Source of the DNA: Flavobacteriaceae bacterium
GTDB taxonomy: Bacteria > Bacteroidota > Bacteroidia > Flavobacteriales > Flavobacteriaceae
NCBI GenBank assembly: GCA_029243385.1
Contig: JAQWSC010000006.1
Location: 1-64,000 of the forward strand
Direction: 5' to 3'
Length of the DNA stretch: 64,000 bases
The notes below the pieces were generated by a model. That model was given only the letters and a program-made list of their open reading frames with translations. It searched no databases and had not been told where the DNA came from. Positions within the stretch are counted from its first letter, which is position 1. Each line of letters begins with the position of its first letter. Position numbers and translations under genes: made by a program. Positions 1 to 64,000 of this stretch are shown piece after piece.

Positions 1-18
1 ATTAAAGATTTGAGGTAG

Positions 19-53
19 TTTTAGAAAAAAACCATGACCTACTTTTTCTAAAA
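19..53. repeat. AT-rich inverted repeat near the left edge
   Basis: An 11-base arm at 19-29 (ttttagaaaaa) is matched by its reverse complement at 43-53, with a 13-base loop between. It may be the terminator-like end of a gene lying left of the window, but the gene itself is not visible. The rest of 1-128 shows no coding signal. Confidence 0.35.
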
Positions 54-128
54 GTGCAGTAGTGACGGTACTTCATTTTATAGCAATGCCTTACAATTTA
101 AAAATAGCTACTTTATATTGTTAAATAA

Positions 129-155
129 AAAAGCCACTGAAATTCAGTGGCTTTT
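129..155 (-). terminator. Rho-independent terminator of the PUL's left end
   Basis: A perfect 12-bp stem (arms 129-140 and 144-155, core gccactga/tcagtggc) with a 3-base loop. Read leftward it is followed by a T-rich run. It lies 25 bases past the stop of the T9SS protein gene at 180-1172, so it probably ends leftward transcription. The A/T flanks on both sides would let it work in either direction. Confidence 0.75.
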
Positions 156-179
156 AAAAATATTAATAATGTTAGTGCA

Positions 180-1172
180 TTATTTCTTTAAAAACTTCTT
201 AACGGAATAACCTGGAGTTTCCAAAAAGTAAAGACCTGCATTTAGGTTGCTTACGTTAATGGACTTTCCATTGAATTCTTGAGTATGTACTTTTGCTCCT
301 GATATTGAATAAATTGAAATTTGACTACCGGTATCCAAACCTGTTATTCCAAGCTCATTTTGAACAGGATTTTTTATAATATTAAATTCCAGAATTGTGG
401 GAAACTCATTTGACAAAGTGTACCCTGACATTGTGACCTTAGAAATATTTAAATTTTCAATTGACTGTGTTGGATCTGTAATTGTCTGAGATTTCATAAA
501 GCCATAAACACCTGTAGATTTAGCGGCACTAACTAAATCATCGCTAACAAATGCTGTAGTTGATTGATATGCCGCCATTGCTGTTTCTGAACCATCAGTT
601 AAATTGAATAGTTGCCCATATATTTCGGAAGTTTGTCCATCATTTCCTAATTCCAGAGTTACTTCCAGTGCAAGATCATCCCCTTGACAATCAACTATTG
701 GTAGCTTGGGATTACCTGTTAATTTTGTGCCGAAGTTTTGAAACAACATTAAGGATCCCCCAGGATTAAATGAATTATCTTGAGTTGTCATTATATAAAT
801 AGTGTTCTTAACAGTCGGATCCCCACCATTAATGTCTGCATCACTAATAAAACCTATTTCAAATAATGCTAATGTATTTTCTGGGGCAACTGAACCAGTG
901 AAATCAAACTCAACTCTAAACTTTATTTGATCCCCTGTAACACCAATAAATGGCTTACCCCATGCGGCACGCCTGTTTGAAAATGGGGTGTATATTTTTC
1001 CTATAGAAGTGTTAACATTCCATGTATTAGCTTCGAAAGTTGAGTACCAATCTGTTTGATTATAAAGGGGACCATCAGCAAAATTTTCAGCTTCAGTAAA
1101 ATTTACTGAGAACTGAGCATTTAGTGCTGTTGCACTTAAAATTATTGTAAAGAATATGTATACATTTCTCAT
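180..1172 (-). CDS. T9SS-exported protein with a GH86-associated N-terminal-type domain
   Basis: A 330-residue secreted protein of unknown activity. Residues 1-19 form a signal peptide ending in LNAQ. Residues about 20-250 match, block by block, the N-terminal domain of the GH86 protein at 2664-5411: shared blocks include VNFT, LYNQT-W, RAAW and DCQ...ALEVTL. Residues about 255-330 are a type A T9SS sorting domain (NPVQNELGI, IYSISGAKV, GLYFLE), so the protein should cross the outer membrane and be anchored or released. No catalytic motif is visible. A beta-sandwich carbohydrate-binding module is the best guess, and galactan is the likely ligand given the neighbours. It has its own -7 box, so it may be transcribed apart from the GH86 operon. 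The function is inferred from fusion and position only. Confidence 0.8.
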   Translation of the reverse strand: MRNVYIFFTIILSATALNAQFSVNFTEAENFADGPLYNQTDWYSTFEANTWNVNTSIGKIYTPFSNRRAAWGKPFIGVTGDQIKFRVEFDFTGSVAPENTLALFEIGFISDADINGGDPTVKNTIYIMTTQDNSFNPGGSLMLFQNFGTKLTGNPKLPIVDCQGDDLALEVTLELGNDGQTSEIYGQLFNLTDGSETAMAAYQSTTAFVSDDLVSAAKSTGVYGFMKSQTITDPTQSIENLNISKVTMSGYTLSNEFPTILEFNIIKNPVQNELGITGLDTGSQISIYSISGAKVHTQEFNGKSINVSNLNAGLYFLETPGYSVKKFLKK

Positions 1173-1195
1173 AATTGTTTGTTTTAAAATTTATT

Positions 1196-1203
1196 CAAAT
1201 TTA
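1196..1203 (-). promoter_or_regulatory. Candidate -7 box (TAAATTTG) for the T9SS protein gene
   Basis: Read leftward, the octamer TAAATTTG matches the Bacteroidota -7 consensus TAnnTTTG and ends 23 bases before the ATG at 1172. The same octamer precedes the GH29 gene. No well-spaced -33 TTG is present, so this is a motif call only. Confidence 0.4.
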
Positions 1204-1257
1204 ACTTAGGTAGAAACAAATTGTAGTCACAAATGTTCTAAAGTGTTGAACAAATCG

Positions 1258-2652
1258 TCAAATCCTAGGGCTTGGGCTTTTAATAAGTTTCCATTGCTGC
1301 ATCTTGGGTGTGTGTATGGAGTTTATTTGTTCTAAAAGTTGGCGCTTTCTTTTTTCTAAAGAATCTATTTTTGGTAGTGTCTCAAAATAGCTGTCCATAC
1401 TCCTTTTGATGTAGTCATAATAGGGCTTGCCCTCAATGCGTTTAAGTTTTTTGGCTAAGTGCTTATGCTTTAGACTTATTTCTTCGGGACCTGTATAATC
1501 ATTAAGATAACTGTGTCGTATAAAGGCAACTGTACGACGCTGGTATTGTGTTTGTCGATAGGCAGTACACAAACGCTTTATTTCTTGCGCCTGTATGTAT
1601 TGCGGTGTGTTTTTATATTGGCTAAGATTAATTCCATTCTTTAAATCGTAGGCATCAAAAGTTCCTATGTGTTGATTATCAATATACAAGTCATAATTTT
1701 TATTAGGTAAGCCTTCTGCTTGAAAAAGTTGCTGGTTATACAGTTCTTTAAAAGCGGTCAATGATAATGCCTCGTTAAGATTCCTTCCAAGAGGGAACGG
1801 CAAACTCATTTCAAGAGTCTGAAAGGAAATTAAGCTGTCTGAAAACTGTGCATTTTGAAGGCTTAGGTTTTGCACACGTATTTCTTGCTCATCTTGGTTT
1901 GCATCAATAGCTATTTTAGAAACCACTACAGGCGCTTCTAGTTTTGAAATAATTTCACAAAACATGATAAAATGCCCTGTTGTTCCGGGATGCACCCTGT
2001 CGTTTCCAATAATGGTAAACAAAGAATCTTTTTTAAGTTCACGCTTCATAATACTTTTCATGGGCGTGTTTAAATCAATTACTAGTGCGTCATGTTTTTC
2101 ACCTAGTTTTTTAATGTGATTCGAGCATTCAATAAGCGCATCATTGCAGCCTAAGTTGTTTTCTTTTTCAATTTTAGAGTATTGGTCGTAAATAGAGGGC
2201 GTTAACAAAATGGGTATTATACCATTTTCGATTATTTTTTCCGCTAATAATGTAGTATTTCGCTTGTAGTTAGCTAAGGCATTAACTCTTTGTTTCAAAG
2301 TTTTATCACTTGCCTTTCCCTCGAAATACAAAGTGCGACTCACATCGTTCATACCTGTCATCAGAAACACATGTGTTGGTTTATGCTTCATCACGTCTTC
2401 TTCAAAACGAGCCAGCATACCGCTGGCGTTATCTCCAGAAATTCCGCAATTGTGAAAAGAAAGGTTCAACGATGGATGACGAGTTGCGTAAAATAGTTGT
2501 AAAAATTCATGATATTGGCCACCATGGGTTATGCTATCGCCTAGAAAACAAATAACATCGCCATTTTTAAAAAATGAGGTTTGATTTTCTTGGGCATAAA
2601 TAGTGTTGAGGTAAAAGAAAAAAAAGATATAAAAGAAAGAAAAATGACGCAC
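1258..2652 (-). CDS. SGNH/GDSL-family hydrolase, secreted
   Basis: A 464-residue protein with a signal peptide (1-21, ending in IYAQ). The SGNH fold occupies about 30-235. Block I is FLGDSITHGG with nucleophile Ser40, block III is GMND with Asn102, and block V is DRVHPG with Asp218 and His221. This points to an esterase, possibly a carbohydrate deacetylase. Residues about 240-464 add a small beta region (YDLYIDNQHIGTFDAYDL) and a basic helical tail, a layout also seen in other secreted Bacteroidota and planctomycete SGNH proteins. The start codon is GTG, chosen because the signal peptide begins there. It follows the larger GH86 gene by 11 bases, so it is co-transcribed with it. Porphyran is methylated and sulfated rather than acetylated, so the substrate is unclear. 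Confidence 0.85.
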   Translation of the reverse strand: MRHFSFFYIFFFFYLNTIYAQENQTSFFKNGDVICFLGDSITHGGQYHEFLQLFYATRHPSLNLSFHNCGISGDNASGMLARFEEDVMKHKPTHVFLMTGMNDVSRTLYFEGKASDKTLKQRVNALANYKRNTTLLAEKIIENGIIPILLTPSIYDQYSKIEKENNLGCNDALIECSNHIKKLGEKHDALVIDLNTPMKSIMKRELKKDSLFTIIGNDRVHPGTTGHFIMFCEIISKLEAPVVVSKIAIDANQDEQEIRVQNLSLQNAQFSDSLISFQTLEMSLPFPLGRNLNEALSLTAFKELYNQQLFQAEGLPNKNYDLYIDNQHIGTFDAYDLKNGINLSQYKNTPQYIQAQEIKRLCTAYRQTQYQRRTVAFIRHSYLNDYTGPEEISLKHKHLAKKLKRIEGKPYYDYIKRSMDSYFETLPKIDSLEKRKRQLLEQINSIHTPKMQQWKLIKSPSPRI

Positions 2653-2663
2653 GCTAAGTTGAT

Positions 2664-5411
2664 TTATTCAATTACAAGCTTGGCATAAAGGTTTTCTGAG
2701 CTGACTATATAAACACCAACAGCTAATTGGTCAATTTCGATGTAATTTCCGTCATAAACAGTTCGATGGATTTCTTTACCGGTTAAGTTGTAAAATCTAA
2801 CTTCTTTACCCAAATGTTTTTTATCGAGATAAACAATGCCATTCGATGGGTTTGGATAAAGTATTAATTTGTTTAGCGCTTTGGGTTCAATTAATTTTTC
2901 TAACGACAGCGCGTTATTATCGTAGGTTTCCGTAACTAAAATCAACGAACTTAAATGTCCACCTGAGTCTGGAAACGAAAGGGCCACAGAAGTTGAAGCT
3001 TGTAAACTTCCCACAGGAACATCAATCTCGATCATTCCAAAAAAGTCATCTCTGTTGGCTTGATCATACCCCTTCCAATTGGTAGGAACGCTAAGTGTTT
3101 GTCCATTAACCACTACTGTGGGTGATTTTGACTTATCGTGTTTTCTCCCAATACTCATACGTAAGGTAGCATATCCAACTAAGGACGTTGGTACATTAGA
3201 AAACGTGTATACCATGGATGAATTGGCGGTGATTGCTTGAACCGTTGATTCATTGTTATTGCTGTAATGTCGGTTCAAAATAAGTGCATTGTCATAGCTA
3301 AAAGTAGTATCGTATGTATATTCTAACACAACTGTCTCATTCACCTTTAAATTGTACTTTTCTAAGACGGACGATATTGTGTGATCTGTAAATTGTGCTT
3401 CCTCTTCAGGATTGACAATCAAGGATTTTATAAGCACATCGGATATGATCGCATTTGACAGACTTTGTATTGCTAATGAAACAGATTGGTCAAAATCATC
3501 TAGGTTATTTAGTGCTACATACAGTTTATTTCCATCTCTAAAACCTTGAACTTGAACGTCGGGATTGTTAGACTTTATTTCAATTCGATCGCCAGAAACG
3601 TTTTTCCATAGTTCGTAAAAGTAAATACGATCTGTATATTCCCAACTTGTTATTTGATCTTTTGGAACACCAAAAGGAATGGGTTTAAAGAGGACCGCTT
3701 TGTATGGTAAATTATTGTTAGCTTCTGTAATGTGCCATGTTGATTTTCCTGTGGTAAAAGGAATAACAAGCTCAGTAATATCTTGACGCTCAAACAAGCC
3801 AAAAAGCATCGCGTTTTGAGATCGTATTGATTGAATGTTGCTTATGTTGGAATAGGTTGATCCCACAATGCCCCCAAACTCAGAAATCACATGCGGTTTG
3901 ACTGCTCCCCATTTTTCATAACTATAAGATTCTATTAAATCCAAAACCGCCTCCATATTGCATCCCGATCGTTTGGTGTCTTGTCCCACTTGGTTTACTC
4001 CATCGTATAGGTGCGTTGAAAAAGCATCCATATCTGCACCTGCAATGTCCATAAACATTTTCATGTTGTCATTCCAAACAGCAAAGTTATTTTTTTCAAA
4101 AGAGGGCCAAGCTGCAGCATAACCAATGACTTTCATATTTGCTAACTCGGGTGTAGCATGAATTTTACTTCCTATTTCTTTGAATACTTGAGCCATTTCT
4201 TGTTTTACCCGATTTTCAGCAGATTCTGTCCAGTCGGGTTCTGGATAAAAGTCTCGTGCGTGAACAAAAGGCTCATTCATAGGTTCGTAAAATTCAGGTC
4301 TAAAATTGACACCTACAAAATCCTTAAAATACTCAACTACCCAATCGGAAAGGGTTGTTAAATTTATTCCTTCCTCGTAAATATTATAGGGGTGTTCGGT
4401 TCCAATATATCGGTTTACCTCTCTAATTTCATTCGTTCCAGATTTTGGGCTTGGGTATACACCGACTTGTCCTTGTTCTTGAACTGCTTTAGCTGCAGGT
4501 CCCCAAAAACCTCTTCCGTGATTAGTTGCATTGTAGTCTATAAAAAAATTAGGCTCAATATCAGAACCCCCGGTTGAATGAAGGTTGAAATACTTTCCTC
4601 TATCAAGGGTTGAAATATCACCCAAGTATCTTTTAACGGCAGGATTGATACTGATGGATGAATAAGCAGTTACAGATACTTGGGTTACGTTTACATCAGA
4701 AAGCGACGAATCGTTGCCGAGATTTGCTGAACCAAAATAAGGGTAAATGTTCGATGTAGCAGCTGCGAAAATATCCGCCTGCACTCCCACATAAGAACCT
4801 AAATTACTTTCTGTTGCATCTGTCACATTTATTAGTTTTGCAGAAATAGTAGAGCTGGAGGCATTTGCTCCAAGAATAAGAGTTACCTCGACAGCTAGAG
4901 CATCACTGGCATTTGTGTTTTGACAGTCTTGAATGGTTAAATAGGCATCGGTTGTAAGACCAGAGGCATCATTATCATCCCTTAAATGGAGAATAGAGCT
5001 TGAATAATTTGTTGGATCAACTCTTGTCGATAAATAAACTTTATTTGATGTAAAAGCGGCACTAACATCACTAGCAGTTCCAAAACCAAAATTCATCAGT
5101 GGATTGTTTTGCGCTGTGAATGTTCCCGACATATTGAAATCCACCCTAAGAGTAATTGCATCACCAATATCAGATAAGGCAAATCCTTGTTGCCAAGCTG
5201 CTCGTTTCCAATTCCCTGTAGTAGAAACCATCCCCGATTGGGTGTCAACAACCCAAGTAACTGTTTGGTTACTTGAACTCCAATTCGTTTGATTGTAAAG
5301 CGCTCCATTTGTAAACCCCTCTTGAGCAGTAAAGTTCACTACATTTTGTGCATTTGTAAAGAACGAAAAGCAGTACACAAAAATCAGTAGTTTAAAATAA
5401 TAATGTTTCAT
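2664..5411 (-). CDS. GH86 beta-agarase/porphyranase with extra N-terminal domain and T9SS signal
   Basis: A 915-residue endo-acting galactanase of family GH86, which cleaves beta-linkages in agar or porphyran by a retaining mechanism. A signal peptide (1-22) is followed by a domain at about 23-250 shared with the protein at 180-1172. The GH86 region, about 255-840, opens with RYLGDISTLDRGKYF. The likely acid/base is Glu380 in FYEPMNEPF and the likely nucleophile is Glu511 in ISEFGG. Residues about 845-915 are a T9SS sorting domain (LYPNPSNGIVYL, GVYIVSS). It should therefore act at or outside the cell surface, making oligosaccharides for the SusCD transporter. Its stop lies 11 bases before the SGNH gene and its start 4 bases after the second GH86 gene. 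Porphyran is preferred over agarose only because of the sulfatases nearby. Confidence 0.93.
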   Translation of the reverse strand: MKHYYFKLLIFVYCFSFFTNAQNVVNFTAQEGFTNGALYNQTNWSSSNQTVTWVVDTQSGMVSTTGNWKRAAWQQGFALSDIGDAITLRVDFNMSGTFTAQNNPLMNFGFGTASDVSAAFTSNKVYLSTRVDPTNYSSSILHLRDDNDASGLTTDAYLTIQDCQNTNASDALAVEVTLILGANASSSTISAKLINVTDATESNLGSYVGVQADIFAAATSNIYPYFGSANLGNDSSLSDVNVTQVSVTAYSSISINPAVKRYLGDISTLDRGKYFNLHSTGGSDIEPNFFIDYNATNHGRGFWGPAAKAVQEQGQVGVYPSPKSGTNEIREVNRYIGTEHPYNIYEEGINLTTLSDWVVEYFKDFVGVNFRPEFYEPMNEPFVHARDFYPEPDWTESAENRVKQEMAQVFKEIGSKIHATPELANMKVIGYAAAWPSFEKNNFAVWNDNMKMFMDIAGADMDAFSTHLYDGVNQVGQDTKRSGCNMEAVLDLIESYSYEKWGAVKPHVISEFGGIVGSTYSNISNIQSIRSQNAMLFGLFERQDITELVIPFTTGKSTWHITEANNNLPYKAVLFKPIPFGVPKDQITSWEYTDRIYFYELWKNVSGDRIEIKSNNPDVQVQGFRDGNKLYVALNNLDDFDQSVSLAIQSLSNAIISDVLIKSLIVNPEEEAQFTDHTISSVLEKYNLKVNETVVLEYTYDTTFSYDNALILNRHYSNNNESTVQAITANSSMVYTFSNVPTSLVGYATLRMSIGRKHDKSKSPTVVVNGQTLSVPTNWKGYDQANRDDFFGMIEIDVPVGSLQASTSVALSFPDSGGHLSSLILVTETYDNNALSLEKLIEPKALNKLILYPNPSNGIVYLDKKHLGKEVRFYNLTGKEIHRTVYDGNYIEIDQLAVGVYIVSSENLYAKLVIE

Positions 5412-5415
5412 TCAC

Positions 5416-7200
5416 TTAATATTTAACATCCAATATTAATGTGCTCAAATGACCTCCACTATCTGGAAAACTAATGTGAACATTATTATTTTCTTTAATT
5501 AGCTCGACGGGAACGGGGATTTCTATAGCACCAAAGAATTTCTTTCGATTTGCTTGATCATATCCTTTCCAATTAAACGGTACTGGGATATTGACACCAT
5601 TTATTTTAATTAACGGACGTTTGGATAAATCATGCGTTCGACCAATACTCATAGATAAACTTGCTTCAATAACATCTGATTTAACCTCATTGAAAACATA
5701 GGCTATCTTTTTATGAGCTTCTATTGGAGCAAGAAACTCTTTCGAATAATACCTAGTTTCCGTTACTTTCTTCGATAAATTAAGTGGTTTTTTTAGTGAA
5801 TATGTCAAAACTATAGTTTCTGCTACATTTAAAAAAAATTCACTTGGAATTGATGGAACTATTGTTTCGAAGTAATGTGGCAAATCGTCCTCAAACACAG
5901 TTAATGATTTTACATAGATACTTTGAACGCTATTTTCAACTCCGTTGAGTTGAAAATTAATTTTTTGTGGACTTTCAGCTAAATTATTTAACGCAATATA
6001 AAGCTGTTTGTCATGAGTAAAGGCCTGCACTTGTATGTCTGGGTTAGAGGTGGTAACAAAAACGCGTTTGCCCTTTACGTCTTTCCATAAATCATAAAAA
6101 TGAATTCGATTGGTGTACACCCAACCCGAAATTTCGCTTTTTGGAACGCCCATGTTTTCAGGACGCCAAAGAACCGCTTTGTAGGGTAAAAAATTATTCT
6201 GTTTTGTTATATGCCAACTGGCCTCATCTGTGTTAAATGGAATCGAAATTTCCAAGCGATCTTCTCTGTCCATCAGCCCAAAAATCATTGCGTTTTGTGA
6301 ACGAATGGACTGCATGTTACGGATAAGTGTAAATTCCTTTTTGACAATACCACCGTATTCCGTTATGGCATGGGGCTTCACAAAGCCCCAGCGGTTAAAG
6401 CTATAAGTTTCTATCATATCCATGATGGCTTCGTTATTGCTTCCTTGGCGCTTATTGTTTTGCCCCGCTTGATTTACTCCATCGTAGAGGTGATACGATA
6501 TGGCGTCCATCTCATTACCTGCGATATCCAAAAAGAGGCCCATATTTGTTTCCCAGTTGTTGAAGTCTTTTAACTCAAAGGAAGGCCATGCAGCTCCATA
6601 CCCCATTACTTTCATGTTTTTTAAGGTGGGTTCTGCGTGTATTTTTGCAGCAATAGCTAGATACATTTTCGACATTTCAGTTTTGACACGTAATTCAGCC
6701 TCAGGATCCCAGTCTTTTTCGCTATAAAAATCTTTTGCATGTACAAAAGGCTCATTCATGGGCTCGTACCACAATGGACGTGCCTTCTCGTCCATATTTT
6801 TAAAATATTGCACAGCCCAATCAGAAAAGCCCTCAATATCAACACCTTCTTTATATAAATTTCGCGGGTGCTCTGTAGCAACAAAGCGTTTTACAGACTT
6901 AATTTTTTTTCCTTTTTTTTCTTTTGCTTTAGGGTAAACCCCAACTTGCCCCTTTAATTTTTTTGCATCAATGCCTGGGCCATAAAAACCTCTTCCTGAT
7001 GGTGTAACATTATATTCTTCATAAAAAGATTTATGTATAGGCTTATTCGCAAATGGAGCTGAGTGAATCACAAAATACTTTGATCGATCTAACTCTGAAA
7101 CATCTCCAATAAAACGTTGTATCGAAACATCCACTGTAACCAGGTTTTCCTGACTAAAAGCTGATTGGAAACATAAAATTAGAAAAAATAAGTACTTCAA
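5416..7200 (-). CDS. GH86 beta-agarase/porphyranase without T9SS signal
   Basis: A 594-residue paralogue of the neighbouring GH86. The signal peptide (1-16, ending in FSQ) leads straight into the GH86 domain (RFIGDVSELDRSKYF). The predicted acid/base is Glu150 (WYEPMNEPF) and the nucleophile Glu281 (ITEYGG). It has neither the extra N-terminal domain nor the sorting domain, so it is probably periplasmic and would shorten imported oligosaccharides. The start is TTG at 7200: no ATG exists upstream in frame, and the signal peptide begins exactly there. It follows the glycan-binding lipoprotein gene by 27 bases and precedes the other GH86 gene by 4. The catalytic motifs are intact, so both copies should be active. 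Confidence 0.93.
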   Translation of the reverse strand: MKYLFFLILCFQSAFSQENLVTVDVSIQRFIGDVSELDRSKYFVIHSAPFANKPIHKSFYEEYNVTPSGRGFYGPGIDAKKLKGQVGVYPKAKEKKGKKIKSVKRFVATEHPRNLYKEGVDIEGFSDWAVQYFKNMDEKARPLWYEPMNEPFVHAKDFYSEKDWDPEAELRVKTEMSKMYLAIAAKIHAEPTLKNMKVMGYGAAWPSFELKDFNNWETNMGLFLDIAGNEMDAISYHLYDGVNQAGQNNKRQGSNNEAIMDMIETYSFNRWGFVKPHAITEYGGIVKKEFTLIRNMQSIRSQNAMIFGLMDREDRLEISIPFNTDEASWHITKQNNFLPYKAVLWRPENMGVPKSEISGWVYTNRIHFYDLWKDVKGKRVFVTTSNPDIQVQAFTHDKQLYIALNNLAESPQKINFQLNGVENSVQSIYVKSLTVFEDDLPHYFETIVPSIPSEFFLNVAETIVLTYSLKKPLNLSKKVTETRYYSKEFLAPIEAHKKIAYVFNEVKSDVIEASLSMSIGRTHDLSKRPLIKINGVNIPVPFNWKGYDQANRKKFFGAIEIPVPVELIKENNNVHISFPDSGGHLSTLILDVKY

Positions 7201-7227
7201 AATTTGAAATTGTTCTTTACTCGTAAA

Positions 7228-8766
7228 TCACTCTGGAGTGTAAACTTTGACATCATCGATGTAAATAACTCCCTTCTTTTGATACCTGAAAGCAACAAAA
7301 TAATTTCCAGTCTCTGGCGCTGTCCATACCTTGTTTGCCTCTTTATTAATAGTTATCCATTCCCCTCTTGGTAAATCTGACATTCCTGTCCAAAATTGGG
7401 TGCTAGGAAATGGTGCTTCAGAATAAAATATCCAGGGCCCAATAGATCCATCGGAATAAGAGGAATCAATCCAAACTTTAAATTCCAAAGTGACCTTTTG
7501 GCCTTGATCTAAATGAAAAAGAGATCCCTCATTCCAACTCCATGCTCTTGTCCATTTGCCATCTTCAGTTGCTTCCATTCGCATACTGTATAAACCAGTT
7601 GCTGCCTTTTCGTCTGTAAAGCTAATCTCACTTGATGCTAAATTATCAGATGCTGCTGACCATCCAGACCCTCCATCTTCAAACCCATAAATATTGTTGT
7701 TTGCAATGTTTTGAGGAAAATATAAACTTACCATTTGGTCATCAAACGACTCTGCTGGAATGTCGTTAACACGAGTTAAAACACCCTCACTGTCATTATA
7801 CGAAAGGTATGCTGTTTTATCACTTTTGATGTTTATCTCAGTTTCAATATCCACAATTCTGTTATCATCAGAGTTGATAGACACCTTTAATATTACATAT
7901 TCCACTCCATTTTCATCAGCCAAAGTAAAATGTGGTAGTAGATCTTCAGATGAATTTAATGGGAGGTCATAAGACAGTTGAATTACACCACTTTCATCTT
8001 CTGTAATACTTTTAATCGTTGGTGGATCAATATTTTCAATTACATTGATATAGCTTTCGAGATGTAAGGTATCTTTCGCTCCTTCTGGAAACTGACGCCA
8101 ACTGACTAGCGTTAAATCATAGACACCTATTGATGGGTAGGAAACACTAATGTTCTTAACAAGTTCGTCTTCGTCAACACTGATTCCGCCTGCTGAAGAA
8201 GGCTCACCGCTGGGCAGGGTCCATTTTCTGCGATTTGGCGCTCCCAAAGAAGCATCCTTAAAGTTAATTGTTCCACCTTCATACATCGTTATTTGCTCGG
8301 GTTTAATTTCAGAAAAACCTGATTCAATTGACGTAATTTCGAGTTTGGTTTGAATGTGATCCAAAACAGTCACGTTAAAGGTCGTGTCTAGCGTTATGGA
8401 GTCAACTTCAAAATCAGATTTTAAGTTAACTTCATAATTTCCTGGCTCAAAAAAACGAACATGGATCAAATCTAAATTTTTTGAAGTATAAATTTTTCCT
8501 TTTACCGAAGCATTTAAGTTTGGTGTTTCTCCATCCAAATTAGTTATTGTCGATGATACGGGTAACGTCCATGAACGGCTTGTCACTCCTTTGGACAAAT
8601 CGGCAAAAGAAGTCATATTTCCGCGCTCAATTCGCTTATTGCCTGACGCGACAGCAACAGCGTCAGAAAATTGATTTGCTTCGGGTGTGTCATAATCCTT
8701 TTCACAAGAAAGCACTACCACCATAACAAGAAAGAAAATCGCTGTATTGTTGATATATTTTTTCAT
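7228..8766 (-). CDS. Surface glycan-binding lipoprotein (SusE/F position), PKD-type
   Basis: A 512-residue lipoprotein lying directly after susD, where the surface glycan-binding protein of a PUL normally sits. The ATG at 8766 is preferred over one 12 codons upstream because it gives a clean lipoprotein signal with Cys about 20 residues in (VVVLSCEKDY). Two PKD-like beta domains fill about 60-260 (WTLPVSS and KWTLPSGEP cores). A third Ig-like segment follows, and a C-terminal jelly-roll of about 145 residues begins GFEDGGSGW and ends YIDDVKVY, typical of carbohydrate-binding modules. It probably captures the galactan at the surface and hands it to SusCD. The PKD domains would act as spacers. 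The ligand is inferred from the neighbours. Confidence 0.85.
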   Translation of the reverse strand: MKKYINNTAIFFLVMVVVLSCEKDYDTPEANQFSDAVAVASGNKRIERGNMTSFADLSKGVTSRSWTLPVSSTITNLDGETPNLNASVKGKIYTSKNLDLIHVRFFEPGNYEVNLKSDFEVDSITLDTTFNVTVLDHIQTKLEITSIESGFSEIKPEQITMYEGGTINFKDASLGAPNRRKWTLPSGEPSSAGGISVDEDELVKNISVSYPSIGVYDLTLVSWRQFPEGAKDTLHLESYINVIENIDPPTIKSITEDESGVIQLSYDLPLNSSEDLLPHFTLADENGVEYVILKVSINSDDNRIVDIETEINIKSDKTAYLSYNDSEGVLTRVNDIPAESFDDQMVSLYFPQNIANNNIYGFEDGGSGWSAASDNLASSEISFTDEKAATGLYSMRMEATEDGKWTRAWSWNEGSLFHLDQGQKVTLEFKVWIDSSYSDGSIGPWIFYSEAPFPSTQFWTGMSDLPRGEWITINKEANKVWTAPETGNYFVAFRYQKKGVIYIDDVKVYTPE

Positions 8767-8806
8767 CACTTGATTTTGTTTAAACTCATTTATTTTTTTC
8801 ATATTA

Positions 8807-10453
8807 TTAGTCTAAAAAGTCTGGATTTGAGTTCAATTCTGCTGCAGGAATTGGGAAATAATCATGTGCTTCTGGACTATAAACTTTTGCAGCTTCAACA
8901 AATTCTTTTATCTTTTTTAATGATCCGTGAACTGCAGAATCGTATTCGTAAAGTACTTTGCCATCTATTGTATAGGATTTAGCTGCCAATCGCTCGTATT
9001 GTTCTTTAACTTTTCCCCAACGCGTAAGGTCTTCCCAACGTATATCGTGTCCCTCAAACATAAGTTCAAGAGGGCGTTCGACCCACATGATGTGCTCCAT
9101 TAAGGAATCAGTATCATAATCTGCTTCGGTCAAAGGAAGTACTCCTGCACGAGTACGAATGGCGTTTACCATATCCAATGCTTCTGTAAAGTCGCCTGCA
9201 GTTTGTAGGAGACATTCTGCGTACAACAACATAACATCAGCCAAACGAATAACGCGCTCATTAATTCCAGAGACACTTTGATCGCTTTCAAGCGGTAGAT
9301 GCCAGTTTTGAAATTTCTTTAAATACGACGCTTCACTGTTGTTGTATGCTCCTCCTGTATTTGACGGAAGTTGATACATAGTCGTATTATCATCATCAGC
9401 GATAGCTACGGATACCGATGTCCGAATCGAGTACTGAGCCGTTCCCGTTCGTGAAGCATTAATCGGATTTGTCATATCCATGATGTCATTTTTAAAAAGC
9501 ATGGTCATGTAATAGGAAGGCATAACAGTTCGATACCCACCTCCCTGAGTTGTTGCTAAACCAATTGCTCTATTAGTGGCCTCTGAGCCCGTAGGTCCGT
9601 CTTGAGCACCAAATGAAGTTCCTGGCTTAGCATCGATAGAGAAGGCTACCTCAAAAATAGACTCACTGTTAAACTCGTGCTCCTCATCAAAATTATCGCC
9701 AATATTTGCGGTTAGTTCATACAAATTGCTGTTGATAATTTCCTTAAAATAATCTCTAGCACCGCCATAATTTTTTTCGTTTAGATGCAGCTTAGCAAGC
9801 ATGGCCGTTGCAGCACCCCAAGTGGCTCTTCCCAAGTCAGCACTATCGTCATAAGACTGTGGTAAATTTTGATATGCATACTCTAAATCTTTAAGAATAA
9901 GCGCATATACTTTACTCGCTGGAGATGGTTTTTTATAAAAATCATTTCTCATCTCAGGAACATCAGTGTGAATGATGACACTGCCACCGTTATACCCTCT
10001 GTATAGCGAATTGTAAAAGAATGCACGTAAAAACCTCGCCTCAGCTTCAATTTGCGTACTAACAGCTGAACTCATCTCTATATTGCCTAAATTCGATAAA
10101 ACTTGATTGGCCCGATAGATGCCAATATATGCATCACGCCAACGAAGACTAACAATTTCTGTGTTCTCATTATATGTAAGTGTATTTAAGCTAATGGCGT
10201 TAGCGTTCCAATTATTGGGTCGGCCAATATCAGAACGTACGGGATGTTGAATAGCTGAGGAGCCGCCCAACATTCCTTGCAATTGTAACGCAGCATAAGT
10301 CGCTATTAATCCCTTTTGGATATCGTCCTCTGATGACCAAAAAGAAGCTGCACTTAGATCATTGGGATTTTCAATGTTAAGATAATCCTCATCACAACTA
10401 GAAAAGAAAAGGATTACAACTATCAATAAAGTGTATGTGTTAAATAATTTCAT
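8807..10453 (-). CDS. susD: SusD/RagB-family outer-membrane lipoprotein
   Basis: A 548-residue SusD homologue that caps the SusC channel and binds incoming glycan. It has a lipoprotein signal (FFSSCDEDYLN), an N-terminal SusD region (ENPNDLSAASFW), the TPR-like helical core (EAEARFLRAFFYNSLYR, AMLAKLHLNEKNY) and the family's C-terminal segment (MLLYAECLLQ, RTRAGV, ERPLELMFEGHDIRWEDL). Length is normal for the family. The gene begins 17 bases after the susC stop and ends just ahead of the glycan-binding lipoprotein gene, the usual susC-susD-SGBP order. Family assignment is certain. The symbol denotes the family, not a proven starch system, and substrate specificity comes only from the neighbouring galactanases. 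Confidence 0.95.
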   Translation of the reverse strand: MKLFNTYTLLIVVILFFSSCDEDYLNIENPNDLSAASFWSSEDDIQKGLIATYAALQLQGMLGGSSAIQHPVRSDIGRPNNWNANAISLNTLTYNENTEIVSLRWRDAYIGIYRANQVLSNLGNIEMSSAVSTQIEAEARFLRAFFYNSLYRGYNGGSVIIHTDVPEMRNDFYKKPSPASKVYALILKDLEYAYQNLPQSYDDSADLGRATWGAATAMLAKLHLNEKNYGGARDYFKEIINSNLYELTANIGDNFDEEHEFNSESIFEVAFSIDAKPGTSFGAQDGPTGSEATNRAIGLATTQGGGYRTVMPSYYMTMLFKNDIMDMTNPINASRTGTAQYSIRTSVSVAIADDDNTTMYQLPSNTGGAYNNSEASYLKKFQNWHLPLESDQSVSGINERVIRLADVMLLYAECLLQTAGDFTEALDMVNAIRTRAGVLPLTEADYDTDSLMEHIMWVERPLELMFEGHDIRWEDLTRWGKVKEQYERLAAKSYTIDGKVLYEYDSAVHGSLKKIKEFVEAAKVYSPEAHDYFPIPAAELNSNPDFLD

Positions 10454-10470
10454 TTGTGGTTGTTTAATCG

Positions 10471-13400
10471 TTAGAATGAAATGGATAATCCGGTTAGGTA
10501 TGTAGCAGAAACAGGATAATTTCCTCTATCCAGTCCACCAGTAAAGGGGTTGTTGCTGCCAACTTCAGGATCGAAACCTGTATAATCAGTAAATGTAATT
10601 GGATTTTGAGCGCTTACATAGATACGTAGTTTGTCAACGCCTATTTTTTTGAGAATATCTTCTTTAAGCGAATAACCTAGAATGATGTTTCGCACACGCA
10701 AGAATGAACCATCCTCAAGGAATAAGTCTGTTGATGTTTGTATATTCGGATGTTCAATGTTCGAACGTGGTGTGGGAATATTGGACGTTGGATTAACATC
10801 CGTCCAACTATATACCAAGTCTCTATGGCGTTTCATGCTGTAAGCAAATTGTTTTGAACCGTTGTAAATCGTGCTTCCCTCTACGCCATATAACTGAACA
10901 GATAGATCAAAAGCCTTATAGTCCATATCGATAGTAAATCCATATTCAAAGTCTGGCTGGTAAGAGCCTTTAAATACTTTATCGTCTGCTGTAAGTGCTC
11001 CATCGTCATCAGTATCCACATATCGTAAATCTCCTTTTTGAGCGGTAGGAACCAACTCCTGATAAGTACTTAGCTCTGCGTCTGTTTTAATGGTTCCAGC
11101 TGTTTCATAAACCTTAAATGCTCCTACAGGCAACCCGGCCTCAAGCACCGCAACAGGTTCTGTTTGTCCAGTTCGGACTATATTTGGGTAACCATCGAAA
11201 ATAAATTCATCTTCTCTTGATAGGCTAATTACTGTATTTTCATTTTTGGTAAATGTCGCACCAAACTTGACACGAACATCACCAAAATCTTGATTTAAGT
11301 GACCTGCGATTTCGACTCCCTTGTTTTGAAGGTTTCCAACATTGGTCAGGAATCGATCATAGGTTTGTCCGCTAACAGGCGTAGAACCGGCAGAGATTGG
11401 CGGAATGATAGCCAACAACATGTCTTTTTTATCTTGCTCGTATATATCAATTACTAAACCTGCTTTGCCTCGCTGAAAGTCAAGATCGATACCATAATTT
11501 TTACTGATATTGGATTCCCACTTTAGGTTAGGATCTGCATATCCCGGTTGGGTCATACCCGGCACCAGATTGCTTCCAACACCTAATGGATAGTCAACAT
11601 TTGAAATAACAACTGGACTATAGGCGTAAGGTGGTATTCTGTCACTTCCTGTGGTTCCATAACCAAAACGTATTTTAGCCATGGATATTTTGTCTTTTAA
11701 ACTTCCAAAAAACGGCTCGTTTGATAAGTTCCATGCACCTGAAATAGATGGAAACAGTCCGTAACGTTCTGAGGTTCCAAAATTACTCGACCCGTCGCGA
11801 CGTATCACTGCCGTCAACATATACTTCCAATTATAATTATAGTTTATCCTACCTATGTATGAAATACTATTGGTTTTATTGATAAAGTGTGTGGCTACAA
11901 TTGGCTCTCCGTTGCCTAGCACAGGTGTGATATTATTAGATATGTTATCAGCACCAGTTCTATAAAATTCATAAGAGGTCTTTTCGTATGTATTTCCTAA
12001 AAGAATTTTAACATGGTGTTTATTAAAACTCTTGTTGTAATTCAAAGTAAATTCAGCAATACTTCTGTTGTTGGTGCCATCTCCAAGTCTGAGCTGGGCA
12101 TTGTAGTTACTTGCCGTGGGGTTTTCTACGCCTTCTTCATTGTAAATTAGAAAGCTTGGATTAAAAAATCGATCTTTTTTACTGTAATAAGATTTACCAA
12201 GATTTGCACCAAGTTTTAATCCGTCGATTACTTCATAATTTAAGCGTACATTTCCGTTAAATGAATTGATATTGGTTTCATTTTGTTGCTTGAGTTTACC
12301 TGCAAAATTTGAAATATTCTCAGGACTTGTACCACCAATGGTAAAGCTTTCACTGCTCGCATCTAGAGGTCTTCGATATGGCTGAAGTCGAATGGCGTCA
12401 TAAATAAGCGCATAGGGTTCTTTGTTTTGATCGCTAATATTAACACTCAGGTTTGCTTGTGCGCTAAACTTATTCTTTTTAAAATAAGTATTAGACCGTA
12501 AAGAATATTTTTCGAAGTCCGAGTTATACAAGGATCCGTCTTGACAAAAATAAGTGGCAATAACATTGTATGTGAGTCCATTTTTACCACCGCCTACACT
12601 CACTGAATGATTTTGAATAGGCGCCATATCTACCTGTAGGTCACCCATCCAGTCAGTATTATACAATAAGCCGTCTTTATTAAATTCAAGGGGATCAAAC
12701 GTGTTGGTTTCTTGGTATCGATACAATATATCGTTGATGTATAAAGACTCTGATGTATTCGCCAATGCGATTCCAGAATTTATATTTTGCATACCATAAT
12801 ACGAATCCAAGCTTACTTTCATTTCGCCTTCTTTTCCTTTTTTGGTAGTGATTAGAATCACACCTCCGGAAGCTCTGGATCCATAAATAGATGCGGATGC
12901 ACCGTCTTTTAAGACCTCTATTGACTCTATTTCTTGTGGAGTAATGTTTGGATTTTCGATATAGGTAACTCCATCAACAACGTATAAGGGTCCAGAACCA
13001 CCTTCCTGAAATGAGGTGATACCACGGATGGTTATTTGAGCATTCTCTCCTGGTGCTGAATTGCCTTGACGTACGCTAACACCTGCCATTCTTCCCTGTA
13101 AGGACGATGCGAAATCGGAGGTTGCTGTCTTAATAATATCTTCAGATTTTACAGAGGCAACTGCGCCTGTGAGTTCTCGTTTTTTCATAGTTCCATAACC
13201 GACAACGATCACTTCGTCTAACCCAGTAGTACTGGTTTCCATAACAACATTATGGGTTGTTTGGGAAACCAAAACCTTGGTTTCCATCATGCCTATATAA
13301 GTAAATACGAGCGTCAAGCCATCCGGAACTTGTATCGAATAAAAACCATCAAAATCTGTGGAAGACCCCATATCTGTCCCTTCAATTTGTATATTCACTC

Positions 13401-13557
13401 CTGGAATAGGCTGGCCATCATCAGAACCTATAACTGTTCCTCTAACAGTTGTGTTTTGTGCATGAACAGCAAAGCTTAACAAGCAAATGAATATATACAC
13501 AGTAATACTGAAAAATTTTCGGTCCGTGTAATTCTCAATCTTTATTAATTCTCTCAT
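10471..13557 (-). CDS. susC: SusC/RagA-family TonB-dependent transporter
   Basis: A 1028-residue outer-membrane transporter for oligosaccharides. A signal peptide (about 1-34, ending in VHAQ) is followed by a carboxypeptidase-regulatory-like domain (VRGTVIGSDDGQPIPGV). The TonB box and plug start come next (DEVIVVGYGTMKKRELTGAV), then the plug (IYGSRASGGVILITTKKG) and a 22-strand-type barrel that runs to the C-terminal aromatic LTGLSISF. It is complete and of normal length. It is the first gene of the leftward operon and faces the regulator gene across 203 bases, so its promoter must lie there. Partners are the SusD lipoprotein and TonB-ExbBD, which are not in this window. The cargo is predicted to be oligosaccharides made by the GH86 enzymes. 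Confidence 0.96.
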   Translation of the reverse strand: MRELIKIENYTDRKFFSITVYIFICLLSFAVHAQNTTVRGTVIGSDDGQPIPGVNIQIEGTDMGSSTDFDGFYSIQVPDGLTLVFTYIGMMETKVLVSQTTHNVVMETSTTGLDEVIVVGYGTMKKRELTGAVASVKSEDIIKTATSDFASSLQGRMAGVSVRQGNSAPGENAQITIRGITSFQEGGSGPLYVVDGVTYIENPNITPQEIESIEVLKDGASASIYGSRASGGVILITTKKGKEGEMKVSLDSYYGMQNINSGIALANTSESLYINDILYRYQETNTFDPLEFNKDGLLYNTDWMGDLQVDMAPIQNHSVSVGGGKNGLTYNVIATYFCQDGSLYNSDFEKYSLRSNTYFKKNKFSAQANLSVNISDQNKEPYALIYDAIRLQPYRRPLDASSESFTIGGTSPENISNFAGKLKQQNETNINSFNGNVRLNYEVIDGLKLGANLGKSYYSKKDRFFNPSFLIYNEEGVENPTASNYNAQLRLGDGTNNRSIAEFTLNYNKSFNKHHVKILLGNTYEKTSYEFYRTGADNISNNITPVLGNGEPIVATHFINKTNSISYIGRINYNYNWKYMLTAVIRRDGSSNFGTSERYGLFPSISGAWNLSNEPFFGSLKDKISMAKIRFGYGTTGSDRIPPYAYSPVVISNVDYPLGVGSNLVPGMTQPGYADPNLKWESNISKNYGIDLDFQRGKAGLVIDIYEQDKKDMLLAIIPPISAGSTPVSGQTYDRFLTNVGNLQNKGVEIAGHLNQDFGDVRVKFGATFTKNENTVISLSREDEFIFDGYPNIVRTGQTEPVAVLEAGLPVGAFKVYETAGTIKTDAELSTYQELVPTAQKGDLRYVDTDDDGALTADDKVFKGSYQPDFEYGFTIDMDYKAFDLSVQLYGVEGSTIYNGSKQFAYSMKRHRDLVYSWTDVNPTSNIPTPRSNIEHPNIQTSTDLFLEDGSFLRVRNIILGYSLKEDILKKIGVDKLRIYVSAQNPITFTDYTGFDPEVGSNNPFTGGLDRGNYPVSATYLTGLSISF

Positions 13558-13760
13558 TGGTTGATATTGTTTAATAAGAAGTTTTGGTTAAATCATGAAT
13601 CAAATAAAAATAAATTAGGACCAAAGCCCTTTTGATAATGTTCTTTTTTGTGCTTTAAATTATCAAAAATCAAACATTAAGGCGTTTTAATTAGTATTTT
13701 TATATTATTTGAATAAATAACTGTAATTTAGTTAAAAAAAAGACTAATTCTTTAAACTTT
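13558..13760. promoter_or_regulatory. Divergent promoter region between susC and the hybrid regulator
   Basis: This AT-rich stretch must hold the promoters of both divergent genes. Its most notable element is a perfect 10-bp inverted repeat, ttttgataat at 630-639 of this kilobase (13630-13639) and attatcaaaa at 13659-13668, separated by 19 bases. It could be an operator for the AraC-type domain of the adjacent regulator or a hairpin in the susC leader. No exact TAnnTTTG box with a spaced TTG was found for either gene. Confidence 0.4.
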
Positions 13761-16700
13761 ATGAAAAAGGTAACCGGTTGTTTTTTTTATTATATCTTAT
13801 TTGTTGCTTTCATAGGTTACAGTCAATATGAAACATACATTTTTAAGAATTTTACTGCTAAAGATGGTCTTTCACAACACGATATTAATTGCATCACACA
13901 AGACAATGAGGGGTTTTTGTGGTTTGGCACCAATAATGGACTGAACAAATTTGACGGATACAGTTTTAACGTATTTAAGCCCATCAATGGAAATGACACC
14001 TCTTTATTAGGCAGAATAGTACAAGACATCAAAACAGACTCGTTTGGAAACTTATGGATCGCAACATTAGACGGAGGACTAAACATGTATAATTCAAAAA
14101 CAGAGCGCTTTACAAGTTTTGACTCCGTCATTCCACAGATGGGTAGCTATGCTAACAAAATTACAATTAGTAGCGATGGTGTATTGTGGGTTCAATTCAA
14201 ATCCAAAGTTTGCTATGCTATAATCAAAGAAAATGTTGATGAAATGGAGTTTGTCCCACTAAAGAATGTGGATAAGTCAATTAAAGAAGGGAGTGTAAAG
14301 AGAATTTACAACAAAAACAAAATCGTTTTTTACCAAACCAATCAAGACACTTATGCTTTAAAATACACCCTAACGGAATCACGCATACAAGACATTTCTT
14401 TTCAGCTGCACAAGGACAACTATTTTTTATCACAAATAGAAGGTGCTAATGGCTCCAAATGGATTTTGAAAGAAAGCAATATAAGCTACCAACATAAAGG
14501 TTTGAAAATAGCTGTTTCAGCTACCGTAACCGATGAAGTCGCCACAATTGATGCAAAGGGTGCACTTTGGTGTATAATTGAAGATAGACTATCTTCAGTA
14601 ACATTAGATAAAGGAATGCTCCGTATAGACACCATTGATTTTGAAAATCTAGATTTTTTAACTCTTAAAAATAACTCTGTAAAATCTATTTTTTTGGATA
14701 AAACCGGTAATCTTTGGGTTGGTACCAACGGAGGAGGTATATACAAAAAAACAAACAATGTATTTGATTTTGGTCACTTTGACAAAGACAGCTCTCCCAA
14801 TAGTTTGGGTGGAAATAAAATTAGGAGTTTGCACGAAGATCAATTTGGAAATCTATGGATAGGAACAGAAGGAGGTGGGCTCAGTTTTTTAAATCGCAAG
14901 AACAAGAAATACGACTTTTTTAATGTGTTTACTTCCTCCAAAGATAATCGTGGACTGAGTTCAAAGAAAGTTTTTTCTATTTCCGAAAATATTGTTGATA
15001 GTAATAATTCTACACTCTGGTTTTCAACCGAAAATGGAGGGCTAAACATGCTTCAAGTAAATCGAAATGCTTCACCTAAATCATTTCGATTCACAAAATA
15101 CAACAAGCCCACTAAAGATGGAAGCAGTGTTTTTTACAGAGCTATTCACTCTATTTTGGGAGAAGAAAAGAATCAACTCTGGATTGGTTATTATGGCTAT
15201 GGTTTGGGCTTGGCTAAATGGACCGGTGATGGGAAAAATATAAAATTTACCTTTATAGATTCACCAAACGAAAACAAGCAATTATCGGGAAAGATAATTC
15301 GTGATATTTACAGAGATAGTTATGGGGTTTTGTGGTTGTCAACTAACAATGGCTTAAACAAACTGGATGAAAACAGCACAGATATTTCTAAAAGTACTTT
15401 TGTTTCCTATCAGCACGACCCAAAAGATATAACCAGTATAGGAAGCAACTATACCTTGCAAATTTTTGAAAGTGAAGACAAAACGCTTTGGATTGGAACA
15501 ATCGGGGGTGGACTCAACAAAATGTTACGTACTGCAGACGGGTCGGTTATAGGGTTTAAGCGCTACAATCGACAAAATTCTCTTTTCCCTGACGATGTTA
15601 TCAATTCCATTACAGAAGACAACAAAGGTGTTTTATGGGTAGGCACTAATAATGGCCTAATTGCATTTAATCCAAAAAACGAAACCTACAAAACCTACGC
15701 AGTTAGCGGATTGCAAAATCCAGAAATGAGTGAAATTTCGGCACTTAAAAGAAATAACGGAGAACTGATCTTTGGTGGAATCAATGGAATAAATGTATTC
15801 ACTCCAAACAATAACGCCTATATTGACATCGCACCAGCAACCGTACTAACAAGGCTAAATGTCATGTACGAACCCATAAGACCACTTGAATCCATCGATG
15901 GCAAAGTGCACTTAGAAAGCAGTATTACACATTCCGAACATCTTTTTTTAGATTCGAACTTAAACAACTTTTCATTAAGTTTTTCTGCACTTCATTTTGA
16001 CAATCCATCACTTAATAAATACAAGTACAAACTCGAAGGATTCGACAAAGAATGGATTGAGACCTCTTCAGACTTAAGAATTGCCAATTATACCAACATA
16101 CCAGCTGGTGATTATGTGTTTGATGTTTATGGAAGTAACGACAATGGAACTTGGTCAAGCGAACCTGCATCATTAAAGGTTACCGTATTTCCACCATGGT
16201 ATAGCACAGCCTATGCCAAAATACTTTACGTTATTTTATTTTTTATTGTGCTATTTCTTTCTGGTCAGTATACCCTTATCGAAATCCGGCGAAAGCGTAA
16301 ATTAGAGTTTGACCGGCTTGAAAAAGAAAAGGAAAAAGAATTAAATACAGCAAAACTCGAATTCTTTACCAACATATCGCATGAATTGCGCTCACCACTT
16401 ACGCTTATTCTTGGACCCGTCGAAAAACTCATTAATAAAGTAGATTCGCTTAAAAAAGAAGATCGTTTGAAATTATACTCGACAATTCAACGAAATGCAG
16501 ACTATCTTCTCAAGCTTACCAAACAACTCTTGGATTTTAGGAAACTAGAACAAGGAAAAACGCAGCTCGCTTGTGCACACATAAATATCATAGGCAGTGT
16601 TGAGAAAATAACTAGTCAATTTTATCCATTAGCAGACAAAAAGAATATATCGATTGAGTATGATTTTCCTAAAGAAAAAATATTTGCATGGATTGATATA

Positions 16701-17921
16701 AATAAACTAGAAAAAATTGTGCATAATATATTGTCGAACGCTGTAAAATTTACCCCTATAAAAGGAAAAATAAGTATTAAAGTAGTTTCCAAAAATGCTA
16801 GCGAAAACTACCCTGAAGGACATGTAGCCATAGGTGTTACAGACAACGGCTTGGGAATTAATTCAAAAGATTTAAAAAATATTTTTACACGCTTTTATCA
16901 GGCCGATAATCAACATAAAAGGAATCAAGGGGTTGGTATAGGATTGTCCTTTTCACAAAGTTTAGCAAAAATTCACGGTGGAAAAATACGCGTTAAAAGC
17001 AAGCCAGGAGAAGGGAGCTCATTTACACTTGAATTACCCTTGGGTGCTGCGCACTTATCATCCGAGCAAATGATCGACAACAAAAAACTTGTCTTAACTA
17101 CTTTAGACATCCCTGCACAAGAGGTGGAGCCCAAATATGAAATTGTTTCTTATGAAAACAGCGACAAACCTACACTTCTAATTATTGAAGATAATCTTGA
17201 AATAAACCACTATATCGCTACTGAACTAAGCGATAAGTATGCTGTTATAAGTTGTATAGAAGGGAGTAAAGGGCTTGAAGTCGCACGAGAAAAATATCCG
17301 GATATTATCATTAGCGATATTATGATGCCAGGAATGGATGGAATTGAAGTCTGTCGGGAAGTAAAAAATGACGTGAGTACAAATCATATTCCGTTTATCT
17401 TACTTTCTGCGAAAACAACAAATGAGTCTCGAGTTGAGGGACTCCAAGCGGGTGCAGATGTTTATTTGATAAAGCCATTTAATATGGACGTCTTAAAAAT
17501 GCAAATAAATTCATTACTTGAAAACAGAAAAAGAATTCACGAAGAGTTTAAAAAAGCTCCTTTTGAACCCAATTTAGTGGATGTTATTGGTGTCGAAGAA
17601 CAATTTGTTCAGAAAGTTATTTTGGAAATAGAGCGTAATATGGACAATTCATCCTTTACGACTAAGGAGCTTGCTGAAAATATAGGAATGAGTAGAACAA
17701 CTTTTTACAACAAGACCAAATCAATAACTGGGTTAAAACCCACTGAATTTGTCCGAAACTATAGACTCAAAATCGCTGCGCAATATTTAGAAAAAGGGTT
17801 TAGCGCCAAAGAAAGTATGCACAAAACAGGATTTAATACTGCTGGATACTTTACGCAGTCATTCAAGGCTTTATACAATATGACCCCTTCTGAGTATACC
17901 ACCAAGTTTAAAAGCGCTTAA
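13761..17921 (+). CDS. Hybrid two-component system sensor/AraC regulator (HTCS)
   Basis: A 1386-residue membrane regulator that joins sensor kinase, receiver and DNA-binding parts. In order: signal peptide (1-21); two periplasmic propellers of Reg_prop repeats (DGLSQHDINCITQDNEGFLW, then many LWIGT units) to about 720; a Y_Y_Y domain (KYKYKLEGFDKEW); one membrane span near 815-835; HisKA with His874 (ISHELRSPL); HATPase with DNGLGI and GVGIGL boxes; a receiver with Asp1186 (ISDIMMPGMDG); and a C-terminal AraC-type helix-turn-helix (FTTKELAENIGMSRTTFYNK). Such proteins sense a periplasmic oligosaccharide and switch on the local PUL. It is transcribed away from susC and is probably the controller of both leftward operons. 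Its stop shares a TTAA with the GH2 stop. All key residues are intact. Confidence 0.96.
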   Translation: MKKVTGCFFYYILFVAFIGYSQYETYIFKNFTAKDGLSQHDINCITQDNEGFLWFGTNNGLNKFDGYSFNVFKPINGNDTSLLGRIVQDIKTDSFGNLWIATLDGGLNMYNSKTERFTSFDSVIPQMGSYANKITISSDGVLWVQFKSKVCYAIIKENVDEMEFVPLKNVDKSIKEGSVKRIYNKNKIVFYQTNQDTYALKYTLTESRIQDISFQLHKDNYFLSQIEGANGSKWILKESNISYQHKGLKIAVSATVTDEVATIDAKGALWCIIEDRLSSVTLDKGMLRIDTIDFENLDFLTLKNNSVKSIFLDKTGNLWVGTNGGGIYKKTNNVFDFGHFDKDSSPNSLGGNKIRSLHEDQFGNLWIGTEGGGLSFLNRKNKKYDFFNVFTSSKDNRGLSSKKVFSISENIVDSNNSTLWFSTENGGLNMLQVNRNASPKSFRFTKYNKPTKDGSSVFYRAIHSILGEEKNQLWIGYYGYGLGLAKWTGDGKNIKFTFIDSPNENKQLSGKIIRDIYRDSYGVLWLSTNNGLNKLDENSTDISKSTFVSYQHDPKDITSIGSNYTLQIFESEDKTLWIGTIGGGLNKMLRTADGSVIGFKRYNRQNSLFPDDVINSITEDNKGVLWVGTNNGLIAFNPKNETYKTYAVSGLQNPEMSEISALKRNNGELIFGGINGINVFTPNNNAYIDIAPATVLTRLNVMYEPIRPLESIDGKVHLESSITHSEHLFLDSNLNNFSLSFSALHFDNPSLNKYKYKLEGFDKEWIETSSDLRIANYTNIPAGDYVFDVYGSNDNGTWSSEPASLKVTVFPPWYSTAYAKILYVILFFIVLFLSGQYTLIEIRRKRKLEFDRLEKEKEKELNTAKLEFFTNISHELRSPLTLILGPVEKLINKVDSLKKEDRLKLYSTIQRNADYLLKLTKQLLDFRKLEQGKTQLACAHINIIGSVEKITSQFYPLADKKNISIEYDFPKEKIFAWIDINKLEKIVHNILSNAVKFTPIKGKISIKVVSKNASENYPEGHVAIGVTDNGLGINSKDLKNIFTRFYQADNQHKRNQGVGIGLSFSQSLAKIHGGKIRVKSKPGEGSSFTLELPLGAAHLSSEQMIDNKKLVLTTLDIPAQEVEPKYEIVSYENSDKPTLLIIEDNLEINHYIATELSDKYAVISCIEGSKGLEVAREKYPDIIISDIMMPGMDGIEVCREVKNDVSTNHIPFILLSAKTTNESRVEGLQAGADVYLIKPFNMDVLKMQINSLLENRKRIHEEFKKAPFEPNLVDVIGVEEQFVQKVILEIERNMDNSSFTTKELAENIGMSRTTFYNKTKSITGLKPTEFVRNYRLKIAAQYLEKGFSAKESMHKTGFNTAGYFTQSFKALYNMTPSEYTTKFKSA

Positions 17922-20401
17922 GGGTATTCTGTTGTTAAAGAAATCGAAGCTGCTTGCAGTCCATCAGAAGTGGCCTGAACAGAAATCATTCCTGTTTTTT
18001 TTGAGGTTTTTACCATCAGCATACTCAAGCCATTAAATGCCTTTCGTTGATTCGATTGAAACGGTGCTGTTGAAGCTGGATCGCCGTTGCCAACCGCAGC
18101 TATTGTTCCTAAATCAGAAACTGAAAACTTAACTAAGTTATCGGCTTTAGGGCAAATATTGCCATCCTTGTCTGTAATACGAACAGTGATAAAAGAAATA
18201 TCCTGACCATCTGCATGAAGTACAGACCTGTCTGGAATAAGCTCAATTTTTGTTGGTTTTGTAGCTGTTTGAACAGTTTTTTTGGAAACCTCAATCCCAT
18301 CGTTATACGCAACAACTTTTAATTCGCCTGCTTGATAAGGAACCTCCCACATCAATCGATAAGGGGACATATACGTTCCTTTATAACGACCGCCTTCCCA
18401 GTCAATAAAATTTATTGGAATAGGTGTTTTATCAACTCCTTTTCGCTTTTTACCATAAGAAATTCCATTGACAAACAACTCCACCTCTTGTGCATTGGTA
18501 TAGGAAAAAACTGGGATAATTTCCCCTTCCATTCCTTCCCAATTCCAATGAGGTAGCACATGAACCATAGGTTTTGAGGTCCATTGACTTTGATATAAAT
18601 AAAACCGATCTTTAGGAAATCCACACAAATCAACGGCTCCAAAATACGAGCTTCGCGCCGGCCAATCGCTATTCCAATATCCATTCGTAGAATTGTCTTT
18701 CCCTCCAAAAGGTGTTGGCTCGCCTAAATAATCAAAACCTGTCCAAATGAACTCTCCCAAATTACTAGGAGTTTTTTCCAATGCTTCAAATTCAATGTCT
18801 GGTGGATAAGCCCAAGGTGGACCAATAAAGTCATAGCTTGTGATTTCTAAAGACTCATGCTTTTCGTATTTTTCGATAGGTAAATGATAAGTACCACGGC
18901 TACTGACTGTGCTTGACGTTTCGGAACCATACACAATCCAATCGGGATGTTTTTCAAGTACTTCTTCATACTTTCTTGGTTTGTAATTCCATCCCACTAA
19001 ATCGAGAGCTCCCGCTAAACCATTATTTATTGGCGATGGATAATAATTAAATCCAGCTGTTACGGGTCGTGTACTATCTTCATCCTTACAAATAGCAGCC
19101 AACTCATTGGCGATTTCTTTCCCCTTAGTTTTATGGCTTTGTTCTAGTATTTCATTTCCTATACTCCACATAACAACTGATGGGCTGTTTCGAAAAGCAC
19201 GAATCATATCTCGTAAATCTCGCTCATGCCATGTGTCAAAGTGTTTGCTATAATCGTTTTCTACTTTGGGCATTTGCCAAACATCGAAAGCCTCTACTTG
19301 AAGCAATAAACCCATTTCATCACAGAGTTGCACCTGTTCGGGTGAGGGCGGGTTGTGGCTAGTACGAATGGCATTTACTCCCATGTCTTGCATGATTTCT
19401 AACTGACGTTCTGTAGCTCTTTTATTAACTGCTGCTCCTAAAGGACCTAAATCGTGGTGCAAACACACCCCATTAAATCTTGTTGGGTTTCCGTTCAATT
19501 TAAACCCAAAATCATAACTATATTCAATGGTTCTTATTCCAAATGTAGTTTTATAAGTATCTAGAAGAATTGCTCCATTTACCAACTCGGTCTTTGCTGT
19601 GTACAAATGTGGTGTATTTAAATCCCAAAGCATGGGGGCTGCAACTTGGGCGTTTTGTTCCGCTACCACGACACCGTTGGCGTTTGTTTGCACCTGACTA
19701 GAAATCTGAGCGACCTCTTGCATGTTTGGGGTATAAATGGTGGTACGAAGCGTTATTTCTTCTTGACTAGGTTGTGTGCTTTTAATTTCAGTTTGGATGT
19801 TAATTTTAGCAGAAACAGCGGTTATTTCAGGGGTTGTTATAAAAGTTCCCCATTTGGGTACATGAATGCTATTGTTAATTTCCAGCCAAGTATTTCGATA
19901 TATTCCTGCGCCTGGATACCATCGAGAGGAAAAATCCTCTGGAGAAAGTTGAACCGATAAGGTATTTTGCTTGCCATAATGCAACTCCTCAGACAAATCA
20001 ACAGAAAAACCAATATAACCATAAGGTCGTTCACCAACTAGAATGCCATTGAGAAATACTTTGGCATTATTCATAGCACCATCAAAATGTAAGGTGATAT
20101 GTTTTCCCTCTGCAGCTTTGGGAATATTAAATTGTTTTCGATACCAACCTATCCCGTGAAAAGGCAAACCCCCACTCCTTGCATTATATGACGAATCAAA
20201 AGGCCCTTCAATCGCCCAATCATGAGGCAAATCAAGTTTTCTCCAATCCGAGTCGTCGAAATCTATTTTGGAAGCACCCACCGCAGTCCCTTTATGAAAC
20301 TTCCAACCTTCATTAAAAGTCACTGGATCAGTAGTGATGGGATCACTACACGACAAAAACAATACTGCTTGAATTAAAAGGAAAAGATACACTGATTTCA
20401 T
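17918..20401 (-). CDS. GH2-family exo-glycosidase, probable beta-galactosidase lipoprotein
   Basis: An 827-residue GH2 enzyme. The lipoprotein signal is FLSCSDPITT. The sugar-binding domain follows (EGWKFHKG, LPHDWAIEGPF, GGLPFHGIGWYRK), then an Ig-like domain and the TIM barrel with acid/base Glu417 (MWSIGNEI) and nucleophile Glu494 (YGSET). Extra C-terminal beta domains include an invasin-like Ig segment (ADGQDISFITVRITDKDG). It is the last gene of the leftward GH29-sulfatase operon, 21 bases after the second sulfatase gene. In red-algal galactan loci such enzymes release D-galactose from the non-reducing end after desulfation. Beta-galactosidase is the preferred reading, but GH2 also includes mannosidases and glucuronidases. 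The lipid anchor suggests attachment to a membrane, probably facing the periplasm. Confidence 0.9.
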   Translation of the reverse strand: MKSVYLFLLIQAVLFLSCSDPITTDPVTFNEGWKFHKGTAVGASKIDFDDSDWRKLDLPHDWAIEGPFDSSYNARSGGLPFHGIGWYRKQFNIPKAAEGKHITLHFDGAMNNAKVFLNGILVGERPYGYIGFSVDLSEELHYGKQNTLSVQLSPEDFSSRWYPGAGIYRNTWLEINNSIHVPKWGTFITTPEITAVSAKINIQTEIKSTQPSQEEITLRTTIYTPNMQEVAQISSQVQTNANGVVVAEQNAQVAAPMLWDLNTPHLYTAKTELVNGAILLDTYKTTFGIRTIEYSYDFGFKLNGNPTRFNGVCLHHDLGPLGAAVNKRATERQLEIMQDMGVNAIRTSHNPPSPEQVQLCDEMGLLLQVEAFDVWQMPKVENDYSKHFDTWHERDLRDMIRAFRNSPSVVMWSIGNEILEQSHKTKGKEIANELAAICKDEDSTRPVTAGFNYYPSPINNGLAGALDLVGWNYKPRKYEEVLEKHPDWIVYGSETSSTVSSRGTYHLPIEKYEKHESLEITSYDFIGPPWAYPPDIEFEALEKTPSNLGEFIWTGFDYLGEPTPFGGKDNSTNGYWNSDWPARSSYFGAVDLCGFPKDRFYLYQSQWTSKPMVHVLPHWNWEGMEGEIIPVFSYTNAQEVELFVNGISYGKKRKGVDKTPIPINFIDWEGGRYKGTYMSPYRLMWEVPYQAGELKVVAYNDGIEVSKKTVQTATKPTKIELIPDRSVLHADGQDISFITVRITDKDGNICPKADNLVKFSVSDLGTIAAVGNGDPASTAPFQSNQRKAFNGLSMLMVKTSKKTGMISVQATSDGLQAASISLTTEYP

Positions 20402-20422
20402 ATATAAACTCGTATTGGTTAA

Positions 20423-22144
20423 TTATTCTGGTTTAATGCTGCTAGCACGCTCAGCCTCACTATCCATGGTGTAGCGAACAACATTTAGGGCTTCATTGCC
20501 TCTAGCCTCTCGCAAGGTGTTGTTCCAAACTTGACGCATCTCTTCTAGTTTTTCTGTATTTGCTCTGCTTTTGGCTAAATTATTTTGTTCGTCTGGATCA
20601 TTTTTCAAATGGTAAAGTTCTTCGTAAACGGCTGGTTCTTTATTGAGTGGACCTTCTATATACGATTGATATAGGGCTATTTGTGGGTCATGATTTGCAT
20701 AGAGCATGCTTTTCATGTTTACCTTGTATTTTTTGGCAGTTTCAATCAAGTATTGAGCAGATAAATTTGAATTTTTGTAGTATCTAATATATTTCCATTC
20801 TTTGTTTTGTACCGCTTCACATCTTGGGTTTCCGAAATGTGTTGACCACAAGTTTTCGGTAAATAAAACGTCACGGACTGGAGCATCGTTCCCATGAATA
20901 ATGGTATTGAGTGGCTTTCCTTGATAGGATGCTGGCAAAGGTATTGAAGCATAAGACAACATGGTCGGCGCGAGATCAATTGTTTGAACAAGCTCGTTAC
21001 TTTTTATTCCTCTATTATTTTTCGAAGCAGTAGGGTCATAAACAATCATAGGAACACGAGTACAGACTTCATAGCACAACGCTTTCCCTCCTAAGCCATT
21101 CTCGCCCCAAAAAATCCCATGATCTGAGGTAAAAATTATAATGGTGTTTTTATCTAAGTTTCGATCTTTTAAGGTTTGCCTGAGGTTTCCAACAAGGGCG
21201 TCTATCCCTGTAACAGCTTGCATATTGCGTATCATTCGTTCGCGCAAGTCTTGTTTGTTGTCCACAAAATCATAAATATCCTGTCGGTCATTGGCGTGTA
21301 ATAGATTCGCAGGAAGTTTTGGCGATATAATCGCATTTTTTTCGGTGTAATATTTTGGCAATGGAATTTCTTTGTCTCTATACAAGCTTTTATAGGTATC
21401 TAGATCTGTTGATAGCATTTTCATGGTACTCGTACTTGCTCCATGCGGAAGGTTAAAGTTAATACTCATACAAAAGGGCTTATCTTCTGGCAATCCACTT
21501 AAAAAATGTTTTGCCCCTGCAAGTTTATACTCATTACTTAAAAAGTCGGTCGCACCTTCCTCAAGCACTTCAACTTGAGTATCGTTGACTGCACCCTTAA
21601 AAATTTTATGTCGGTTTTTGGGATAAAAAGAGAGGTGTCCATGACCTGCATACCAGTAATCAAAAGAGGCTTCCATTACACCCGATTTATATCCACCCAC
21701 TCCAATAGGGACGTGGTTTTTTCCAATATAACCCGTGTAATATCCGTTTTTGCGTAACACAACAGGATATGAATCGTTCCACGCACTTTCTGCTACACTT
21801 GTTCCAGAATTAAAATTAACACCGTGCTTTCGTTCAAACTGACTCAAAAAAATTGACGCCCTGCTCGGAGTACAAATGGCACTCGTTACATGTGCATTAG
21901 TAAATAGGATACCATCAGTAGCTAATTTATCTAAATGCGGAGTCTGAATGAATTTGTTTCCTGTACAACCAAGCAAGTCATAGCGATGATCATCGGTTAG
22001 AATAAAGATAATATTAGGCTGTTTAACTAATTCTTTTTGCGCATAAACTGTTGCGAATGAAAGTTTAAAAAGCAATATCAATAGACAAAACCGCCCGAAA
22101 AGAACATCTACTAAGAATTCATTAAATAGCGTTTTTTTAATCAT
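20423..22144 (-). CDS. S1-family sulfatase (formylglycine type), periplasmic
   Basis: A family S1 arylsulfatase-fold enzyme that would remove sulfate esters from galactan oligosaccharides. The chosen start at 22144 gives 573 residues and a signal peptide ending near VYAQ. An upstream in-frame ATG would add 46 residues read inside the preceding gene and is rejected. Metal ligands Asp51 and Asp52 lie in FILTDDHRYD. The formylglycine cysteine is Cys91 in AICTPSRAS, and GKNHVP and FTSDHGIFWGE carry further active-site residues. The ATG overlaps the end of the preceding sulfatase gene by 8 bases, so translation is probably coupled. It needs an anaerobic or aerobic formylglycine-generating enzyme encoded elsewhere. 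The S1 subfamily and the position of the sulfate removed cannot be told from motifs. Confidence 0.92.
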   Translation of the reverse strand: MIKKTLFNEFLVDVLFGRFCLLILLFKLSFATVYAQKELVKQPNIIFILTDDHRYDLLGCTGNKFIQTPHLDKLATDGILFTNAHVTSAICTPSRASIFLSQFERKHGVNFNSGTSVAESAWNDSYPVVLRKNGYYTGYIGKNHVPIGVGGYKSGVMEASFDYWYAGHGHLSFYPKNRHKIFKGAVNDTQVEVLEEGATDFLSNEYKLAGAKHFLSGLPEDKPFCMSINFNLPHGASTSTMKMLSTDLDTYKSLYRDKEIPLPKYYTEKNAIISPKLPANLLHANDRQDIYDFVDNKQDLRERMIRNMQAVTGIDALVGNLRQTLKDRNLDKNTIIIFTSDHGIFWGENGLGGKALCYEVCTRVPMIVYDPTASKNNRGIKSNELVQTIDLAPTMLSYASIPLPASYQGKPLNTIIHGNDAPVRDVLFTENLWSTHFGNPRCEAVQNKEWKYIRYYKNSNLSAQYLIETAKKYKVNMKSMLYANHDPQIALYQSYIEGPLNKEPAVYEELYHLKNDPDEQNNLAKSRANTEKLEEMRQVWNNTLREARGNEALNVVRYTMDSEAERASSIKPE

Positions 22145-23564
22145 ACAAAGCTTGTTCTTTTTTAGAAAGTGATTTCTTTCTGTACGCTCGGGTGTTGGCC
22201 TCCTCTTTTCCAACATTGGCCATGTGAGGATCAGTCCAACTGGGCGGGGATAACTCCCCGTTCCAACGCTCGTATAACTCAAGCAAATGAGTCACAACTT
22301 CAGGCTTTTGAGATGAAATATCATTAATTTCTTTATGGTCTTGCTCCAAATCAAATAGCATGGTTTTGTTTTTGTAGGCACTTTTAATCAATTTGTAAAC
22401 TCCTTTTCTAACAGCATATTCTTCTCCATTGGCCACACGCCAATACAATACTCTGTCCTCTAACTTTTGTTTATTTGTGTCCAAATATGGGAGCAAATTG
22501 ACCCCATCCAAGCGATCAGGATCGCTTGGTGTAATTCCAGCTGCTGCCATAAAAGTGGCGAATAAATCGAGTGATATTACCGGTTGATTGTATTTCTTTC
22601 CCATAGGAATTTTTGCAGGCCATGAGAGCGTAAAAGGAACGCGAATACCTCCCTCAAACAACATTCCTTTGTGACCTCTGTACGGTCCGTTATCTGCTGC
22701 ATCCAAACGCCCTCCATTGTCACTGAGAAAAACAATTAATGTATTGTCACGAATATTCATATCGGTTAACAAATCAACTATTTGGCCAACTCCTTTATCT
22801 ATTCCAGCGATCATGGCTCCATAAACGCTTCTTTTTCCATATTCGATGTGTGCTGTTTTATCTAAATATTCCAGCGTAGCGTGATCTGGACTGTGTGGCG
22901 CGTTGTAAGATAAAAACATGAAAAAGGGTTTCGCGCCATTATCTTTTATGTTTGATAAGGCTTCATTGGTAAAATCATCCGTCAAATAGCTAAGCGTTTT
23001 TGGGCTAACTAAAGCATCGTTTCGTTGCATGTGCATGCGCCCTCCCTTTTGTGGAAAGCCCCAGAAATTCATATTTCCGCCAGAAAATCCAAACCATTTA
23101 TCGAAGCCTCGTTTGTGTGGTAAATATAACGGGTGATCGCCCAAATGCCATTTTCCAATGGCGTAAGTGGCATATCCAGCTTCTTTCATTATGTGCGAGA
23201 TAAAGACCTCATCCAATGGAGTTCCTAGAGTTTCATCTTCCGGTGCAAAGGGAACATTGTGCTCATGACCAAAACGCTGTTGATAGCGACCCGTCATGAT
23301 ACCGGCGCGAGATGGGCTGCAATACGGATGTGATACGTATCCGTTAGTAAAAACAATCCCTTCCTCAGCAATTGCATCAATATTCGGTGTTAATATATCC
23401 TCCGAACCATTAAAACCTACGTCCATATAACCTTGGTCATCAGTCAAGACTAAAATAATATTTGGCGGGTTGTTTGTGGAAAGAGTTTCATCCTTTTGAT
23501 TTGATTGATTGGAAGCACAAGCAACCACCAACAATACCGACAGATACAAAAGAATTTTACTCAT
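22137..23564 (-). CDS. S1-family sulfatase (formylglycine type), lipoprotein
   Basis: A 475-residue S1 sulfatase with a lipoprotein signal (LLVVACASNQ). Metal-binding Asp42 and Asp43 occur in VLTDDQGYMDVG. The modified cysteine is Cys82 in the canonical PYCSPSRAGIMTGRY motif. GKWHLG and FLSDNGG carry the usual catalytic Lys/His and Asp/Asn. Length is normal for arylsulfatase A-type enzymes. It lies 10 bases after the GH29 gene and overlaps the next sulfatase gene. The two sulfatases are clearly different (the other has a longer insert and no lipid anchor), so they probably remove sulfate at different positions or chain ends. For porphyran the expected substrate is L-galactose-6-sulfate; that is inference from context. 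Confidence 0.93.
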   Translation of the reverse strand: MSKILLYLSVLLVVACASNQSNQKDETLSTNNPPNIILVLTDDQGYMDVGFNGSEDILTPNIDAIAEEGIVFTNGYVSHPYCSPSRAGIMTGRYQQRFGHEHNVPFAPEDETLGTPLDEVFISHIMKEAGYATYAIGKWHLGDHPLYLPHKRGFDKWFGFSGGNMNFWGFPQKGGRMHMQRNDALVSPKTLSYLTDDFTNEALSNIKDNGAKPFFMFLSYNAPHSPDHATLEYLDKTAHIEYGKRSVYGAMIAGIDKGVGQIVDLLTDMNIRDNTLIVFLSDNGGRLDAADNGPYRGHKGMLFEGGIRVPFTLSWPAKIPMGKKYNQPVISLDLFATFMAAAGITPSDPDRLDGVNLLPYLDTNKQKLEDRVLYWRVANGEEYAVRKGVYKLIKSAYKNKTMLFDLEQDHKEINDISSQKPEVVTHLLELYERWNGELSPPSWTDPHMANVGKEEANTRAYRKKSLSKKEQALYD

Positions 23565-23574
23565 GAATTTGTAT

Positions 23575-24942
23575 TTACTTTAAGAAAATCTCAATAACAG
23601 GCACTTCTATACTGGGTGCGCGAACTGGAATAGTAATTTTAAGTCCGTTATCGCCTTCTTTTATATCATCAAGCCAAGCTCCTTTTTTGGTGTTTAGTTT
23701 GAGTTCAGAGGCATCATTTAATATTTGTGCATATTTGACCTTGCCTGCTAACCCAGGAAGGTAAAGCGTTTTAAATGGCCACTCCAACACATGTACATAT
23801 AGTCTGTTTGTTTTTGGATTGTAGGTGAGCAAGCAATTGTCTGGTGTTTCAAACTCCGCTGGAGCAGCAGTACATCCATATATCGAGCGGCTGTTATATT
23901 TCATCCATTGATGAGTAGCCTCTAGACGTTCAACAGCTTCTGACTGAATTACACCCCTTGCGGTTGGACCAACATTTAAAAGAAGATTTCCTCCTTTACT
24001 CACAGTTTCAATCAACATAACAATGGTTTGCCTATGGCTTTTCCAAGAATATTGATCCCTATGATAACCCCAAGACCCAGAAAAAGTCTGGCAAGTTTCC
24101 CAGGGCACTTTTTCTCCTTTATAAGTAACCCAATTCTGTGGCATAAACTGCTCTGGACTTTTATAATCCCATCCGCCTTCTTCTTCTAAATCCAAACGGT
24201 CATTAAGAATTATATTTGGCTGAAGTTTGCGAATTTGACTATACAAATCCTCTGAATTCCAATACGCTTTTCCTTTCCCATTTTTTTTATGAGGATATGA
24301 AAAGTCAGCAAATAAGACGTCTATTTTACCATAATTGGTCATTAGTTCAGTTAATTGATTTTTTAAAAACTTTTGGAATTTTTTATGATTGCGGTTTTTA
24401 TCCTTTGCAATTTCTGTCTGATTGTTTCTCTCCGGATGAATATGCTCGTTAACTAAAAAATCAGGATGGTGCCAATCGATAAGAGAGTAGTATAATCCGA
24501 TACGAATATCCTCTGCTCTAAAGGCATCAATTAATTCTTTTAAAAGATCCCTTCCAATCGGAGCGTTAGTGACTTTATAATCAGAATGTTTAGTGTCATA
24601 CATTGAAAACCCATCGTGGTGCTTGGCTGTAAAAACAACGTATTTCATTCCTGCATTTTTAGCAAGTGCAGCCCATTCTTTTGGATTATATAGATCTGGT
24701 TCAAAGTACTCTACATATTTTTCGTAATCTTTCTTTGAGATTTGTTCATTGCTCATTACCCATTCGTGACGAGCAGGTAGGGCATACAACCCCCAATGGA
24801 TAAACATACCAAATCTGGCTTCGCTCCACCATTGCATTCGCTCCGCATTTTCTGAATTAAGACCAAAATCATTTATGTTTTGTGAAATCACAAGTGAAGA
24901 TGATGATAAAAATAATACTATAAAAAATCGAATATATCTCAT
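23575..24942 (-). CDS. GH29-family alpha-L-fucosidase/alpha-L-galactosidase
   Basis: A 455-residue GH29 enzyme with a signal peptide (1-21, ending in VISQ). Family motifs are WWSEARFGMFIHWGLY near the start, FTAKHHDGFSMYDTKHSDY, GLYYSLIDWHHPDF, and the nucleophile Asp213 in VLFADF. GGNLLLNVGPTARG marks the end of the barrel, and a short beta domain follows. L-fucose is 6-deoxy-L-galactose, so a GH29 in a sulfated-galactan locus plausibly removes L-galactose after the sulfatases act. Activities of this kind have been reported, as I recall, for gut Bacteroides porphyran loci. It is the first gene of the second PUL operon, preceded by a good promoter. Alpha-L-fucosidase remains possible. Confidence 0.92.
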   Translation of the reverse strand: MRYIRFFIVLFLSSSSLVISQNINDFGLNSENAERMQWWSEARFGMFIHWGLYALPARHEWVMSNEQISKKDYEKYVEYFEPDLYNPKEWAALAKNAGMKYVVFTAKHHDGFSMYDTKHSDYKVTNAPIGRDLLKELIDAFRAEDIRIGLYYSLIDWHHPDFLVNEHIHPERNNQTEIAKDKNRNHKKFQKFLKNQLTELMTNYGKIDVLFADFSYPHKKNGKGKAYWNSEDLYSQIRKLQPNIILNDRLDLEEEGGWDYKSPEQFMPQNWVTYKGEKVPWETCQTFSGSWGYHRDQYSWKSHRQTIVMLIETVSKGGNLLLNVGPTARGVIQSEAVERLEATHQWMKYNSRSIYGCTAAPAEFETPDNCLLTYNPKTNRLYVHVLEWPFKTLYLPGLAGKVKYAQILNDASELKLNTKKGAWLDDIKEGDNGLKITIPVRAPSIEVPVIEIFLK

Positions 24943-24962
24943 GGATGTTTTTTTTAATAAAT

Positions 24963-24992
24963 CAAATTTAATTACCCCTTAAAAAAAACAAA
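24963..24992 (-). promoter_or_regulatory. Promoter of the GH29-sulfatase-GH2 operon
   Basis: Read leftward: a -33 TTTG at 24992-24989, an 18-base spacer, then a -7 TAAATTTG at 24970-24963, ending 20 bases before the GH29 ATG. Both boxes fit the Bacteroidota sigma-ABfr consensus (TTTG/TAnnTTTG). It implies that this operon has its own promoter, separate from susC. Confidence 0.6.
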
Positions 24993-25245
24993 TACTTAGA
25001 TGTTCCATGTTGTACTACAAATGTTTTTTCCTAATTAATACTATCATTAATTACGTTTTTTTGCAAAAATTTATAATAAATATGAGTACTAAAACATAAG
25101 ATTGGTACAGTCTACCAAACGCATACCCTATAAAGCGAACACATCGAAGAAAATGAAAGTTATATAGTGTAGCGACTATTTATTAAAAAAAATATTACCA
25201 TCTAGAGCTTTTATAAGCTAATCAATAACTTTTCGAAGTAAAAAA

Positions 25246-25414
25246 TTGAGCTATTTTAGAAACAAAACTTCGATTTGTTAAACAACTTTTTAGAAACTTT
25301 TTGAAAACAAAAAAACCCGCAATAACTGTTGCGGGTTCGACAGTACACCCTATTGAGCTATTTTCGAAACAAACACTTATACTTTTAAACTATTTTTTAG
25401 AACCTTCTTAAAAA
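25246..25414. repeat. Imperfect direct repeat flanking a terminator
   Basis: A stretch of about 60 bases starting ttgagctattttagaaac at 25246 recurs at 25353 as ttgagctattttcgaaac, 107 bases on. The two copies stay similar down to a shared tttttagaa core at 25289 and 25394. The hairpin terminator lies between them. It could be the product of a local duplication of a 3' untranslated region. No ends resembling a transposon were seen. Confidence 0.5.
25306..25337 (-). terminator. Rho-independent terminator of the T9SS/MopE module
   Basis: Read leftward, a 9-bp stem (aacccgcaa/ttgcgggtt; arms 25329-25337 and 25314-25322, 6-base loop) is followed by a run of T residues. It lies 115 bases past the stop of the gene at 25452-27149 and should end that two-gene transcript. 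Confidence 0.8.
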
Positions 25415-25451
25415 AATCAAACCCAAATTTCGTTTGATTTTAAGCGCCTCA

Positions 25452-27149
25452 CTACATAAACATTTGCTCAACAAAAGACTTTAGCCCACCAGATTGTTCA
25501 GGATCTATGAGTTCAACATCATTACCATCATATATCATGATATAGTGTTTGTTATAATCACTCGAGCCTCTAAAAATCATGTATAATTTATCATCATAAA
25601 CAAACATTGGATTAGCCGGTTGATTTAAAATGTAGGCGTTATTGTATGGGCCATAAGTAGTCCAGTATTGGTAATTATTCAAAATACCATTTGGATTTAC
25701 TTCATTTAATGAATTATCGGAGATATTTAATTTATATAAGCGATCTTTAACATTATCTAATGAATAAGAGCTAAAATAATATCTTATAAATAGATTTCCA
25801 TTCATTTCAACTGTATTCCCATAACTGCTTAATAGTATTGGAGAATCTGCACCTGAAGGAGCAGCAATACTTGATTCTACTCCAGTTACAGGGTCATAAA
25901 CGTATATATTAGTATCATTGTTATTGCCATATTCATTGTTATAATACAACTTTCCATTACTTGCATAGGTTAAAAAAGCTGCACGGCTTGACGTTGTAAA
26001 AACCTCAGAAACATTTAACCCGTTGTTAACTAAATCTGCAGTTGTATCCAATAAATATATTGTTTTAGTGTTGTAATCATCATTATTTTTTCTGTAAGAT
26101 ATATAGAACTTTCCATCGCCAGCATAAGTCTTTGAAAAAGGAGATGCGTTAGAATCAGTAGAGGGGAAGTTAATTTTTACTGCTTGTGGGTTTTGCTCAT
26201 TAAAATTAATAACATGGTATTCTTCTGGATTATTAATTCCATATTTTGATACAAAAAAGTATCCATTTTCATATTGGAGTGACATTTGCTCAGTACTACC
26301 CCTAAACTCAAATCCAGGGTCTAATATTTGTATACTATTTTGATCATCAACATAAGCTAAATGAACTCCATGTTCACTCATAGAGTCAGTTCTTACAAGA
26401 AAAACCGCAGAAGAGACATTGGAATCAAAACCGTTGACATAATCATAATTTGTGTAAGCTTTATAGCCATTAGGTAAAGTTATACTTACATCATCTGTTG
26501 CATTTCGAATAACGGTTTCAGATGTAAATTCATATATTTTTCCATTGCTACCAATAGCAGGCTTTGTCCACCTGTAGTAAGAGTCACTTTGATAAGGGCT
26601 TAACCCAGCTGAGGAAAAAGTTTTGGTATTGTGGTCAAAGGCATAATATCCGCTTATCTGATAAGAACTTGAACCCATTCCAAAAATAAATTTACCATCA
26701 GCAGTAGAAAATGAACTTTCGCTATTGTCAGGCAATTCATCAATTTCTCCATCACAATCATTGTCAACTCCATCTCCGTTTATCTCATCCCCATTTGGAA
26801 CAATAGTCACGTCATTGTCGTTACAATCTCCACCATCTTCTGTGTAGCCATCGCCGTCATTGTCAATTTGATTGCCTAATTCAGCTCTTAAAGCATCAAT
26901 TAAAGCATCAACTTCGTCTTGAGTATACAGGACAGGGACGTCAATAAGATCGTTATAACTTCCGCTAAATGAGTTTACATTGCTATCCACATAATTTTTT
27001 GTAGCAGCATCTTGGTTATCAGTCGGTTCTGCTACATTTTTAATTTGGTTACTTTCAGCGCTTGTTAAGCCGTTTAGTTTAATGTCTTGTGCTTTGGCTA
27101 TTGGAAGCGTAAAAAAGGCAAGCGTTAGTGTTAGTAAAATTCGTTTCAT
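25452..27149 (-). CDS. Secreted protein with MopE-type metal-binding motif and propeller-like body
   Basis: A 565-residue secreted protein of unknown role. Residues 1-20 are a signal peptide ending in AKAQ. Residues about 21-90 contain IKNVAEPTDNQDAATKNYVD and YNDLIDVPVLYTQDEVDALI, a pattern common in phage-tail-like and secreted Bacteroidota fibres. Residues about 96-140 are rich in Asp/Gly/Asn (DNDGDGYTEDGGDCND, DGVDNDCDGEID), matching the putative MopE-type metal-binding motif, probably Ca-binding. Residues about 145-565 show repeating beta units (GKFYISYR, GKLYYNNEYG, DKLYMIFRG), like kelch or propeller blades. It has no T9SS domain of its own. Its ATG overlaps the upstream gene by ATGA, so the two are translationally coupled. 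Adhesion or matrix roles are possible, but nothing here proves them. Confidence 0.75.
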   Translation of the reverse strand: MKRILLTLTLAFFTLPIAKAQDIKLNGLTSAESNQIKNVAEPTDNQDAATKNYVDSNVNSFSGSYNDLIDVPVLYTQDEVDALIDALRAELGNQIDNDGDGYTEDGGDCNDNDVTIVPNGDEINGDGVDNDCDGEIDELPDNSESSFSTADGKFIFGMGSSSYQISGYYAFDHNTKTFSSAGLSPYQSDSYYRWTKPAIGSNGKIYEFTSETVIRNATDDVSITLPNGYKAYTNYDYVNGFDSNVSSAVFLVRTDSMSEHGVHLAYVDDQNSIQILDPGFEFRGSTEQMSLQYENGYFFVSKYGINNPEEYHVINFNEQNPQAVKINFPSTDSNASPFSKTYAGDGKFYISYRKNNDDYNTKTIYLLDTTADLVNNGLNVSEVFTTSSRAAFLTYASNGKLYYNNEYGNNNDTNIYVYDPVTGVESSIAAPSGADSPILLSSYGNTVEMNGNLFIRYYFSSYSLDNVKDRLYKLNISDNSLNEVNPNGILNNYQYWTTYGPYNNAYILNQPANPMFVYDDKLYMIFRGSSDYNKHYIMIYDGNDVELIDPEQSGGLKSFVEQMFM

Positions 27150-27847
27150 TGCTTGATGATTTTAAATGATTGCGTTTTGTTTTGTGTTTTTACTTGTAGG
27201 ATATAGTTTCCACTTGACAGCGTACTCATGTCCATTTGGGATTGATTTGTGCTGCGTACTTTTCTGCCCATAAGGTCAAAGAGCTCCGCTTTTGAGTTTG
27301 TATCTGCTTGTATGTAAATACGATCGGCTGTGGGGTTGGGATATACTAAGATGCTACTGCCAGCAGGGTTTATGTCTTCAATCGTTAGTGTAGCACCTGC
27401 TGCGCTGGCCGTTACGGCTTTAAAGGAAACAGGGTCATTAAATGTATAGCTAACTGTATTGTTTGTCTCATCTCTAGTTCCTGTGTAGGACGTCCAGCTA
27501 TCATCGTCTGCTTGGAGTTCCAAAACAAGCTCACTTTCTGTTATGTTATTTAGTTCTCCGTCTAAATACGAAAAAGTAAGGTTGCCTGTGAAATCCGTTA
27601 GCAGTGCATTCGTGTTATAGACACGCGATACAGAGCTGTTGTCTCCAGCAGTAACAGCTGTTGCTGTTCTCGAAACATCATTAGCACCTCTGATAACATA
27701 AGTGTCATCAGGTGCAATTTCCAGTCCATCAAGAGTAATGGAACTGCCCGAAGCAATGGATACAGACGAGCCAGCATTGATAGTTAATATTTGACTAAAT
27801 AAAAATGGACTCACAAAAAGCCCAATGAATGTGATTAAAATTTTCAT
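27146..27847 (-). CDS. Small T9SS sorting-domain protein
   Basis: A 233-residue secreted protein. The signal peptide (1-18, ending in LFSQ) is followed by a Ser/Gly-rich start (INAGSSVSIASGSSITLDGL) and a beta-rich stretch to about 155. A type A T9SS sorting domain follows at about 165-233 (ILVYPNPTADRIYIQ, ELFDLMGRKV, SGNYILQVKT, FKIIKQ). Its stop overlaps the start of the larger downstream gene in ATGA, so the pair form one unit. The larger partner lacks a sorting signal, so this protein may be the surface-anchored half of a pair. No enzymatic motif is visible. No promoter box was recognised in front of it. Confidence 0.75.
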   Translation of the reverse strand: MKILITFIGLFVSPFLFSQILTINAGSSVSIASGSSITLDGLEIAPDDTYVIRGANDVSRTATAVTAGDNSSVSRVYNTNALLTDFTGNLTFSYLDGELNNITESELVLELQADDDSWTSYTGTRDETNNTVSYTFNDPVSFKAVTASAAGATLTIEDINPAGSSILVYPNPTADRIYIQADTNSKAELFDLMGRKVRSTNQSQMDMSTLSSGNYILQVKTQNKTQSFKIIKQ

Positions 27848-28328
27848 CCAATAAAGTTACTAAAAAATTCACCTACTTAAACAAGGGCTAAATCATTAAC
27901 GATAACTTAAACTCTTGCAAAAAAATATAAGAAGGCTTTGGAAACAAAAAAACCCACAACAAGCGTTGCGAGTTTTGTACACAACGTAGTCCAATTATCG
28001 AACTTTTTCTTGAAAGACCTTGAAAAGCTTAGAGAGTTTACAGAATCCTATAAAAAACACAAACTACTGAGCTTATCATAACCCTTTAGGCTCCCTTTAA
28101 AGACATACACAGTAACAATAGAACCCTTTAATTTTCACTCGTTTTATCACTTTTGGAAATTACTCAAATAAACACTTAAAACAGACAAAAGAAGCTATAA
28201 AGTAGAAGATACACTACCAATTCCAATTAGTTAAGTTTAGCGAATATGGACTTGATATAAGTTTGTAGTGTTCAATCAAATTTAGAAAGTAATTCTATAT
28301 TGAGTGGCTTTTTCATATCGTATGTTGG
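27848..28328. other. Gene-free stretch upstream of the T9SS module
   Basis: No credible ORF lies here. It holds one hairpin terminator (27944-27974) and otherwise AT-rich sequence with no recognisable promoter box. The sequence right after the hairpin (gtacac...tcgaac) loosely resembles that beside the terminator at 25306-25337. Confidence 0.55.
27944..27974 (-). terminator. Rho-independent terminator, probably for the MORN-protease gene
   Basis: Read leftward, a 10-bp stem (arms 27965-27974 and 27951-27960, two G-U pairs, 4-base loop) is followed by a T run. It lies 355 bases beyond the stop of the gene at 28329-29420, which would give that mRNA a long 3' tail. Confidence 0.65.
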
Positions 28329-29420
28329 TTATTTTTCAAAGATTAGTTTATCTCCGTTCAATGACCATTTCACATCTCTAAATTTTTTCATAAATGAAAT
28401 TCCAAGCAAATTACTATTGGCAGTTTCTATTAGAGGAACAATCGTGTAAACATTTTTCACAGTGAATGAGCCAATTGAAATTGTATTAATTTTTATGACT
28501 TTAGATTCAAAAGGGATTCCACTAACACCACGTGTCGTTTTTTTTATACCCATATCTTCAAAAGCTAAACCTTTAGACTTTAGCTCCTCAAATAAAAGAT
28601 AACCAATCACAAATGATTCTGCGCCAGTATCAAAAACAAAACGATAAGGTTCATCTTCAGATTCAAAATTCACGTACATATATTTGGTATTACCTTCAAC
28701 CTCCAAATCAATTTCAATCCTATCCTCAGAACCGATAATGTCTTGCTCATTATATCGGTTGTCAATATTAGTTGCTCTTGAAACTTCTTTACCATTTTTA
28801 TATTCAATGTACGTTTGTAAATTTCCATCATAATTTATCTCTGAACCATTATTTAGCCTACCATTCGAAAAAAAATCCCCTATTTGTTCAGAAACTAATA
28901 CTTGGTTTTCTTTTCTGACAGCTTTAATAATGTCAAAATCTTTATACTCATAAATATCAATAATCCCACTTCTATTGAAAGTAATTGTCTCTGTACCGTA
29001 TTGAAAAGTATTTTCACTAAAGAAACCGTCTCTGACTTGAGTTTGTTCATCAAAATATAAAGTTTGTATACCTTGCCCCCAATACATATCATTTTTAAAA
29101 AAGCCTACATAGTTATTCCCGTTTGTGTAGTTAAGCTCCCCTTGCCCTTGTCGTTTATCCTCGACAAAATTTCCTTTATAGATATTGCCATTAGGAAATG
29201 TCAATACGCCATATCCGTGAAATTTAAAATCTTTAAACATCCCATCATATTTTAATCCATTTGATTGACTAAATTTACCTTTACCATTGGGCGTCCCTTC
29301 GTAATTTACACATCCATTATATGTATAATTTTCTTCCACTATTTCTTTTGTGATACAATTATCTTGATTTTGCCCAAAAGTGATAAGTGGAATAATTAGT
29401 AATAATATTAGTTTTTTCAT
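28329..29420 (-). CDS. MORN-repeat protein fused to a retropepsin-like aspartic protease
   Basis: A 363-residue secreted protein. A signal peptide (1-16, ending in TFGQ) precedes about four MORN repeats at 35-120 (GKFSQSNGLKYDGMF, GYGVLTFPNGNIYKGNF, GQGELNYTNGNNYVGFF). MORN repeats mediate binding to lipid or protein in other systems. A middle beta region runs to about 235. The C-terminal domain has Asp264-Thr-Gly-Ala in FVFDTGAESFVIG and ends LLGISFMKKFRDVKWSLNGD, the layout of retropepsin-like clan AA proteases that usually act as dimers. The catalytic DTGA is intact. It stands alone, with tRNAs upstream. What it cleaves is unknown. A periplasmic location is inferred from the signal peptide. 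Confidence 0.82.
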   Translation of the reverse strand: MKKLILLLIIPLITFGQNQDNCITKEIVEENYTYNGCVNYEGTPNGKGKFSQSNGLKYDGMFKDFKFHGYGVLTFPNGNIYKGNFVEDKRQGQGELNYTNGNNYVGFFKNDMYWGQGIQTLYFDEQTQVRDGFFSENTFQYGTETITFNRSGIIDIYEYKDFDIIKAVRKENQVLVSEQIGDFFSNGRLNNGSEINYDGNLQTYIEYKNGKEVSRATNIDNRYNEQDIIGSEDRIEIDLEVEGNTKYMYVNFESEDEPYRFVFDTGAESFVIGYLLFEELKSKGLAFEDMGIKKTTRGVSGIPFESKVIKINTISIGSFTVKNVYTIVPLIETANSNLLGISFMKKFRDVKWSLNGDKLIFEK

Positions 29421-29493
29421 TGGTTAAATACTTGAAACGCAAGTTAAAAAAAATTATCCCCAAAAATAAAAAATTATTCTTGGGGATAAATTG

Positions 29494-29579
29494 TACTCGA
29501 GGCGGGACTTGAACCCGCACGAACATTACTGTTCATTGGATTTTAAGTCCAACGTGTCTACCAATTCCACCACTCGAGC
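29494..29579 (-). tRNA. tRNA-Leu (anticodon UAA)
   Basis: The reverse strand folds as a class II tRNA of 86 nt. The acceptor is GCTCGAG pairing with CTCGAGT (G-U end pair) plus discriminator A. The D arm is TGGTGGAATTGGTAGACACG and the anticodon loop CTTAAAA gives UAA. A long variable arm (GAACAGTAATGTTC) and the T arm GCGGGTTCAAGTCCCGC follow. The CCA end is not encoded. It decodes UUA and UUG leucine codons. Confidence 0.97.
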
Positions 29580-29609
29580 CGACACTTCCATTGACGTATC
29601 AATGAATTG

Positions 29610-29681
29610 AGCGAAAGACGGGATTTGAACCCGCGACCCTCACCTTGGCAAGGTGATGCTCTACCCCTGAGCTACTTTCGC
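29610..29681 (-). tRNA. tRNA-Gly (anticodon GCC)
   Basis: The reverse strand gives a 72-nt tRNA: acceptor GCGAAAG pairing with CTTTCGC, D arm TAGCTCAGGGGTAGAGC, anticodon stem TCACC/GGTGA with loop TTGCCAA (GCC), T arm CGGGTTCAAATCCCG. CCA is not encoded. It lies 30 bases upstream of tRNA-Leu on the same strand, so the two are probably cut from one transcript. Confidence 0.97.
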
Positions 29682-29742
29682 AAATTGGAATGCAAATGTA
29701 CTTAAAAATCATAAAAATACTTCATTCTTTTTCTCAAAAAAT

Positions 29743-32361
29743 TTAAGAATTTTTAGCATTTAAAAGGATCCGTTTGATCTCATTGAGTTTCATCAATGCC
29801 TCTATAGGAGTTAACGAATCAATATCCGTTGCCAATATTTCATCCCGTATCGTTTCCAAAAGCGGATCATCCAACTGAAAAATACTCAATTGTAAATCGT
29901 CAGATACGTTTTGTAATGCGTTTTCTGTAGTAGTATTTTGATCCCGATTACGTTCTAACTTCTTAAGAATTTGACGCGACTTGTCCAAAACTTGTCGGGG
30001 CATTCCCGCCATTTTCGCTACATGAATCCCAAAGCTATGGGCACTTCCTCCAGGAACCAATTTACGTAAAAATAAAACCGAATCTTTGGTTTCTTTGACC
30101 GAGACGTTGTGATTTTTAATCCTAGAAAACGTTTCTGCCAGTTGATTGAGTTCGTGGTAATGAGTAGCAAATAGGGTTTTGGGGCGCGCAGGATGCTCGT
30201 GCAAATACTCAGTAATTGCCCACGCTATAGAAACTCCATCATAAGTGCTGGTTCCCCGTCCAATTTCATCCAATAACACCAGACTTCTTTCTGAAATATT
30301 ATTTAGAATAGAAGCTGTTTCGTTCATCTCAACCATAAATGTGGATTCGCCCATCGAAATATTATCGCTGGCTCCCACTCGAGTAAAAATCTTGTCAACC
30401 ACACCAATTTCAGCACGCTCAGCAGGAACAAAACTCCCTATTTGAGCAAGCAGTACTATCAAAGCGGTTTGTCTTAATATTGCCGATTTTCCTGACATAT
30501 TGGGACCTGTAATCATAATGATTTGTTGCTCATCCCGATCCAAATAAACATCGTTGGCTATATAAGGTGTTTCCAGAGGCAATTGTTTTTCAATTACTGG
30601 ATGGCGTCCTTGAATAATTTCTAGTGAAAACCGATCTGTTAGTAGAGGGCAACAATACTGATTACGTTGCGCCAAAACAGCAAAACCAATCAAACAATCC
30701 AGCGTCGCCAGTTGTTGGGCATTTTGTAGGATTTGACCAATATAAGGCTGAATCGAGGTAATTAATTGCGTAAAAAGCGCTTGCTCCAAAGCCGCAATCT
30801 TTTCCTCTGCTCCCAATATTTTGGATTCGTACTCTTTGAGTTCTTCGGTAATATAGCGTTCGGCACTGACCAAAGTTTGTTTTCGAATCCACTCTTCAGG
30901 TACTTTGTCTTTGTGGGTGTTTCTTACCTCCAAATAATATCCAAACACATTGTTAAACGCAATTTTGAGAGATGGGATTCCCGTACGTTCTGTCTCACGA
31001 GCCAACATCTCATCCAAATAGGATTTGCCCCCTTGCGAAATCGCTCTTAAATCGTCTAATTCTTGAGAAACCCCCTCCGCAATCGCGTTTCCTTTGGAAA
31101 GCAAAACAGGCGCTTCTTCTTGAAGTGTTTTGTCAATAAGGAGGCGGAGTTCATCGCAGAGAAACAACGCTTCTCCAATGGATTCCAAGGATGCATTTCC
31201 GGTTTTGGAAAGCAATGCCTTAATCGGAGATATTTCATCCAAAGAATTTTTTAGATGATTTACCTCTCGAGGACTCACTTTGGCCGTTGCCACTTTTGAA
31301 ACCAATCGTTCCAAATCTCCCATTTTTTTAATCGAATGTTGTGTTTGCTGGCACATTCCAGGCGCTTCAACCCAATACGAAACCGCTTGGTGTCGTTTTT
31401 CTATTTGACTTTTGTTTTTTAGTGGAAGTGAAATCCACCGTTTTAGCATACGTCCGCCCATAGGTGAACTGGTATGATCTATTACGTCCAAAAGAGTTAC
31501 TGCTTGCGGAGAGTTTGGAGCTAGCAATTCCAAATTGCGCATTGTAAAGCGATCCATCCAAACAGCATCATCGTAAATAATGGGTTGAATTTTTGTAATG
31601 TGAGACAGATTCGAATGTTGGGTTTCTGACAGATAATGCAATACAGCACCTGAAGCAATTTTCCCTTCTAAAAGATTCTCAACACCAAATCCTTTAAGCG
31701 AAACTACGTCAAAATGAGCGTGTAATTTTTCGGAAGTATAATCTTGCTGAAACACCCAATCTTCTAAAAAGAAAAAAGGATACGGTGAATTAAAATCTTG
31801 TGCAATCTGTTTTTTCCACTGCTTTGAAACCAATACTTCTTTGGGGGCAAAATTCTGAAGCAACGTGTCTATATACTCTTGGGATCCTTGGGATGTTAAA
31901 AATTCTCCCGTTGAAATGTCTAAAAACGAAACCCCGTAATTATTTTTCCCCTTGTATAAAGCGCCTAAGAAATTGTTGGTCTTGTCATCCAAGACTCCAT
32001 CCGAAAGAGCAACACCTGGGGTAATTAACTCAGTTACTCCACGCTTGACAATGGTTTTGGTCATTTTAGGATCTTCCAACTGATCGCAAATAGCAACCCG
32101 CTCACCTGCTTTAACCAATTTTGGCAAATACGTTTGTAACGAATGGTGAGGAAACCCGGCAAGCTCTGTTTCACTTGTACTTCCTGCTCCGCGTTTGGTC
32201 AATATAATTCCTAATATTTTTGAGGCTTTTACCGCATCTTGTCCAAAAGTTTCATAAAAATCTCCTACACGAAACAACAACAAAGCATCGGGATATTTCC
32301 CTTTGATTTGATTGTATTGTTTCATCAACGGAGTTTCTTTTTTGACCTTTTTAGACGCCAC
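29743..32361 (-). CDS. mutS: DNA mismatch repair protein MutS
   Basis: An 872-residue MutS that recognises base mismatches and small loops and, with MutL, starts repair. The N-terminal mismatch-binding domain has KYPDALLLFRVGDFYETFG, which includes the Phe-x-Glu reading motif. The ATPase has Walker A around residues 619-626 (GPNMSGKS), the MGESTFMVEM segment, Walker B LVLLDEIGRGTST and FATHYHEL. The C-terminal end carries the usual short helix-turn-helix region. Full length for the family. The start codon is GTG; no in-frame ATG lies upstream and the N-terminus fits homologues. It lies downstream-convergent to nothing and is divergent from the methyltransferase gene. The tRNA pair lies after its stop. 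Confidence 0.98.
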   Translation of the reverse strand: MASKKVKKETPLMKQYNQIKGKYPDALLLFRVGDFYETFGQDAVKASKILGIILTKRGAGSTSETELAGFPHHSLQTYLPKLVKAGERVAICDQLEDPKMTKTIVKRGVTELITPGVALSDGVLDDKTNNFLGALYKGKNNYGVSFLDISTGEFLTSQGSQEYIDTLLQNFAPKEVLVSKQWKKQIAQDFNSPYPFFFLEDWVFQQDYTSEKLHAHFDVVSLKGFGVENLLEGKIASGAVLHYLSETQHSNLSHITKIQPIIYDDAVWMDRFTMRNLELLAPNSPQAVTLLDVIDHTSSPMGGRMLKRWISLPLKNKSQIEKRHQAVSYWVEAPGMCQQTQHSIKKMGDLERLVSKVATAKVSPREVNHLKNSLDEISPIKALLSKTGNASLESIGEALFLCDELRLLIDKTLQEEAPVLLSKGNAIAEGVSQELDDLRAISQGGKSYLDEMLARETERTGIPSLKIAFNNVFGYYLEVRNTHKDKVPEEWIRKQTLVSAERYITEELKEYESKILGAEEKIAALEQALFTQLITSIQPYIGQILQNAQQLATLDCLIGFAVLAQRNQYCCPLLTDRFSLEIIQGRHPVIEKQLPLETPYIANDVYLDRDEQQIIMITGPNMSGKSAILRQTALIVLLAQIGSFVPAERAEIGVVDKIFTRVGASDNISMGESTFMVEMNETASILNNISERSLVLLDEIGRGTSTYDGVSIAWAITEYLHEHPARPKTLFATHYHELNQLAETFSRIKNHNVSVKETKDSVLFLRKLVPGGSAHSFGIHVAKMAGMPRQVLDKSRQILKKLERNRDQNTTTENALQNVSDDLQLSIFQLDDPLLETIRDEILATDIDSLTPIEALMKLNEIKRILLNAKNS

Positions 32362-32452
32362 TAAATATTTTTTGATAAGATGCTAATTTACTACTATTTG
32401 AGAGGCTATAAAAACAATTGTTAAAATTCATTTTTTTTCTTTCTTTAGCGGT

Positions 32453-32998
32453 ATGAATCATTCTACTAGAAAATTAAAGAATAGCGAACTCAATCGAAAA
32501 GATGTTGCTGCTTTTAAGCAAGCCACTAAAACACCTTTAACGGTGATTCTTGATGATGTTCGAAGTCTCAACAACATCGGCTCTGTATTTAGAACTTCAG
32601 ATGCGTTTTTGATTGAAAAAATATATTTATGCGGCATCACAGCGGTGCCTCCTCACAAAGATATACAAAAAACAGCCCTAGGCGCTACCGAGAGTGTTGA
32701 TTGGGAGTATGCAGAAAATGCTAAAGAATTAGTGAGTCAGTTAAAAAAAGATGCAATTCAAGTTTGGGCTGTAGAACAAACAGAAAATTCTCAAATGCTC
32801 GATGCTGTTAGCATTGATTCCACAAAAAAACACGTCGTTATTTTTGGAAACGAAGTCAAAGGAGTATCCCAAGAGGTTATTGATTTATGCGATGGTGTAA
32901 TAGAAATCCCTCAATGGGGAACCAAGCACTCTCTCAATATTGCTGTCAGTGCGGGTGTAGTTTTATGGGATTTTTTCAAAATGCTTTCAGCTGATTGA
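32453..32998 (+). CDS. SpoU/TrmH-family RNA 2'-O-methyltransferase
   Basis: A 181-residue SPOUT-fold methyltransferase that transfers methyl from SAM to a ribose 2'-OH in tRNA or rRNA. Motif 1 is DDVRSLNNIGSVFRTSDAF, motif 2 is VVIFGNEVKGVS, and motif 3 is IPQWGTKHSLNIAVSAGVVLWD. Together these form the trefoil knot and SAM pocket. It lacks the extra N-terminal RNA-binding domain of the RlmB type, so a TrmH/TrmL-like tRNA target is more likely, but the exact site cannot be told. It is divergent from mutS. Its last 23 bases overlap the 3' end of the folK fusion on the other strand. Confidence 0.92.
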   Translation: MNHSTRKLKNSELNRKDVAAFKQATKTPLTVILDDVRSLNNIGSVFRTSDAFLIEKIYLCGITAVPPHKDIQKTALGATESVDWEYAENAKELVSQLKKDAIQVWAVEQTENSQMLDAVSIDSTKKHVVIFGNEVKGVSQEVIDLCDGVIEIPQWGTKHSLNIAVSAGVVLWDFFKMLSAD

Positions 32999-34112
32999 CA
33001 ATTCTTCGCAACAATCGGTGATAGTCTTCTGAATGTTCCACAAAATCTAAATCAGAGCAGTCAACCTTAATTACCTTCCAATCTGAATGCACTTTCAGGT
33101 ATTCCATATACCCCTCATGGATTTTTCTTAAATACAGCTCTTGAATATCTTTTTCATACGATCTTCCTCTTTTTTTAATATTGCGTAGCAATTGATCGGG
33201 AGATTGCATTAAGTATACATACAAATCAGGAGCTTTCAAATCTTTTGTCATAATGGTAAACAAAGTTCGATAGAGCTGAAACTCTTCGTCTGCTAGCGTA
33301 GATTTGGCAAAAATTAACGATTTAGAGATGTGATAGTCAGCTACAAAACCGTTGTGAAACAAATCAAGCTGAGCCAAATGTTCAGAAAATTGCTGAAAAC
33401 GATCTGCCAAAAATGACATTTCGAGGGGAAACGAATAGCGTTCGGGATTCTTGTAAAATTTTGGCAAAAATGGATTGTCTGCAAAACGTTCTAAAATAAG
33501 TTTTGCATTCAAATCGTCCGCTAACATTTCGGAAAGTGTCGTTTTTCCAGATCCAATATTCCCTTCCACAACGATGTGGTTGTAATTTTTTAGCGCATGG
33601 ATTGAAGGAAAAACCAAAAAGGCTTCAATAGGATTGCTCTCACCTGAGTCTTTACATTCTTTTTGTAAATCAATGGCTGTTTTATTTGAAACAGGATGAA
33701 CCTTTGAAGGCGCAATTTCGACCAAAGGGTCAAGTACAAATTGTCGTTCGTGTAAATTTGGATGTGGAACTGAAAGCCCATCCTTTTTAATTATTTCATC
33801 GTCGTAAAACAAAATATCAACGTCGAGGGTCCGCGATTGGTAATTGGCTGATGTGTTTCGAATGCGCCCATTATTTTCTTCAATTTGAATGCACTGATCC
33901 AGTAAATCTGTGGGCAACAAATGCGTTTCAATCGAAATACAAGTATTAAGAAAAGGCGGCGCATCAAATCCCCATGCAGCTGTTTCATAAACAGAAGCAA
34001 TTGACAAAATGGAGCCCATTTTTTCTTCGATTTCCATCAAAGCATTTTGAAGGAAATGCATTCGATCCCCTTGATTGCTCCCTAACGATAAGATAGCGGT
34101 TGCCTTTTTCAT
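32976..34112 (-). CDS. folK: Fusion of folK (HPPK) and deoxynucleoside kinase
   Basis: A 378-residue bifunctional protein. Residues 1-160 are 6-hydroxymethyl-7,8-dihydropterin pyrophosphokinase of folate synthesis: AILSLGSNQGDR at the start, SRTLDVDILFYDD, and PHPNLHERQFVLDPL with conserved Asp and His residues. Residues about 175-378 are a deoxynucleoside kinase with P-loop GNIGSGKT at 184-191, the ERFADNPFLPKFY segment and the LID region RGRSYEKDI. This half would salvage deoxynucleosides to monophosphates. Both halves look complete, so the fusion is not an error. As I recall, the same fusion occurs in other Flavobacteriia. The link between folate and dTMP supply is suggestive. Its 3' end overlaps the methyltransferase gene by 23 bases. 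Confidence 0.93.
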   Translation of the reverse strand: MKKATAILSLGSNQGDRMHFLQNALMEIEEKMGSILSIASVYETAAWGFDAPPFLNTCISIETHLLPTDLLDQCIQIEENNGRIRNTSANYQSRTLDVDILFYDDEIIKKDGLSVPHPNLHERQFVLDPLVEIAPSKVHPVSNKTAIDLQKECKDSGESNPIEAFLVFPSIHALKNYNHIVVEGNIGSGKTTLSEMLADDLNAKLILERFADNPFLPKFYKNPERYSFPLEMSFLADRFQQFSEHLAQLDLFHNGFVADYHISKSLIFAKSTLADEEFQLYRTLFTIMTKDLKAPDLYVYLMQSPDQLLRNIKKRGRSYEKDIQELYLRKIHEGYMEYLKVHSDWKVIKVDCSDLDFVEHSEDYHRLLRRIVNQLKAF

Positions 34113-34149
34113 CTAAAAAGCAAAGTACGGAAAAGAAATTCTAAAACCC

Positions 34150-34157
34150 TATCTTTG
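34150..34157 (+). promoter_or_regulatory. Candidate -7 box (TATCTTTG) of sppA
   Basis: TATCTTTG matches TAnnTTTG exactly and ends 16 bases before the sppA ATG at 34174. No -33 TTG is seen at the right distance. A very short leader is implied. Confidence 0.5.
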
Positions 34158-34173
34158 AGCAAACCTTGTATGC

Positions 34174-35958
34174 ATGAATTTTTTACGAAACCTATTGGCA
34201 GCCATTTTGGGAACGTTTATCTCACTTGGACTGTTGTTCTTTTTGTTTATTGCAATCATTGTGGCAAGCGCTTCTTCTGAAGCTTTTTCAGGAGGAGGAA
34301 TTCCCCCTACTATTCACTCAAACTCCATACTGGCATTGCAGATCCAAAAACCTATTGTTGATCATGTCGCTTCCGAAAATCAATGGGAACAAGCCCTTGG
34401 TATAGAGCCTGCAGCGTATGGGTTGGACGCCTTAATTCGTGCTATTGAAGTTGCAGAAAATGATGATCGTATTGAGGGAATTAGCATACAATTTCCGTTT
34501 TTGTCCGCTGGGTTTAGCCAAACTCAATCCCTTCGTAGGGCTTTGAAAAATTTTAAAAAAAGTGGAAAGTTCATTTTTGCATACCATGAATATTTTACAC
34601 AAAAAGATTACTATTTTGCTTCTGTTGCCGACTCATTGTTTTTACATCCTCAGGGCGAAATAGATTTTAAAGGACTTGCCTCTGAGATACTGTATTTTAA
34701 AGATTTCGAAGAAAAGTCGGGGGTTTCAATGGAAGTAATTCGCCACGGAAAATACAAAAGCGCTGTCGAGCCTTTTCTTCAAAATAAAATGAGCGATGAA
34801 AATCGTACTCAAATCAAAGAATTGCTTTGGTCGTTATGGAAAACTGTTACAACAGACATCGAGCAATCGGGGTTGCTTGACAAAAAATCCTTAAATAAAA
34901 TCGCATCTCAACTTGCAGGGCGAAATTCAGAAAGCGCTTTGGAATCTGGCTTGGTGCATCAACTCGTAGAACGCGATGAATATGAGACCGTTTTGAGAAA
35001 CAAAGTGGGAATCGCTGAAGACGATGATCTACATTTAGTATCTATTCAGGACTATCTTTCTTCGCTTCCCTCCTCTATCAATCTAAAAACACAAAACAAG
35101 ATTGCCGTTATTTATGCGCAAGGTGAAATTGTGTACGGAGAAGGAAATAAGGAAACCATTGGGCAAGAAATTATGATTGAAGCGCTTGAAGAAATTCAGA
35201 ATGACGACCGAATAAAAGCGGTGGTTCTTCGAATAAATTCACCTGGAGGAAGTGCTTTGGCATCTGAGCTAATTTTGAGAAAGCTTACAAAGACCAAAAA
35301 CACCAAACCTTTGGTTGTTTCTATGGGAGATGTGGCTGCTTCAGGAGGCTATTATATAGCGTGCATGGGTGATGAGATTATTGCTGAGTCGTCAACCATC
35401 ACAGGCTCTATTGGTGTATTTGGTGCACTTCCCAACGCAAGAGGTCTGGCTAATAAATGGGGAATCAACGCCGAACAAGTTACCACACATCCGAATGCAT
35501 TGGGCTATAGTATTTTTGAACCTTTAAGCGAGTCGTTTAAGAAAGTAACTACGGAAAGTATCGAAAACGTTTACAATACGTTTGTAAAACGGGTGGCTAC
35601 AGGAAGAGGATTGACTGTTGGTCAAGTCCATAAAATTGCCCAAGGAAGAGTATGGTCTGGAATGGATGCTAAAAAAATAGGATTGGTAGACGACCTTGGA
35701 GGTCTTGAAAAAGCACTCGAACGAGCAGCTGCATTAGCTGACATTGAAAATTTTAATATCACGGCATATCCAAAGTTTGAAGATGATTTTCAAAGCATCA
35801 TCAACGAACTTCAAAACGGTCCTTTGGGCCACATTTTTGAACCCAAAATTTACTCTGACATCCAAAGTACGTTGCTTCCATTGCTAACTGCAATGGAGCG
35901 TTTCTCTAATCAGGAAGGAATTCAGGCAAGACTTCCTTTTGAATTGATTATCAAGTAA
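34174..35958 (+). CDS. sppA: Signal peptide peptidase SppA, 67K type
   Basis: A 594-residue membrane-anchored serine protease that degrades cleaved signal peptides. One membrane span lies near residues 5-35. Two tandem S49 domains follow. The catalytic dyad is split between them as in E. coli SppA: Lys195 in RHGKYKSAVEPF and Ser390 in GDVAASGGYYIA, with ITGSIGVFG after it. Length matches the long, two-domain form. Its TAA stop overlaps the ATG of the transporter gene by one base (TAATG), so the two are coupled. The candidate promoter lies just upstream. Confidence 0.96.
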   Translation: MNFLRNLLAAILGTFISLGLLFFLFIAIIVASASSEAFSGGGIPPTIHSNSILALQIQKPIVDHVASENQWEQALGIEPAAYGLDALIRAIEVAENDDRIEGISIQFPFLSAGFSQTQSLRRALKNFKKSGKFIFAYHEYFTQKDYYFASVADSLFLHPQGEIDFKGLASEILYFKDFEEKSGVSMEVIRHGKYKSAVEPFLQNKMSDENRTQIKELLWSLWKTVTTDIEQSGLLDKKSLNKIASQLAGRNSESALESGLVHQLVERDEYETVLRNKVGIAEDDDLHLVSIQDYLSSLPSSINLKTQNKIAVIYAQGEIVYGEGNKETIGQEIMIEALEEIQNDDRIKAVVLRINSPGGSALASELILRKLTKTKNTKPLVVSMGDVAASGGYYIACMGDEIIAESSTITGSIGVFGALPNARGLANKWGINAEQVTTHPNALGYSIFEPLSESFKKVTTESIENVYNTFVKRVATGRGLTVGQVHKIAQGRVWSGMDAKKIGLVDDLGGLEKALERAAALADIENFNITAYPKFEDDFQSIINELQNGPLGHIFEPKIYSDIQSTLLPLLTAMERFSNQEGIQARLPFELIIK

Positions 35959-36665
35959 TGAGTATGAACAAAAAAGATCATCAATTGGCTCAACAAATTT
36001 ATTTGTATTTGGCAGCCTTATTTATCACTTCCTTAGTCGTCTCCAATTTGATTTTTCAAAAGTTTTTCTACTGGTATCCGTTCGAGTGGGAAATTTTTGG
36101 GTTTTCCATGTTTGAACTTTCGGTGGGGATTTTGCCGTATCCCATTACTTTTTTAATTACCGATTTGATTTCTGAAATTTATGGCCAAAAAAAGGCCAAT
36201 CAAGTGGTGGTTGCTGGTATTTTTGCTTCGTTTTTTTCAATGGCCATTGTTCTTGTTGCCAATGAAATGCCTGCTTTGGGAACATCACCCGTTAATGACG
36301 AAGTGTTTTCTCAGGTATTTTCGTTATCGCCCATCGCAGTTTTGGCATCTATGTTGGCTTATTTGTTTGCGCAGTTTATTGATATCAGAATTTATCATTT
36401 TTGGAAACGCTACACCGCCGGGAAAAAGCTTTGGTTACGCAATAACTTTTCTACCTTTTCATCTCAATTCATTGATACTTTTACGGTAGTTTTACTGCTT
36501 TCGCTATTTGGCGTTTTGCCCTGGAGCATGTTTTGGGGGCTGATTTTGTCAGGAGTTGTTTTCAAAATAGGTGTCGCCCTATTTGACACTCCATTGCTTT
36601 ATCTTTTTGTTGGAATGTTTCGCAAGCGATTTCAATTGAAAGCTGGCGAGGAAATTCAATTATAA
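35958..36665 (+). CDS. VUT/YhhQ-family queuosine precursor transporter
   Basis: A 235-residue inner-membrane protein with about six hydrophobic spans. The family hallmark regions LPYPITFLITDLISEIYGQKKA and WLRNNFSTFSSQFIDTFTVV are clear. Family members (E. coli YhhQ) take up queuosine precursors for tRNA modification. Co-translation with sppA is implied by the TAATG overlap; a second ATG lies two codons further in. The link to SppA is positional, not functional as far as I know. Confidence 0.9.
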   Translation: MSMNKKDHQLAQQIYLYLAALFITSLVVSNLIFQKFFYWYPFEWEIFGFSMFELSVGILPYPITFLITDLISEIYGQKKANQVVVAGIFASFFSMAIVLVANEMPALGTSPVNDEVFSQVFSLSPIAVLASMLAYLFAQFIDIRIYHFWKRYTAGKKLWLRNNFSTFSSQFIDTFTVVLLLSLFGVLPWSMFWGLILSGVVFKIGVALFDTPLLYLFVGMFRKRFQLKAGEEIQL

Positions 36666-36670
36666 GCATA

Positions 36671-36740
36671 AAAAAAAATGAAACCAGCCACAATACACGT
36701 AGCTCGGAAAGCCACGGCTGTTGCTGATTTCATTTGTTGA
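36671..36740. ncRNA. Structured element with a possible 20-codon ORF
   Basis: A long-range stem pairs aaatgaaaccagc (36676-36688) with gctgatttcattt (36723-36735): 12 pairs with one mismatch and a 34-base internal region that can form a second, weaker hairpin. Read leftward the stem is followed by eight T residues, so it may be the terminator of the DUF2797 gene with an unusually large loop. Read rightward, a 20-codon ORF (36678-36740, MKPATIHVARK...) starts inside the left arm. A small RNA, a terminator and a micro-ORF are all possible; I cannot decide between them. Confidence 0.4.
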
Positions 36741-36832
36741 GAAGTTGATTATTGAGTTAAAAACAATAATAGCGCTCTCTTTACTGTTTTCATTGTATTG
36801 CTTCTAAAATTATTAGAATAAATTTAAAAAAA

Positions 36833-37621
36833 TTACATAGAAAAACTCGTCAAAAGCCCTTCATTACTGCGTATGTTAAAAACTGTTTGGTCTTCAAAAA
36901 TTAAATACTGTCCTTTAATTCCGACCAATTTTCCTTTGTAACGCGTTGCTTTTTCCAGATTCAAACTTTTAACTTTTTGGGGATAGCTTTTTACGGGAAA
37001 TTGAAGATGCAAAGGTTTCGTGTTTCGAACAATATAGGGTTTGACCTCTTTGGGTAGATACTCCAAAGATTGGTCTTTTGCTTCTTGCAGGTCTATTGTC
37101 AATTCGCTTTGTTGAAGCATTTGACGCCAATTGGTTTTATCCGCATAATGTGTCTTTAGAGCGACTTCTGTAATCCCTGCCAAATACCGATTGGGAGCTT
37201 CAATGATGGGAATAGCCGAGGTAGCTCCTTGATCAATCCAACGAGTTGGGATTTGTGATTTTCGAGTAACTCCAACTTTCAAATTGCTAGAAACCGCCAA
37301 ATAAACAACATGGGGTTGCAGCTGTACCTTTTTTTCAAAGGCTAAATCTCGATCTTCAATATCAAGATGTGCTTTACTGAGTTCGGGGCGCATAATCCAG
37401 TCTCCTGTACTGGGGATTTCAAAAAAACAATTTCTACAAAATCCTTGTCTAAAAATAGGCTTTGACAAATGACAATTCAAGCACTGGTATCCAAAAAACT
37501 CAATCTCTACCTCTTTTCCTAACAAAGCATTTATATGAAGAAACTCTTTATCGAACTCCAAGTAGTATTGAATAGGCGCATCATAATGAGATTTCATTTT
37601 TGTCAAAACTCCTTGAAACAT
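36833..37621 (-). CDS. DUF2797-family zinc-finger protein
   Basis: A 262-residue cytosolic protein of the DUF2797 family, function unknown. Four cysteines (Cys47, Cys50, Cys62, Cys65 in CLNCHLSKP and GFCRNCFF) form a likely zinc site. The central part, VVYLAVSSNLKVGVTR...RWIDQGA, resembles the layout of GIY-YIG-type nuclease folds, followed by a helical region (EVALKTHYADKTNWRQML). The C-terminal end (YKGKLVGIKGQYLIFED) looks like a small beta barrel. These features suggest a nucleic-acid role, but that is only a resemblance. It is divergent from the GH3-type gene, with 47 bases between the starts. Confidence 0.82.
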   Translation of the reverse strand: MFQGVLTKMKSHYDAPIQYYLEFDKEFLHINALLGKEVEIEFFGYQCLNCHLSKPIFRQGFCRNCFFEIPSTGDWIMRPELSKAHLDIEDRDLAFEKKVQLQPHVVYLAVSSNLKVGVTRKSQIPTRWIDQGATSAIPIIEAPNRYLAGITEVALKTHYADKTNWRQMLQQSELTIDLQEAKDQSLEYLPKEVKPYIVRNTKPLHLQFPVKSYPQKVKSLNLEKATRYKGKLVGIKGQYLIFEDQTVFNIRSNEGLLTSFSM

Positions 37622-37668
37622 ATTCGTAATTTTTAGTTACTTTTATTTTTTTTTAAAGATACCAAAAA

Positions 37669-39186
37669 ATGCCTATACCCCTGTTCAATTCTATCCTTTC
37701 CTGGTTTTTGAAAAAGCGCATACACCAAATAGAGCTTTTTTTAAAGTATCCCAACGAACTACAAAGTGAAGTTCTTCGAAAACTTCTCAGCGCTGCTAGG
37801 AATACTGAAATTGGAAAAAAGTATGGGTTTGAGAGTATCAACAATTACGAAACTTTTGCGGAGCGAGTTCCCTTATGTCGATATGAAGATATTGTACCAC
37901 TTATTGAGCGTGCTCGAAAAGGCGAGCAAAATATTTTTTGGAATACTCCTATTAAATGGTTTGCAAAATCGAGCGGAACTACCAATGCACAAAGCAAATA
38001 CATTCCAGTAAGCACCGAATCTCTTGACGACTGCCATTTTAAGGCAGGAAAAGACATGTTGAGTCTTTATATCAATAACAATGAAAATTCACAGCTTTTT
38101 TCGGGCAAAGGATTGCGATTGGGCGGAAGTAAGAAGCTGTACGAAAGCAACAACACTTACTTTGGAGATTTGTCTGCCATTATCATTGACAATTTACCGC
38201 TTTGGGCCGAATTAGTCAGTACTCCTAGCAATGATGTGTCGCTAATGAGTGACTGGGAGGTAAAAATGAATATGATTGTTAACGAAACTATTCAAGAAGA
38301 TGTGACCAGTTTGGCAGGAGTTCCATCATGGATGATGGTTTTGCTAACTACCGTTTTAGAAAAAACAGGAAAGTCACATATTTTGGAAGTTTGGAAAAAT
38401 CTTGAAGTATATTTTCATGGCGGAGTGAGTTTTGAGCCCTACCGTGAGGCATACGAAAAGTTAATGCCCAAATCTGAATTCAATTATTACGAAATCTACA
38501 ACGCCTCAGAAGGTTTTTTTGGAATCCAAGATCAAAATCATTCCAATGAGCTTCTGTTGATGTTGGACTATGGTATTTTTTACGAATTCATTCCTATGAA
38601 AACGTTTGAAACAGCCAGTCAAAAAGCTGTTCGGCTCTCCGATGTCGAATTGCATACTCAATATGCCGTTGTAATTTCTACCAATGCGGGATTGTGGAGG
38701 TATTTAATTGGAGACACCGTCCGGTTCACATCTCTTAATCCGTATCGATTTAAGGTATCTGGACGCACCAAGCATCACATTAATGTTTTTGGAGAAGAAT
38801 TGATGATTGAAAATACAGATCGCGGACTGGCTGAAGTGAGTAAACTTCACGATGTTACAATCATTGACTACACTGTGGGACCTGTTTTTATGAAAGATAA
38901 AAACAAAGGAGGTCACGAATGGATTATCGAATTTAAAACACCTCCAAAAGACATCGCTCTTTTTGCCAAGCAACTTGATGAAGAATTGCAAAAACTAAAT
39001 TCCGATTACCAAGCCAAAAGGGACATGAATATTACACTAAACCCACTAAAAGTTCATCTAGCACGACCATCACTCTTTTACGATTGGTTGAAAAAAAAGG
39101 AGAAATTAGGAGGACAACACAAGGTTCCTCGATTGTCAAACGAACGAAAATTTTTAGAAGATTTACTTACAATGAATCAGTCCTAA
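37669..39186 (+). CDS. GH3-family (auxin-responsive-type) acyl-adenylating enzyme
   Basis: A 505-residue member of the GH3 family named for plant auxin-responsive enzymes such as JAR1 (not the glycosidase GH3). These enzymes adenylate a carboxylate and join it to an amino acid. The P-loop-like [19 protein letters not shown] matches the ATP-binding motif, [13 protein letters not shown] is motif 2, and the [10 protein letters not shown] segment binds ATP. The C-terminal domain ([18 protein letters not shown]) closes over the active site. Bacterial members are common in Bacteroidota, but their substrates are largely unknown. It runs convergent to clpX, and the stop codons overlap in a CTAA. Confidence 0.88.
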
Positions 39187-40415
39187 GAAACGGCTTTTAA
39201 CTGATTTAATTTGGATTTATTCAACTTTGAGAGTACGTAGTTTTTATCTACTTTCAGTTGGGTTTGGTCGGTTCCTGGAAGCTCAAACATAGCGTCAGTC
39301 AAAACCGCCTCACACAAAGACCGTAACCCTCGAGCTCCTAACTTATATTCAATAGCTTTATCTACGATAGTTTCCAAAGCAGAATGGGTAATTGAAAATG
39401 CAATTTCATCCATTTCAAACAACTTTTCATATTGCTTGATAATAGCATTTTTGGGCTGAGTAAGAATGGCTAGAAGAGTCATTTTATCCAGCGGATTCAT
39501 ATGAGTTAGCACAGGCAATCTTCCTATAATTTCAGGAATCAGACCAAAATCCTTCAAATCCGTTGGAATGATGTATTGAAGCAAATTACCTTGATCGTAA
39601 CTGACTTCTGCTTTGGATGTGTTGTAACCCACAGACTGCATATTGAGTCGCTTGGAAATATGACGATCGATTCCATCAAAAGCACCTCCTGCAATAAACA
39701 ATATATTTTCGGTATTGACTTCAATAAACTTTTGATCAGGATGTTTTCTTCCTCCTTTGGGCGGGACATTGACTACCGTACCCTCAAGGAGTTTTAACAA
39801 GGCTTGTTGGACGCCTTCTCCAGAAACATCTCGTGTAATGGATGGATTGTCGCTTTTTCGCGCAATTTTATCCACCTCATCAATAAAAACAATTCCATGT
39901 TGGGCTTTTTCCAAATCGTAATCAGCCGCTTGTAATAAACGAGTTAAAATGCTCTCAACATCTTCGCCTACATATCCGGCTTCGGTAAGAACAGTAGCAT
40001 CAACAATGGCTAAAGGAACATTTAGCATGCGAGCAATGGTTTTGGCCATAAGCGTTTTACCAGTTCCGGTTTCACCCACCATCAAAATATTGCTTTTTTG
40101 AATCTCTATATCTTCTTTGTTTTGTGGCTGCAGCAGTCGTTTGTAGTGATTGTAAACAGCGACAGAAAGCACTCGTTTGGTCACATCTTGACCGATGATA
40201 TATTCATCAAGAAACGTTTTAATTTCGACTGGTTTTTTGAGAATCAAATCTTTTGAAAGCGATGCTTCCGATTCTTGTGAAGATTCTTCCAAAACGATTC
40301 CATTGGCTTGCTCAATACAACGGTCACAAATATGAGCGTCCAATCCTGCTATTAACAGGCTAGTTTCTGCTTTTTTTCTTCCACAAAAAGAGCATATAAG
40401 TTCTTCGTTGTTCAT
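39183..40415 (-). CDS. clpX: ATP-dependent Clp protease unfoldase subunit ClpX
   Basis: A 410-residue AAA+ unfoldase that feeds tagged proteins to ClpP. The N-terminal zinc domain has Cys pairs in CSFCGRKK and CDRC. The AAA+ core shows Walker [10 protein letters not shown], pore loop GYVGED, Walker [11 protein letters not shown], the [21 protein letters not shown] segment and sensor 2 GARGLRSL. All expected motifs are present and the length is normal. It lies 13 bases after clpP, the conserved tig-clpP-clpX order. Confidence 0.98.
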
Positions 40416-40428
40416 TGTATTGGGATAT

Positions 40429-41088
40429 TTAGCTTTTGGTCAAAATTTCATCAATCATTCCATATTTTTTGGCCTCATTGGCTTTCATCCAATAATCACG
40501 ATCACTATCGTCATAGACTTTATCGTAGTCTTGACCGGAATGATTTGCAATAATTTCGTACAATTCTTTCTTTAACTTTAAAATTTCTCGCGCTGTAATT
40601 TCAATATCCGAAGCTTGACCTTGAGCGCCACCTAAGGGTTGATGAATCATTACGCGTGAGTGTGTAAGTCCCGAACGTTTTCCTTTTTCACCTGCACAAA
40701 GCAATACAGCTGCCATTGAAGCGGCAATACCTGTACAAATGGTAGCCACATTGGGCTGAATAAATTGCATAGTATCGTATATTCCAAGTCCAGCATACAC
40801 GCCTCCACCTGGAGAATTAATGTAGATTTGAATGTCTTTGCTTTTATCAACACTTTCCAAAAACAATAATTGCGCTTGAATAATATTGGCTATGGAATCG
40901 TTAATAGCAGTCCCTAAAAATATAATACGATCCATCATCAATCTGGAAAAAACATCCATTTGAGCAACGTTCATTTGACGTTCCTCAATAATATAAGGTG
41001 TCATGCTACTAATCAATTGGTCGTAGTACATGGAATTTACTCCGTGCTCTTGGGTCGCAAATTTTTTAAATTCATTTCCGTAATCCAT
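40429..41088 (-). CDS. clpP: ATP-dependent Clp protease proteolytic subunit ClpP
   Basis: A 219-residue serine peptidase that forms the tetradecameric chamber served by ClpX. The catalytic triad is Ser124 ([11 protein letters not shown]), His149 ([11 protein letters not shown]) and Asp198 (DSDRDYW). [18 protein letters not shown] is the family signature near the oxyanion strand. A short N-terminal stretch before the conserved core probably includes the processed propeptide. It follows tig by 74 bases and is likely in the same transcript, though a weak hairpin lies between. Confidence 0.98.
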
Positions 41089-41116
41089 ATAAAATAGTAT
41101 TAAAAGTCAATTATTT

Positions 41117-41134
41117 AAAGGGTTGAAACCCTAA
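41117..41134 (-). terminator. Weak hairpin between tig and clpP
   Basis: A short palindrome agggtt-ga-aaccct (arms 41119-41124 and 41127-41132) lies 30 bases past the tig stop. Read leftward it is followed by an AT-rich but not T-pure run. It may partly terminate or act as an mRNA processing site. A full terminator is doubtful. Confidence 0.3.
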
Positions 41135-41162
41135 ATATACTAAAAATTAGCCCGCAATGTAC

Positions 41163-42488
41163 TTATTTTTTATAAGCCTCTTTAACAAACTGATCGTATG
41201 TCGTCTTTTTTTCTTTGAGTTTGGCCTCTGATTTGAAAAGATCGATAAGTTTTTGACTCATCATTTGATCCGACAAACGCTTTACCTCATCTTGATTAGA
41301 AAGAATACGAGCTGCGATGTTTTCGAGTTCGCTTTCTTCAGGATTGAGTTGTCCAAATTGCGCCATTTGAGTTTTAATCATTCCTTTAGAATATTCTTTT
41401 AATTCTTCAAATGTAACTTGGAGGTTGTGCTCAGAAACAAGTTTTCCTTCAATAAGTTGGTATCGCAAACCTTTTTCTGATTTTTCATATTCGGCGGCAG
41501 CCTCCTCTTCTGTAAGAGGATTTTCTCCAGCTGTTTGAATCCATTTCTTTAAAAACTCAGCGGGTAAATCAAATTTTGTGTTTTCCAACAAGGATTCTGT
41601 TACGTCATTTAACAGTTTTTGATCGGATTGAGAAGCAAATTGCTTTTCTGCATCTTCTTTCAATTTATCTCTTAAATCTGTTACTGTTTTAACAACGTCT
41701 TTTCCGAAAAGTTTATCAAAAAGCTCCTGATCCAAGTCAGCAGGTTCTCTAAGATTGATTTCTTCAATGGTAAACTGCACGTCAATATTGAGTCCGTGAG
41801 CCGCATCGTGTTCAACTTTCAAATGCTTCACAAGATCGTGATCGTCTTCAAACAAGCCTTTGGTTTTAAGCGTTACTACATCTCCTACTTTGGCTCCCAA
41901 AAATAGTTTTGAGTTCTTTTTGCCCTTAAGGTTTTTTAATTCAATAGTGGATTTGTTGTCAATGTCGGCGTCTTCGTTGGAAAACGTTCCAGTGACTTCT
42001 GAGTCACTCCCAATTTCATTTTGAGACACTAACTTTCCGTATTGTTTTTGAATGTTTTCCAATTGATCGTCAATCATTTTATCATCAGCTTGAATGATAT
42101 AATGTGTAATCGCTTTTTTGAATTTTAGATTGATGTCGAATTCGGGAGACAATCCCAATTCAAATGCAAATGAAAGTGTTTCTGCTTCCCAGTCCAAATC
42201 ATCTTGCGCTTGAGGAAGCGGGTTTCCAAGAATCGCCAGCTTTTCTTCGGTCAAATAATCATTGAGTGATTTTTGAAGAAGTTTATTTACTTCATCAGCA
42301 ACAATGGCTTTACCGTATTGTTTCTTAATCAAGCCCATAGGAACCAAGCCCTTTCTAAAGCCTGGAATATTGGCTGTTTTCCGGTAATTTTGCATGACTT
42401 TCTGAACATCTTCATCATAATCTGCTTTGTCAATGTCAATAGTAATCATTGCGTTCAAAGCGTTTACATCTTTTCTTGTAACTTTCAT
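41163..42488 (-). CDS. tig: Trigger factor, ribosome-bound chaperone
   Basis: A 441-residue chaperone that meets nascent chains at the ribosome exit. The N-terminal domain (about 1-115) contains a ribosome-binding region close to the usual signature (KTANIPGFRKGLVPMGLIKKQYG). The middle PPIase-like region (about 150-245) is divergent, as in many Bacteroidota. The C-terminal arms (250-441) are helical and end with EEAYKK-like basic residues. Its promoter is one of the best in the window, and clpP and clpX follow it in the conserved order. Confidence 0.94.
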   Translation of the reverse strand: MKVTRKDVNALNAMITIDIDKADYDEDVQKVMQNYRKTANIPGFRKGLVPMGLIKKQYGKAIVADEVNKLLQKSLNDYLTEEKLAILGNPLPQAQDDLDWEAETLSFAFELGLSPEFDINLKFKKAITHYIIQADDKMIDDQLENIQKQYGKLVSQNEIGSDSEVTGTFSNEDADIDNKSTIELKNLKGKKNSKLFLGAKVGDVVTLKTKGLFEDDHDLVKHLKVEHDAAHGLNIDVQFTIEEINLREPADLDQELFDKLFGKDVVKTVTDLRDKLKEDAEKQFASQSDQKLLNDVTESLLENTKFDLPAEFLKKWIQTAGENPLTEEEAAAEYEKSEKGLRYQLIEGKLVSEHNLQVTFEELKEYSKGMIKTQMAQFGQLNPEESELENIAARILSNQDEVKRLSDQMMSQKLIDLFKSEAKLKEKKTTYDQFVKEAYKK

Positions 42489-42581
42489 TTCTGTTTTTAT
42501 TTTTTAACTATGAAATAATCTCAGGAATTACTCGAAGAACAAAAGTCATCTATTCAATTTGATCTTCTTAAATTCAGTCGG

Positions 42582-42612
42582 CAAAAATAGGGTATTTTAA
42601 TTGGGGTAGCAA
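42582..42612 (-). promoter_or_regulatory. Promoter of tig (tig-clpP-clpX)
   Basis: Read leftward: -33 TTG at 42612-42610, a 20-base spacer, then TATTTTTG at 42589-42582, an exact TAnnTTTG. About 85 bases of leader follow to the ATG. The -33 box lies in one arm of a 6-bp inverted repeat (caagtt 42610-42615, aacttg 42622-42627), which could be a regulatory site. Confidence 0.6.
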
Positions 42613-42639
42613 GTTTTTAAGAACTTGATTTTGGGGGCG

Positions 42640-43416
42640 TTATTTCTCCTTTTTAATTAAAAAATGATAGGTTTTTTCATAAAACTGCACAGGATTCTCG
42701 GCATGAAGCCAATGTCCTGCATTTTGGATGGTTTGAATGGTTGCATTTGGGAAATGCTGTTTCAAATGGATGGAGTCCGCATCAGTTATGTAATCTGAAT
42801 TTTCTCCTTTTAAAAATAACGCAGAACCCTCAAAGAAATACGAACTGGGCATTGCTTCTCCCACTGCTTCGGCTTTTTGGGAAAGCACCGATATATTGGC
42901 ACGAAGTCCCAGGCTGTTTTTGGTTTTCCAATAAAGATTTTTTAACAAAAATTGACGCACTCCTACCTCGGAAATGTAACTCTGTAACTCGGTGTCGGCT
43001 TGCTTTCGAGAAGAAATGGTGTCAAAATCCAAAGCGGTCAATCCTTTTAAAATTTTTTGGTGATGAGGAGGATAGTATTTGGGAGCAATGTCCGCAATCA
43101 CCAATTTCTCTACCCTATTGGAATATTTGCCTGCATAGAACATGGCTGTTTTTCCACCCATTGAATGGCCCAACAGATGAAATTTACTTAGGCCCATATG
43201 CACTGCATAGCGCTCCAAATCATCTGCCATTAGATCGTATGAAAACTCTGAACTGTGAAAACTTTTTCCATGATTTCGCTGATCAATCAAATGCACTTCA
43301 AAACCGCTATTTGAAATATTTTTGGCGAATGTTTTCCAATTATCAGACATCCCTAAAAAACCGTGAAGTATCAGCAAGGGTTGTCCAGATCCAAATTGTG
43401 TGGCATGCAAAATCAT
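42640..43416 (-). CDS. Alpha/beta hydrolase, YbfF/ABHD11-like esterase
   Basis: A 258-residue cytosolic alpha/beta-fold hydrolase. The nucleophile is Ser85 in LLGHSMGGKTAMF. The oxyanion segment is ILHGFLGMSDNW, RNHGKS follows it, and the catalytic His is in NAGHWLHAENP. This pattern matches YbfF-type acyl esterases; the natural substrate is unknown. The ATG at 43416 overlaps the pdxJ stop as ATGA, which decides the start: an upstream in-frame codon would add 21 residues from inside pdxJ. It is translationally coupled to pdxJ. Confidence 0.9.
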   Translation of the reverse strand: MILHATQFGSGQPLLILHGFLGMSDNWKTFAKNISNSGFEVHLIDQRNHGKSFHSSEFSYDLMADDLERYAVHMGLSKFHLLGHSMGGKTAMFYAGKYSNRVEKLVIADIAPKYYPPHHQKILKGLTALDFDTISSRKQADTELQSYISEVGVRQFLLKNLYWKTKNSLGLRANISVLSQKAEAVGEAMPSSYFFEGSALFLKGENSDYITDADSIHLKQHFPNATIQTIQNAGHWLHAENPVQFYEKTYHFLIKKEK

Positions 43417-44129
43417 GCTTTCAATTTGCTTAAGTATTGACCAATGACATTTTCCAATCCATAATAAAGCGATTCGCAAATTAGGGCGTGTCCAATCGAA
43501 ACTTCTAGTAAACCAGGAACTTCTTTTGCAAAAAATGCAATATTCTCAAGGCTCAAATCATGACCGGCATTCAAACCCAATCCTATTTTTTGAGCCAAAA
43601 CGGCAGCATCTACAAAGGGCTGAATTCCCGAAAGGTTTCCGAGTTGCTGTTGGTGAGCATAGGACTCCGTATACAACTCAATACGATCGGAGCCTGTTTG
43701 TTTAGCCCCTTCAATTTGTTCCAACACAGGATCTACAAAAATAGAAGTTCGTATGCCGTTTCGTTGAAACTCTGCAATGACTTCAGACAAAAAACTGTGA
43801 TGTTTTAAGGTATCCCATCCTGCATTCGAAGTAATCGCATCCTCGGCATCAGGAACCAAGGTAACTTGCGTAGGTTTTACTTCGAGAACCAAATCAACAA
43901 ATGCTGGATTGGGATTGCCTTCAATGTTGTATTCTGTTCGAATTATTTTTGGTAAATCTCGTGCATCTTGATAGCGAATGTGTCGCTGATCTGGACGAGG
44001 ATGTACCGTAATTCCTTGTGCTCCATAATCCTGAATATCCGACGCAACCGACAACAAATCGGGGTTGTTTCCTCCTCTTGCATTTCGAAGAGTTGCAATT
44101 TTATTAATATTGACACTTAATTTTGTCAT
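43413..44129 (-). CDS. pdxJ: Pyridoxine 5'-phosphate synthase PdxJ
   Basis: A 238-residue TIM-barrel enzyme that condenses 3-amino-2-oxopropyl phosphate with deoxyxylulose 5-phosphate to make pyridoxine 5'-phosphate, the last ring-forming step of the DXP-dependent B6 pathway. Signature segments are LSVNINKIATLRNARGG, GITVHPRPDQRHI, VTLVPDAEDAITS, RIELYTE, and GLNAGHDLSLEN. All are intact and the length is normal. A TATTTTTG box lies 14 bases ahead of its ATG. The alpha/beta hydrolase gene follows with a 4-base overlap. Confidence 0.97.
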   Translation of the reverse strand: MTKLSVNINKIATLRNARGGNNPDLLSVASDIQDYGAQGITVHPRPDQRHIRYQDARDLPKIIRTEYNIEGNPNPAFVDLVLEVKPTQVTLVPDAEDAITSNAGWDTLKHHSFLSEVIAEFQRNGIRTSIFVDPVLEQIEGAKQTGSDRIELYTESYAHQQQLGNLSGIQPFVDAAVLAQKIGLGLNAGHDLSLENIAFFAKEVPGLLEVSIGHALICESLYYGLENVIGQYLSKLKA

Positions 44130-44143
44130 GGTAGGTTTTTTTA

Positions 44144-44151
44144 CAAAAATA
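44144..44151 (-). promoter_or_regulatory. Candidate -7 box (TATTTTTG) of pdxJ
   Basis: An exact TAnnTTTG read leftward, 14 bases from the pdxJ ATG at 44129. No TTG lies at -33. The region is shared with the start of the divergent CBS gene. Confidence 0.45.
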
Positions 44152-44214
44152 TATATTTACCTTACAATTTTGTCACTTATTTTAACTAATTTGCATTGAA
44201 GTAAAATCAAACCT

Positions 44215-44868
44215 GTGAACATCAAATTCGAAAAAAAACCCTGTTTATCATTAATGCCTTCAATGACCTTATTGGAAACCAAGGGTGTTTTTTTGAAAAT
44301 GAATGTTTCCCACCTTCCTGTAGTTCAAGAGGGTCTTTTTGTAGGGGCGCTTTCCCTTGATATGATAGAGGGCTTGAATGAAACATCGCTGCTTGAAAAT
44401 TATATTTCGCATCTTGAGCCCATTTATGTGAAAGAGGCTACACATTGGATGGAAGTGTTTCAAGTTATGCAGCAACATTCTTGCAACTACATTGCTGTTT
44501 TGAATGATTTAGGTGCTGTTGTTCAAACCTATCACCTTAAAGATGTTTTAGAACAATTACACAACACTCCTTTTGTTAATGAAAAAGGAGATGTTATAGT
44601 AATAACTGCGAATGTTACTGATTTTAGTCTGTCTAAAATTACTCAAATTATTGAAGCTCATCAAGGAACCGTATTGGGTATGTTGGTAGAAAATCAGAAT
44701 CCGTCTTCTACTCAAATTTTTATGAAATTACAAACGGATGATTTTAACAACACGTGCTTAAGTTTACGAAGATATGGATACAATGTTCTAACATCACAAA
44801 CAGAAAAACATTCCCATTCTGAATTTGAAGCACAAATTGATTATTTAAAAAAATACATATTTATTTAA
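44215..44868 (+). CDS. CBS-domain protein with C-terminal ACT-like region
   Basis: A 217-residue cytosolic protein. A pair of CBS motifs covers about 10-125 (MTLLETKGVFLKMNVSHLPV; WMEVFQVMQQHSCNYIAVL); such pairs bind adenosine nucleotides. Residues about 130-215 look like an ACT-type regulatory fold (VIVITANVTDFSLSKITQII, RRYGYNVL). The start is a GTG giving MNIKFEKK; a later ATG at 44254 would cut the first CBS strand. It lies 10 bases before nadK, an arrangement common in Flavobacteriia as I recall, so it may sense or modulate nucleotide or NAD status. No direct evidence supports that. Confidence 0.82.
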   Translation: MNIKFEKKPCLSLMPSMTLLETKGVFLKMNVSHLPVVQEGLFVGALSLDMIEGLNETSLLENYISHLEPIYVKEATHWMEVFQVMQQHSCNYIAVLNDLGAVVQTYHLKDVLEQLHNTPFVNEKGDVIVITANVTDFSLSKITQIIEAHQGTVLGMLVENQNPSSTQIFMKLQTDDFNNTCLSLRRYGYNVLTSQTEKHSHSEFEAQIDYLKKYIFI

Positions 44869-44878
44869 ACTATTCTTT

Positions 44879-45763
44879 ATGAAAATTGCGATTTACGGTC
44901 AGTTTTCTAACCACGACACAATTGATGTTCTTAAGGAGGTCATGCAATTAATGGAACCCTTAAACTTTTTGGTTTCCCTTGAAAATGAGCTGTATCAAAA
45001 CACTCAAGAATTACATGTTGATAATCCAAAGGTTTCCACGTTTCATTCCTACAAAGACTTAGACCCCAAAAGCGATTTGTTTATCTCTATTGGTGGAGAC
45101 GGTTCGATGTTACGAGCAATGACATTCATTCGTGATTTAGGCATTCCAATTGTTGGTTTTAATACGGGAAGATTGGGGTTTTTGGCAACGCTTCAAAAAG
45201 AGGATGTTAAGAGCAGTCTTTCGGAAATCATTCATGGGAATTACCGCATCGAAGAACGCGCATTGCTAACTGTTGAAACAACTCCAAATCATCAAGAAAT
45301 TGAGGCACTGCCATTGGCGCTAAATGAAGTGTCTGTCGGAAGAAAAAACACTACTTCCATGATCAACATCAAAACACATTTGGATGATGAATATTTGAAC
45401 AATTACTGGGCAGATGGGCTAATTATTGCAACACCAACAGGCTCTACAGGTTATTCACTGAGTAGTGGCGGACCTGTAATGGCGCCTTCCAGCGAGGCTT
45501 TGGTCATTACTCCCATCGCACCCCACAATTTGAATGCACGACCACTAGTAATTCCTAACCATACATCGATCAAACTTCGGGTAATTGGAAGAGAAGAAAG
45601 TCATTTACTATCTTTAGACTCCAGAATAATTACCGTCGCAATGGACACGGAGATAACGATTCAAAAAGCTTCCTTTACCCTAAAAATGGCGCAACTTAAT
45701 GATGAGCGCTTTTTTAAAACCCTTCGAAAAAAACTTTTATGGGGCGAAGACACTCGGAATTGA
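44879..45763 (+). CDS. nadK: NAD kinase
   Basis: A 294-residue enzyme that phosphorylates NAD to NADP. The GGDG motif is at 72-75 (SIGGDGSMLRA), followed by GFNTGRLGFLAT, the NEVSVGRK and ADGLIIATPTGSTGYSLSSGGP segments, and APHNLNARPLV. All catalytic elements are present at normal length. It is co-transcribed with the CBS protein gene; the next gene has its own promoter box. Confidence 0.97.
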   Translation: MKIAIYGQFSNHDTIDVLKEVMQLMEPLNFLVSLENELYQNTQELHVDNPKVSTFHSYKDLDPKSDLFISIGGDGSMLRAMTFIRDLGIPIVGFNTGRLGFLATLQKEDVKSSLSEIIHGNYRIEERALLTVETTPNHQEIEALPLALNEVSVGRKNTTSMINIKTHLDDEYLNNYWADGLIIATPTGSTGYSLSSGGPVMAPSSEALVITPIAPHNLNARPLVIPNHTSIKLRVIGREESHLLSLDSRIITVAMDTEITIQKASFTLKMAQLNDERFFKTLRKKLLWGEDTRN

Positions 45764-45820
45764 GCAATATTTTGAAAAAAACACGGTTATTTTATGAATG
45801 GGCAGGCATATGATAATGTC

Positions 45821-45828
45821 TATCTTTG
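45821..45828 (+). promoter_or_regulatory. Candidate -7 box (TATCTTTG) of the envelope operon
   Basis: The same octamer as in front of sppA, ending 12 bases before the ATG at 45841. It would start the DUF6089-uppS-bamA-ompH-ompH transcript with almost no leader. No -33 TTG was found. Confidence 0.5.
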
Positions 45829-45840
45829 TGCGTTTGAGTG

Positions 45841-46530
45841 ATGAAACATATTTTTTTGATTTTAGTGGTAATTGGAAATGGAGCATTGAGCTTTTCACAG
45901 CTTCATGAAATTGGAGTTTATGGAGGCGGATCCAATTATATTGGCGATGTCGGAAATACAACTTATATCAATCCTTCAAAATTTGCAGGAGGCATACTCT
46001 ACAAATGGAATGTTCACGAGCGGTATTCTTGGAGAGCGAGTTTGATTCATACAACCCTTACTAATTCAGATGCTAGTTCGAATCTTTCTTACAGAAACGA
46101 GCGAATGTTTTCATTTGAAAATAAAATTACAGAAGCAAGTGCAGGAATGGAATTTACGTTCTGGGACTTCAATCTTCTACAAGATGGATTGTTGTGGTCT
46201 CCCTATATTTATAGCGGTATTACTTATTTTAAATACGATGATTTGTATTATGAAATAGGAGAAACAATCGCAAAGAAATATGAGTACAACACTGGTTTTG
46301 CAATTCCTATTACTGTGGGAGTAAAAGCTCGGATTGGCTGGAGGTTCATGCTAGGATTGGAAATTTCTGCAAAATTAACTTCTACAGACAACATTGACGG
46401 AAGTTTTAGTAGTTTTACTGCCAAAGATAAAGCTCCTAACTTTGGAAACAGTTTGAGTAGTGACTGGTATATATTTACTGGAATGACCTTTACGTACACC
46501 TTTGGAAGACCACCATGTTATTGCCCATAA
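45841..46530 (+). CDS. DUF6089-type outer-membrane beta-barrel protein
   Basis: A 229-residue outer-membrane protein. The signal peptide ends near GALSFSQ. The body begins HEIGVYGGGSNYIGDVGN and has alternating amphipathic strands (YSWRASLIHTTL, GMEFTFWDF, IPITVGVKARIGWRFMLGLEI) ending in the aromatic strand FTGMTFTYTFG, as in small eight-strand barrels. The role is unknown. It stands directly before uppS and bamA, which in Flavobacteriia is a conserved neighbourhood, so an envelope role is likely. The ATG at 45841 is chosen over the adjacent GTG at 45838. Confidence 0.8.
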   Translation: MKHIFLILVVIGNGALSFSQLHEIGVYGGGSNYIGDVGNTTYINPSKFAGGILYKWNVHERYSWRASLIHTTLTNSDASSNLSYRNERMFSFENKITEASAGMEFTFWDFNLLQDGLLWSPYIYSGITYFKYDDLYYEIGETIAKKYEYNTGFAIPITVGVKARIGWRFMLGLEISAKLTSTDNIDGSFSSFTAKDKAPNFGNSLSSDWYIFTGMTFTYTFGRPPCYCP

Positions 46531-46540
46531 AAACAATTAA

Positions 46541-47281
46541 ATGAGTTTAAAAAGCAACATTCGTAAGTCAGACTTGCCCAAACACATAGCCATTATTATG
46601 GATGGTAACGGGCGCTGGGCCAAACAACAAGGGCTACGGCGTGTATTGGGTCATCAAAACGGAACCAAAGCCGTAAGAGAAACTATGGAAGGAGCTGCAG
46701 AATTAGGCGTTAAACATTTAACTCTTTATGCATTTTCAACCGAAAATTGGAAACGTCCCAAACTTGAAATCGATACGCTTATGAAGCTTTTGGTTTCTTC
46801 TCTTAAAAAAGAGCTATCCACCCTAGTAAAAAACAATATTCGCCTGTCTGCTATTGGAAATTTACAAGCCCTTCCTCCCAAAGCCAACAAAGAGTTGCAT
46901 GAAGTAATGGACAAAACTGCAACCCATACCGGCTTGACACTAACCCTTGCTCTTAGTTACGGGGCAAGGGAAGAAATTGTGAAAGCCGTTAAAGACATTA
47001 GTGAGAAAGTTAAAAATAACATAATTTCTCTTGAAAATCTTGATGAAACGATTATAAATGAGCATCTTTACACGCAAAATTTACCAGAGGTAGATTTATT
47101 GATTAGAACAAGCGGAGAATGCAGAGTAAGTAATTTTTTGCTGTGGCAAATTGCCTATGCTGAACTTTATTTTACTCCTGTTTTGTGGCCCGAATTCAAT
47201 AAAGAAGACCTTTTTAAAGCAATCGTTAATTATCAACAAAGAGAACGAAGATTTGGAAAAACGAGTGAACAACTTCAATAA
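46541..47281 (+). CDS. uppS: Isoprenyl transferase (undecaprenyl diphosphate synthase)
   Basis: A 246-residue cis-prenyltransferase that makes the C55 lipid carrier for peptidoglycan and O-antigen. Signature segments: IAIIMDGNGRWAKQQG with catalytic Asp21, GHQNGTKAVRE, LTLYAFSTENWKR, LSYGAREEIV, and DLLIRTSGECRVSNFLLWQIAYAE-type block with RERRFG at the end. Length is normal. The 3' end overlaps the start of bamA by about 17 to 29 bases, depending on the bamA start. Confidence 0.97.
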   Translation: MSLKSNIRKSDLPKHIAIIMDGNGRWAKQQGLRRVLGHQNGTKAVRETMEGAAELGVKHLTLYAFSTENWKRPKLEIDTLMKLLVSSLKKELSTLVKNNIRLSAIGNLQALPPKANKELHEVMDKTATHTGLTLTLALSYGAREEIVKAVKDISEKVKNNIISLENLDETIINEHLYTQNLPEVDLLIRTSGECRVSNFLLWQIAYAELYFTPVLWPEFNKEDLFKAIVNYQQRERRFGKTSEQLQ

Positions 47282-49823
47282 TAGAACTTTTAATCGTTAC
47301 TTTTTACGTTTATTCATGCTCATAGGAGCGATGTTTTTTACATCGTTAATAAACGCTCAAAATCTGTCATTTGACAAAGGAAAAGAATATGTCCTTGACG
47401 AAATTAAAGTTTCTGGACTAAAAAGTTTCAGCGAACAAACAGTTGTTGCCTATACTGGTTTGCGAAAAGGTCAAAAAGTACAAATCCCTGGCGAAGAAAT
47501 TAGTGCAGTTATCAAAAAACTATGGGGGCTGGAGTTGTTTAGTGATATTAATGTTTATTTGATAGATGTAAAAGACAACAATGCCAGTATTGAATTGGTT
47601 ATAAAAGAATTACCTACGTTGTCTGAGTTCACAGTTACTGGACTCAAAAAAGGAAAAATAGAAACTATTGTCAAAGACACTGAACTCAAAAAAGGAAAAA
47701 AGTTGTCAGAAAGCTTTTTGACCAATACCAAAAACTACATTGTCAATAAGTACAAAAAACTAGGATATCTAAACACCAAAGTGACCATTGATATCAAGCC
47801 CGACACTACAGGAGCCAATACCAAAAAAATGTTGATTCATGTGGACAGAGGAAGACGTGTTAAGGTTAAAAGCATTGAGTTTATTGGTAATGAAGTAGTA
47901 AAAACCTCCAAGCTTAAACGAAAATTTAAAAACACCAAGACCCAATTTTTTGGGCGATTTTGGAAAAGATCTAAATTTATTGAAGCGGATTACAAGGAAG
48001 ACCTCGCCGCTGTGATGGAATACTACAAAGAAAAAGGATACCGTGATGCTCGAATCACCAAAGACACTGTTACCGTTGCCAATAATCTAATTGACATCAA
48101 AATCGAGCTTGAAGAGGGAAACAAATACTATTTTGGAGATATTACTTTCCTTGGAAACACCATATATACAGATCAGCAACTGGCAAGAGTTCTGGGTCTT
48201 AAAAAAGGAGACACTTATAACGGAGTACTCCTAAAAAAGCGAATTGCAGATCAAACAAAACCCGACGGCGAAGACCTGACCAATCTTTACCAAAACAATG
48301 GCTACTTATTTTCTAGCATCAACCCTGTGGAAATTTCTGCTCAAAACGACACGATCAATTTTGAAGTTCGAATTACAGAAGGTAAACCCGCTTATTTTAA
48401 CAAAATAAGTGTTGTTGGAAACGATCGGACGAATGACCATGTTATTTATCGTGAGCTGCGTACCAAGCCAGGAGAGCTTTATAGCAAGGATTTGGTTGTA
48501 CGAACTGTTCGTGAGCTAGGACAACTCGGATTTTTTGATGCTGAGCAAATTTCACCCGATTTCAAAAATGTTGACCCCAATGCTGGCACGGTTGATATTG
48601 AATACGGATTGGTAGAAAAAGGAGCTAGCCAAATTGAACTTCAAGGAGGTTATGGTGGCGGTGGATTTATCGGTACACTTGGGTTGTCGTTTAACAACTT
48701 TTCGATTCGAAATATCCGAAACAAAGATGCCTACAAACCCCTTCCTATGGGAGATGGACAGTCTTTGTCGCTTCGACTTCAAGCTAGTCGTTTTTATGAG
48801 ACGTATAGCTTTTCTTTTACAGAACCTTGGTTGGGTGGAAAACAACCCGTACAATTCTCTACTTCGCTTTCGAGTACCATTCAATATCGTTACAATTACA
48901 CAACAGGAAAAGCTGATAAAAGCCAATATTTTCGAATTAGCGGAATCAACCTTGGGTTGGCTAAACGACTTCAAGTTCCCGATGATTATTTCACGCTCTC
49001 TCAGTCCATTGGCTTTCAGTACTACGATTTGAAAAATTATTTTACAGGGCTATTTACTTTTGGAAACGGTTCCTCAAACAATTTGTCTTATACCGTAGCA
49101 TTGTCGCGAAACAACACCTTTACCAACCCTATTTTTCCTTTGGGAGGATCTAAATTTTCGTTGAGTGCCAAACTTACATTCCCTTACTCCTTGTTTTCAA
49201 GCACTGACTTCGGAGACTTGGAAAATCAAGCAGCTTACCAAGACGAAAATGGAAATCCAAATCGTGCTAAAATCGATCAAGAAAAAAATCGTTGGTTGGA
49301 GTATTACAAACTGAAATTTTCTAGTGAATGGTACACGCGCTTGTTTGACAAGTTGGTTTTAAAAACACAGGCGGAATTTGGATTTCTGGGAGCTTACAAC
49401 AACGATCGAGGGATTATTCCATTTGAACGTTTTTATTTGGGAGGAGACGGTCTTGCAAATTACTCAATGGACGGTAGAGAAACTATCGCCCTTAGAGGGT
49501 ATGAAAATCAGTCGTTGTCAGATAGAAACAACGGATCAACGATCTACAATAAGTTTTCATTGGAATTGCGATACCCCATTAGTTTAAAGCCCGCCGCATC
49601 CATTTATGCATTGTCGTTTTTGGAGGCTGGAAATGGGTTTGACAATTTTAGCGAATATAATCCGTTTAACATGAAACGTTCGGCAGGTTTAGGAATTCGT
49701 ATATTTATGCCTGCGTTTGGATTGTTAGGAATAGACTTTGGCTATGGGTTTGACAGCCCATTGGATAATGACTTGATTTCTCACGGATGGGAAACTCACT
49801 TTATTATTGGTCAACAATTTTAA
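47265..49823 (+). CDS. bamA: Outer membrane protein assembly factor BamA
   Basis: An Omp85-family protein of about 852 residues that folds and inserts beta-barrel proteins. A signal peptide ends near LINAQN. Five POTRA domains follow (VSGLKSFSEQTVVAYTG, FTVTGLKKGKIE, EFIGNEVVKTSKLKRKF, ITFLGNTIYTDQQL, ISVVGNDRTNDHVIYREL). The barrel follows, with GGYGGGGFIGTLGLSF and the C-terminal strand GWETHFIIGQQF. The start is uncertain: no ATG gives a sensible signal peptide, so a GTG at 47265 (inside uppS) is chosen. A TTG at 47253 is equally possible, and an ATG at 47316 would leave a signal without basic residues. Two Skp-type chaperone genes follow, a sensible functional set. Confidence 0.94.
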   Translation: MNNFNNRTFNRYFLRLFMLIGAMFFTSLINAQNLSFDKGKEYVLDEIKVSGLKSFSEQTVVAYTGLRKGQKVQIPGEEISAVIKKLWGLELFSDINVYLIDVKDNNASIELVIKELPTLSEFTVTGLKKGKIETIVKDTELKKGKKLSESFLTNTKNYIVNKYKKLGYLNTKVTIDIKPDTTGANTKKMLIHVDRGRRVKVKSIEFIGNEVVKTSKLKRKFKNTKTQFFGRFWKRSKFIEADYKEDLAAVMEYYKEKGYRDARITKDTVTVANNLIDIKIELEEGNKYYFGDITFLGNTIYTDQQLARVLGLKKGDTYNGVLLKKRIADQTKPDGEDLTNLYQNNGYLFSSINPVEISAQNDTINFEVRITEGKPAYFNKISVVGNDRTNDHVIYRELRTKPGELYSKDLVVRTVRELGQLGFFDAEQISPDFKNVDPNAGTVDIEYGLVEKGASQIELQGGYGGGGFIGTLGLSFNNFSIRNIRNKDAYKPLPMGDGQSLSLRLQASRFYETYSFSFTEPWLGGKQPVQFSTSLSSTIQYRYNYTTGKADKSQYFRISGINLGLAKRLQVPDDYFTLSQSIGFQYYDLKNYFTGLFTFGNGSSNNLSYTVALSRNNTFTNPIFPLGGSKFSLSAKLTFPYSLFSSTDFGDLENQAAYQDENGNPNRAKIDQEKNRWLEYYKLKFSSEWYTRLFDKLVLKTQAEFGFLGAYNNDRGIIPFERFYLGGDGLANYSMDGRETIALRGYENQSLSDRNNGSTIYNKFSLELRYPISLKPAASIYALSFLEAGNGFDNFSEYNPFNMKRSAGLGIRIFMPAFGLLGIDFGYGFDSPLDNDLISHGWETHFIIGQQF

Positions 49824-49859
49824 AAACAATAAAACCCGATCTTTTTTAAAACCTATGTC

Positions 49860-50717
49860 ATGAATAAAAAAATAATTTTTGTAGCATTATTTTTAGGGCT
49901 ACTCACTGTAATGCCTCTTCAGGCTCAGCGAGGTGTTCGAATTGGTTATATTGATATGGAGTATCTTTTGTCACAAATGAGTTCGTATCAAAAAGCCGTT
50001 ACTGAGCTTGAAGAAAAAAGCAAAGTTTGGAAAGATGAAATTTCGCAAAAACAAGACGAAATACAAAAAATTGAAGATGAGTTTGCAGCAGAAAAACCGC
50101 TTTTGACCCCTTCCCTTATTGAAGAAAGAGTAGATGACCTTGAGTATGAGAAAAACAAACTGAATGAGTATCAACAAAAAAGATTTGGTCCTCAAGGAGA
50201 TTGGTTCATACAACAACAAAACTTACTTCAACCTATTCAAGATCAAGTGCTATCAATCGTTCAACAAATCGCAGATAAAAAGAAGTACGATTTTGTTTTT
50301 GATAGAACCTCTGATGTGTTCATGTTATATTCCGAAAAAAAATACGATATTAGCGAACTTGTTCTTAAAAACATTAAGAAGGCTGAAAGGCTCCAAAATG
50401 CTGAACAAAGTGATGAAGTTAATGAACTGATTCTTGAAGATGAAAGCTTAAACGAAGTAGATCCTGAAAAGGAAGCCCGGAAAAAAGAACTGGAGCAAAA
50501 AAAGGCAGAACGCGCTAAAAGAATTGAAGAAAAAAAGGCAGAACGCGCTCGAATTATTGAAGAGAAAAAAGCAGAGCGTGCCCGTGTTATAGAAGAAAAA
50601 AGAAAAGCGTACGAAGCTAAAAAATTACAGATAGAAGAAGAAAAAAGAAAGGCATACGAAGCCAAGAAAAAAGCAGAACGTGAAGCTGATAACGAAAATT
50701 CACAAACCGAGAAATAA
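49860..50717 (+). CDS. OmpH/Skp-family periplasmic chaperone with long charged tail
   Basis: A 285-residue Skp-like protein. The signal peptide ends LQAQ. The core (about 25-175) has the family pattern RIGYIDMEYLLSQMSSYQKA and coiled-coil arms, ending KKYDFVFDRTSDVFMLYS. Residues about 195-280 form a highly charged tail built from near-repeats of EEKKAERARVI and EEKRKAYEAKK, far beyond the usual family length. Skp chaperones hold unfolded outer-membrane proteins for BamA, and this gene follows bamA by 36 bases. The tail probably makes a long helix. Its purpose is unknown. Confidence 0.92.
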   Translation: MNKKIIFVALFLGLLTVMPLQAQRGVRIGYIDMEYLLSQMSSYQKAVTELEEKSKVWKDEISQKQDEIQKIEDEFAAEKPLLTPSLIEERVDDLEYEKNKLNEYQQKRFGPQGDWFIQQQNLLQPIQDQVLSIVQQIADKKKYDFVFDRTSDVFMLYSEKKYDISELVLKNIKKAERLQNAEQSDEVNELILEDESLNEVDPEKEARKKELEQKKAERAKRIEEKKAERARIIEEKKAERARVIEEKRKAYEAKKLQIEEEKRKAYEAKKKAEREADNENSQTEK

Positions 50718-50749
50718 TATATAACAACAATTTTAAATTTAAATTCATA

Positions 50750-51256
50750 ATGAAACTTTTACTTAAATCAACCTTAGCAATTTTAGTTTTTTTTACCACT
50801 ATAACAGTTACTGCCCAAAGTAAAGTGGCACATATCGATTCTCAAAAGTTGATTAGCGAAATGCCTGAAGTAGTGAGTGCTCAAAAAGAATTGGAGCGCA
50901 TTCAAAAAACATACACTACAGAAATTGAATCTTCTATTAAAGAATTGCAAACGAAACTTCAAACCTACACTGCGGATGCTGAAAATCAAACTGAAGTGAC
51001 CAACGGAGCGCGCCAAAAAGAATTAGCAGGAATGGAACAAAACATCAACCAGTTCAGAGAAACTGCTGCACAAGATATCCAAAAAAAGCAAGCAGAACTT
51101 ATGCGTCCTTTGATTGACAAAGCACGTGCTGCAATTCAAAAAATTGCGAAACAGCAAGGTTTTGACTACGTGCTAGATGCTACTCCAGGAGGAGGCGTTA
51201 TTATGGCTGAGGGAAAAGATCTTATGGCAGATGTTAAGAAAGAACTTGGATTCTAA
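50750..51256 (+). CDS. OmpH/Skp-family periplasmic chaperone
   Basis: A 168-residue Skp-like protein of normal length. The signal peptide ends TVTAQ; the start of the mature protein is SKVAHIDSQKLISEMPEV. A coiled coil runs over about 45-125 and the end is KQQGFDYVLDATPGGGVIMAEG. It is a second, tail-less copy directly after the first, with a terminator after it, so it ends the bamA operon. The two chaperones may divide clients or form mixed trimers. Confidence 0.94.
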   Translation: MKLLLKSTLAILVFFTTITVTAQSKVAHIDSQKLISEMPEVVSAQKELERIQKTYTTEIESSIKELQTKLQTYTADAENQTEVTNGARQKELAGMEQNINQFRETAAQDIQKKQAELMRPLIDKARAAIQKIAKQQGFDYVLDATPGGGVIMAEGKDLMADVKKELGF

Positions 51257-51281
51257 AACAACCCCTAGAAAGACTTTTAAC

Positions 51282-51320
51282 AAAAACTGCTTAATTACTT
51301 AAGCAGTTTTTTTATTTTTG
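51282..51320 (+). terminator. Rho-independent terminator after the bamA-ompH operon
   Basis: A perfect 13-bp stem (arms 51282-51294 and 51299-51311, core actgcttaa/ttaagcagt, 4-base loop) followed by a T-rich run. It is one of the strongest terminators here. Its T run merges with the murI -7 box. Confidence 0.85.
51313..51320 (+). promoter_or_regulatory. Candidate murI -7 box embedded in a terminator T run
   Basis: TATTTTTG is an exact TAnnTTTG whose first bases are the end of the terminator's T tract. It ends 6 bases before the murI ATG at 51327, so transcription would start at or within a base or two of the start codon. Confidence 0.5.
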
Positions 51321-51326
51321 TTATCT

Positions 51327-52112
51327 ATGAACAACGCATCCATTGGTGTTTTTGATTCCGGTGTTGGAGGAATTTCTATTTTGAAAGCACTTCAAAATAA
51401 AATGCCCAATGAGCAATTTGTTTATTTAGCTGATAGCTACAATGCCCCTTATGGGCCTAAGGATAGGGCATCAATTATTGAGCTTTGTATAAACAATACC
51501 GAGTGGCTATTGAGCAAAGGAGCAAAACTAATTGTAGTTGCATGTAATACCGCTACCACTAATGCCATTGAATCGCTTCGGAACCAATACTCATGCCCTT
51601 TTATTGGAATTGAACCTGCTATTAAACCAGCGGCTCTATCAACAAAATCTGGAGTTGTAGGAGTTTTAGCGACTGAAGGAACCCTAAGCAGCTCCTTGTT
51701 TTACAATACAGCTTCAATGCATACTCAAAATACGCAAGTGATTGAGAAAATAGGTAAAGAACTTGTACCTCTTATCGAGAAAGGCATTACCTCGGGATTG
51801 GAAATTGAAAAGCTTCTGAGACAGTATATCGATCCCATGTTAGATGCTCAAATTGACACCCTAGTTTTGGGATGTACTCACTACACCTTTCTAATTCCTA
51901 CTTTGAAAAAGATACTCCCCAATTCAATTCAAATTATTGATGGCAGAGATGCGGTTGCAAGACAAACCCAATTTATTCTTAATAAATACAATCTTTCAGC
52001 TTCAACAGAACAACAAAAGTCAACAGCATATTTTACAACGGGAAAGACAAAAGAACTCAAAAAATTTATTCCCGAAAACGAGTCGATTGAAAAGGTTTCA
52101 ATTACTCCTTGA
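51327..52112 (+). CDS. murI: Glutamate racemase
   Basis: A 261-residue enzyme that makes D-glutamate for peptidoglycan. The two catalytic cysteines are Cys73 (VVACNTATTNA) and Cys183 (VLGCTHYTFL). SIGVFDSGVGGIS with the catalytic Asp opens the protein, and YLADSYNAPYG follows. The ATG at 51327 is preferred to a TTG three codons upstream. It sits right after a strong terminator and convergent to the gamma-carbonic-anhydrase-like gene, with an 11-base overlap of the 3' ends. Confidence 0.96.
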   Translation: MNNASIGVFDSGVGGISILKALQNKMPNEQFVYLADSYNAPYGPKDRASIIELCINNTEWLLSKGAKLIVVACNTATTNAIESLRNQYSCPFIGIEPAIKPAALSTKSGVVGVLATEGTLSSSLFYNTASMHTQNTQVIEKIGKELVPLIEKGITSGLEIEKLLRQYIDPMLDAQIDTLVLGCTHYTFLIPTLKKILPNSIQIIDGRDAVARQTQFILNKYNLSASTEQQKSTAYFTTGKTKELKKFIPENESIEKVSITP

Positions 52113-52614
52113 ACCAGTCGGCATATTGAATGTAGTTGTTGGCGATTCGATTGATTTCACCTTCCAAAAGCTCTTTGGAAACTTCTTTGATTTTCTTGGC
52201 AGGCATTCCCCCAAAAACAGTTCCTGATGGAACCACGGTGTTTTTGGTAACTACCGCACCCGCAGCAATTATGGAGTTGCTTTCAATCACACAATCATCC
52301 ATAACAATAGCTCCCATTCCTATCAAAACATTGTCGTGAATCGTACAACCATGAACAATGGCATTATGACCAATCGAAACATTGTTTCCAATTTGGGTAG
52401 GTGATTTTTCAAAAGTGGCGTGAATGACCGCCCCATCTTGAATGTTTACTTTATTACCAATACGTATATAATGAACATCTCCCCGAACAACAGCGTTGAA
52501 CCAAATACTGCAATGATTTCCCATTTCGACTTCACCAACTACGGTGGCGTTTTCTGCAATGAAACAATCCTCTCCAAATTTTGGTGTATGTCCTCTAACT
52601 TCTCGTAAAATCAT
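52102..52614 (-). CDS. Gamma-carbonic-anhydrase-like hexapeptide protein
   Basis: A 170-residue left-handed beta-helix protein of the gamma carbonic anhydrase/YrdA/PaaY group. The hexapeptide rungs are visible (ATVVGEVEMGNHCSIWFNAV, IGNNVSIGHNAIVHGCTIHDN). The three zinc-binding His are His65, His83 and His88, so the metal site is intact. VVRGD provides the usual Arg and Asp. Activity in this subgroup varies from carbonic anhydrase to thioesterase, so I call the fold and metal site only. It follows the PorP/SprF gene by 2 bases. Confidence 0.93.
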   Translation of the reverse strand: MILREVRGHTPKFGEDCFIAENATVVGEVEMGNHCSIWFNAVVRGDVHYIRIGNKVNIQDGAVIHATFEKSPTQIGNNVSIGHNAIVHGCTIHDNVLIGMGAIVMDDCVIESNSIIAAGAVVTKNTVVPSGTVFGGMPAKKIKEVSKELLEGEINRIANNYIQYADWFKE

Positions 52615-52616
52615 TT

Positions 52617-53603
52617 TTATAATATACCTTTAACATAATAATATCCGTTATTGCCTCTTAAAAAATTAAATCCAATAGTAATTTGGTGAAAACCTCCTTT
52701 TCCAAAAGAAATGTCACCAATTGGTTTGGAATAATTATAAGCAAAAACAAAATTTTTGAGGTCGATTCCAATAATGGATGTAATCATTTGAAGTTTTTGA
52801 GAAACAATAACGTCTCCTTTATAATATTTGGCACCTTCAAAAGTTCTCCTATAAGAAAGACCTCCCCAAAGTCGACCTTCACGAATAGGATAATATCCTT
52901 TGAGATTAATATCTACCAATTTTTCTTTTGTAAAATCGCTCAGTTGAAACAAAAAAGAGGGCTCTAATGATAATTTGCGCTTTAGCTCAAATATATACCC
53001 TACAGATGCTAGATATTTTCGTTGATTGTTCGATTCGTACTCGTTATACAAATTACGATTTCGAAACAACAAGTTTTTTATAGTAACGTGAGCATAAAAA
53101 TTAAGGAGATTGTAAGATAGACCAGTATCTATATTAAAATAGTTGGTGCTCTGTTTGATTCCTCCAATGATGGGGTCATAATCAGAAACGTCAAAAGAAG
53201 ACTCATCCAAAGAATTTTGCATTCCTCCTACACTAATACCAAAAGAAAGTTGGTTCAACTCAGCACTGCTTCTGAAAAAATTAATGTGATGAGCGTAGGT
53301 TAGATATAATCCTGTTTGAGAATGATAGCCATTTTGGTCGTTAAAAATAATCGCCCCCACTCCCGATCGATTTCCCAATCGCATATGAGCACTTAGCGTT
53401 TGCAAATTGGGAGCTTCTTCTTGACCAAACCACTGCTTTCTGAGCGTCATTCTAGCCTTTCCTCCTTCGAAACTTGATCCTGCCATGGAAGGATGTACCA
53501 AATAATAATTATCTGTCAAATAATCCGAGTACAGTGGAATACCTTCTTGTGAAAACCCAAGCATGGAAAACAAAAAAAAGAAAATGATTGGTACGGGTTT
53601 CAT
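52617..53603 (-). CDS. PorP/SprF-family type IX secretion membrane protein
   Basis: A 328-residue outer-membrane barrel of the PorP/SprF family. The signal peptide ends MLGFSQ. The family start (GIPLYSDYLTDNYYLVHPSMAG), KQWFGQEEAPNLQTLSAH and the strand-rich body with AYNYSKPIGD and the C-terminal NFLRG are clear. These proteins help attach or secrete particular T9SS substrates, often gliding adhesins. Several T9SS proteins sit elsewhere in the window, which supports an active system, but no specific partner gene is next to it. The gene lies 2 bases before the hexapeptide gene. Confidence 0.92.
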   Translation of the reverse strand: MKPVPIIFFFLFSMLGFSQEGIPLYSDYLTDNYYLVHPSMAGSSFEGGKARMTLRKQWFGQEEAPNLQTLSAHMRLGNRSGVGAIIFNDQNGYHSQTGLYLTYAHHINFFRSSAELNQLSFGISVGGMQNSLDESSFDVSDYDPIIGGIKQSTNYFNIDTGLSYNLLNFYAHVTIKNLLFRNRNLYNEYESNNQRKYLASVGYIFELKRKLSLEPSFLFQLSDFTKEKLVDINLKGYYPIREGRLWGGLSYRRTFEGAKYYKGDVIVSQKLQMITSIIGIDLKNFVFAYNYSKPIGDISFGKGGFHQITIGFNFLRGNNGYYYVKGIL

Positions 53604-53670
53604 TTATTAAAATAGTGATTCAATTGTTCTTTAAAAGGCTAATTTAAGGTTTTAAACAAACTCTTTTCCT

Positions 53671-53678
53671 TATTTTTG
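53671..53678 (+). promoter_or_regulatory. Candidate -7 box (TATTTTTG) of the Nfu gene
   Basis: Exact TAnnTTTG ending 17 bases before the ATG at 53696. No -33 TTG at the expected distance. Confidence 0.45.
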
Positions 53679-53695
53679 CCAAAAACATCTTGAAA

Positions 53696-54589
53696 ATGCA
53701 AAACATTAAACTTACTATTGAAAAAACAAGCAATCCTGCGATCCTAAAATTCAACTCTAATGAATCTTTAGCTAGTGGTAAGTTTGAATGTAAAAATATC
53801 GAGGAAGCCAAAGATTTTCCAGTTGCCCAGCAGCTTTTTTATTTGCCTTTTGTTAAAACAGTTTTTATCTCAGAATATTTTATTGCCGTAGAACGATTCA
53901 ATATTTTGGAATGGAACGAAGTACAAGATGAAGTAAAAAAACAACTCGAAGATTATTTGAATGACGGCGGGTTGGTTCAAAATGAAAATGTTGAAGTTAA
54001 AAAAGTTCCCGTAACTGTTTATGCCGAAAGCACACCCAACCCGGGAGTAATGAAGTTTGTAGCAAACAAACCTTTGGTAGAAAACGGGCTAGAATTCAAA
54101 AACATTGATGACGCAAAAAACGCTCCATTAGCGCAAAACTTATTTCATTTTCCATTTGTAAAAGAAGTCTTTATGGACAAAAATTTTGTGTCAATCACCA
54201 AATTTGACGTGGCCACTTGGGAAGATGTAACTATGGAAGTTCGTGAGTTTATTCGGTCTTATATAGAAGACGGAAAACCCATTATAGATAAGGCTTCCGA
54301 GCTTTTACATACCGATTCTCATTCAGATTCTGTAACTGTAGCGTTGGATGAAATTTCCTCTGAAATTGTTGCTATTTTAGACGAGTATGTAAAACCTGCA
54401 GTAGCGTCGGATGGAGGAAATATTCTTTTTAAATCTTATGATTCAAAAAAAAAATCAGTGCATGTAGTTTTACAAGGTGCTTGTAGCGGCTGCCCTTCTT
54501 CAACGTTCACTCTTAAAAACGGAATTGAAAACATGCTTAAGGAAATGCTCCCTGGAAAAGTCGCTACAGTGGAGGCAATTAATGGATAA
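53696..54589 (+). CDS. NifU-like iron-sulfur carrier with two Nfu N domains
   Basis: A 297-residue Fe-S cluster carrier. Two tandem Nfu N-terminal-type domains lie at about 1-95 (KTSNPAILKFNSNESLASG) and 105-200 (STPNPGVMKFVANKPLVENG). The C-terminal NifU domain (215-297) has the cluster-binding CxxC at Cys263 and Cys266 in GACSGCPSSTFTLKNGIE. It passes 4Fe-4S clusters to target enzymes. The N domain duplication is unusual compared with the single-copy eukaryotic Nfu. The ATG at 53696 is preferred to a TTG two codons upstream. The 3' end overlaps tsaB by 11 bases on the other strand. Confidence 0.93.
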   Translation: MQNIKLTIEKTSNPAILKFNSNESLASGKFECKNIEEAKDFPVAQQLFYLPFVKTVFISEYFIAVERFNILEWNEVQDEVKKQLEDYLNDGGLVQNENVEVKKVPVTVYAESTPNPGVMKFVANKPLVENGLEFKNIDDAKNAPLAQNLFHFPFVKEVFMDKNFVSITKFDVATWEDVTMEVREFIRSYIEDGKPIIDKASELLHTDSHSDSVTVALDEISSEIVAILDEYVKPAVASDGGNILFKSYDSKKKSVHVVLQGACSGCPSSTFTLKNGIENMLKEMLPGKVATVEAING

Positions 54590-55268
54590 AGGTTTTTTTG
54601 GAAGGAGTTCCTATAAAATCTTTAAGATAAAACGGCTCGAAATAAGCTACATTTTCAAATTCTTTTCTTTCGAATTTACCATGAGCAATTTTTATCATCT
54701 GTTGCGCAGAGGGTAAAGATGTAGTTGATTCAAAATTTAGGTTGGGGTGAGCGTCTATCAAAAGTTTACATTTTTCAGCACCAGGACCCATTATATAAAC
54801 CGAGTCTTTGTTTAGGTAGTTTAAAAACGAATTGCTTGTAATAATTTCTGCTTGTATATCACGAATTTCTTGATGGTTTTGGTCGTAAACAGCCGCATAC
54901 ACTTCGTCTCTTCGAGCGTCCAATAAAGGGATGATTACTCCCGAACGAACCGTAGCCTGATACGACAAACTCAACAGCGTAGAAACCGAAATCAGGGGAA
55001 TATCTAGGGCAAAGCAGATTCCTTTGGCGGTAGAAACTCCTATACGAAGACCCGTATAGGAACCCGGTCCTTTACTCACGGCAACAGCATCCAAATCACT
55101 TGGGGAAAGGGAAGCTTGTTGTAAACATTCTTGAATAAACACATGCAACTTTTCTGAATGCGAGTACTGTTGGCTATTATGTTCTGAAAGGGCAATTATT
55201 TTTCCGTCCTTACTCAACCCCACAGAGCATTGTGTTGTGGTGGTTTCGATATGCAGTATGTGCGCCAT
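54579..55268 (-). CDS. tsaB: tRNA threonylcarbamoyladenosine modification protein TsaB
   Basis: A 229-residue ASKHA-fold protein that partners TsaD and TsaE in making t6A at position 37 of ANN-decoding tRNAs. Motifs: ILHIETTTTQCSVGL at the start, AVSKGPGSYTGLRIGVSTAKGI, and PLLDARRDEVYAAVYD. It lacks the metal-binding His pair of TsaD, as expected for TsaB. A TACTTTTG box lies 17 bases ahead of the ATG. It runs convergent to the Nfu gene. Confidence 0.96.
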   Translation of the reverse strand: MAHILHIETTTTQCSVGLSKDGKIIALSEHNSQQYSHSEKLHVFIQECLQQASLSPSDLDAVAVSKGPGSYTGLRIGVSTAKGICFALDIPLISVSTLLSLSYQATVRSGVIIPLLDARRDEVYAAVYDQNHQEIRDIQAEIITSNSFLNYLNKDSVYIMGPGAEKCKLLIDAHPNLNFESTTSLPSAQQMIKIAHGKFERKEFENVAYFEPFYLKDFIGTPSKKTFIH

Positions 55269-55285
55269 TTATAAATTTATAGGCA

Positions 55286-55293
55286 CAAAAGTA
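55286..55293 (-). promoter_or_regulatory. Candidate -7 box (TACTTTTG) of tsaB
   Basis: Exact TAnnTTTG read leftward, 17 bases from the tsaB ATG at 55268. No -33 TTG seen. It separates tsaB from the TolC operon upstream. Confidence 0.45.
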
Positions 55294-55341
55294 CTAAAAA
55301 GCGGCGCCTTTTATCTGGCATATTAAAATAACTGTTGTGGA

Positions 55342-56766
55342 TCAATCGATTTTGATTGGAATCCCAAAATAAAATTCAAGTACTTTTAATTTAAAAATAT
55401 AATCGTATTTGGTTCGAATGACTTCGGACTGAGCTAACTCAAATCGTTGTTTGGCCTGACTATATTCAAAGGAGTTGACGACCCCCAAATCAAAACGGTC
55501 TTTGGCATAGGAAAAGGCTTTTTCACGGGCTTGTAATGTTTTTTGTGCTGCATCATACGCTTTGAAAGCACTTTGGACATTATTGTGAGCCTGGTTAATT
55601 GTGTTTTCTAAGTCTAACTTTTGCTGTTCAAACGCATACTTGGATCGTTCAACATTAATTTTATTTCGCGCAACATTATTGCGAACCGAGAAACCGTTCA
55701 AAATTGGGATGGATAATTGGACTCCAAAATTTTGTCCTGCATTGTCCTTAAATTGATCCTCAAACGCCGCTGGTCCAATTACGCGCGTAACCTCTGAGTA
55801 TCGTAATACTTGATTGAGTGATCCCTCAACAAAAAGACCTGTCGGAAGAATTTCATACAGACCTGTTCCTTCCAAGCGATCGCTATATGAAATACGAGAA
55901 CTGTACCCGTAAAATGCCGACAGACGAGGCTGAAGCGCTCCTTTGGCAATTTTCAAGTCTTTTTCTGCAATCAACACATTTGTTTCTGCCAATTTTATAT
56001 CGTTTCGTAGCGACAATGATTTGTTATAAATATCTTTCGGCGATTGTAAAAGGATGTCCGAAAGGGGTAACTCGTAATTTTCATCGGCAATTTCAAAATT
56101 TTCGTAATCGGTGATCAATAACAATTGTGCCAGAGAAATTTTAGCTAAACGCAAACTGTTTTCTGCCAAAATGGTTCGCTGTTCTTGATCGGCCAAATTA
56201 GCCTCCAATTCGTATAGGTTTCCCGCAGGAATAACACCAGAATTTACCAATTCTTGACTCCTAGAAAGTTGCTCTATACTGATTTCTAGCTGAAGCTGTT
56301 GTGAGGTTAACGATTCTCTGTTAAACAATACTTGCAAGTAGGAATTCGCAACTAAAAGTGACACATCTTCTGCCATATCAGACAATTGATATTCATTGGC
56401 TAAAAGTGCAAGATTCGCGCGATGAAGCTGATTGATATTTTGCAGTCCATTATAAATATCAAGTCCTACGTTAAGCCCCACTGAGGTAAACTGAGTCGTC
56501 AAGTTTTCGAGCAATCCAGTAGTAATATTTTGATTCAAGCCAATGTTCCACGAGTGGGAAGATGCAAGGTTAAAACTGGGCAAAAAATTACCTATGGCTG
56601 CTTTTTTACCCAACTGAGTATCGGCATAATTCAATTCAGCTTGTTTGATAGAAATGTTTTTTTCTAAGGCACGCTCAACACAGGCTTCGAGTGTCCACGG
56701 TTTTTCTTGACCTATAGATATCCCTAAACAGCAAATAATTAGTAATAAAGAAGTGAAAAGTTTCAT
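55342..56766 (-). CDS. TolC-family outer-membrane efflux protein
   Basis: A 474-residue outer-membrane channel. The signal peptide ends GISIGQ; the start of the mature part is PWTLEACVERALEKNISIKQAEL, typical of OEP repeats. The two halves repeat the helical and barrel pattern (ANSYLQVLFNRESL in half one, and INQAHNNVQSAFKAYDAAQ plus YSQAKQRFELAQSEVIRTKYDYIFK in half two). It is the last gene of the five-gene export operon, 13 bases after the adaptor gene. Confidence 0.94.
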   Translation of the reverse strand: MKLFTSLLLIICCLGISIGQEKPWTLEACVERALEKNISIKQAELNYADTQLGKKAAIGNFLPSFNLASSHSWNIGLNQNITTGLLENLTTQFTSVGLNVGLDIYNGLQNINQLHRANLALLANEYQLSDMAEDVSLLVANSYLQVLFNRESLTSQQLQLEISIEQLSRSQELVNSGVIPAGNLYELEANLADQEQRTILAENSLRLAKISLAQLLLITDYENFEIADENYELPLSDILLQSPKDIYNKSLSLRNDIKLAETNVLIAEKDLKIAKGALQPRLSAFYGYSSRISYSDRLEGTGLYEILPTGLFVEGSLNQVLRYSEVTRVIGPAAFEDQFKDNAGQNFGVQLSIPILNGFSVRNNVARNKINVERSKYAFEQQKLDLENTINQAHNNVQSAFKAYDAAQKTLQAREKAFSYAKDRFDLGVVNSFEYSQAKQRFELAQSEVIRTKYDYIFKLKVLEFYFGIPIKID

Positions 56767-56778
56767 AAATAGCGGTAT

Positions 56779-57903
56779 TTAGGATTTGTCTTCTTGATCA
56801 TCACCCTTTTTCAAAGGCTCGGTCTTGTTCCAAACCTTGATGTTGTCTTCTTTTGAAATTCCTGAAAGAATTTCAACATTGATTCCATCTGATATTCCAA
56901 TTTCTACATCGCGTTTTTCGAACTTGTGATCATCGATTTGAACTTCTACATACGGATCTTCTGTTTCTTTATCAAATTGCAAAAGAGCTTCTCGAACAGC
57001 AGGAATACTGTCTTTTTTTTCTAAAACAATGGATGCATTTGCACTATAACCGGCTCTTATAAAAAAATCGGAATCCAAAAATACAACCCCTTCGATTCGA
57101 AACTGAACCGTACCCTGTTCTTCGTTTCCTTTGGGTGCAATGAATTTAAGCTTGGCATCATACTCTTTGTCTTGAATAGCACCCAACGATATTTTTAAAG
57201 GCATATCTTGATACAATTTACCAACTTCTGCCTCATCGATTTTTCCTTCAAAAATCATTTTCTTTAAATCGGCAATGGTGGCAATAGTTGTTCCTGCATT
57301 GAAGGTATTGGATTGAATAACTTGGTCTCCTTCTTTGATAGGAATTTCCAAAATAGTTCCCGAAACAGTAGCTCGTATGTTTGTATTGGCCGAAGCAGAA
57401 CCTCCGGAAGATCCCAAACGGATAATTTGCAGATCACTTTCAGCATTGGATACTTCTTGCAATGCTTGGTTGTATCGCAATTCAATATTATTGAAATCTT
57501 GACTGGAGATAATCCCTTTATCAAACAATGTTTTGTTTCTTTTGTATTCAAGATTTGCGTTTTTCAATACAATTTGGGCGTTTTTTACACGTCCACGTGC
57601 ACTATTAAGAGATTGTTCGTTAGGGACTACCTTAATTCTTGCTAGCAAATCTCCTGCTCGAACTTCATCTCCTTCTTCTACAAGAATAGCGTCAATAATT
57701 CCTGAAATTTGAGGCTTAATAGCAACCTCATCCTCAGGAACCACCTTCCCTGTGGCTACTGTTTTTTGTTCAATAGAGGTGATAAAAACAGTTTCTGTTT
57801 CAAACTGAATGGAGGGTTTGCTGTTGGATTTTATAAAGAAAGCAGTTGCAAACAAAACTCCCAAAACTGCAATTCCAATGGCTAAGTATTTTAAAATTTT
57901 CAT
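56779..57903 (-). CDS. HlyD/MacA-type periplasmic adaptor protein
   Basis: A 374-residue membrane-fusion protein. One N-terminal membrane span lies near 5-25. The lipoyl/hairpin region follows (GKVVPEDEVAIKPQISGIIDAILVEEGDEVRAGDLLARI), then a coiled-coil hairpin (about 80-160). A second lipoyl half reads ATVSGTILEIPIKEGDQVIQ, followed by beta-barrel and membrane-proximal domains. It would bridge the two FtsX-type permeases to the TolC protein. The substrate is not indicated. Confidence 0.93.
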   Translation of the reverse strand: MKILKYLAIGIAVLGVLFATAFFIKSNSKPSIQFETETVFITSIEQKTVATGKVVPEDEVAIKPQISGIIDAILVEEGDEVRAGDLLARIKVVPNEQSLNSARGRVKNAQIVLKNANLEYKRNKTLFDKGIISSQDFNNIELRYNQALQEVSNAESDLQIIRLGSSGGSASANTNIRATVSGTILEIPIKEGDQVIQSNTFNAGTTIATIADLKKMIFEGKIDEAEVGKLYQDMPLKISLGAIQDKEYDAKLKFIAPKGNEEQGTVQFRIEGVVFLDSDFFIRAGYSANASIVLEKKDSIPAVREALLQFDKETEDPYVEVQIDDHKFEKRDVEIGISDGINVEILSGISKEDNIKVWNKTEPLKKGDDQEDKS

Positions 57904-57920
57904 GTATAATTCTTTTTAAT

Positions 57921-59192
57921 TTATTCTTCTCTTAATGCGTCAATAGGTTTTATGCTTACGGCTCGTTGTGCTGGAATCAATCCAATAAGAGTTCCTAATA
58001 CAACCATAATTACTAAGGCTCCAATCACAAAAGGAATCGGGACAGTTGGATTGGTGTAAGGAAAATCACTAAGGTTTTGAGTGGCCATATCAATGCCAAA
58101 TAAAACAAAGGCTCCTAAAACAATTCCAAAAATTCCAGCAATTAGGGTTAAAAATACAGACTCCATAATAATTTGTAATCGAACCTCGCGAGGCGTAGCG
58201 CCTAGGGCTCTTCGAACTCCCAATTCTTTGGTTCGTTCCTTAACAGAAATCAACAAAATGTTTCCAATTCCAATAACTCCAGCAATAATAGTAGCAATTC
58301 CTACTATAAGCGATAAAAAGGTCATCCCTTTTGAAAATCCGATAATTCTGTTAAATATTTCTCCCAAATTGAACGTTCCAAAAGCGCGCTCGTCGTCAGG
58401 ATGTACCTGATGTGTTTTTTTCAAAACAGCTTTTACATCTTCTTCGGTTTTCACAACATCGGCGTCGTCATAAGCAGCAATGGAGAACCAATCAACCTCA
58501 TCTCCAGTATTGTATAATTTTCTGTAGGTAGAAAATGGGATGAAAACATCTCCCTCTCCTTCAAAACCGCCTCCAGGAACATATTTGTGAACTCCGATTA
58601 CTTGAAAATAAATATTATCGATTCGGATAAATTTTCCAATGGGATCGTCGTTTTTTTGAAAGAGTTCTTTTTGAGTTTGTTCGCCAATAACACATACTTT
58701 TCGGTCGAGTAAAATATCATTGTCGTTGATAAACCTTCCTCCATCATATATTTTTTTGGAAGCAATCTTTGTAAAAATAGGGAAGTCTCCATAGATGGGA
58801 TACTTTCCACTTTTTTGTTGGTGAACAATGGTAGCTCCTTCACTTCCGCCAAAGACACCTTTCGCATTTCGTGGAGCAATAAATTCGATGCTAGGAATTT
58901 GATTTTGAAGTATTGTCGCATCTTCCAATTTTAGCTGTAAAGAGCGTCCCGTTTTAAACCCTTTGTAGGGAACACTGGTTCTTTGTGCCCATGCAAACAT
59001 GCTGTTTATAGCCACGTCTTCGAACTGTCTTTCAAATCCATTATCCAGCCCTTTGGCAGCTCCCGATAGGGCAATATAAATAAATATCCCCCAAAGCACT
59101 CCGATGACTGTAATAATGGTTCGCAACTTGTTTTTTCGGATAGAACCGAAAATTTCTTGCCAGGTGTCTCTATCAAAAATTATCTTAATCAT
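57921..59192 (-). CDS. MacB-type ABC transporter permease (second)
   Basis: A 423-residue permease with a first membrane span near 20-45 (TIITVIGVLWGIFIYIALSG), a MacB periplasmic core domain (about 50-270), and three C-terminal spans in an FtsX domain. The coupling segment KERTKELGVRRALGATPREV is conserved. Its ATG overlaps the stop of the other permease by one base (59192). The two permeases are paralogous and probably form a heterodimer with the ATPase next door. Family members export lipoproteins, peptides or toxins; the cargo is not indicated here. Confidence 0.94.
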   Translation of the reverse strand: MIKIIFDRDTWQEIFGSIRKNKLRTIITVIGVLWGIFIYIALSGAAKGLDNGFERQFEDVAINSMFAWAQRTSVPYKGFKTGRSLQLKLEDATILQNQIPSIEFIAPRNAKGVFGGSEGATIVHQQKSGKYPIYGDFPIFTKIASKKIYDGGRFINDNDILLDRKVCVIGEQTQKELFQKNDDPIGKFIRIDNIYFQVIGVHKYVPGGGFEGEGDVFIPFSTYRKLYNTGDEVDWFSIAAYDDADVVKTEEDVKAVLKKTHQVHPDDERAFGTFNLGEIFNRIIGFSKGMTFLSLIVGIATIIAGVIGIGNILLISVKERTKELGVRRALGATPREVRLQIIMESVFLTLIAGIFGIVLGAFVLFGIDMATQNLSDFPYTNPTVPIPFVIGALVIMVVLGTLIGLIPAQRAVSIKPIDALREE

Positions 59193-60421
59193 TATTCATC
59201 TCTTAGGGCTACAATGGGTTTGATTTTTGCGGCTCGTTTCGCTGGAATGTATCCTGCTATAGCGCCAAATAAAATCAATAAAAAAGTTGCAAAAATTCCA
59301 GTACCAGTATTGATGTAGGGGTCTAATATGAAAAAGTCTTTCAGTCGGTCACCAAAAAAATTGAGTACAGTCACGCCTAGTATAAGCCCCGCAAATCCTG
59401 TCAAAGTTGTAATAAAAATGGATTCGTGCAATATCATCCCTATGACTGACTTGGGTGTTGCTCCCAAGGCCTTTCGAATGCCCAATTCTTTGGTGCGTTC
59501 TTTTACTACATATACCATAATATTAGAAATACCTATAATACCCGCTAACAATGTTCCCAATCCTACAAAAGTGACAATCAGTTGAAGAATACTGGCAAAT
59601 TGCTGGTTTTGTTTCAATTGATCTGCTGTATTTCTAATATAAATGCCATTCTCATCATCAGGAGCAATATTGTGTTTATCTTTTAAAAAAGTATATAACT
59701 TGCTTTCAAATGTCATCGCTCCAGCGTGTCCTAATTCGGACTTGAACGCTACAATCATACGGTCAATTTTGTCATTGCTTTTTTCAAGTTGTTGACGGGT
59801 TGTGTAAGGCAAATAAATAAGTCGCTCTTCATTGTCTCCTCCATCGTCTTGAAAAACACCAATCACCTTGTAGTTATTGTTGGAAAGGTCGATGTATTTA
59901 CCAATTGGATTTTCGCTTCCAAACAAATCATTTTTAACGAGTCGCCCAATCACGACATACTTTTTTTTGAGCTGAATGTCTCTTTGGTTAATATACCTGC
60001 CTTCCATGATGATTGTTTTTTCAGCAAATTGGTGAGAAGGTGCTACTGCTCGAGTGGTATAATTATTCGATTCAGACTTGTACTTAACGAGTGCTCCGCG
60101 TGTAATTCTGGGAGTTATATATTCTAAAAAGAAAGGGAAGTTTTCTTTAATATCGGTCAAATCATCGTTTTTAAATTCAATTCTACGATTGGATTTAAAC
60201 CCTCGATAAGGCTTTGATGTTTTTCCTGGATAAAGAAAAAATGTATTGGTTGCGTCGTCTAAAAAGAATTTTTGGAACGAATTTTTTAAGCCGTTTCCAA
60301 AACCAAACAAAATCACAAAAATGAAAATACCAAGAGCTACTGTAAATCCAGACAAAAAAGTTCTGAGTCTATTTTTACTAATAGTTTCAAAGATTTCATT
60401 CCAACGATCTCTACTAAACAT
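59192..60421 (-). CDS. MacB-type ABC transporter permease (first)
   Basis: A 409-residue paralogue of the adjacent permease, with a first span near 20-45 (LRTFLSGFTVALGIFIFVIL), a MacB periplasmic core, and an FtsX domain with KERTKELGIRKALGATPKSV. It ends PAKRAAKIKPIVALRDE, the usual family ending. It starts 3 bases after the ATPase gene and overlaps the next permease by one base, so the three are tightly coupled. Confidence 0.94.
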   Translation of the reverse strand: MFSRDRWNEIFETISKNRLRTFLSGFTVALGIFIFVILFGFGNGLKNSFQKFFLDDATNTFFLYPGKTSKPYRGFKSNRRIEFKNDDLTDIKENFPFFLEYITPRITRGALVKYKSESNNYTTRAVAPSHQFAEKTIIMEGRYINQRDIQLKKKYVVIGRLVKNDLFGSENPIGKYIDLSNNNYKVIGVFQDDGGDNEERLIYLPYTTRQQLEKSNDKIDRMIVAFKSELGHAGAMTFESKLYTFLKDKHNIAPDDENGIYIRNTADQLKQNQQFASILQLIVTFVGLGTLLAGIIGISNIMVYVVKERTKELGIRKALGATPKSVIGMILHESIFITTLTGFAGLILGVTVLNFFGDRLKDFFILDPYINTGTGIFATFLLILFGAIAGYIPAKRAAKIKPIVALRDE

Positions 60422-60424
60422 TGG

Positions 60425-61114
60425 CTAAAGGATTACTTGGTTTACTTTTTTATCTTCAACAATCACTCCATCTTTGAGGTGAACAATTCGCTTACACATA
60501 TTGGCGATATCGGTTTCGTGAGTTACAACCAAAATTGTTTTTCCCTCGTTATTAATGTTTTGAATCAACTGCATTACTTCTTTGGAGGTTTTTGAGTCTA
60601 AGGCTCCCGTGGGCTCATCTGCCAACAATACTTTGGGTTCGGTAGCCAAAGAACGTGCAATTGCAACGCGCTGTTTTTGTCCTCCCGATAGCTCGTTGGG
60701 TAAATGTGTAGCCCATTTTTTTAATCCAACTTTTTCTAAATAATCCAGGGCTTTTTTTAATCGATCTTTTCGAGAAAACCCCTGATAATATAAAGGGAGT
60801 GCAACATTTTCAAGGGCGCTTTTATAATTAATCAAATTAAAGGATTGAAAAACAAAGCCTAAAAATTTGTTGCGATATTTAGCTGCTTTGGTTTCATCTA
60901 AATTTTTGATAAGTGTATTGTCTAAAGTATAACTTCCTGAGTCTCCACTATCAAGCATTCCCAAAATATTTAACAATGTTGACTTTCCAGAACCTGAAGA
61001 TCCCATAATAGCTACCAATTCGCCCTCATTAATTTGAAGATTGATTCCTTTTAGGACATGAAGGGAGGAGCTTCCCATTTGGTAAGATTTGTGCAAATCT
61101 TGGATATGAATCAT
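60425..61114 (-). CDS. ABC transporter ATP-binding protein, MacB/LolD type
   Basis: A 229-residue ATPase. Walker A is [11 protein letters not shown] (about 38-48), the Q-loop is FVFQSFNLI, the signature is [15 protein letters not shown], Walker B is [12 protein letters not shown], and the switch His is in VVTHETDIA. It is closest to the LolD/MacB class that drives FtsX-type permeases by mechanotransmission. It is the first gene of the operon (ATPase, permease, permease, adaptor, TolC). No promoter box was recognised in the 76 bases before it. Confidence 0.95.
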
Positions 61115-61190
61115 ATTCAGGTTTGAGTTAGATAAAAAACATTAAAAGACTATTGCATAAGACGACAGTCGTACCAAAATGTTACAAAAG

Positions 61191-61415
61191 TTAAGGATTC
61201 TTTTTGTTCTGAAAAAACCTTTTGTAAATATAGAATATGGTTACACCTACCAAAACATAGGGAATGATCATTAAGTAAACTATTCCATCATTTAAACTCT
61301 TTGCCACTTCTTGGTCTCCACTAGACTCCAATACGGCTCGACACATAGCACACTGAGCATCAACAGGAATTGTAAACAGAAAAAAAATCAACAATATCAT
61401 TCCAGTAAACTTCAT
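61191..61415 (-). CDS. Small CxxC membrane protein at the end of the cytochrome oxidase cluster
   Basis: A 74-residue protein. An N-terminal signal or anchor (MILLIFFLFTIPVDAQ) is followed at once by CAMCRAVLESS, then a membrane span (IVYLMIIPYVLVGVTIFYIY) and a basic tail. The ATG at 61415 is chosen over a TTG three codons upstream. The CxxC would lie outside the membrane, where it could bind copper or heme or exchange disulfides. It closes a run of oxidase-related genes, 25 bases after the DUF420 gene. I do not recognise a named family. The function is inferred only from place and motif. Confidence 0.7.
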   Translation of the reverse strand: MKFTGMILLIFFLFTIPVDAQCAMCRAVLESSGDQEVAKSLNDGIVYLMIIPYVLVGVTIFYIYKRFFQNKKNP

Positions 61416-61439
61416 CGAAAGCAAGTGTTTTAAATAATA

Positions 61440-61964
61440 TTAAACAGGGTAATAGGGAGATATCATAACGTATATAACTACTCCAGTAACAGCAACATAC
61501 AGCCAAACAGGAAACGTATATCGCGCAAGCTTTTTGTGGGCTTTAAAATCATTATAAAGTGTTTTGGTGTATGTAAGTAATACCATAGGAATAAGCCCAA
61601 TAGATAAAATGATGTGCGATATTAATATAAAATAATAGATGTAGCGAATGAATCCTTCTCCACCATAGGGTGTTGAATCAGATGTTGTATGATAAGCAAT
61701 GTATAGTACCAAAAAAATTACAGAAAATGCAATACACACTTTCATCAATCGTTGATGCGTCAATCTTTGGCCTTTTTTAATTGCGATCAAAGCAGCTACA
61801 AGCAATACAGCAGTCAATCCATTCATTGTGGAGTATATGGGTGGTAAAAACCACAAGCGTTCAACCCCCTCAATTCGTATCGAAAACAAAGCTGCAACCG
61901 CCAAAGGAATTGCTATGGAGATTATAATAATTGCTAAGTTGTGTTTTTTTTCCTGAACTCCCAT
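61440..61964 (-). CDS. DUF420 membrane protein, cytochrome oxidase-associated
   Basis: A 174-residue protein with about five membrane spans (LAIIIISIAIPLAVAALF; TVLLVAALIAI-like; VCIAFSVIFLVLYIAYHTT; YYFILISHIILSIGLIPMVLLTY; YVAVTGVVIYVMI). The His-containing helices (LTHQRLMK, LISHIILS, FKAHKKLARYTFP) fit the DUF420 family, which is found beside oxidase and SCO genes. It probably helps assembly of the oxidase or heme handling; this is inference. It follows the SCO gene by 3 bases. Confidence 0.9.
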   Translation of the reverse strand: MGVQEKKHNLAIIIISIAIPLAVAALFSIRIEGVERLWFLPPIYSTMNGLTAVLLVAALIAIKKGQRLTHQRLMKVCIAFSVIFLVLYIAYHTTSDSTPYGGEGFIRYIYYFILISHIILSIGLIPMVLLTYTKTLYNDFKAHKKLARYTFPVWLYVAVTGVVIYVMISPYYPV

Positions 61965-61967
61965 TAG

Positions 61968-62669
61968 TTAGTCATTTAAAAGTATTTGTATGTCTTGCTT
62001 TAAAAGTGTTATGTCTTGAACCTCTGCGTCGTCATTATCAATGCCTAAATAATAGACGATAGGATTCCCATAATCGTCTCTTCTGGAACGAAGATACCCA
62101 TTTTGGTCTACCAAAGCAAAATACCCTTGATGTTCAAATCCTCCTGCAACAGCTGGATTGATTTCAGCAAAAATATTAAACCCTGAGTTGGCAAGCTCGT
62201 AGATGTAAGATCGTTCGCCAGTTAGGAAATGCCAATTGGGTGAAAATACATCATAAATTTCTGCATATTTTTTCAGCTCCATAGGTGTGTCATTTTCGGG
62301 ATCAATAGTAATAGATGCAATCCCAAAGTCAGTTCGATCACCGTATTTTTCTTCCAAAATTTTCATGTTCCTATTCATGATAGGGCAAATAGATGGGCAG
62401 CTAGTAAAAAAGAACTCAACTACATATACTTTTCCTAAAAAGTCTTCATTGCTAATGGGAAGATTGTCTTGATTGGTTAATAAAAATTCAGGAACTTTCT
62501 TTCGCTCTCCATTCAATGAAATATATGCCAAATCGGAGTTCGAAGTTCGATTCAATCGATCACCATCAAGGGTAGATCCAGATTGGATACGATCAATAAT
62601 TCTTGGAATAAAAATAATTCCAAAAACTAAAATGATAAATGAAATCCCAACGTAAGAATAGTTTTTCAT
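61968..62669 (-). CDS. SCO1/SenC-family copper chaperone
   Basis: A 233-residue thioredoxin-fold protein anchored by one N-terminal membrane span (ISFIILVFGIIFIPRII). Copper ligands are Cys91 and Cys95 (FFFTSCPSICPIMNRN) and His180 (FEHQGYFALVD). It delivers copper to the CuA centre of cytochrome oxidase subunit II. All ligands are present. It lies 3 bases before the DUF420 gene and 3 bases after a related protein that lacks these ligands. Confidence 0.95.
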   Translation of the reverse strand: MKNYSYVGISFIILVFGIIFIPRIIDRIQSGSTLDGDRLNRTSNSDLAYISLNGERKKVPEFLLTNQDNLPISNEDFLGKVYVVEFFFTSCPSICPIMNRNMKILEEKYGDRTDFGIASITIDPENDTPMELKKYAEIYDVFSPNWHFLTGERSYIYELANSGFNIFAEINPAVAGGFEHQGYFALVDQNGYLRSRRDDYGNPIVYYLGIDNDDAEVQDITLLKQDIQILLND

Positions 62670-62672
62670 AAA

Positions 62673-63308
62673 TTATTTTTGTCGATCTGCGTTGTTTTTT
62701 TTGAGAGCCAATCGATATTCTGCCAAAATAACCTTGATATCGTCCTCCATTTTGTTATTGATCTCTGCAACAGAACGGGCATCATAGCCGTATAAAGTTC
62801 CAATGTCTTCGTCATCGTCACGACCTCTTAGTGACTTGTTTTTATCAATAATAAAAACATATGGAGAACTAAGAGTAGCATCTAGGTTCACATTTGTTTT
62901 CAAGCTATTAAACAGCTGTTGGATTTGTTCAGCAGTCGTAAATACAAACTTCCAATTTCGTGTATCGGTATTGGTTCCTGATGAAAGTTTTTCCAACAAA
63001 GAGGCAGATTGGATTTCTGTCCCTATAGGCTGAATCATTACAAACTGGAAATCGATAAACTCAAAAAAGCGTTTGTAAATCTTTTGGTTTAAGTTCAGTG
63101 CATCTCCCTGTTTTTGGTCAATATTGGTTCCTAAAAAACCCAATACAGTGATTTTATTTTTAAAGGATTGATCCGAAAAATTCGAAATATCAATTACATT
63201 CTCTGTGAGTACAGGAAGTTTGGCAAAGTTGTTAACCCCAGAAGCAAAGAAAAGATAAATTACCAATGGAAAAACAAACAAAACGGTAAGAACGCCATAC
63301 TTTTTCAT
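62673..63308 (-). CDS. Degenerate SCO-like membrane-anchored thioredoxin-fold protein
   Basis: A 211-residue protein with one N-terminal membrane span (VLTVLFVFPLVIYLFFASG). Its body aligns with the SCO protein next door: KITVLGFLGTNIDQKQGDAL corresponds to the CxxxC region but has no cysteine, NWKFVFTTAEQIQQL corresponds to NWHFLTGERSYIYEL, and PYVFIIDKNKSLRGRDDD corresponds to GYFALVDQNGYLRSRRDD with Pro-Tyr in place of the ligand His segment. It is likely a paralogue that lost metal binding and kept a structural or assembly role. The ATG at 63308 is chosen over a TTG one codon upstream. Confidence 0.82.
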   Translation of the reverse strand: MKKYGVLTVLFVFPLVIYLFFASGVNNFAKLPVLTENVIDISNFSDQSFKNKITVLGFLGTNIDQKQGDALNLNQKIYKRFFEFIDFQFVMIQPIGTEIQSASLLEKLSSGTNTDTRNWKFVFTTAEQIQQLFNSLKTNVNLDATLSSPYVFIIDKNKSLRGRDDDEDIGTLYGYDARSVAEINNKMEDDIKVILAEYRLALKKNNADRQK

Positions 63309-63358
63309 CAAAATGACCTGTTATCTTAGAGACATTCGATGTGATGAAAGTGCTGTGA

Positions 63359-63742
63359 TTAAAAATTCCAGCTTACAAACCCTTCAAACATCACATCGTA
63401 AATATAATTTCCTTCTACCAAAAGAATGAAAGCCAAATAAGGAATTAAAATTACCAATGGAAGAACAATGGAGCCTGTTAATCCTGATTTTTCATCACGC
63501 AAGTGCATAAAATCCCAAGCAATATAATATGCTTTTACTATGGTTAAGACTATAAAAATCCAATTTATAATTTTCATATGAAGAAAAGAACTCATTAGAG
63601 ATTCAGGCTTTATAATACCTAAAACAACTTCAATGATAGTAACAATAGAAAGGAAAATCAAAACACCCCATATTTTTTGTTGATTGGACTTAAAAGTTAC
63701 CAATCCTCTAAAAATCGAAAGTTTGTGTGCTACGTGTGCCAT
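63359..63742 (-). CDS. Cytochrome c oxidase subunit IV family protein
   Basis: A 127-residue protein with three membrane spans (WGVLIFLSIVTIIEVVLGII; MKIINWIFIVLTIVKAYYIAWDFMHL; VLPLVILIPYLAFILLVEGNYI). The AYYIAWDFMHLRDE segment is typical of prokaryotic subunit IV, which stabilises the heme-copper oxidase. It follows subunit III by 21 bases. Confidence 0.92.
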   Translation of the reverse strand: MAHVAHKLSIFRGLVTFKSNQQKIWGVLIFLSIVTIIEVVLGIIKPESLMSSFLHMKIINWIFIVLTIVKAYYIAWDFMHLRDEKSGLTGSIVLPLVILIPYLAFILLVEGNYIYDVMFEGFVSWNF

Positions 63743-63763
63743 ATTATAATTTTAATCCAAGTG

Positions 63764-64000
63764 TTATACTAAATAAAAGAATGTAAATACAAAAACCCAA
63801 ACCAAATCAACAAAGTGCCAATATAGACCTACTTTTTCGACCATTTCATAGTTCCCTCGTCGTTCGTATGTTCCAATAAGAACATTGAAAAAGATAATAC
63901 AATTGATAATTACCCCAGACAATACGTGAAACCCATGAAATCCTGTGATAAAGAAAAAGAAATCAGCAAACAATCGATTTCCATATTCATTTCGAATCAA
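63764..64000 (-). CDS. Cytochrome c oxidase subunit III, C-terminal part (cut by window edge)
   Basis: The last 78 residues of subunit III; the gene continues past the right edge. FFFITGFHGFHVLSGVIINC and GLYWHFVDLVWVFVFTFFYLV are the signature last spans of heme-copper oxidase subunit III, with the His-containing helix intact. Co-transcription with subunit IV and the SCO genes is likely. Confidence 0.95.
   Translation of the reverse strand: MIRNEYGNRLFADFFFFITGFHGFHVLSGVIINCIIFFNVLIGTYERRGNYEMVEKVGLYWHFVDLVWVFVFTFFYLV

Follow-up and report, generated by a model that had tools for sequence, protein, structure and literature searches.

The locus at the start of contig JAQWSC010000006.1 raises the question of why a large GH86 enzyme and a small separate protein carry the same domain, and of what that domain does. 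The window (the whole stretch of DNA analysed, 64,000 nucleotides) comes from the small genome of a member of the Flavobacteriaceae. The answer argued for here is that the domain is probably a non-catalytic galactan-binding module with an L-type-lectin fold, serving both as part of an enzyme and as a separate protein at the surface; the binding itself is inferred from fold and gene context.

Two copies of one module in a single gene run

The features of the locus are collected in Table 1. Residues 20–250 of the GH86 protein are homologous to residues 18–251 of the 330-residue protein. The full proteins align over 311 columns with 32% identity (BLASTP, 119 bits, E = 7e-34). When the modules alone are compared the score is likewise 119 bits (34% identity, 242 columns), whereas 2,000 shuffles of the fused module scored 30.4 bits at most. 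The two-row alignment of fused and free modules is 36% identical and contains VNFT, LYNQT-W, RAAW and DCQ...EVTL, the motifs by which the earlier note had recognized a shared domain. Both genes (2664–5411 and 180–1172) lie at the coordinates it had given; they are on the minus strand, which it had not stated, the plus strand there being full of stops. Its description of one copy fused to the enzyme and the other free, both with T9SS signals, agrees with the type A C-terminal sorting domain (Por_Secre_tail) found in both proteins above the Pfam cut-off. Searched by profile at E up to 5, the genome containing the window yields no module copies beyond these two.

The 915-residue protein carrying the fused copy is a GH86, with the Pfam domains Porphyrn_cat_1 and BPA_C. 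Its catalytic part is nearest to the β-porphyranase BpGH86A (4aw7, E = 1.3e-143), ahead of the agarase 8h97 (E = 3.3e-86) and of 5ta1, a GH86 chain (E = 2.5e-70). The alignment with BpGH86A starts at residue 254 and the module stops at residue 250, so that the module is an added N-terminal unit with no aligned counterpart in that enzyme. It forms a contiguous domain N-terminal to GH86 in the window and in the stretches L012, L013 and L014. Microbulbifer HZ11 is described in PMC11678492 as having GH86 and GH16 enzymes that bear CBM6, and thus also an accessory module on GH86; the window GH86 differs in having no Pfam CBM match.

Genes 180–13557 are co-oriented, with intergenic gaps of 4 to 85 bases. 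The GDSL/SGNH hydrolase gene that separates the two module genes occupies the same position in L013, L014 and the genome G341, and all three counterparts match Lipase_GDSL_2. The assignment of a putative surface glycan-binding protein beside SusD is based upon position, because its CBM_4_9 match is sub-threshold. Taken from their sequences, the enzymes of the locus (two GH86, a GH29, a GH2 and two sulfatases, together with SusCD and a hybrid regulator) fit porphyran, the GH86 catalytic part being nearest to a characterized porphyranase.

Table 1. Coordinates of the module copies and neighbouring features in the window. Both module copies are themselves among the 13 rows of profile A3, against which they are scored.
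Feature	Position	Strand	Basis
Free lectin-like module, residues 18–251 of 330-residue protein	420..1121	-	Profile A3 276.6 bits; AlphaFold pLDDT 82.4, pTM 0.86
T9SS type A sorting tail, free protein	216..371	-	Pfam Por_Secre_tail E 5.6e-8
Free module protein gene, final gene before contig end	180..1172	-	ORF; contig begins at window base 1
Fused module, residues 20–250, GH86 N-terminus	4662..5354	-	Profile A3 272.8 bits; AlphaFold pLDDT 79.2, pTM 0.85
GH86 catalytic part, residues 254–830	2922..4652	-	BpGH86A 4aw7 E 1.3e-143; Pfam Porphyrn_cat_1 + BPA_C
T9SS type A sorting tail, GH86	2691..2861	-	Pfam Por_Secre_tail E 1.1e-6
GDSL/SGNH hydrolase, between both module copies	1258..2652	-	Pfam Lipase_GDSL_2 E 3.4e-15
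Second GH86, no module, no T9SS tail match	5416..7200	-	Pfam; 4aw7 E 1.1e-134
Putative surface glycan-binding protein + SusD + SusC, same gene run	7228..13557	-	Pfam SusD_RagB, Plug domains
Hybrid two-component regulator, divergent from gene run	13761..17921	+	Pfam Reg_prop, HATPase_c, Response_reg, HTH_18
GH2 + two sulfatases + GH29, remainder of locus	17918..24942	-	Pfam

Predicted fold and sequence family of the module

Structure prediction returns the β-sandwich that the earlier note had named as the fold to look for. Both copies are predicted by AlphaFold as all-β sandwiches with the fold of the legume (L-type) lectins over their full length. In VIA structural alignments with legume lectins the free copy reaches Z = 16.5 (189 residues aligned, rmsd 3.1) and the fused copy Z = 16.0 (197 residues aligned, rmsd 3.8). 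The whole-length fold is also common to soybean agglutinin (2sba) and Griffonia isolectin B4 (1gnz), with Z = 16.3 for the free and 16.0 for the fused copy, but the module is only 7 to 16% identical to these lectins in the structural alignments. Foldseek gives E = 1.3e-9, with TM-scores of just ~0.5–0.6. Several of the matched legume lectins were solved with galactose or GalNAc, according to their structure titles. A viral structure library gave looser, concanavalin A-like models, two of the matches being named alginate lyase.

Legume lectins keep two metal ligands on one strand, and the metal-binding acids adjoin the sugar site. The strand equivalent to this by strand order only (residues 106–113 in the free and 104–111 in the fused copy) contains no Asp or Glu, and the modelled module thus probably lacks a metal-supported site of the classical kind. 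Kinship to bacterial L-type lectins is not seen at the level of sequence profiles; the hhalign probability is 0.8% against eight bacterial L-type lectin domains (four of these rows lying below their own family's cut-off), and a PF18483 search of the window's genome gave nothing at E = 1e-5.

The module has no match in Pfam, NCBIfam or the PDB sequences, where only the T9SS tail and chance rows are returned. The 13-row profile finds no PDB chain at E up to 10, the 13 members find two chance families only in Pfam, and tblastn of the free protein against plasmids gave nothing. The domain is thus unnamed in these three collections, in line with the earlier note, which did not recognize it as a named binding module. 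It might nevertheless belong to a registered CBM family, with the same role but without novelty, although this is rather unlikely. Examples are CBM99 and CBM101, given in a review table (PMC11122601) as a porphyran-binding family of unknown fold and an agarose-binding β-sandwich, respectively; function and habitat would be compatible, and the expected ligand class is the same. The profile negatives speak against membership, but weakly, because neither Pfam nor the PDB covers all CBM families.

Relatives of the module and their gene neighbourhoods

The module family comprises 16 copies in 12 genomes and was met in Flavobacteriales only among the genomes examined. This count leaves out a partial copy (G180 C16, E = 4.5e-4) and one whose frame is broken by seven stops (G246 C6, E = 0.022). 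With profile A3, the order draw (395 genomes) gave the window's genome and G429, and the phylum draw (395 genomes) gave the window's genome only, the misses listed for the latter being genomes already met in the order draw. Four of six candidate stretches from a contig scan were confirmed (L012–L015).

The pairing of a fused with a free copy recurs in two further genomes (L013 and L014). In G341 a free copy lies within the equivalent gene run, and a further fused copy belongs to an 861-residue T9SS protein, which has a GH10 gene at a distance of 1.9 kb and a GH43 gene at about 5.5 kb. Free copies lacking a fused partner occur in G036, G145, G134 and G084; that of G134 (L015, Mariniflexile maritimum) lies about 200 bases from a GH86. 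Nine other free copies carry the T9SS tail, eight above the 27-bit cut-off and that of L013 at 23.3 bits, while the tail of the L014 GH86 scores 26.8 bits.

In a tree of 14 modules (G084 and G237 left out) the free copies of the window and L014 pair with support of 100/100, but the fork uniting them with the fused copies has just 88/95. The free copy of L013 clusters instead with G429 (99/98), so that the copy in the free position may have been exchanged, or evolves rapidly.

In the family draw of 397 genomes BPA_C is present in 4/7 of those with the module (profile A2) and in 16/390 of those without. The association has a Fisher p of 1.5e-4, or 1.7e-3 when the window's genome is removed, uncorrected for relatedness and with two family draws (397 genomes and 237 genera each) treated as identical. 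The figure of 7/397 is an underestimate, since the wider profile A3 adds two genomes (G237 and G084) among 16 re-searched; for the Fisher figures the A2 count was applied equally to all genomes. The module is however missing near GH86 in 16 of the 20 GH86-bearing genomes of the family, which rules it out as a general GH86 partner. Around all 38 BPA_C places of these 16 other genomes no module match is found at E up to 0.1 (35 stretches, each at most 20 kb and several ended by contig ends); three of the places, with weak BPA_C matches (E about 1e-9 to 1e-8), perhaps do not encode a GH86. Absence from other GH86 loci, which the earlier note had set against its own proposal, is thus found in part: it holds for these 16 genomes, while in L012, L013, L014 and L015 the module does lie on or near a GH86.

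Nine of the 11 free or open-ended copies are in loci with a galactan-degrading look, five near GH86, three near GH16 and a sulfatase, and one near GH29 and a sulfatase. The association with galactan loci could still be loose, with the module binding some neutral hemicellulose, a polysaccharide of the cell's own surface or an algal glycan of a general kind. Among the scanned neighbours of the two remaining copies (G072 and G237) there is neither a glycoside hydrolase nor a sulfatase (the remainder inspected by eye), and the 861-residue protein of G341 near GH10/GH43 also fits such a ligand. Against these stand the nine galactan-type loci, which include the free copies most similar to that of the window, and binding of another ligand is unlikely.

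A proposed role for the fused and free copies

A quite unlikely role is that of a structural spacer or protein-docking unit that makes no sugar contact and brings the GH86, SusC/SusD and the free protein together at the surface. The best conserved positions (Trp25, Gly63, Gly90-Phe91, Gly159 and Ser165) look structural, and the second GH86 of the locus has no module; but a lectin-type fold runs along the whole length, and four free copies occur without a fused partner. It is very improbable that the free protein is a concanavalin A-like enzyme, whether active or decayed (cf. GH16 and alginate lyases). The enzymes in this fold class and the two matches named alginate lyase might suggest it; against it, Asp, Glu or His is invariant in none of the columns across 13 members (the best acid column being Asp in 9/13), and profile comparison with five GH16 enzymes from relatives' loci gives no kinship.

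Binding of a galactan is the reading that we favour. What the data show is homology, sorting tails, a predicted fold and a conserved gene order; that the module binds sugar, that this sugar is porphyran or the agarose segments within it, and that the copies divide the labour between them is inferred. The binding module proposed in the earlier note is in keeping with an unnamed domain of all-β lectin fold, recurrent as a fused and free pair and mostly in galactan-type loci; the copies of G072 and G237 and the fused copy of G341, which lie elsewhere, do not conform, and the fold class also contains non-binding domains. The module would be carbohydrate-binding, from a small family mostly accompanying red-algal galactan loci. 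The fused copy would hold the GH86, an endo-enzyme exported by T9SS, to its polymer, and the free copy, exported alone, would provide additional capture or tethering of that polymer beside SusC/SusD. It is possible, more tentatively, that the module represents an unnamed, metal-independent family dedicated to sulfated red-algal galactans, welded to GH86 and also made as a stand-alone T9SS lectin; the legume-lectin fold might then have been put to independent bacterial use as a seaweed-galactan binder.

The retention of enzymes on seaweed cell walls is governed by accessory modules. To our knowledge few are known for porphyran, CBM99 and a CBM16 being among them. With one copy on an enzyme and another free within the same gene run, the locus offers a ready comparison of in-cis with free binding on one polymer. 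Should the binding prove real and the family unregistered, the module would be a new lectin-fold binder of sulfated galactans and a possible probe for red-algal polysaccharides.

Two copies of a shared module

A shared domain, suggested in the earlier note on inspection of the sequence, is upheld by alignment of the free 330-aa protein with the 915-aa GH86 enzyme (119 bits, E = 7e-34). The modules alone also score 119 bits; the top score among 2,000 shuffles is 30.4 bits. The gene coordinates proposed there stand, as do the T9SS signals; a type A sorting domain is located at the C-terminal end of each protein. The extents of the module in the table are those of the profile match. The genome (1.69 Mb in 15 contigs, 99% complete) contains no third copy at E values up to 5 in a genome-wide profile search. 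The start of the window is the end of the contig, next to the free module gene.

Features discussed in the text, with the stretch on which each is located
Feature	Stretch	Coordinates	Strand	Remarks
Seven-gene run	window	180-13557		one strand; intergenic gaps of 4 to 85 bases
Free module protein, 330 aa	window	180-1172	minus	module at residues 18-251
GDSL/SGNH hydrolase	window	1258-2652		
GH86 with module, 915 aa	window	2664-5411	minus	module at residues 20-250
565-aa protein	window	25452-27149		31-residue MopE-type motif is the only Pfam match at E 1e-5; adjoined by a 233-aa protein with a T9SS tail
Free copy of L013	L013	14174-15145		
861-aa T9SS protein	L027 (genome G341)	7039-9621		module and Ig-like domain; catalytic Pfam domain not found
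Genes downstream of free gene	L026 (genome G341)	9556-17192		sulfatase, MFS transporter, short-chain dehydrogenase, amidohydrolase
HD-domain protein	L028 (genome G072)	18520-19722		Pycsar-effector transmembrane domain; near the free copy, unrelated to the module

The predicted fold of the module

Searches of Pfam, NCBIfam and PDB sequences gave no noteworthy match to the module. AlphaFold models of the two copies were each based upon eight sequences. The free copy gave pLDDT 82.4 and pTM 0.86, with two of its five models poor (57 and 56); the fused copy gave pLDDT 79.2 and pTM 0.85, with residues 22-31 under pLDDT 50. In Foldseek the free copy model groups with the legume lectins (E = 1.3e-9, TM-scores about 0.5-0.6). 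VIA-align matched legume lectins to the free copy with Z = 16.5 (3.1 Å over 189 residues) and to the fused copy with Z = 16.0 (3.8 Å over 197 residues). The match runs from the first to the last residue of both models, with a sequence identity of 7 to 16% in the structural alignments. The module profile shows no sequence kinship with eight bacterial L-type lectin domains (probability 0.8%; four of the eight fall below the cut-off of their own family) or with five GH16 enzymes (0.1%).

Trp25, Gly63 and Ser165 are conserved in all 13 aligned members, and Gly90, Phe91 and Gly159 in 12. No acid or histidine is invariant across the 13 (the best acid column, Asp64, reaches nine), which argues against a common active site. 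One strand of the legume lectins bears two metal ligands. The corresponding strand, equated by strand order rather than residue-level superposition, contains no acid in either window copy.

Distribution and genomic setting

Sixteen copies were found in 12 genomes. Five are fused, four of them to GH86 (in the window and in relative stretches L012, L013 and L014) and one within an 861-aa protein of genome G341. Another ten stand alone and carry a T9SS tail (window, L013, L014, L015, G341, G036, G072, G145, G084 and G237), that of L013 scoring 23.3 bits, under the cut-off. The remaining copy (G429) extends past its contig end. L013 and L014 carry fused and free copies in the same order as the window, with the GDSL gene between; the contig of L012 is too short to show whether a free copy accompanies the fused one. 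In G341 the GH86 of the locus lacks the module and the free gene is still placed after the GDSL gene, which lies between GH86 and free module gene here as in the window, L013 and L014. In L014 the free gene is followed by an alpha/beta-hydrolase gene.

The free copies of the window and L014 are 89% identical. At the same syntenic place, the L013 copy shares only 26% identity with that of the window and clusters with G429 in the tree (99/98); judged from these sequences, the free-copy slot may have been swapped.

In a draw of 397 genomes of the family, BPA_C (the Pfam domain used as GH86 marker) is present in 20, the module (profile A2) in seven and both in four (Fisher p = 1.5e-4, rising to 1.7e-3 when the window's genome is left out; the statistic ignores relatedness). 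In the 16 remaining genomes with BPA_C, 35 fetched stretches covered every one of the 38 BPA_C places, and none of them has the module at E values up to 0.1; two of these genomes (G237 and G084) have a copy away from their BPA_C places. The earlier note had held absence from other GH86 loci to count against its proposal. The module is absent from those 38 places and present at L012, L013 and L014. It is therefore an option of some lineages, and no part of GH86 biology in general.

Nine of the 11 free or open-ended copies lie in loci of galactan type, a class read from gene content and firmest for the five with GH86. In L015 (Mariniflexile maritimum) the free gene is about 200 bases from a GH86 that has no N-terminal module match; a GH16 whose nearest known matches are beta-agarases lies close by. 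The copies of G036, G145 and G084 lie in stretches holding GH16 enzymes and sulfatases. The GH16 enzymes searched, from G145 and G084, are nearest to 9ijc, an unnamed GH16, so a galactan substrate is only putative in these two. The G429 copy is beside a GH29 and a sulfatase. For G072 and G237 the eight Pfam-scanned neighbours of each include no glycoside hydrolase or sulfatase, other genes being read by eye; these two copies are found near transketolase genes and near ATP synthase genes. The fused copy of G341 has a GH10 gene 1.9 kb away and a GH43 gene about 5.5 kb away. The genes downstream of the G341 free gene, whose order is similar by eye in L013 and L014, would fit L-galactose uptake and oxidation, though this is a guess.

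Substrate and role

The seven-gene run comprises, in order, the free module protein, the GDSL hydrolase, the module-bearing GH86, a second GH86 that lacks the module, a putative surface protein, SusD and SusC. Opposite lies a hybrid two-component regulator, then GH2, two sulfatases and GH29. The GDSL hydrolase might act upon an ester on the galactan, at a guess. The catalytic part of the GH86 is nearest to the beta-porphyranase BpGH86A (4aw7, E = 1.3e-143), and clearly more distant from the agarase 8h97 (3.3e-86) and from 5ta1 (2.5e-70), the latter presumably the gut enzyme of PMC5849685. That paper ascribes agarase activity to the gut GH86 and porphyranase activity to BpGH86A (4AW7). Porphyran appears the likeliest substrate from gene content, because the porphyran locus of Bacteroides plebeius contains GH2, GH16, GH29 and an L-galactose-6-sulfate sulfatase (PMC12316285).

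Judging from anatomy, the module most likely binds the polymer of its own locus. The fused copy would hold GH86 on its substrate, and the free copy, exported through the T9SS, would serve in capture or tethering alongside SusC/SusD. The earlier proposal of galactan binding both in cis and by a free protein is supported in part; the binding itself we infer.

The novelty of the family is most at risk from a possible earlier registration as a CBM. In a review table CBM99 is assigned to porphyran and CBM101 to agarose (PMC11122601), and a porphyran-binding CBM16 is named in a title in the reference list of PMC11678492. No description of the module appears in the titles and abstract openings listed for porphyran, GH86, CBMs or lectin-like proteins, in a literature collection that covers few subscription journals. 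It is an unnamed module of predicted lectin fold, probably galactan-binding, with an ordinary accessory role. Its main interest is the paired use of fused and free copies, together with its fold.
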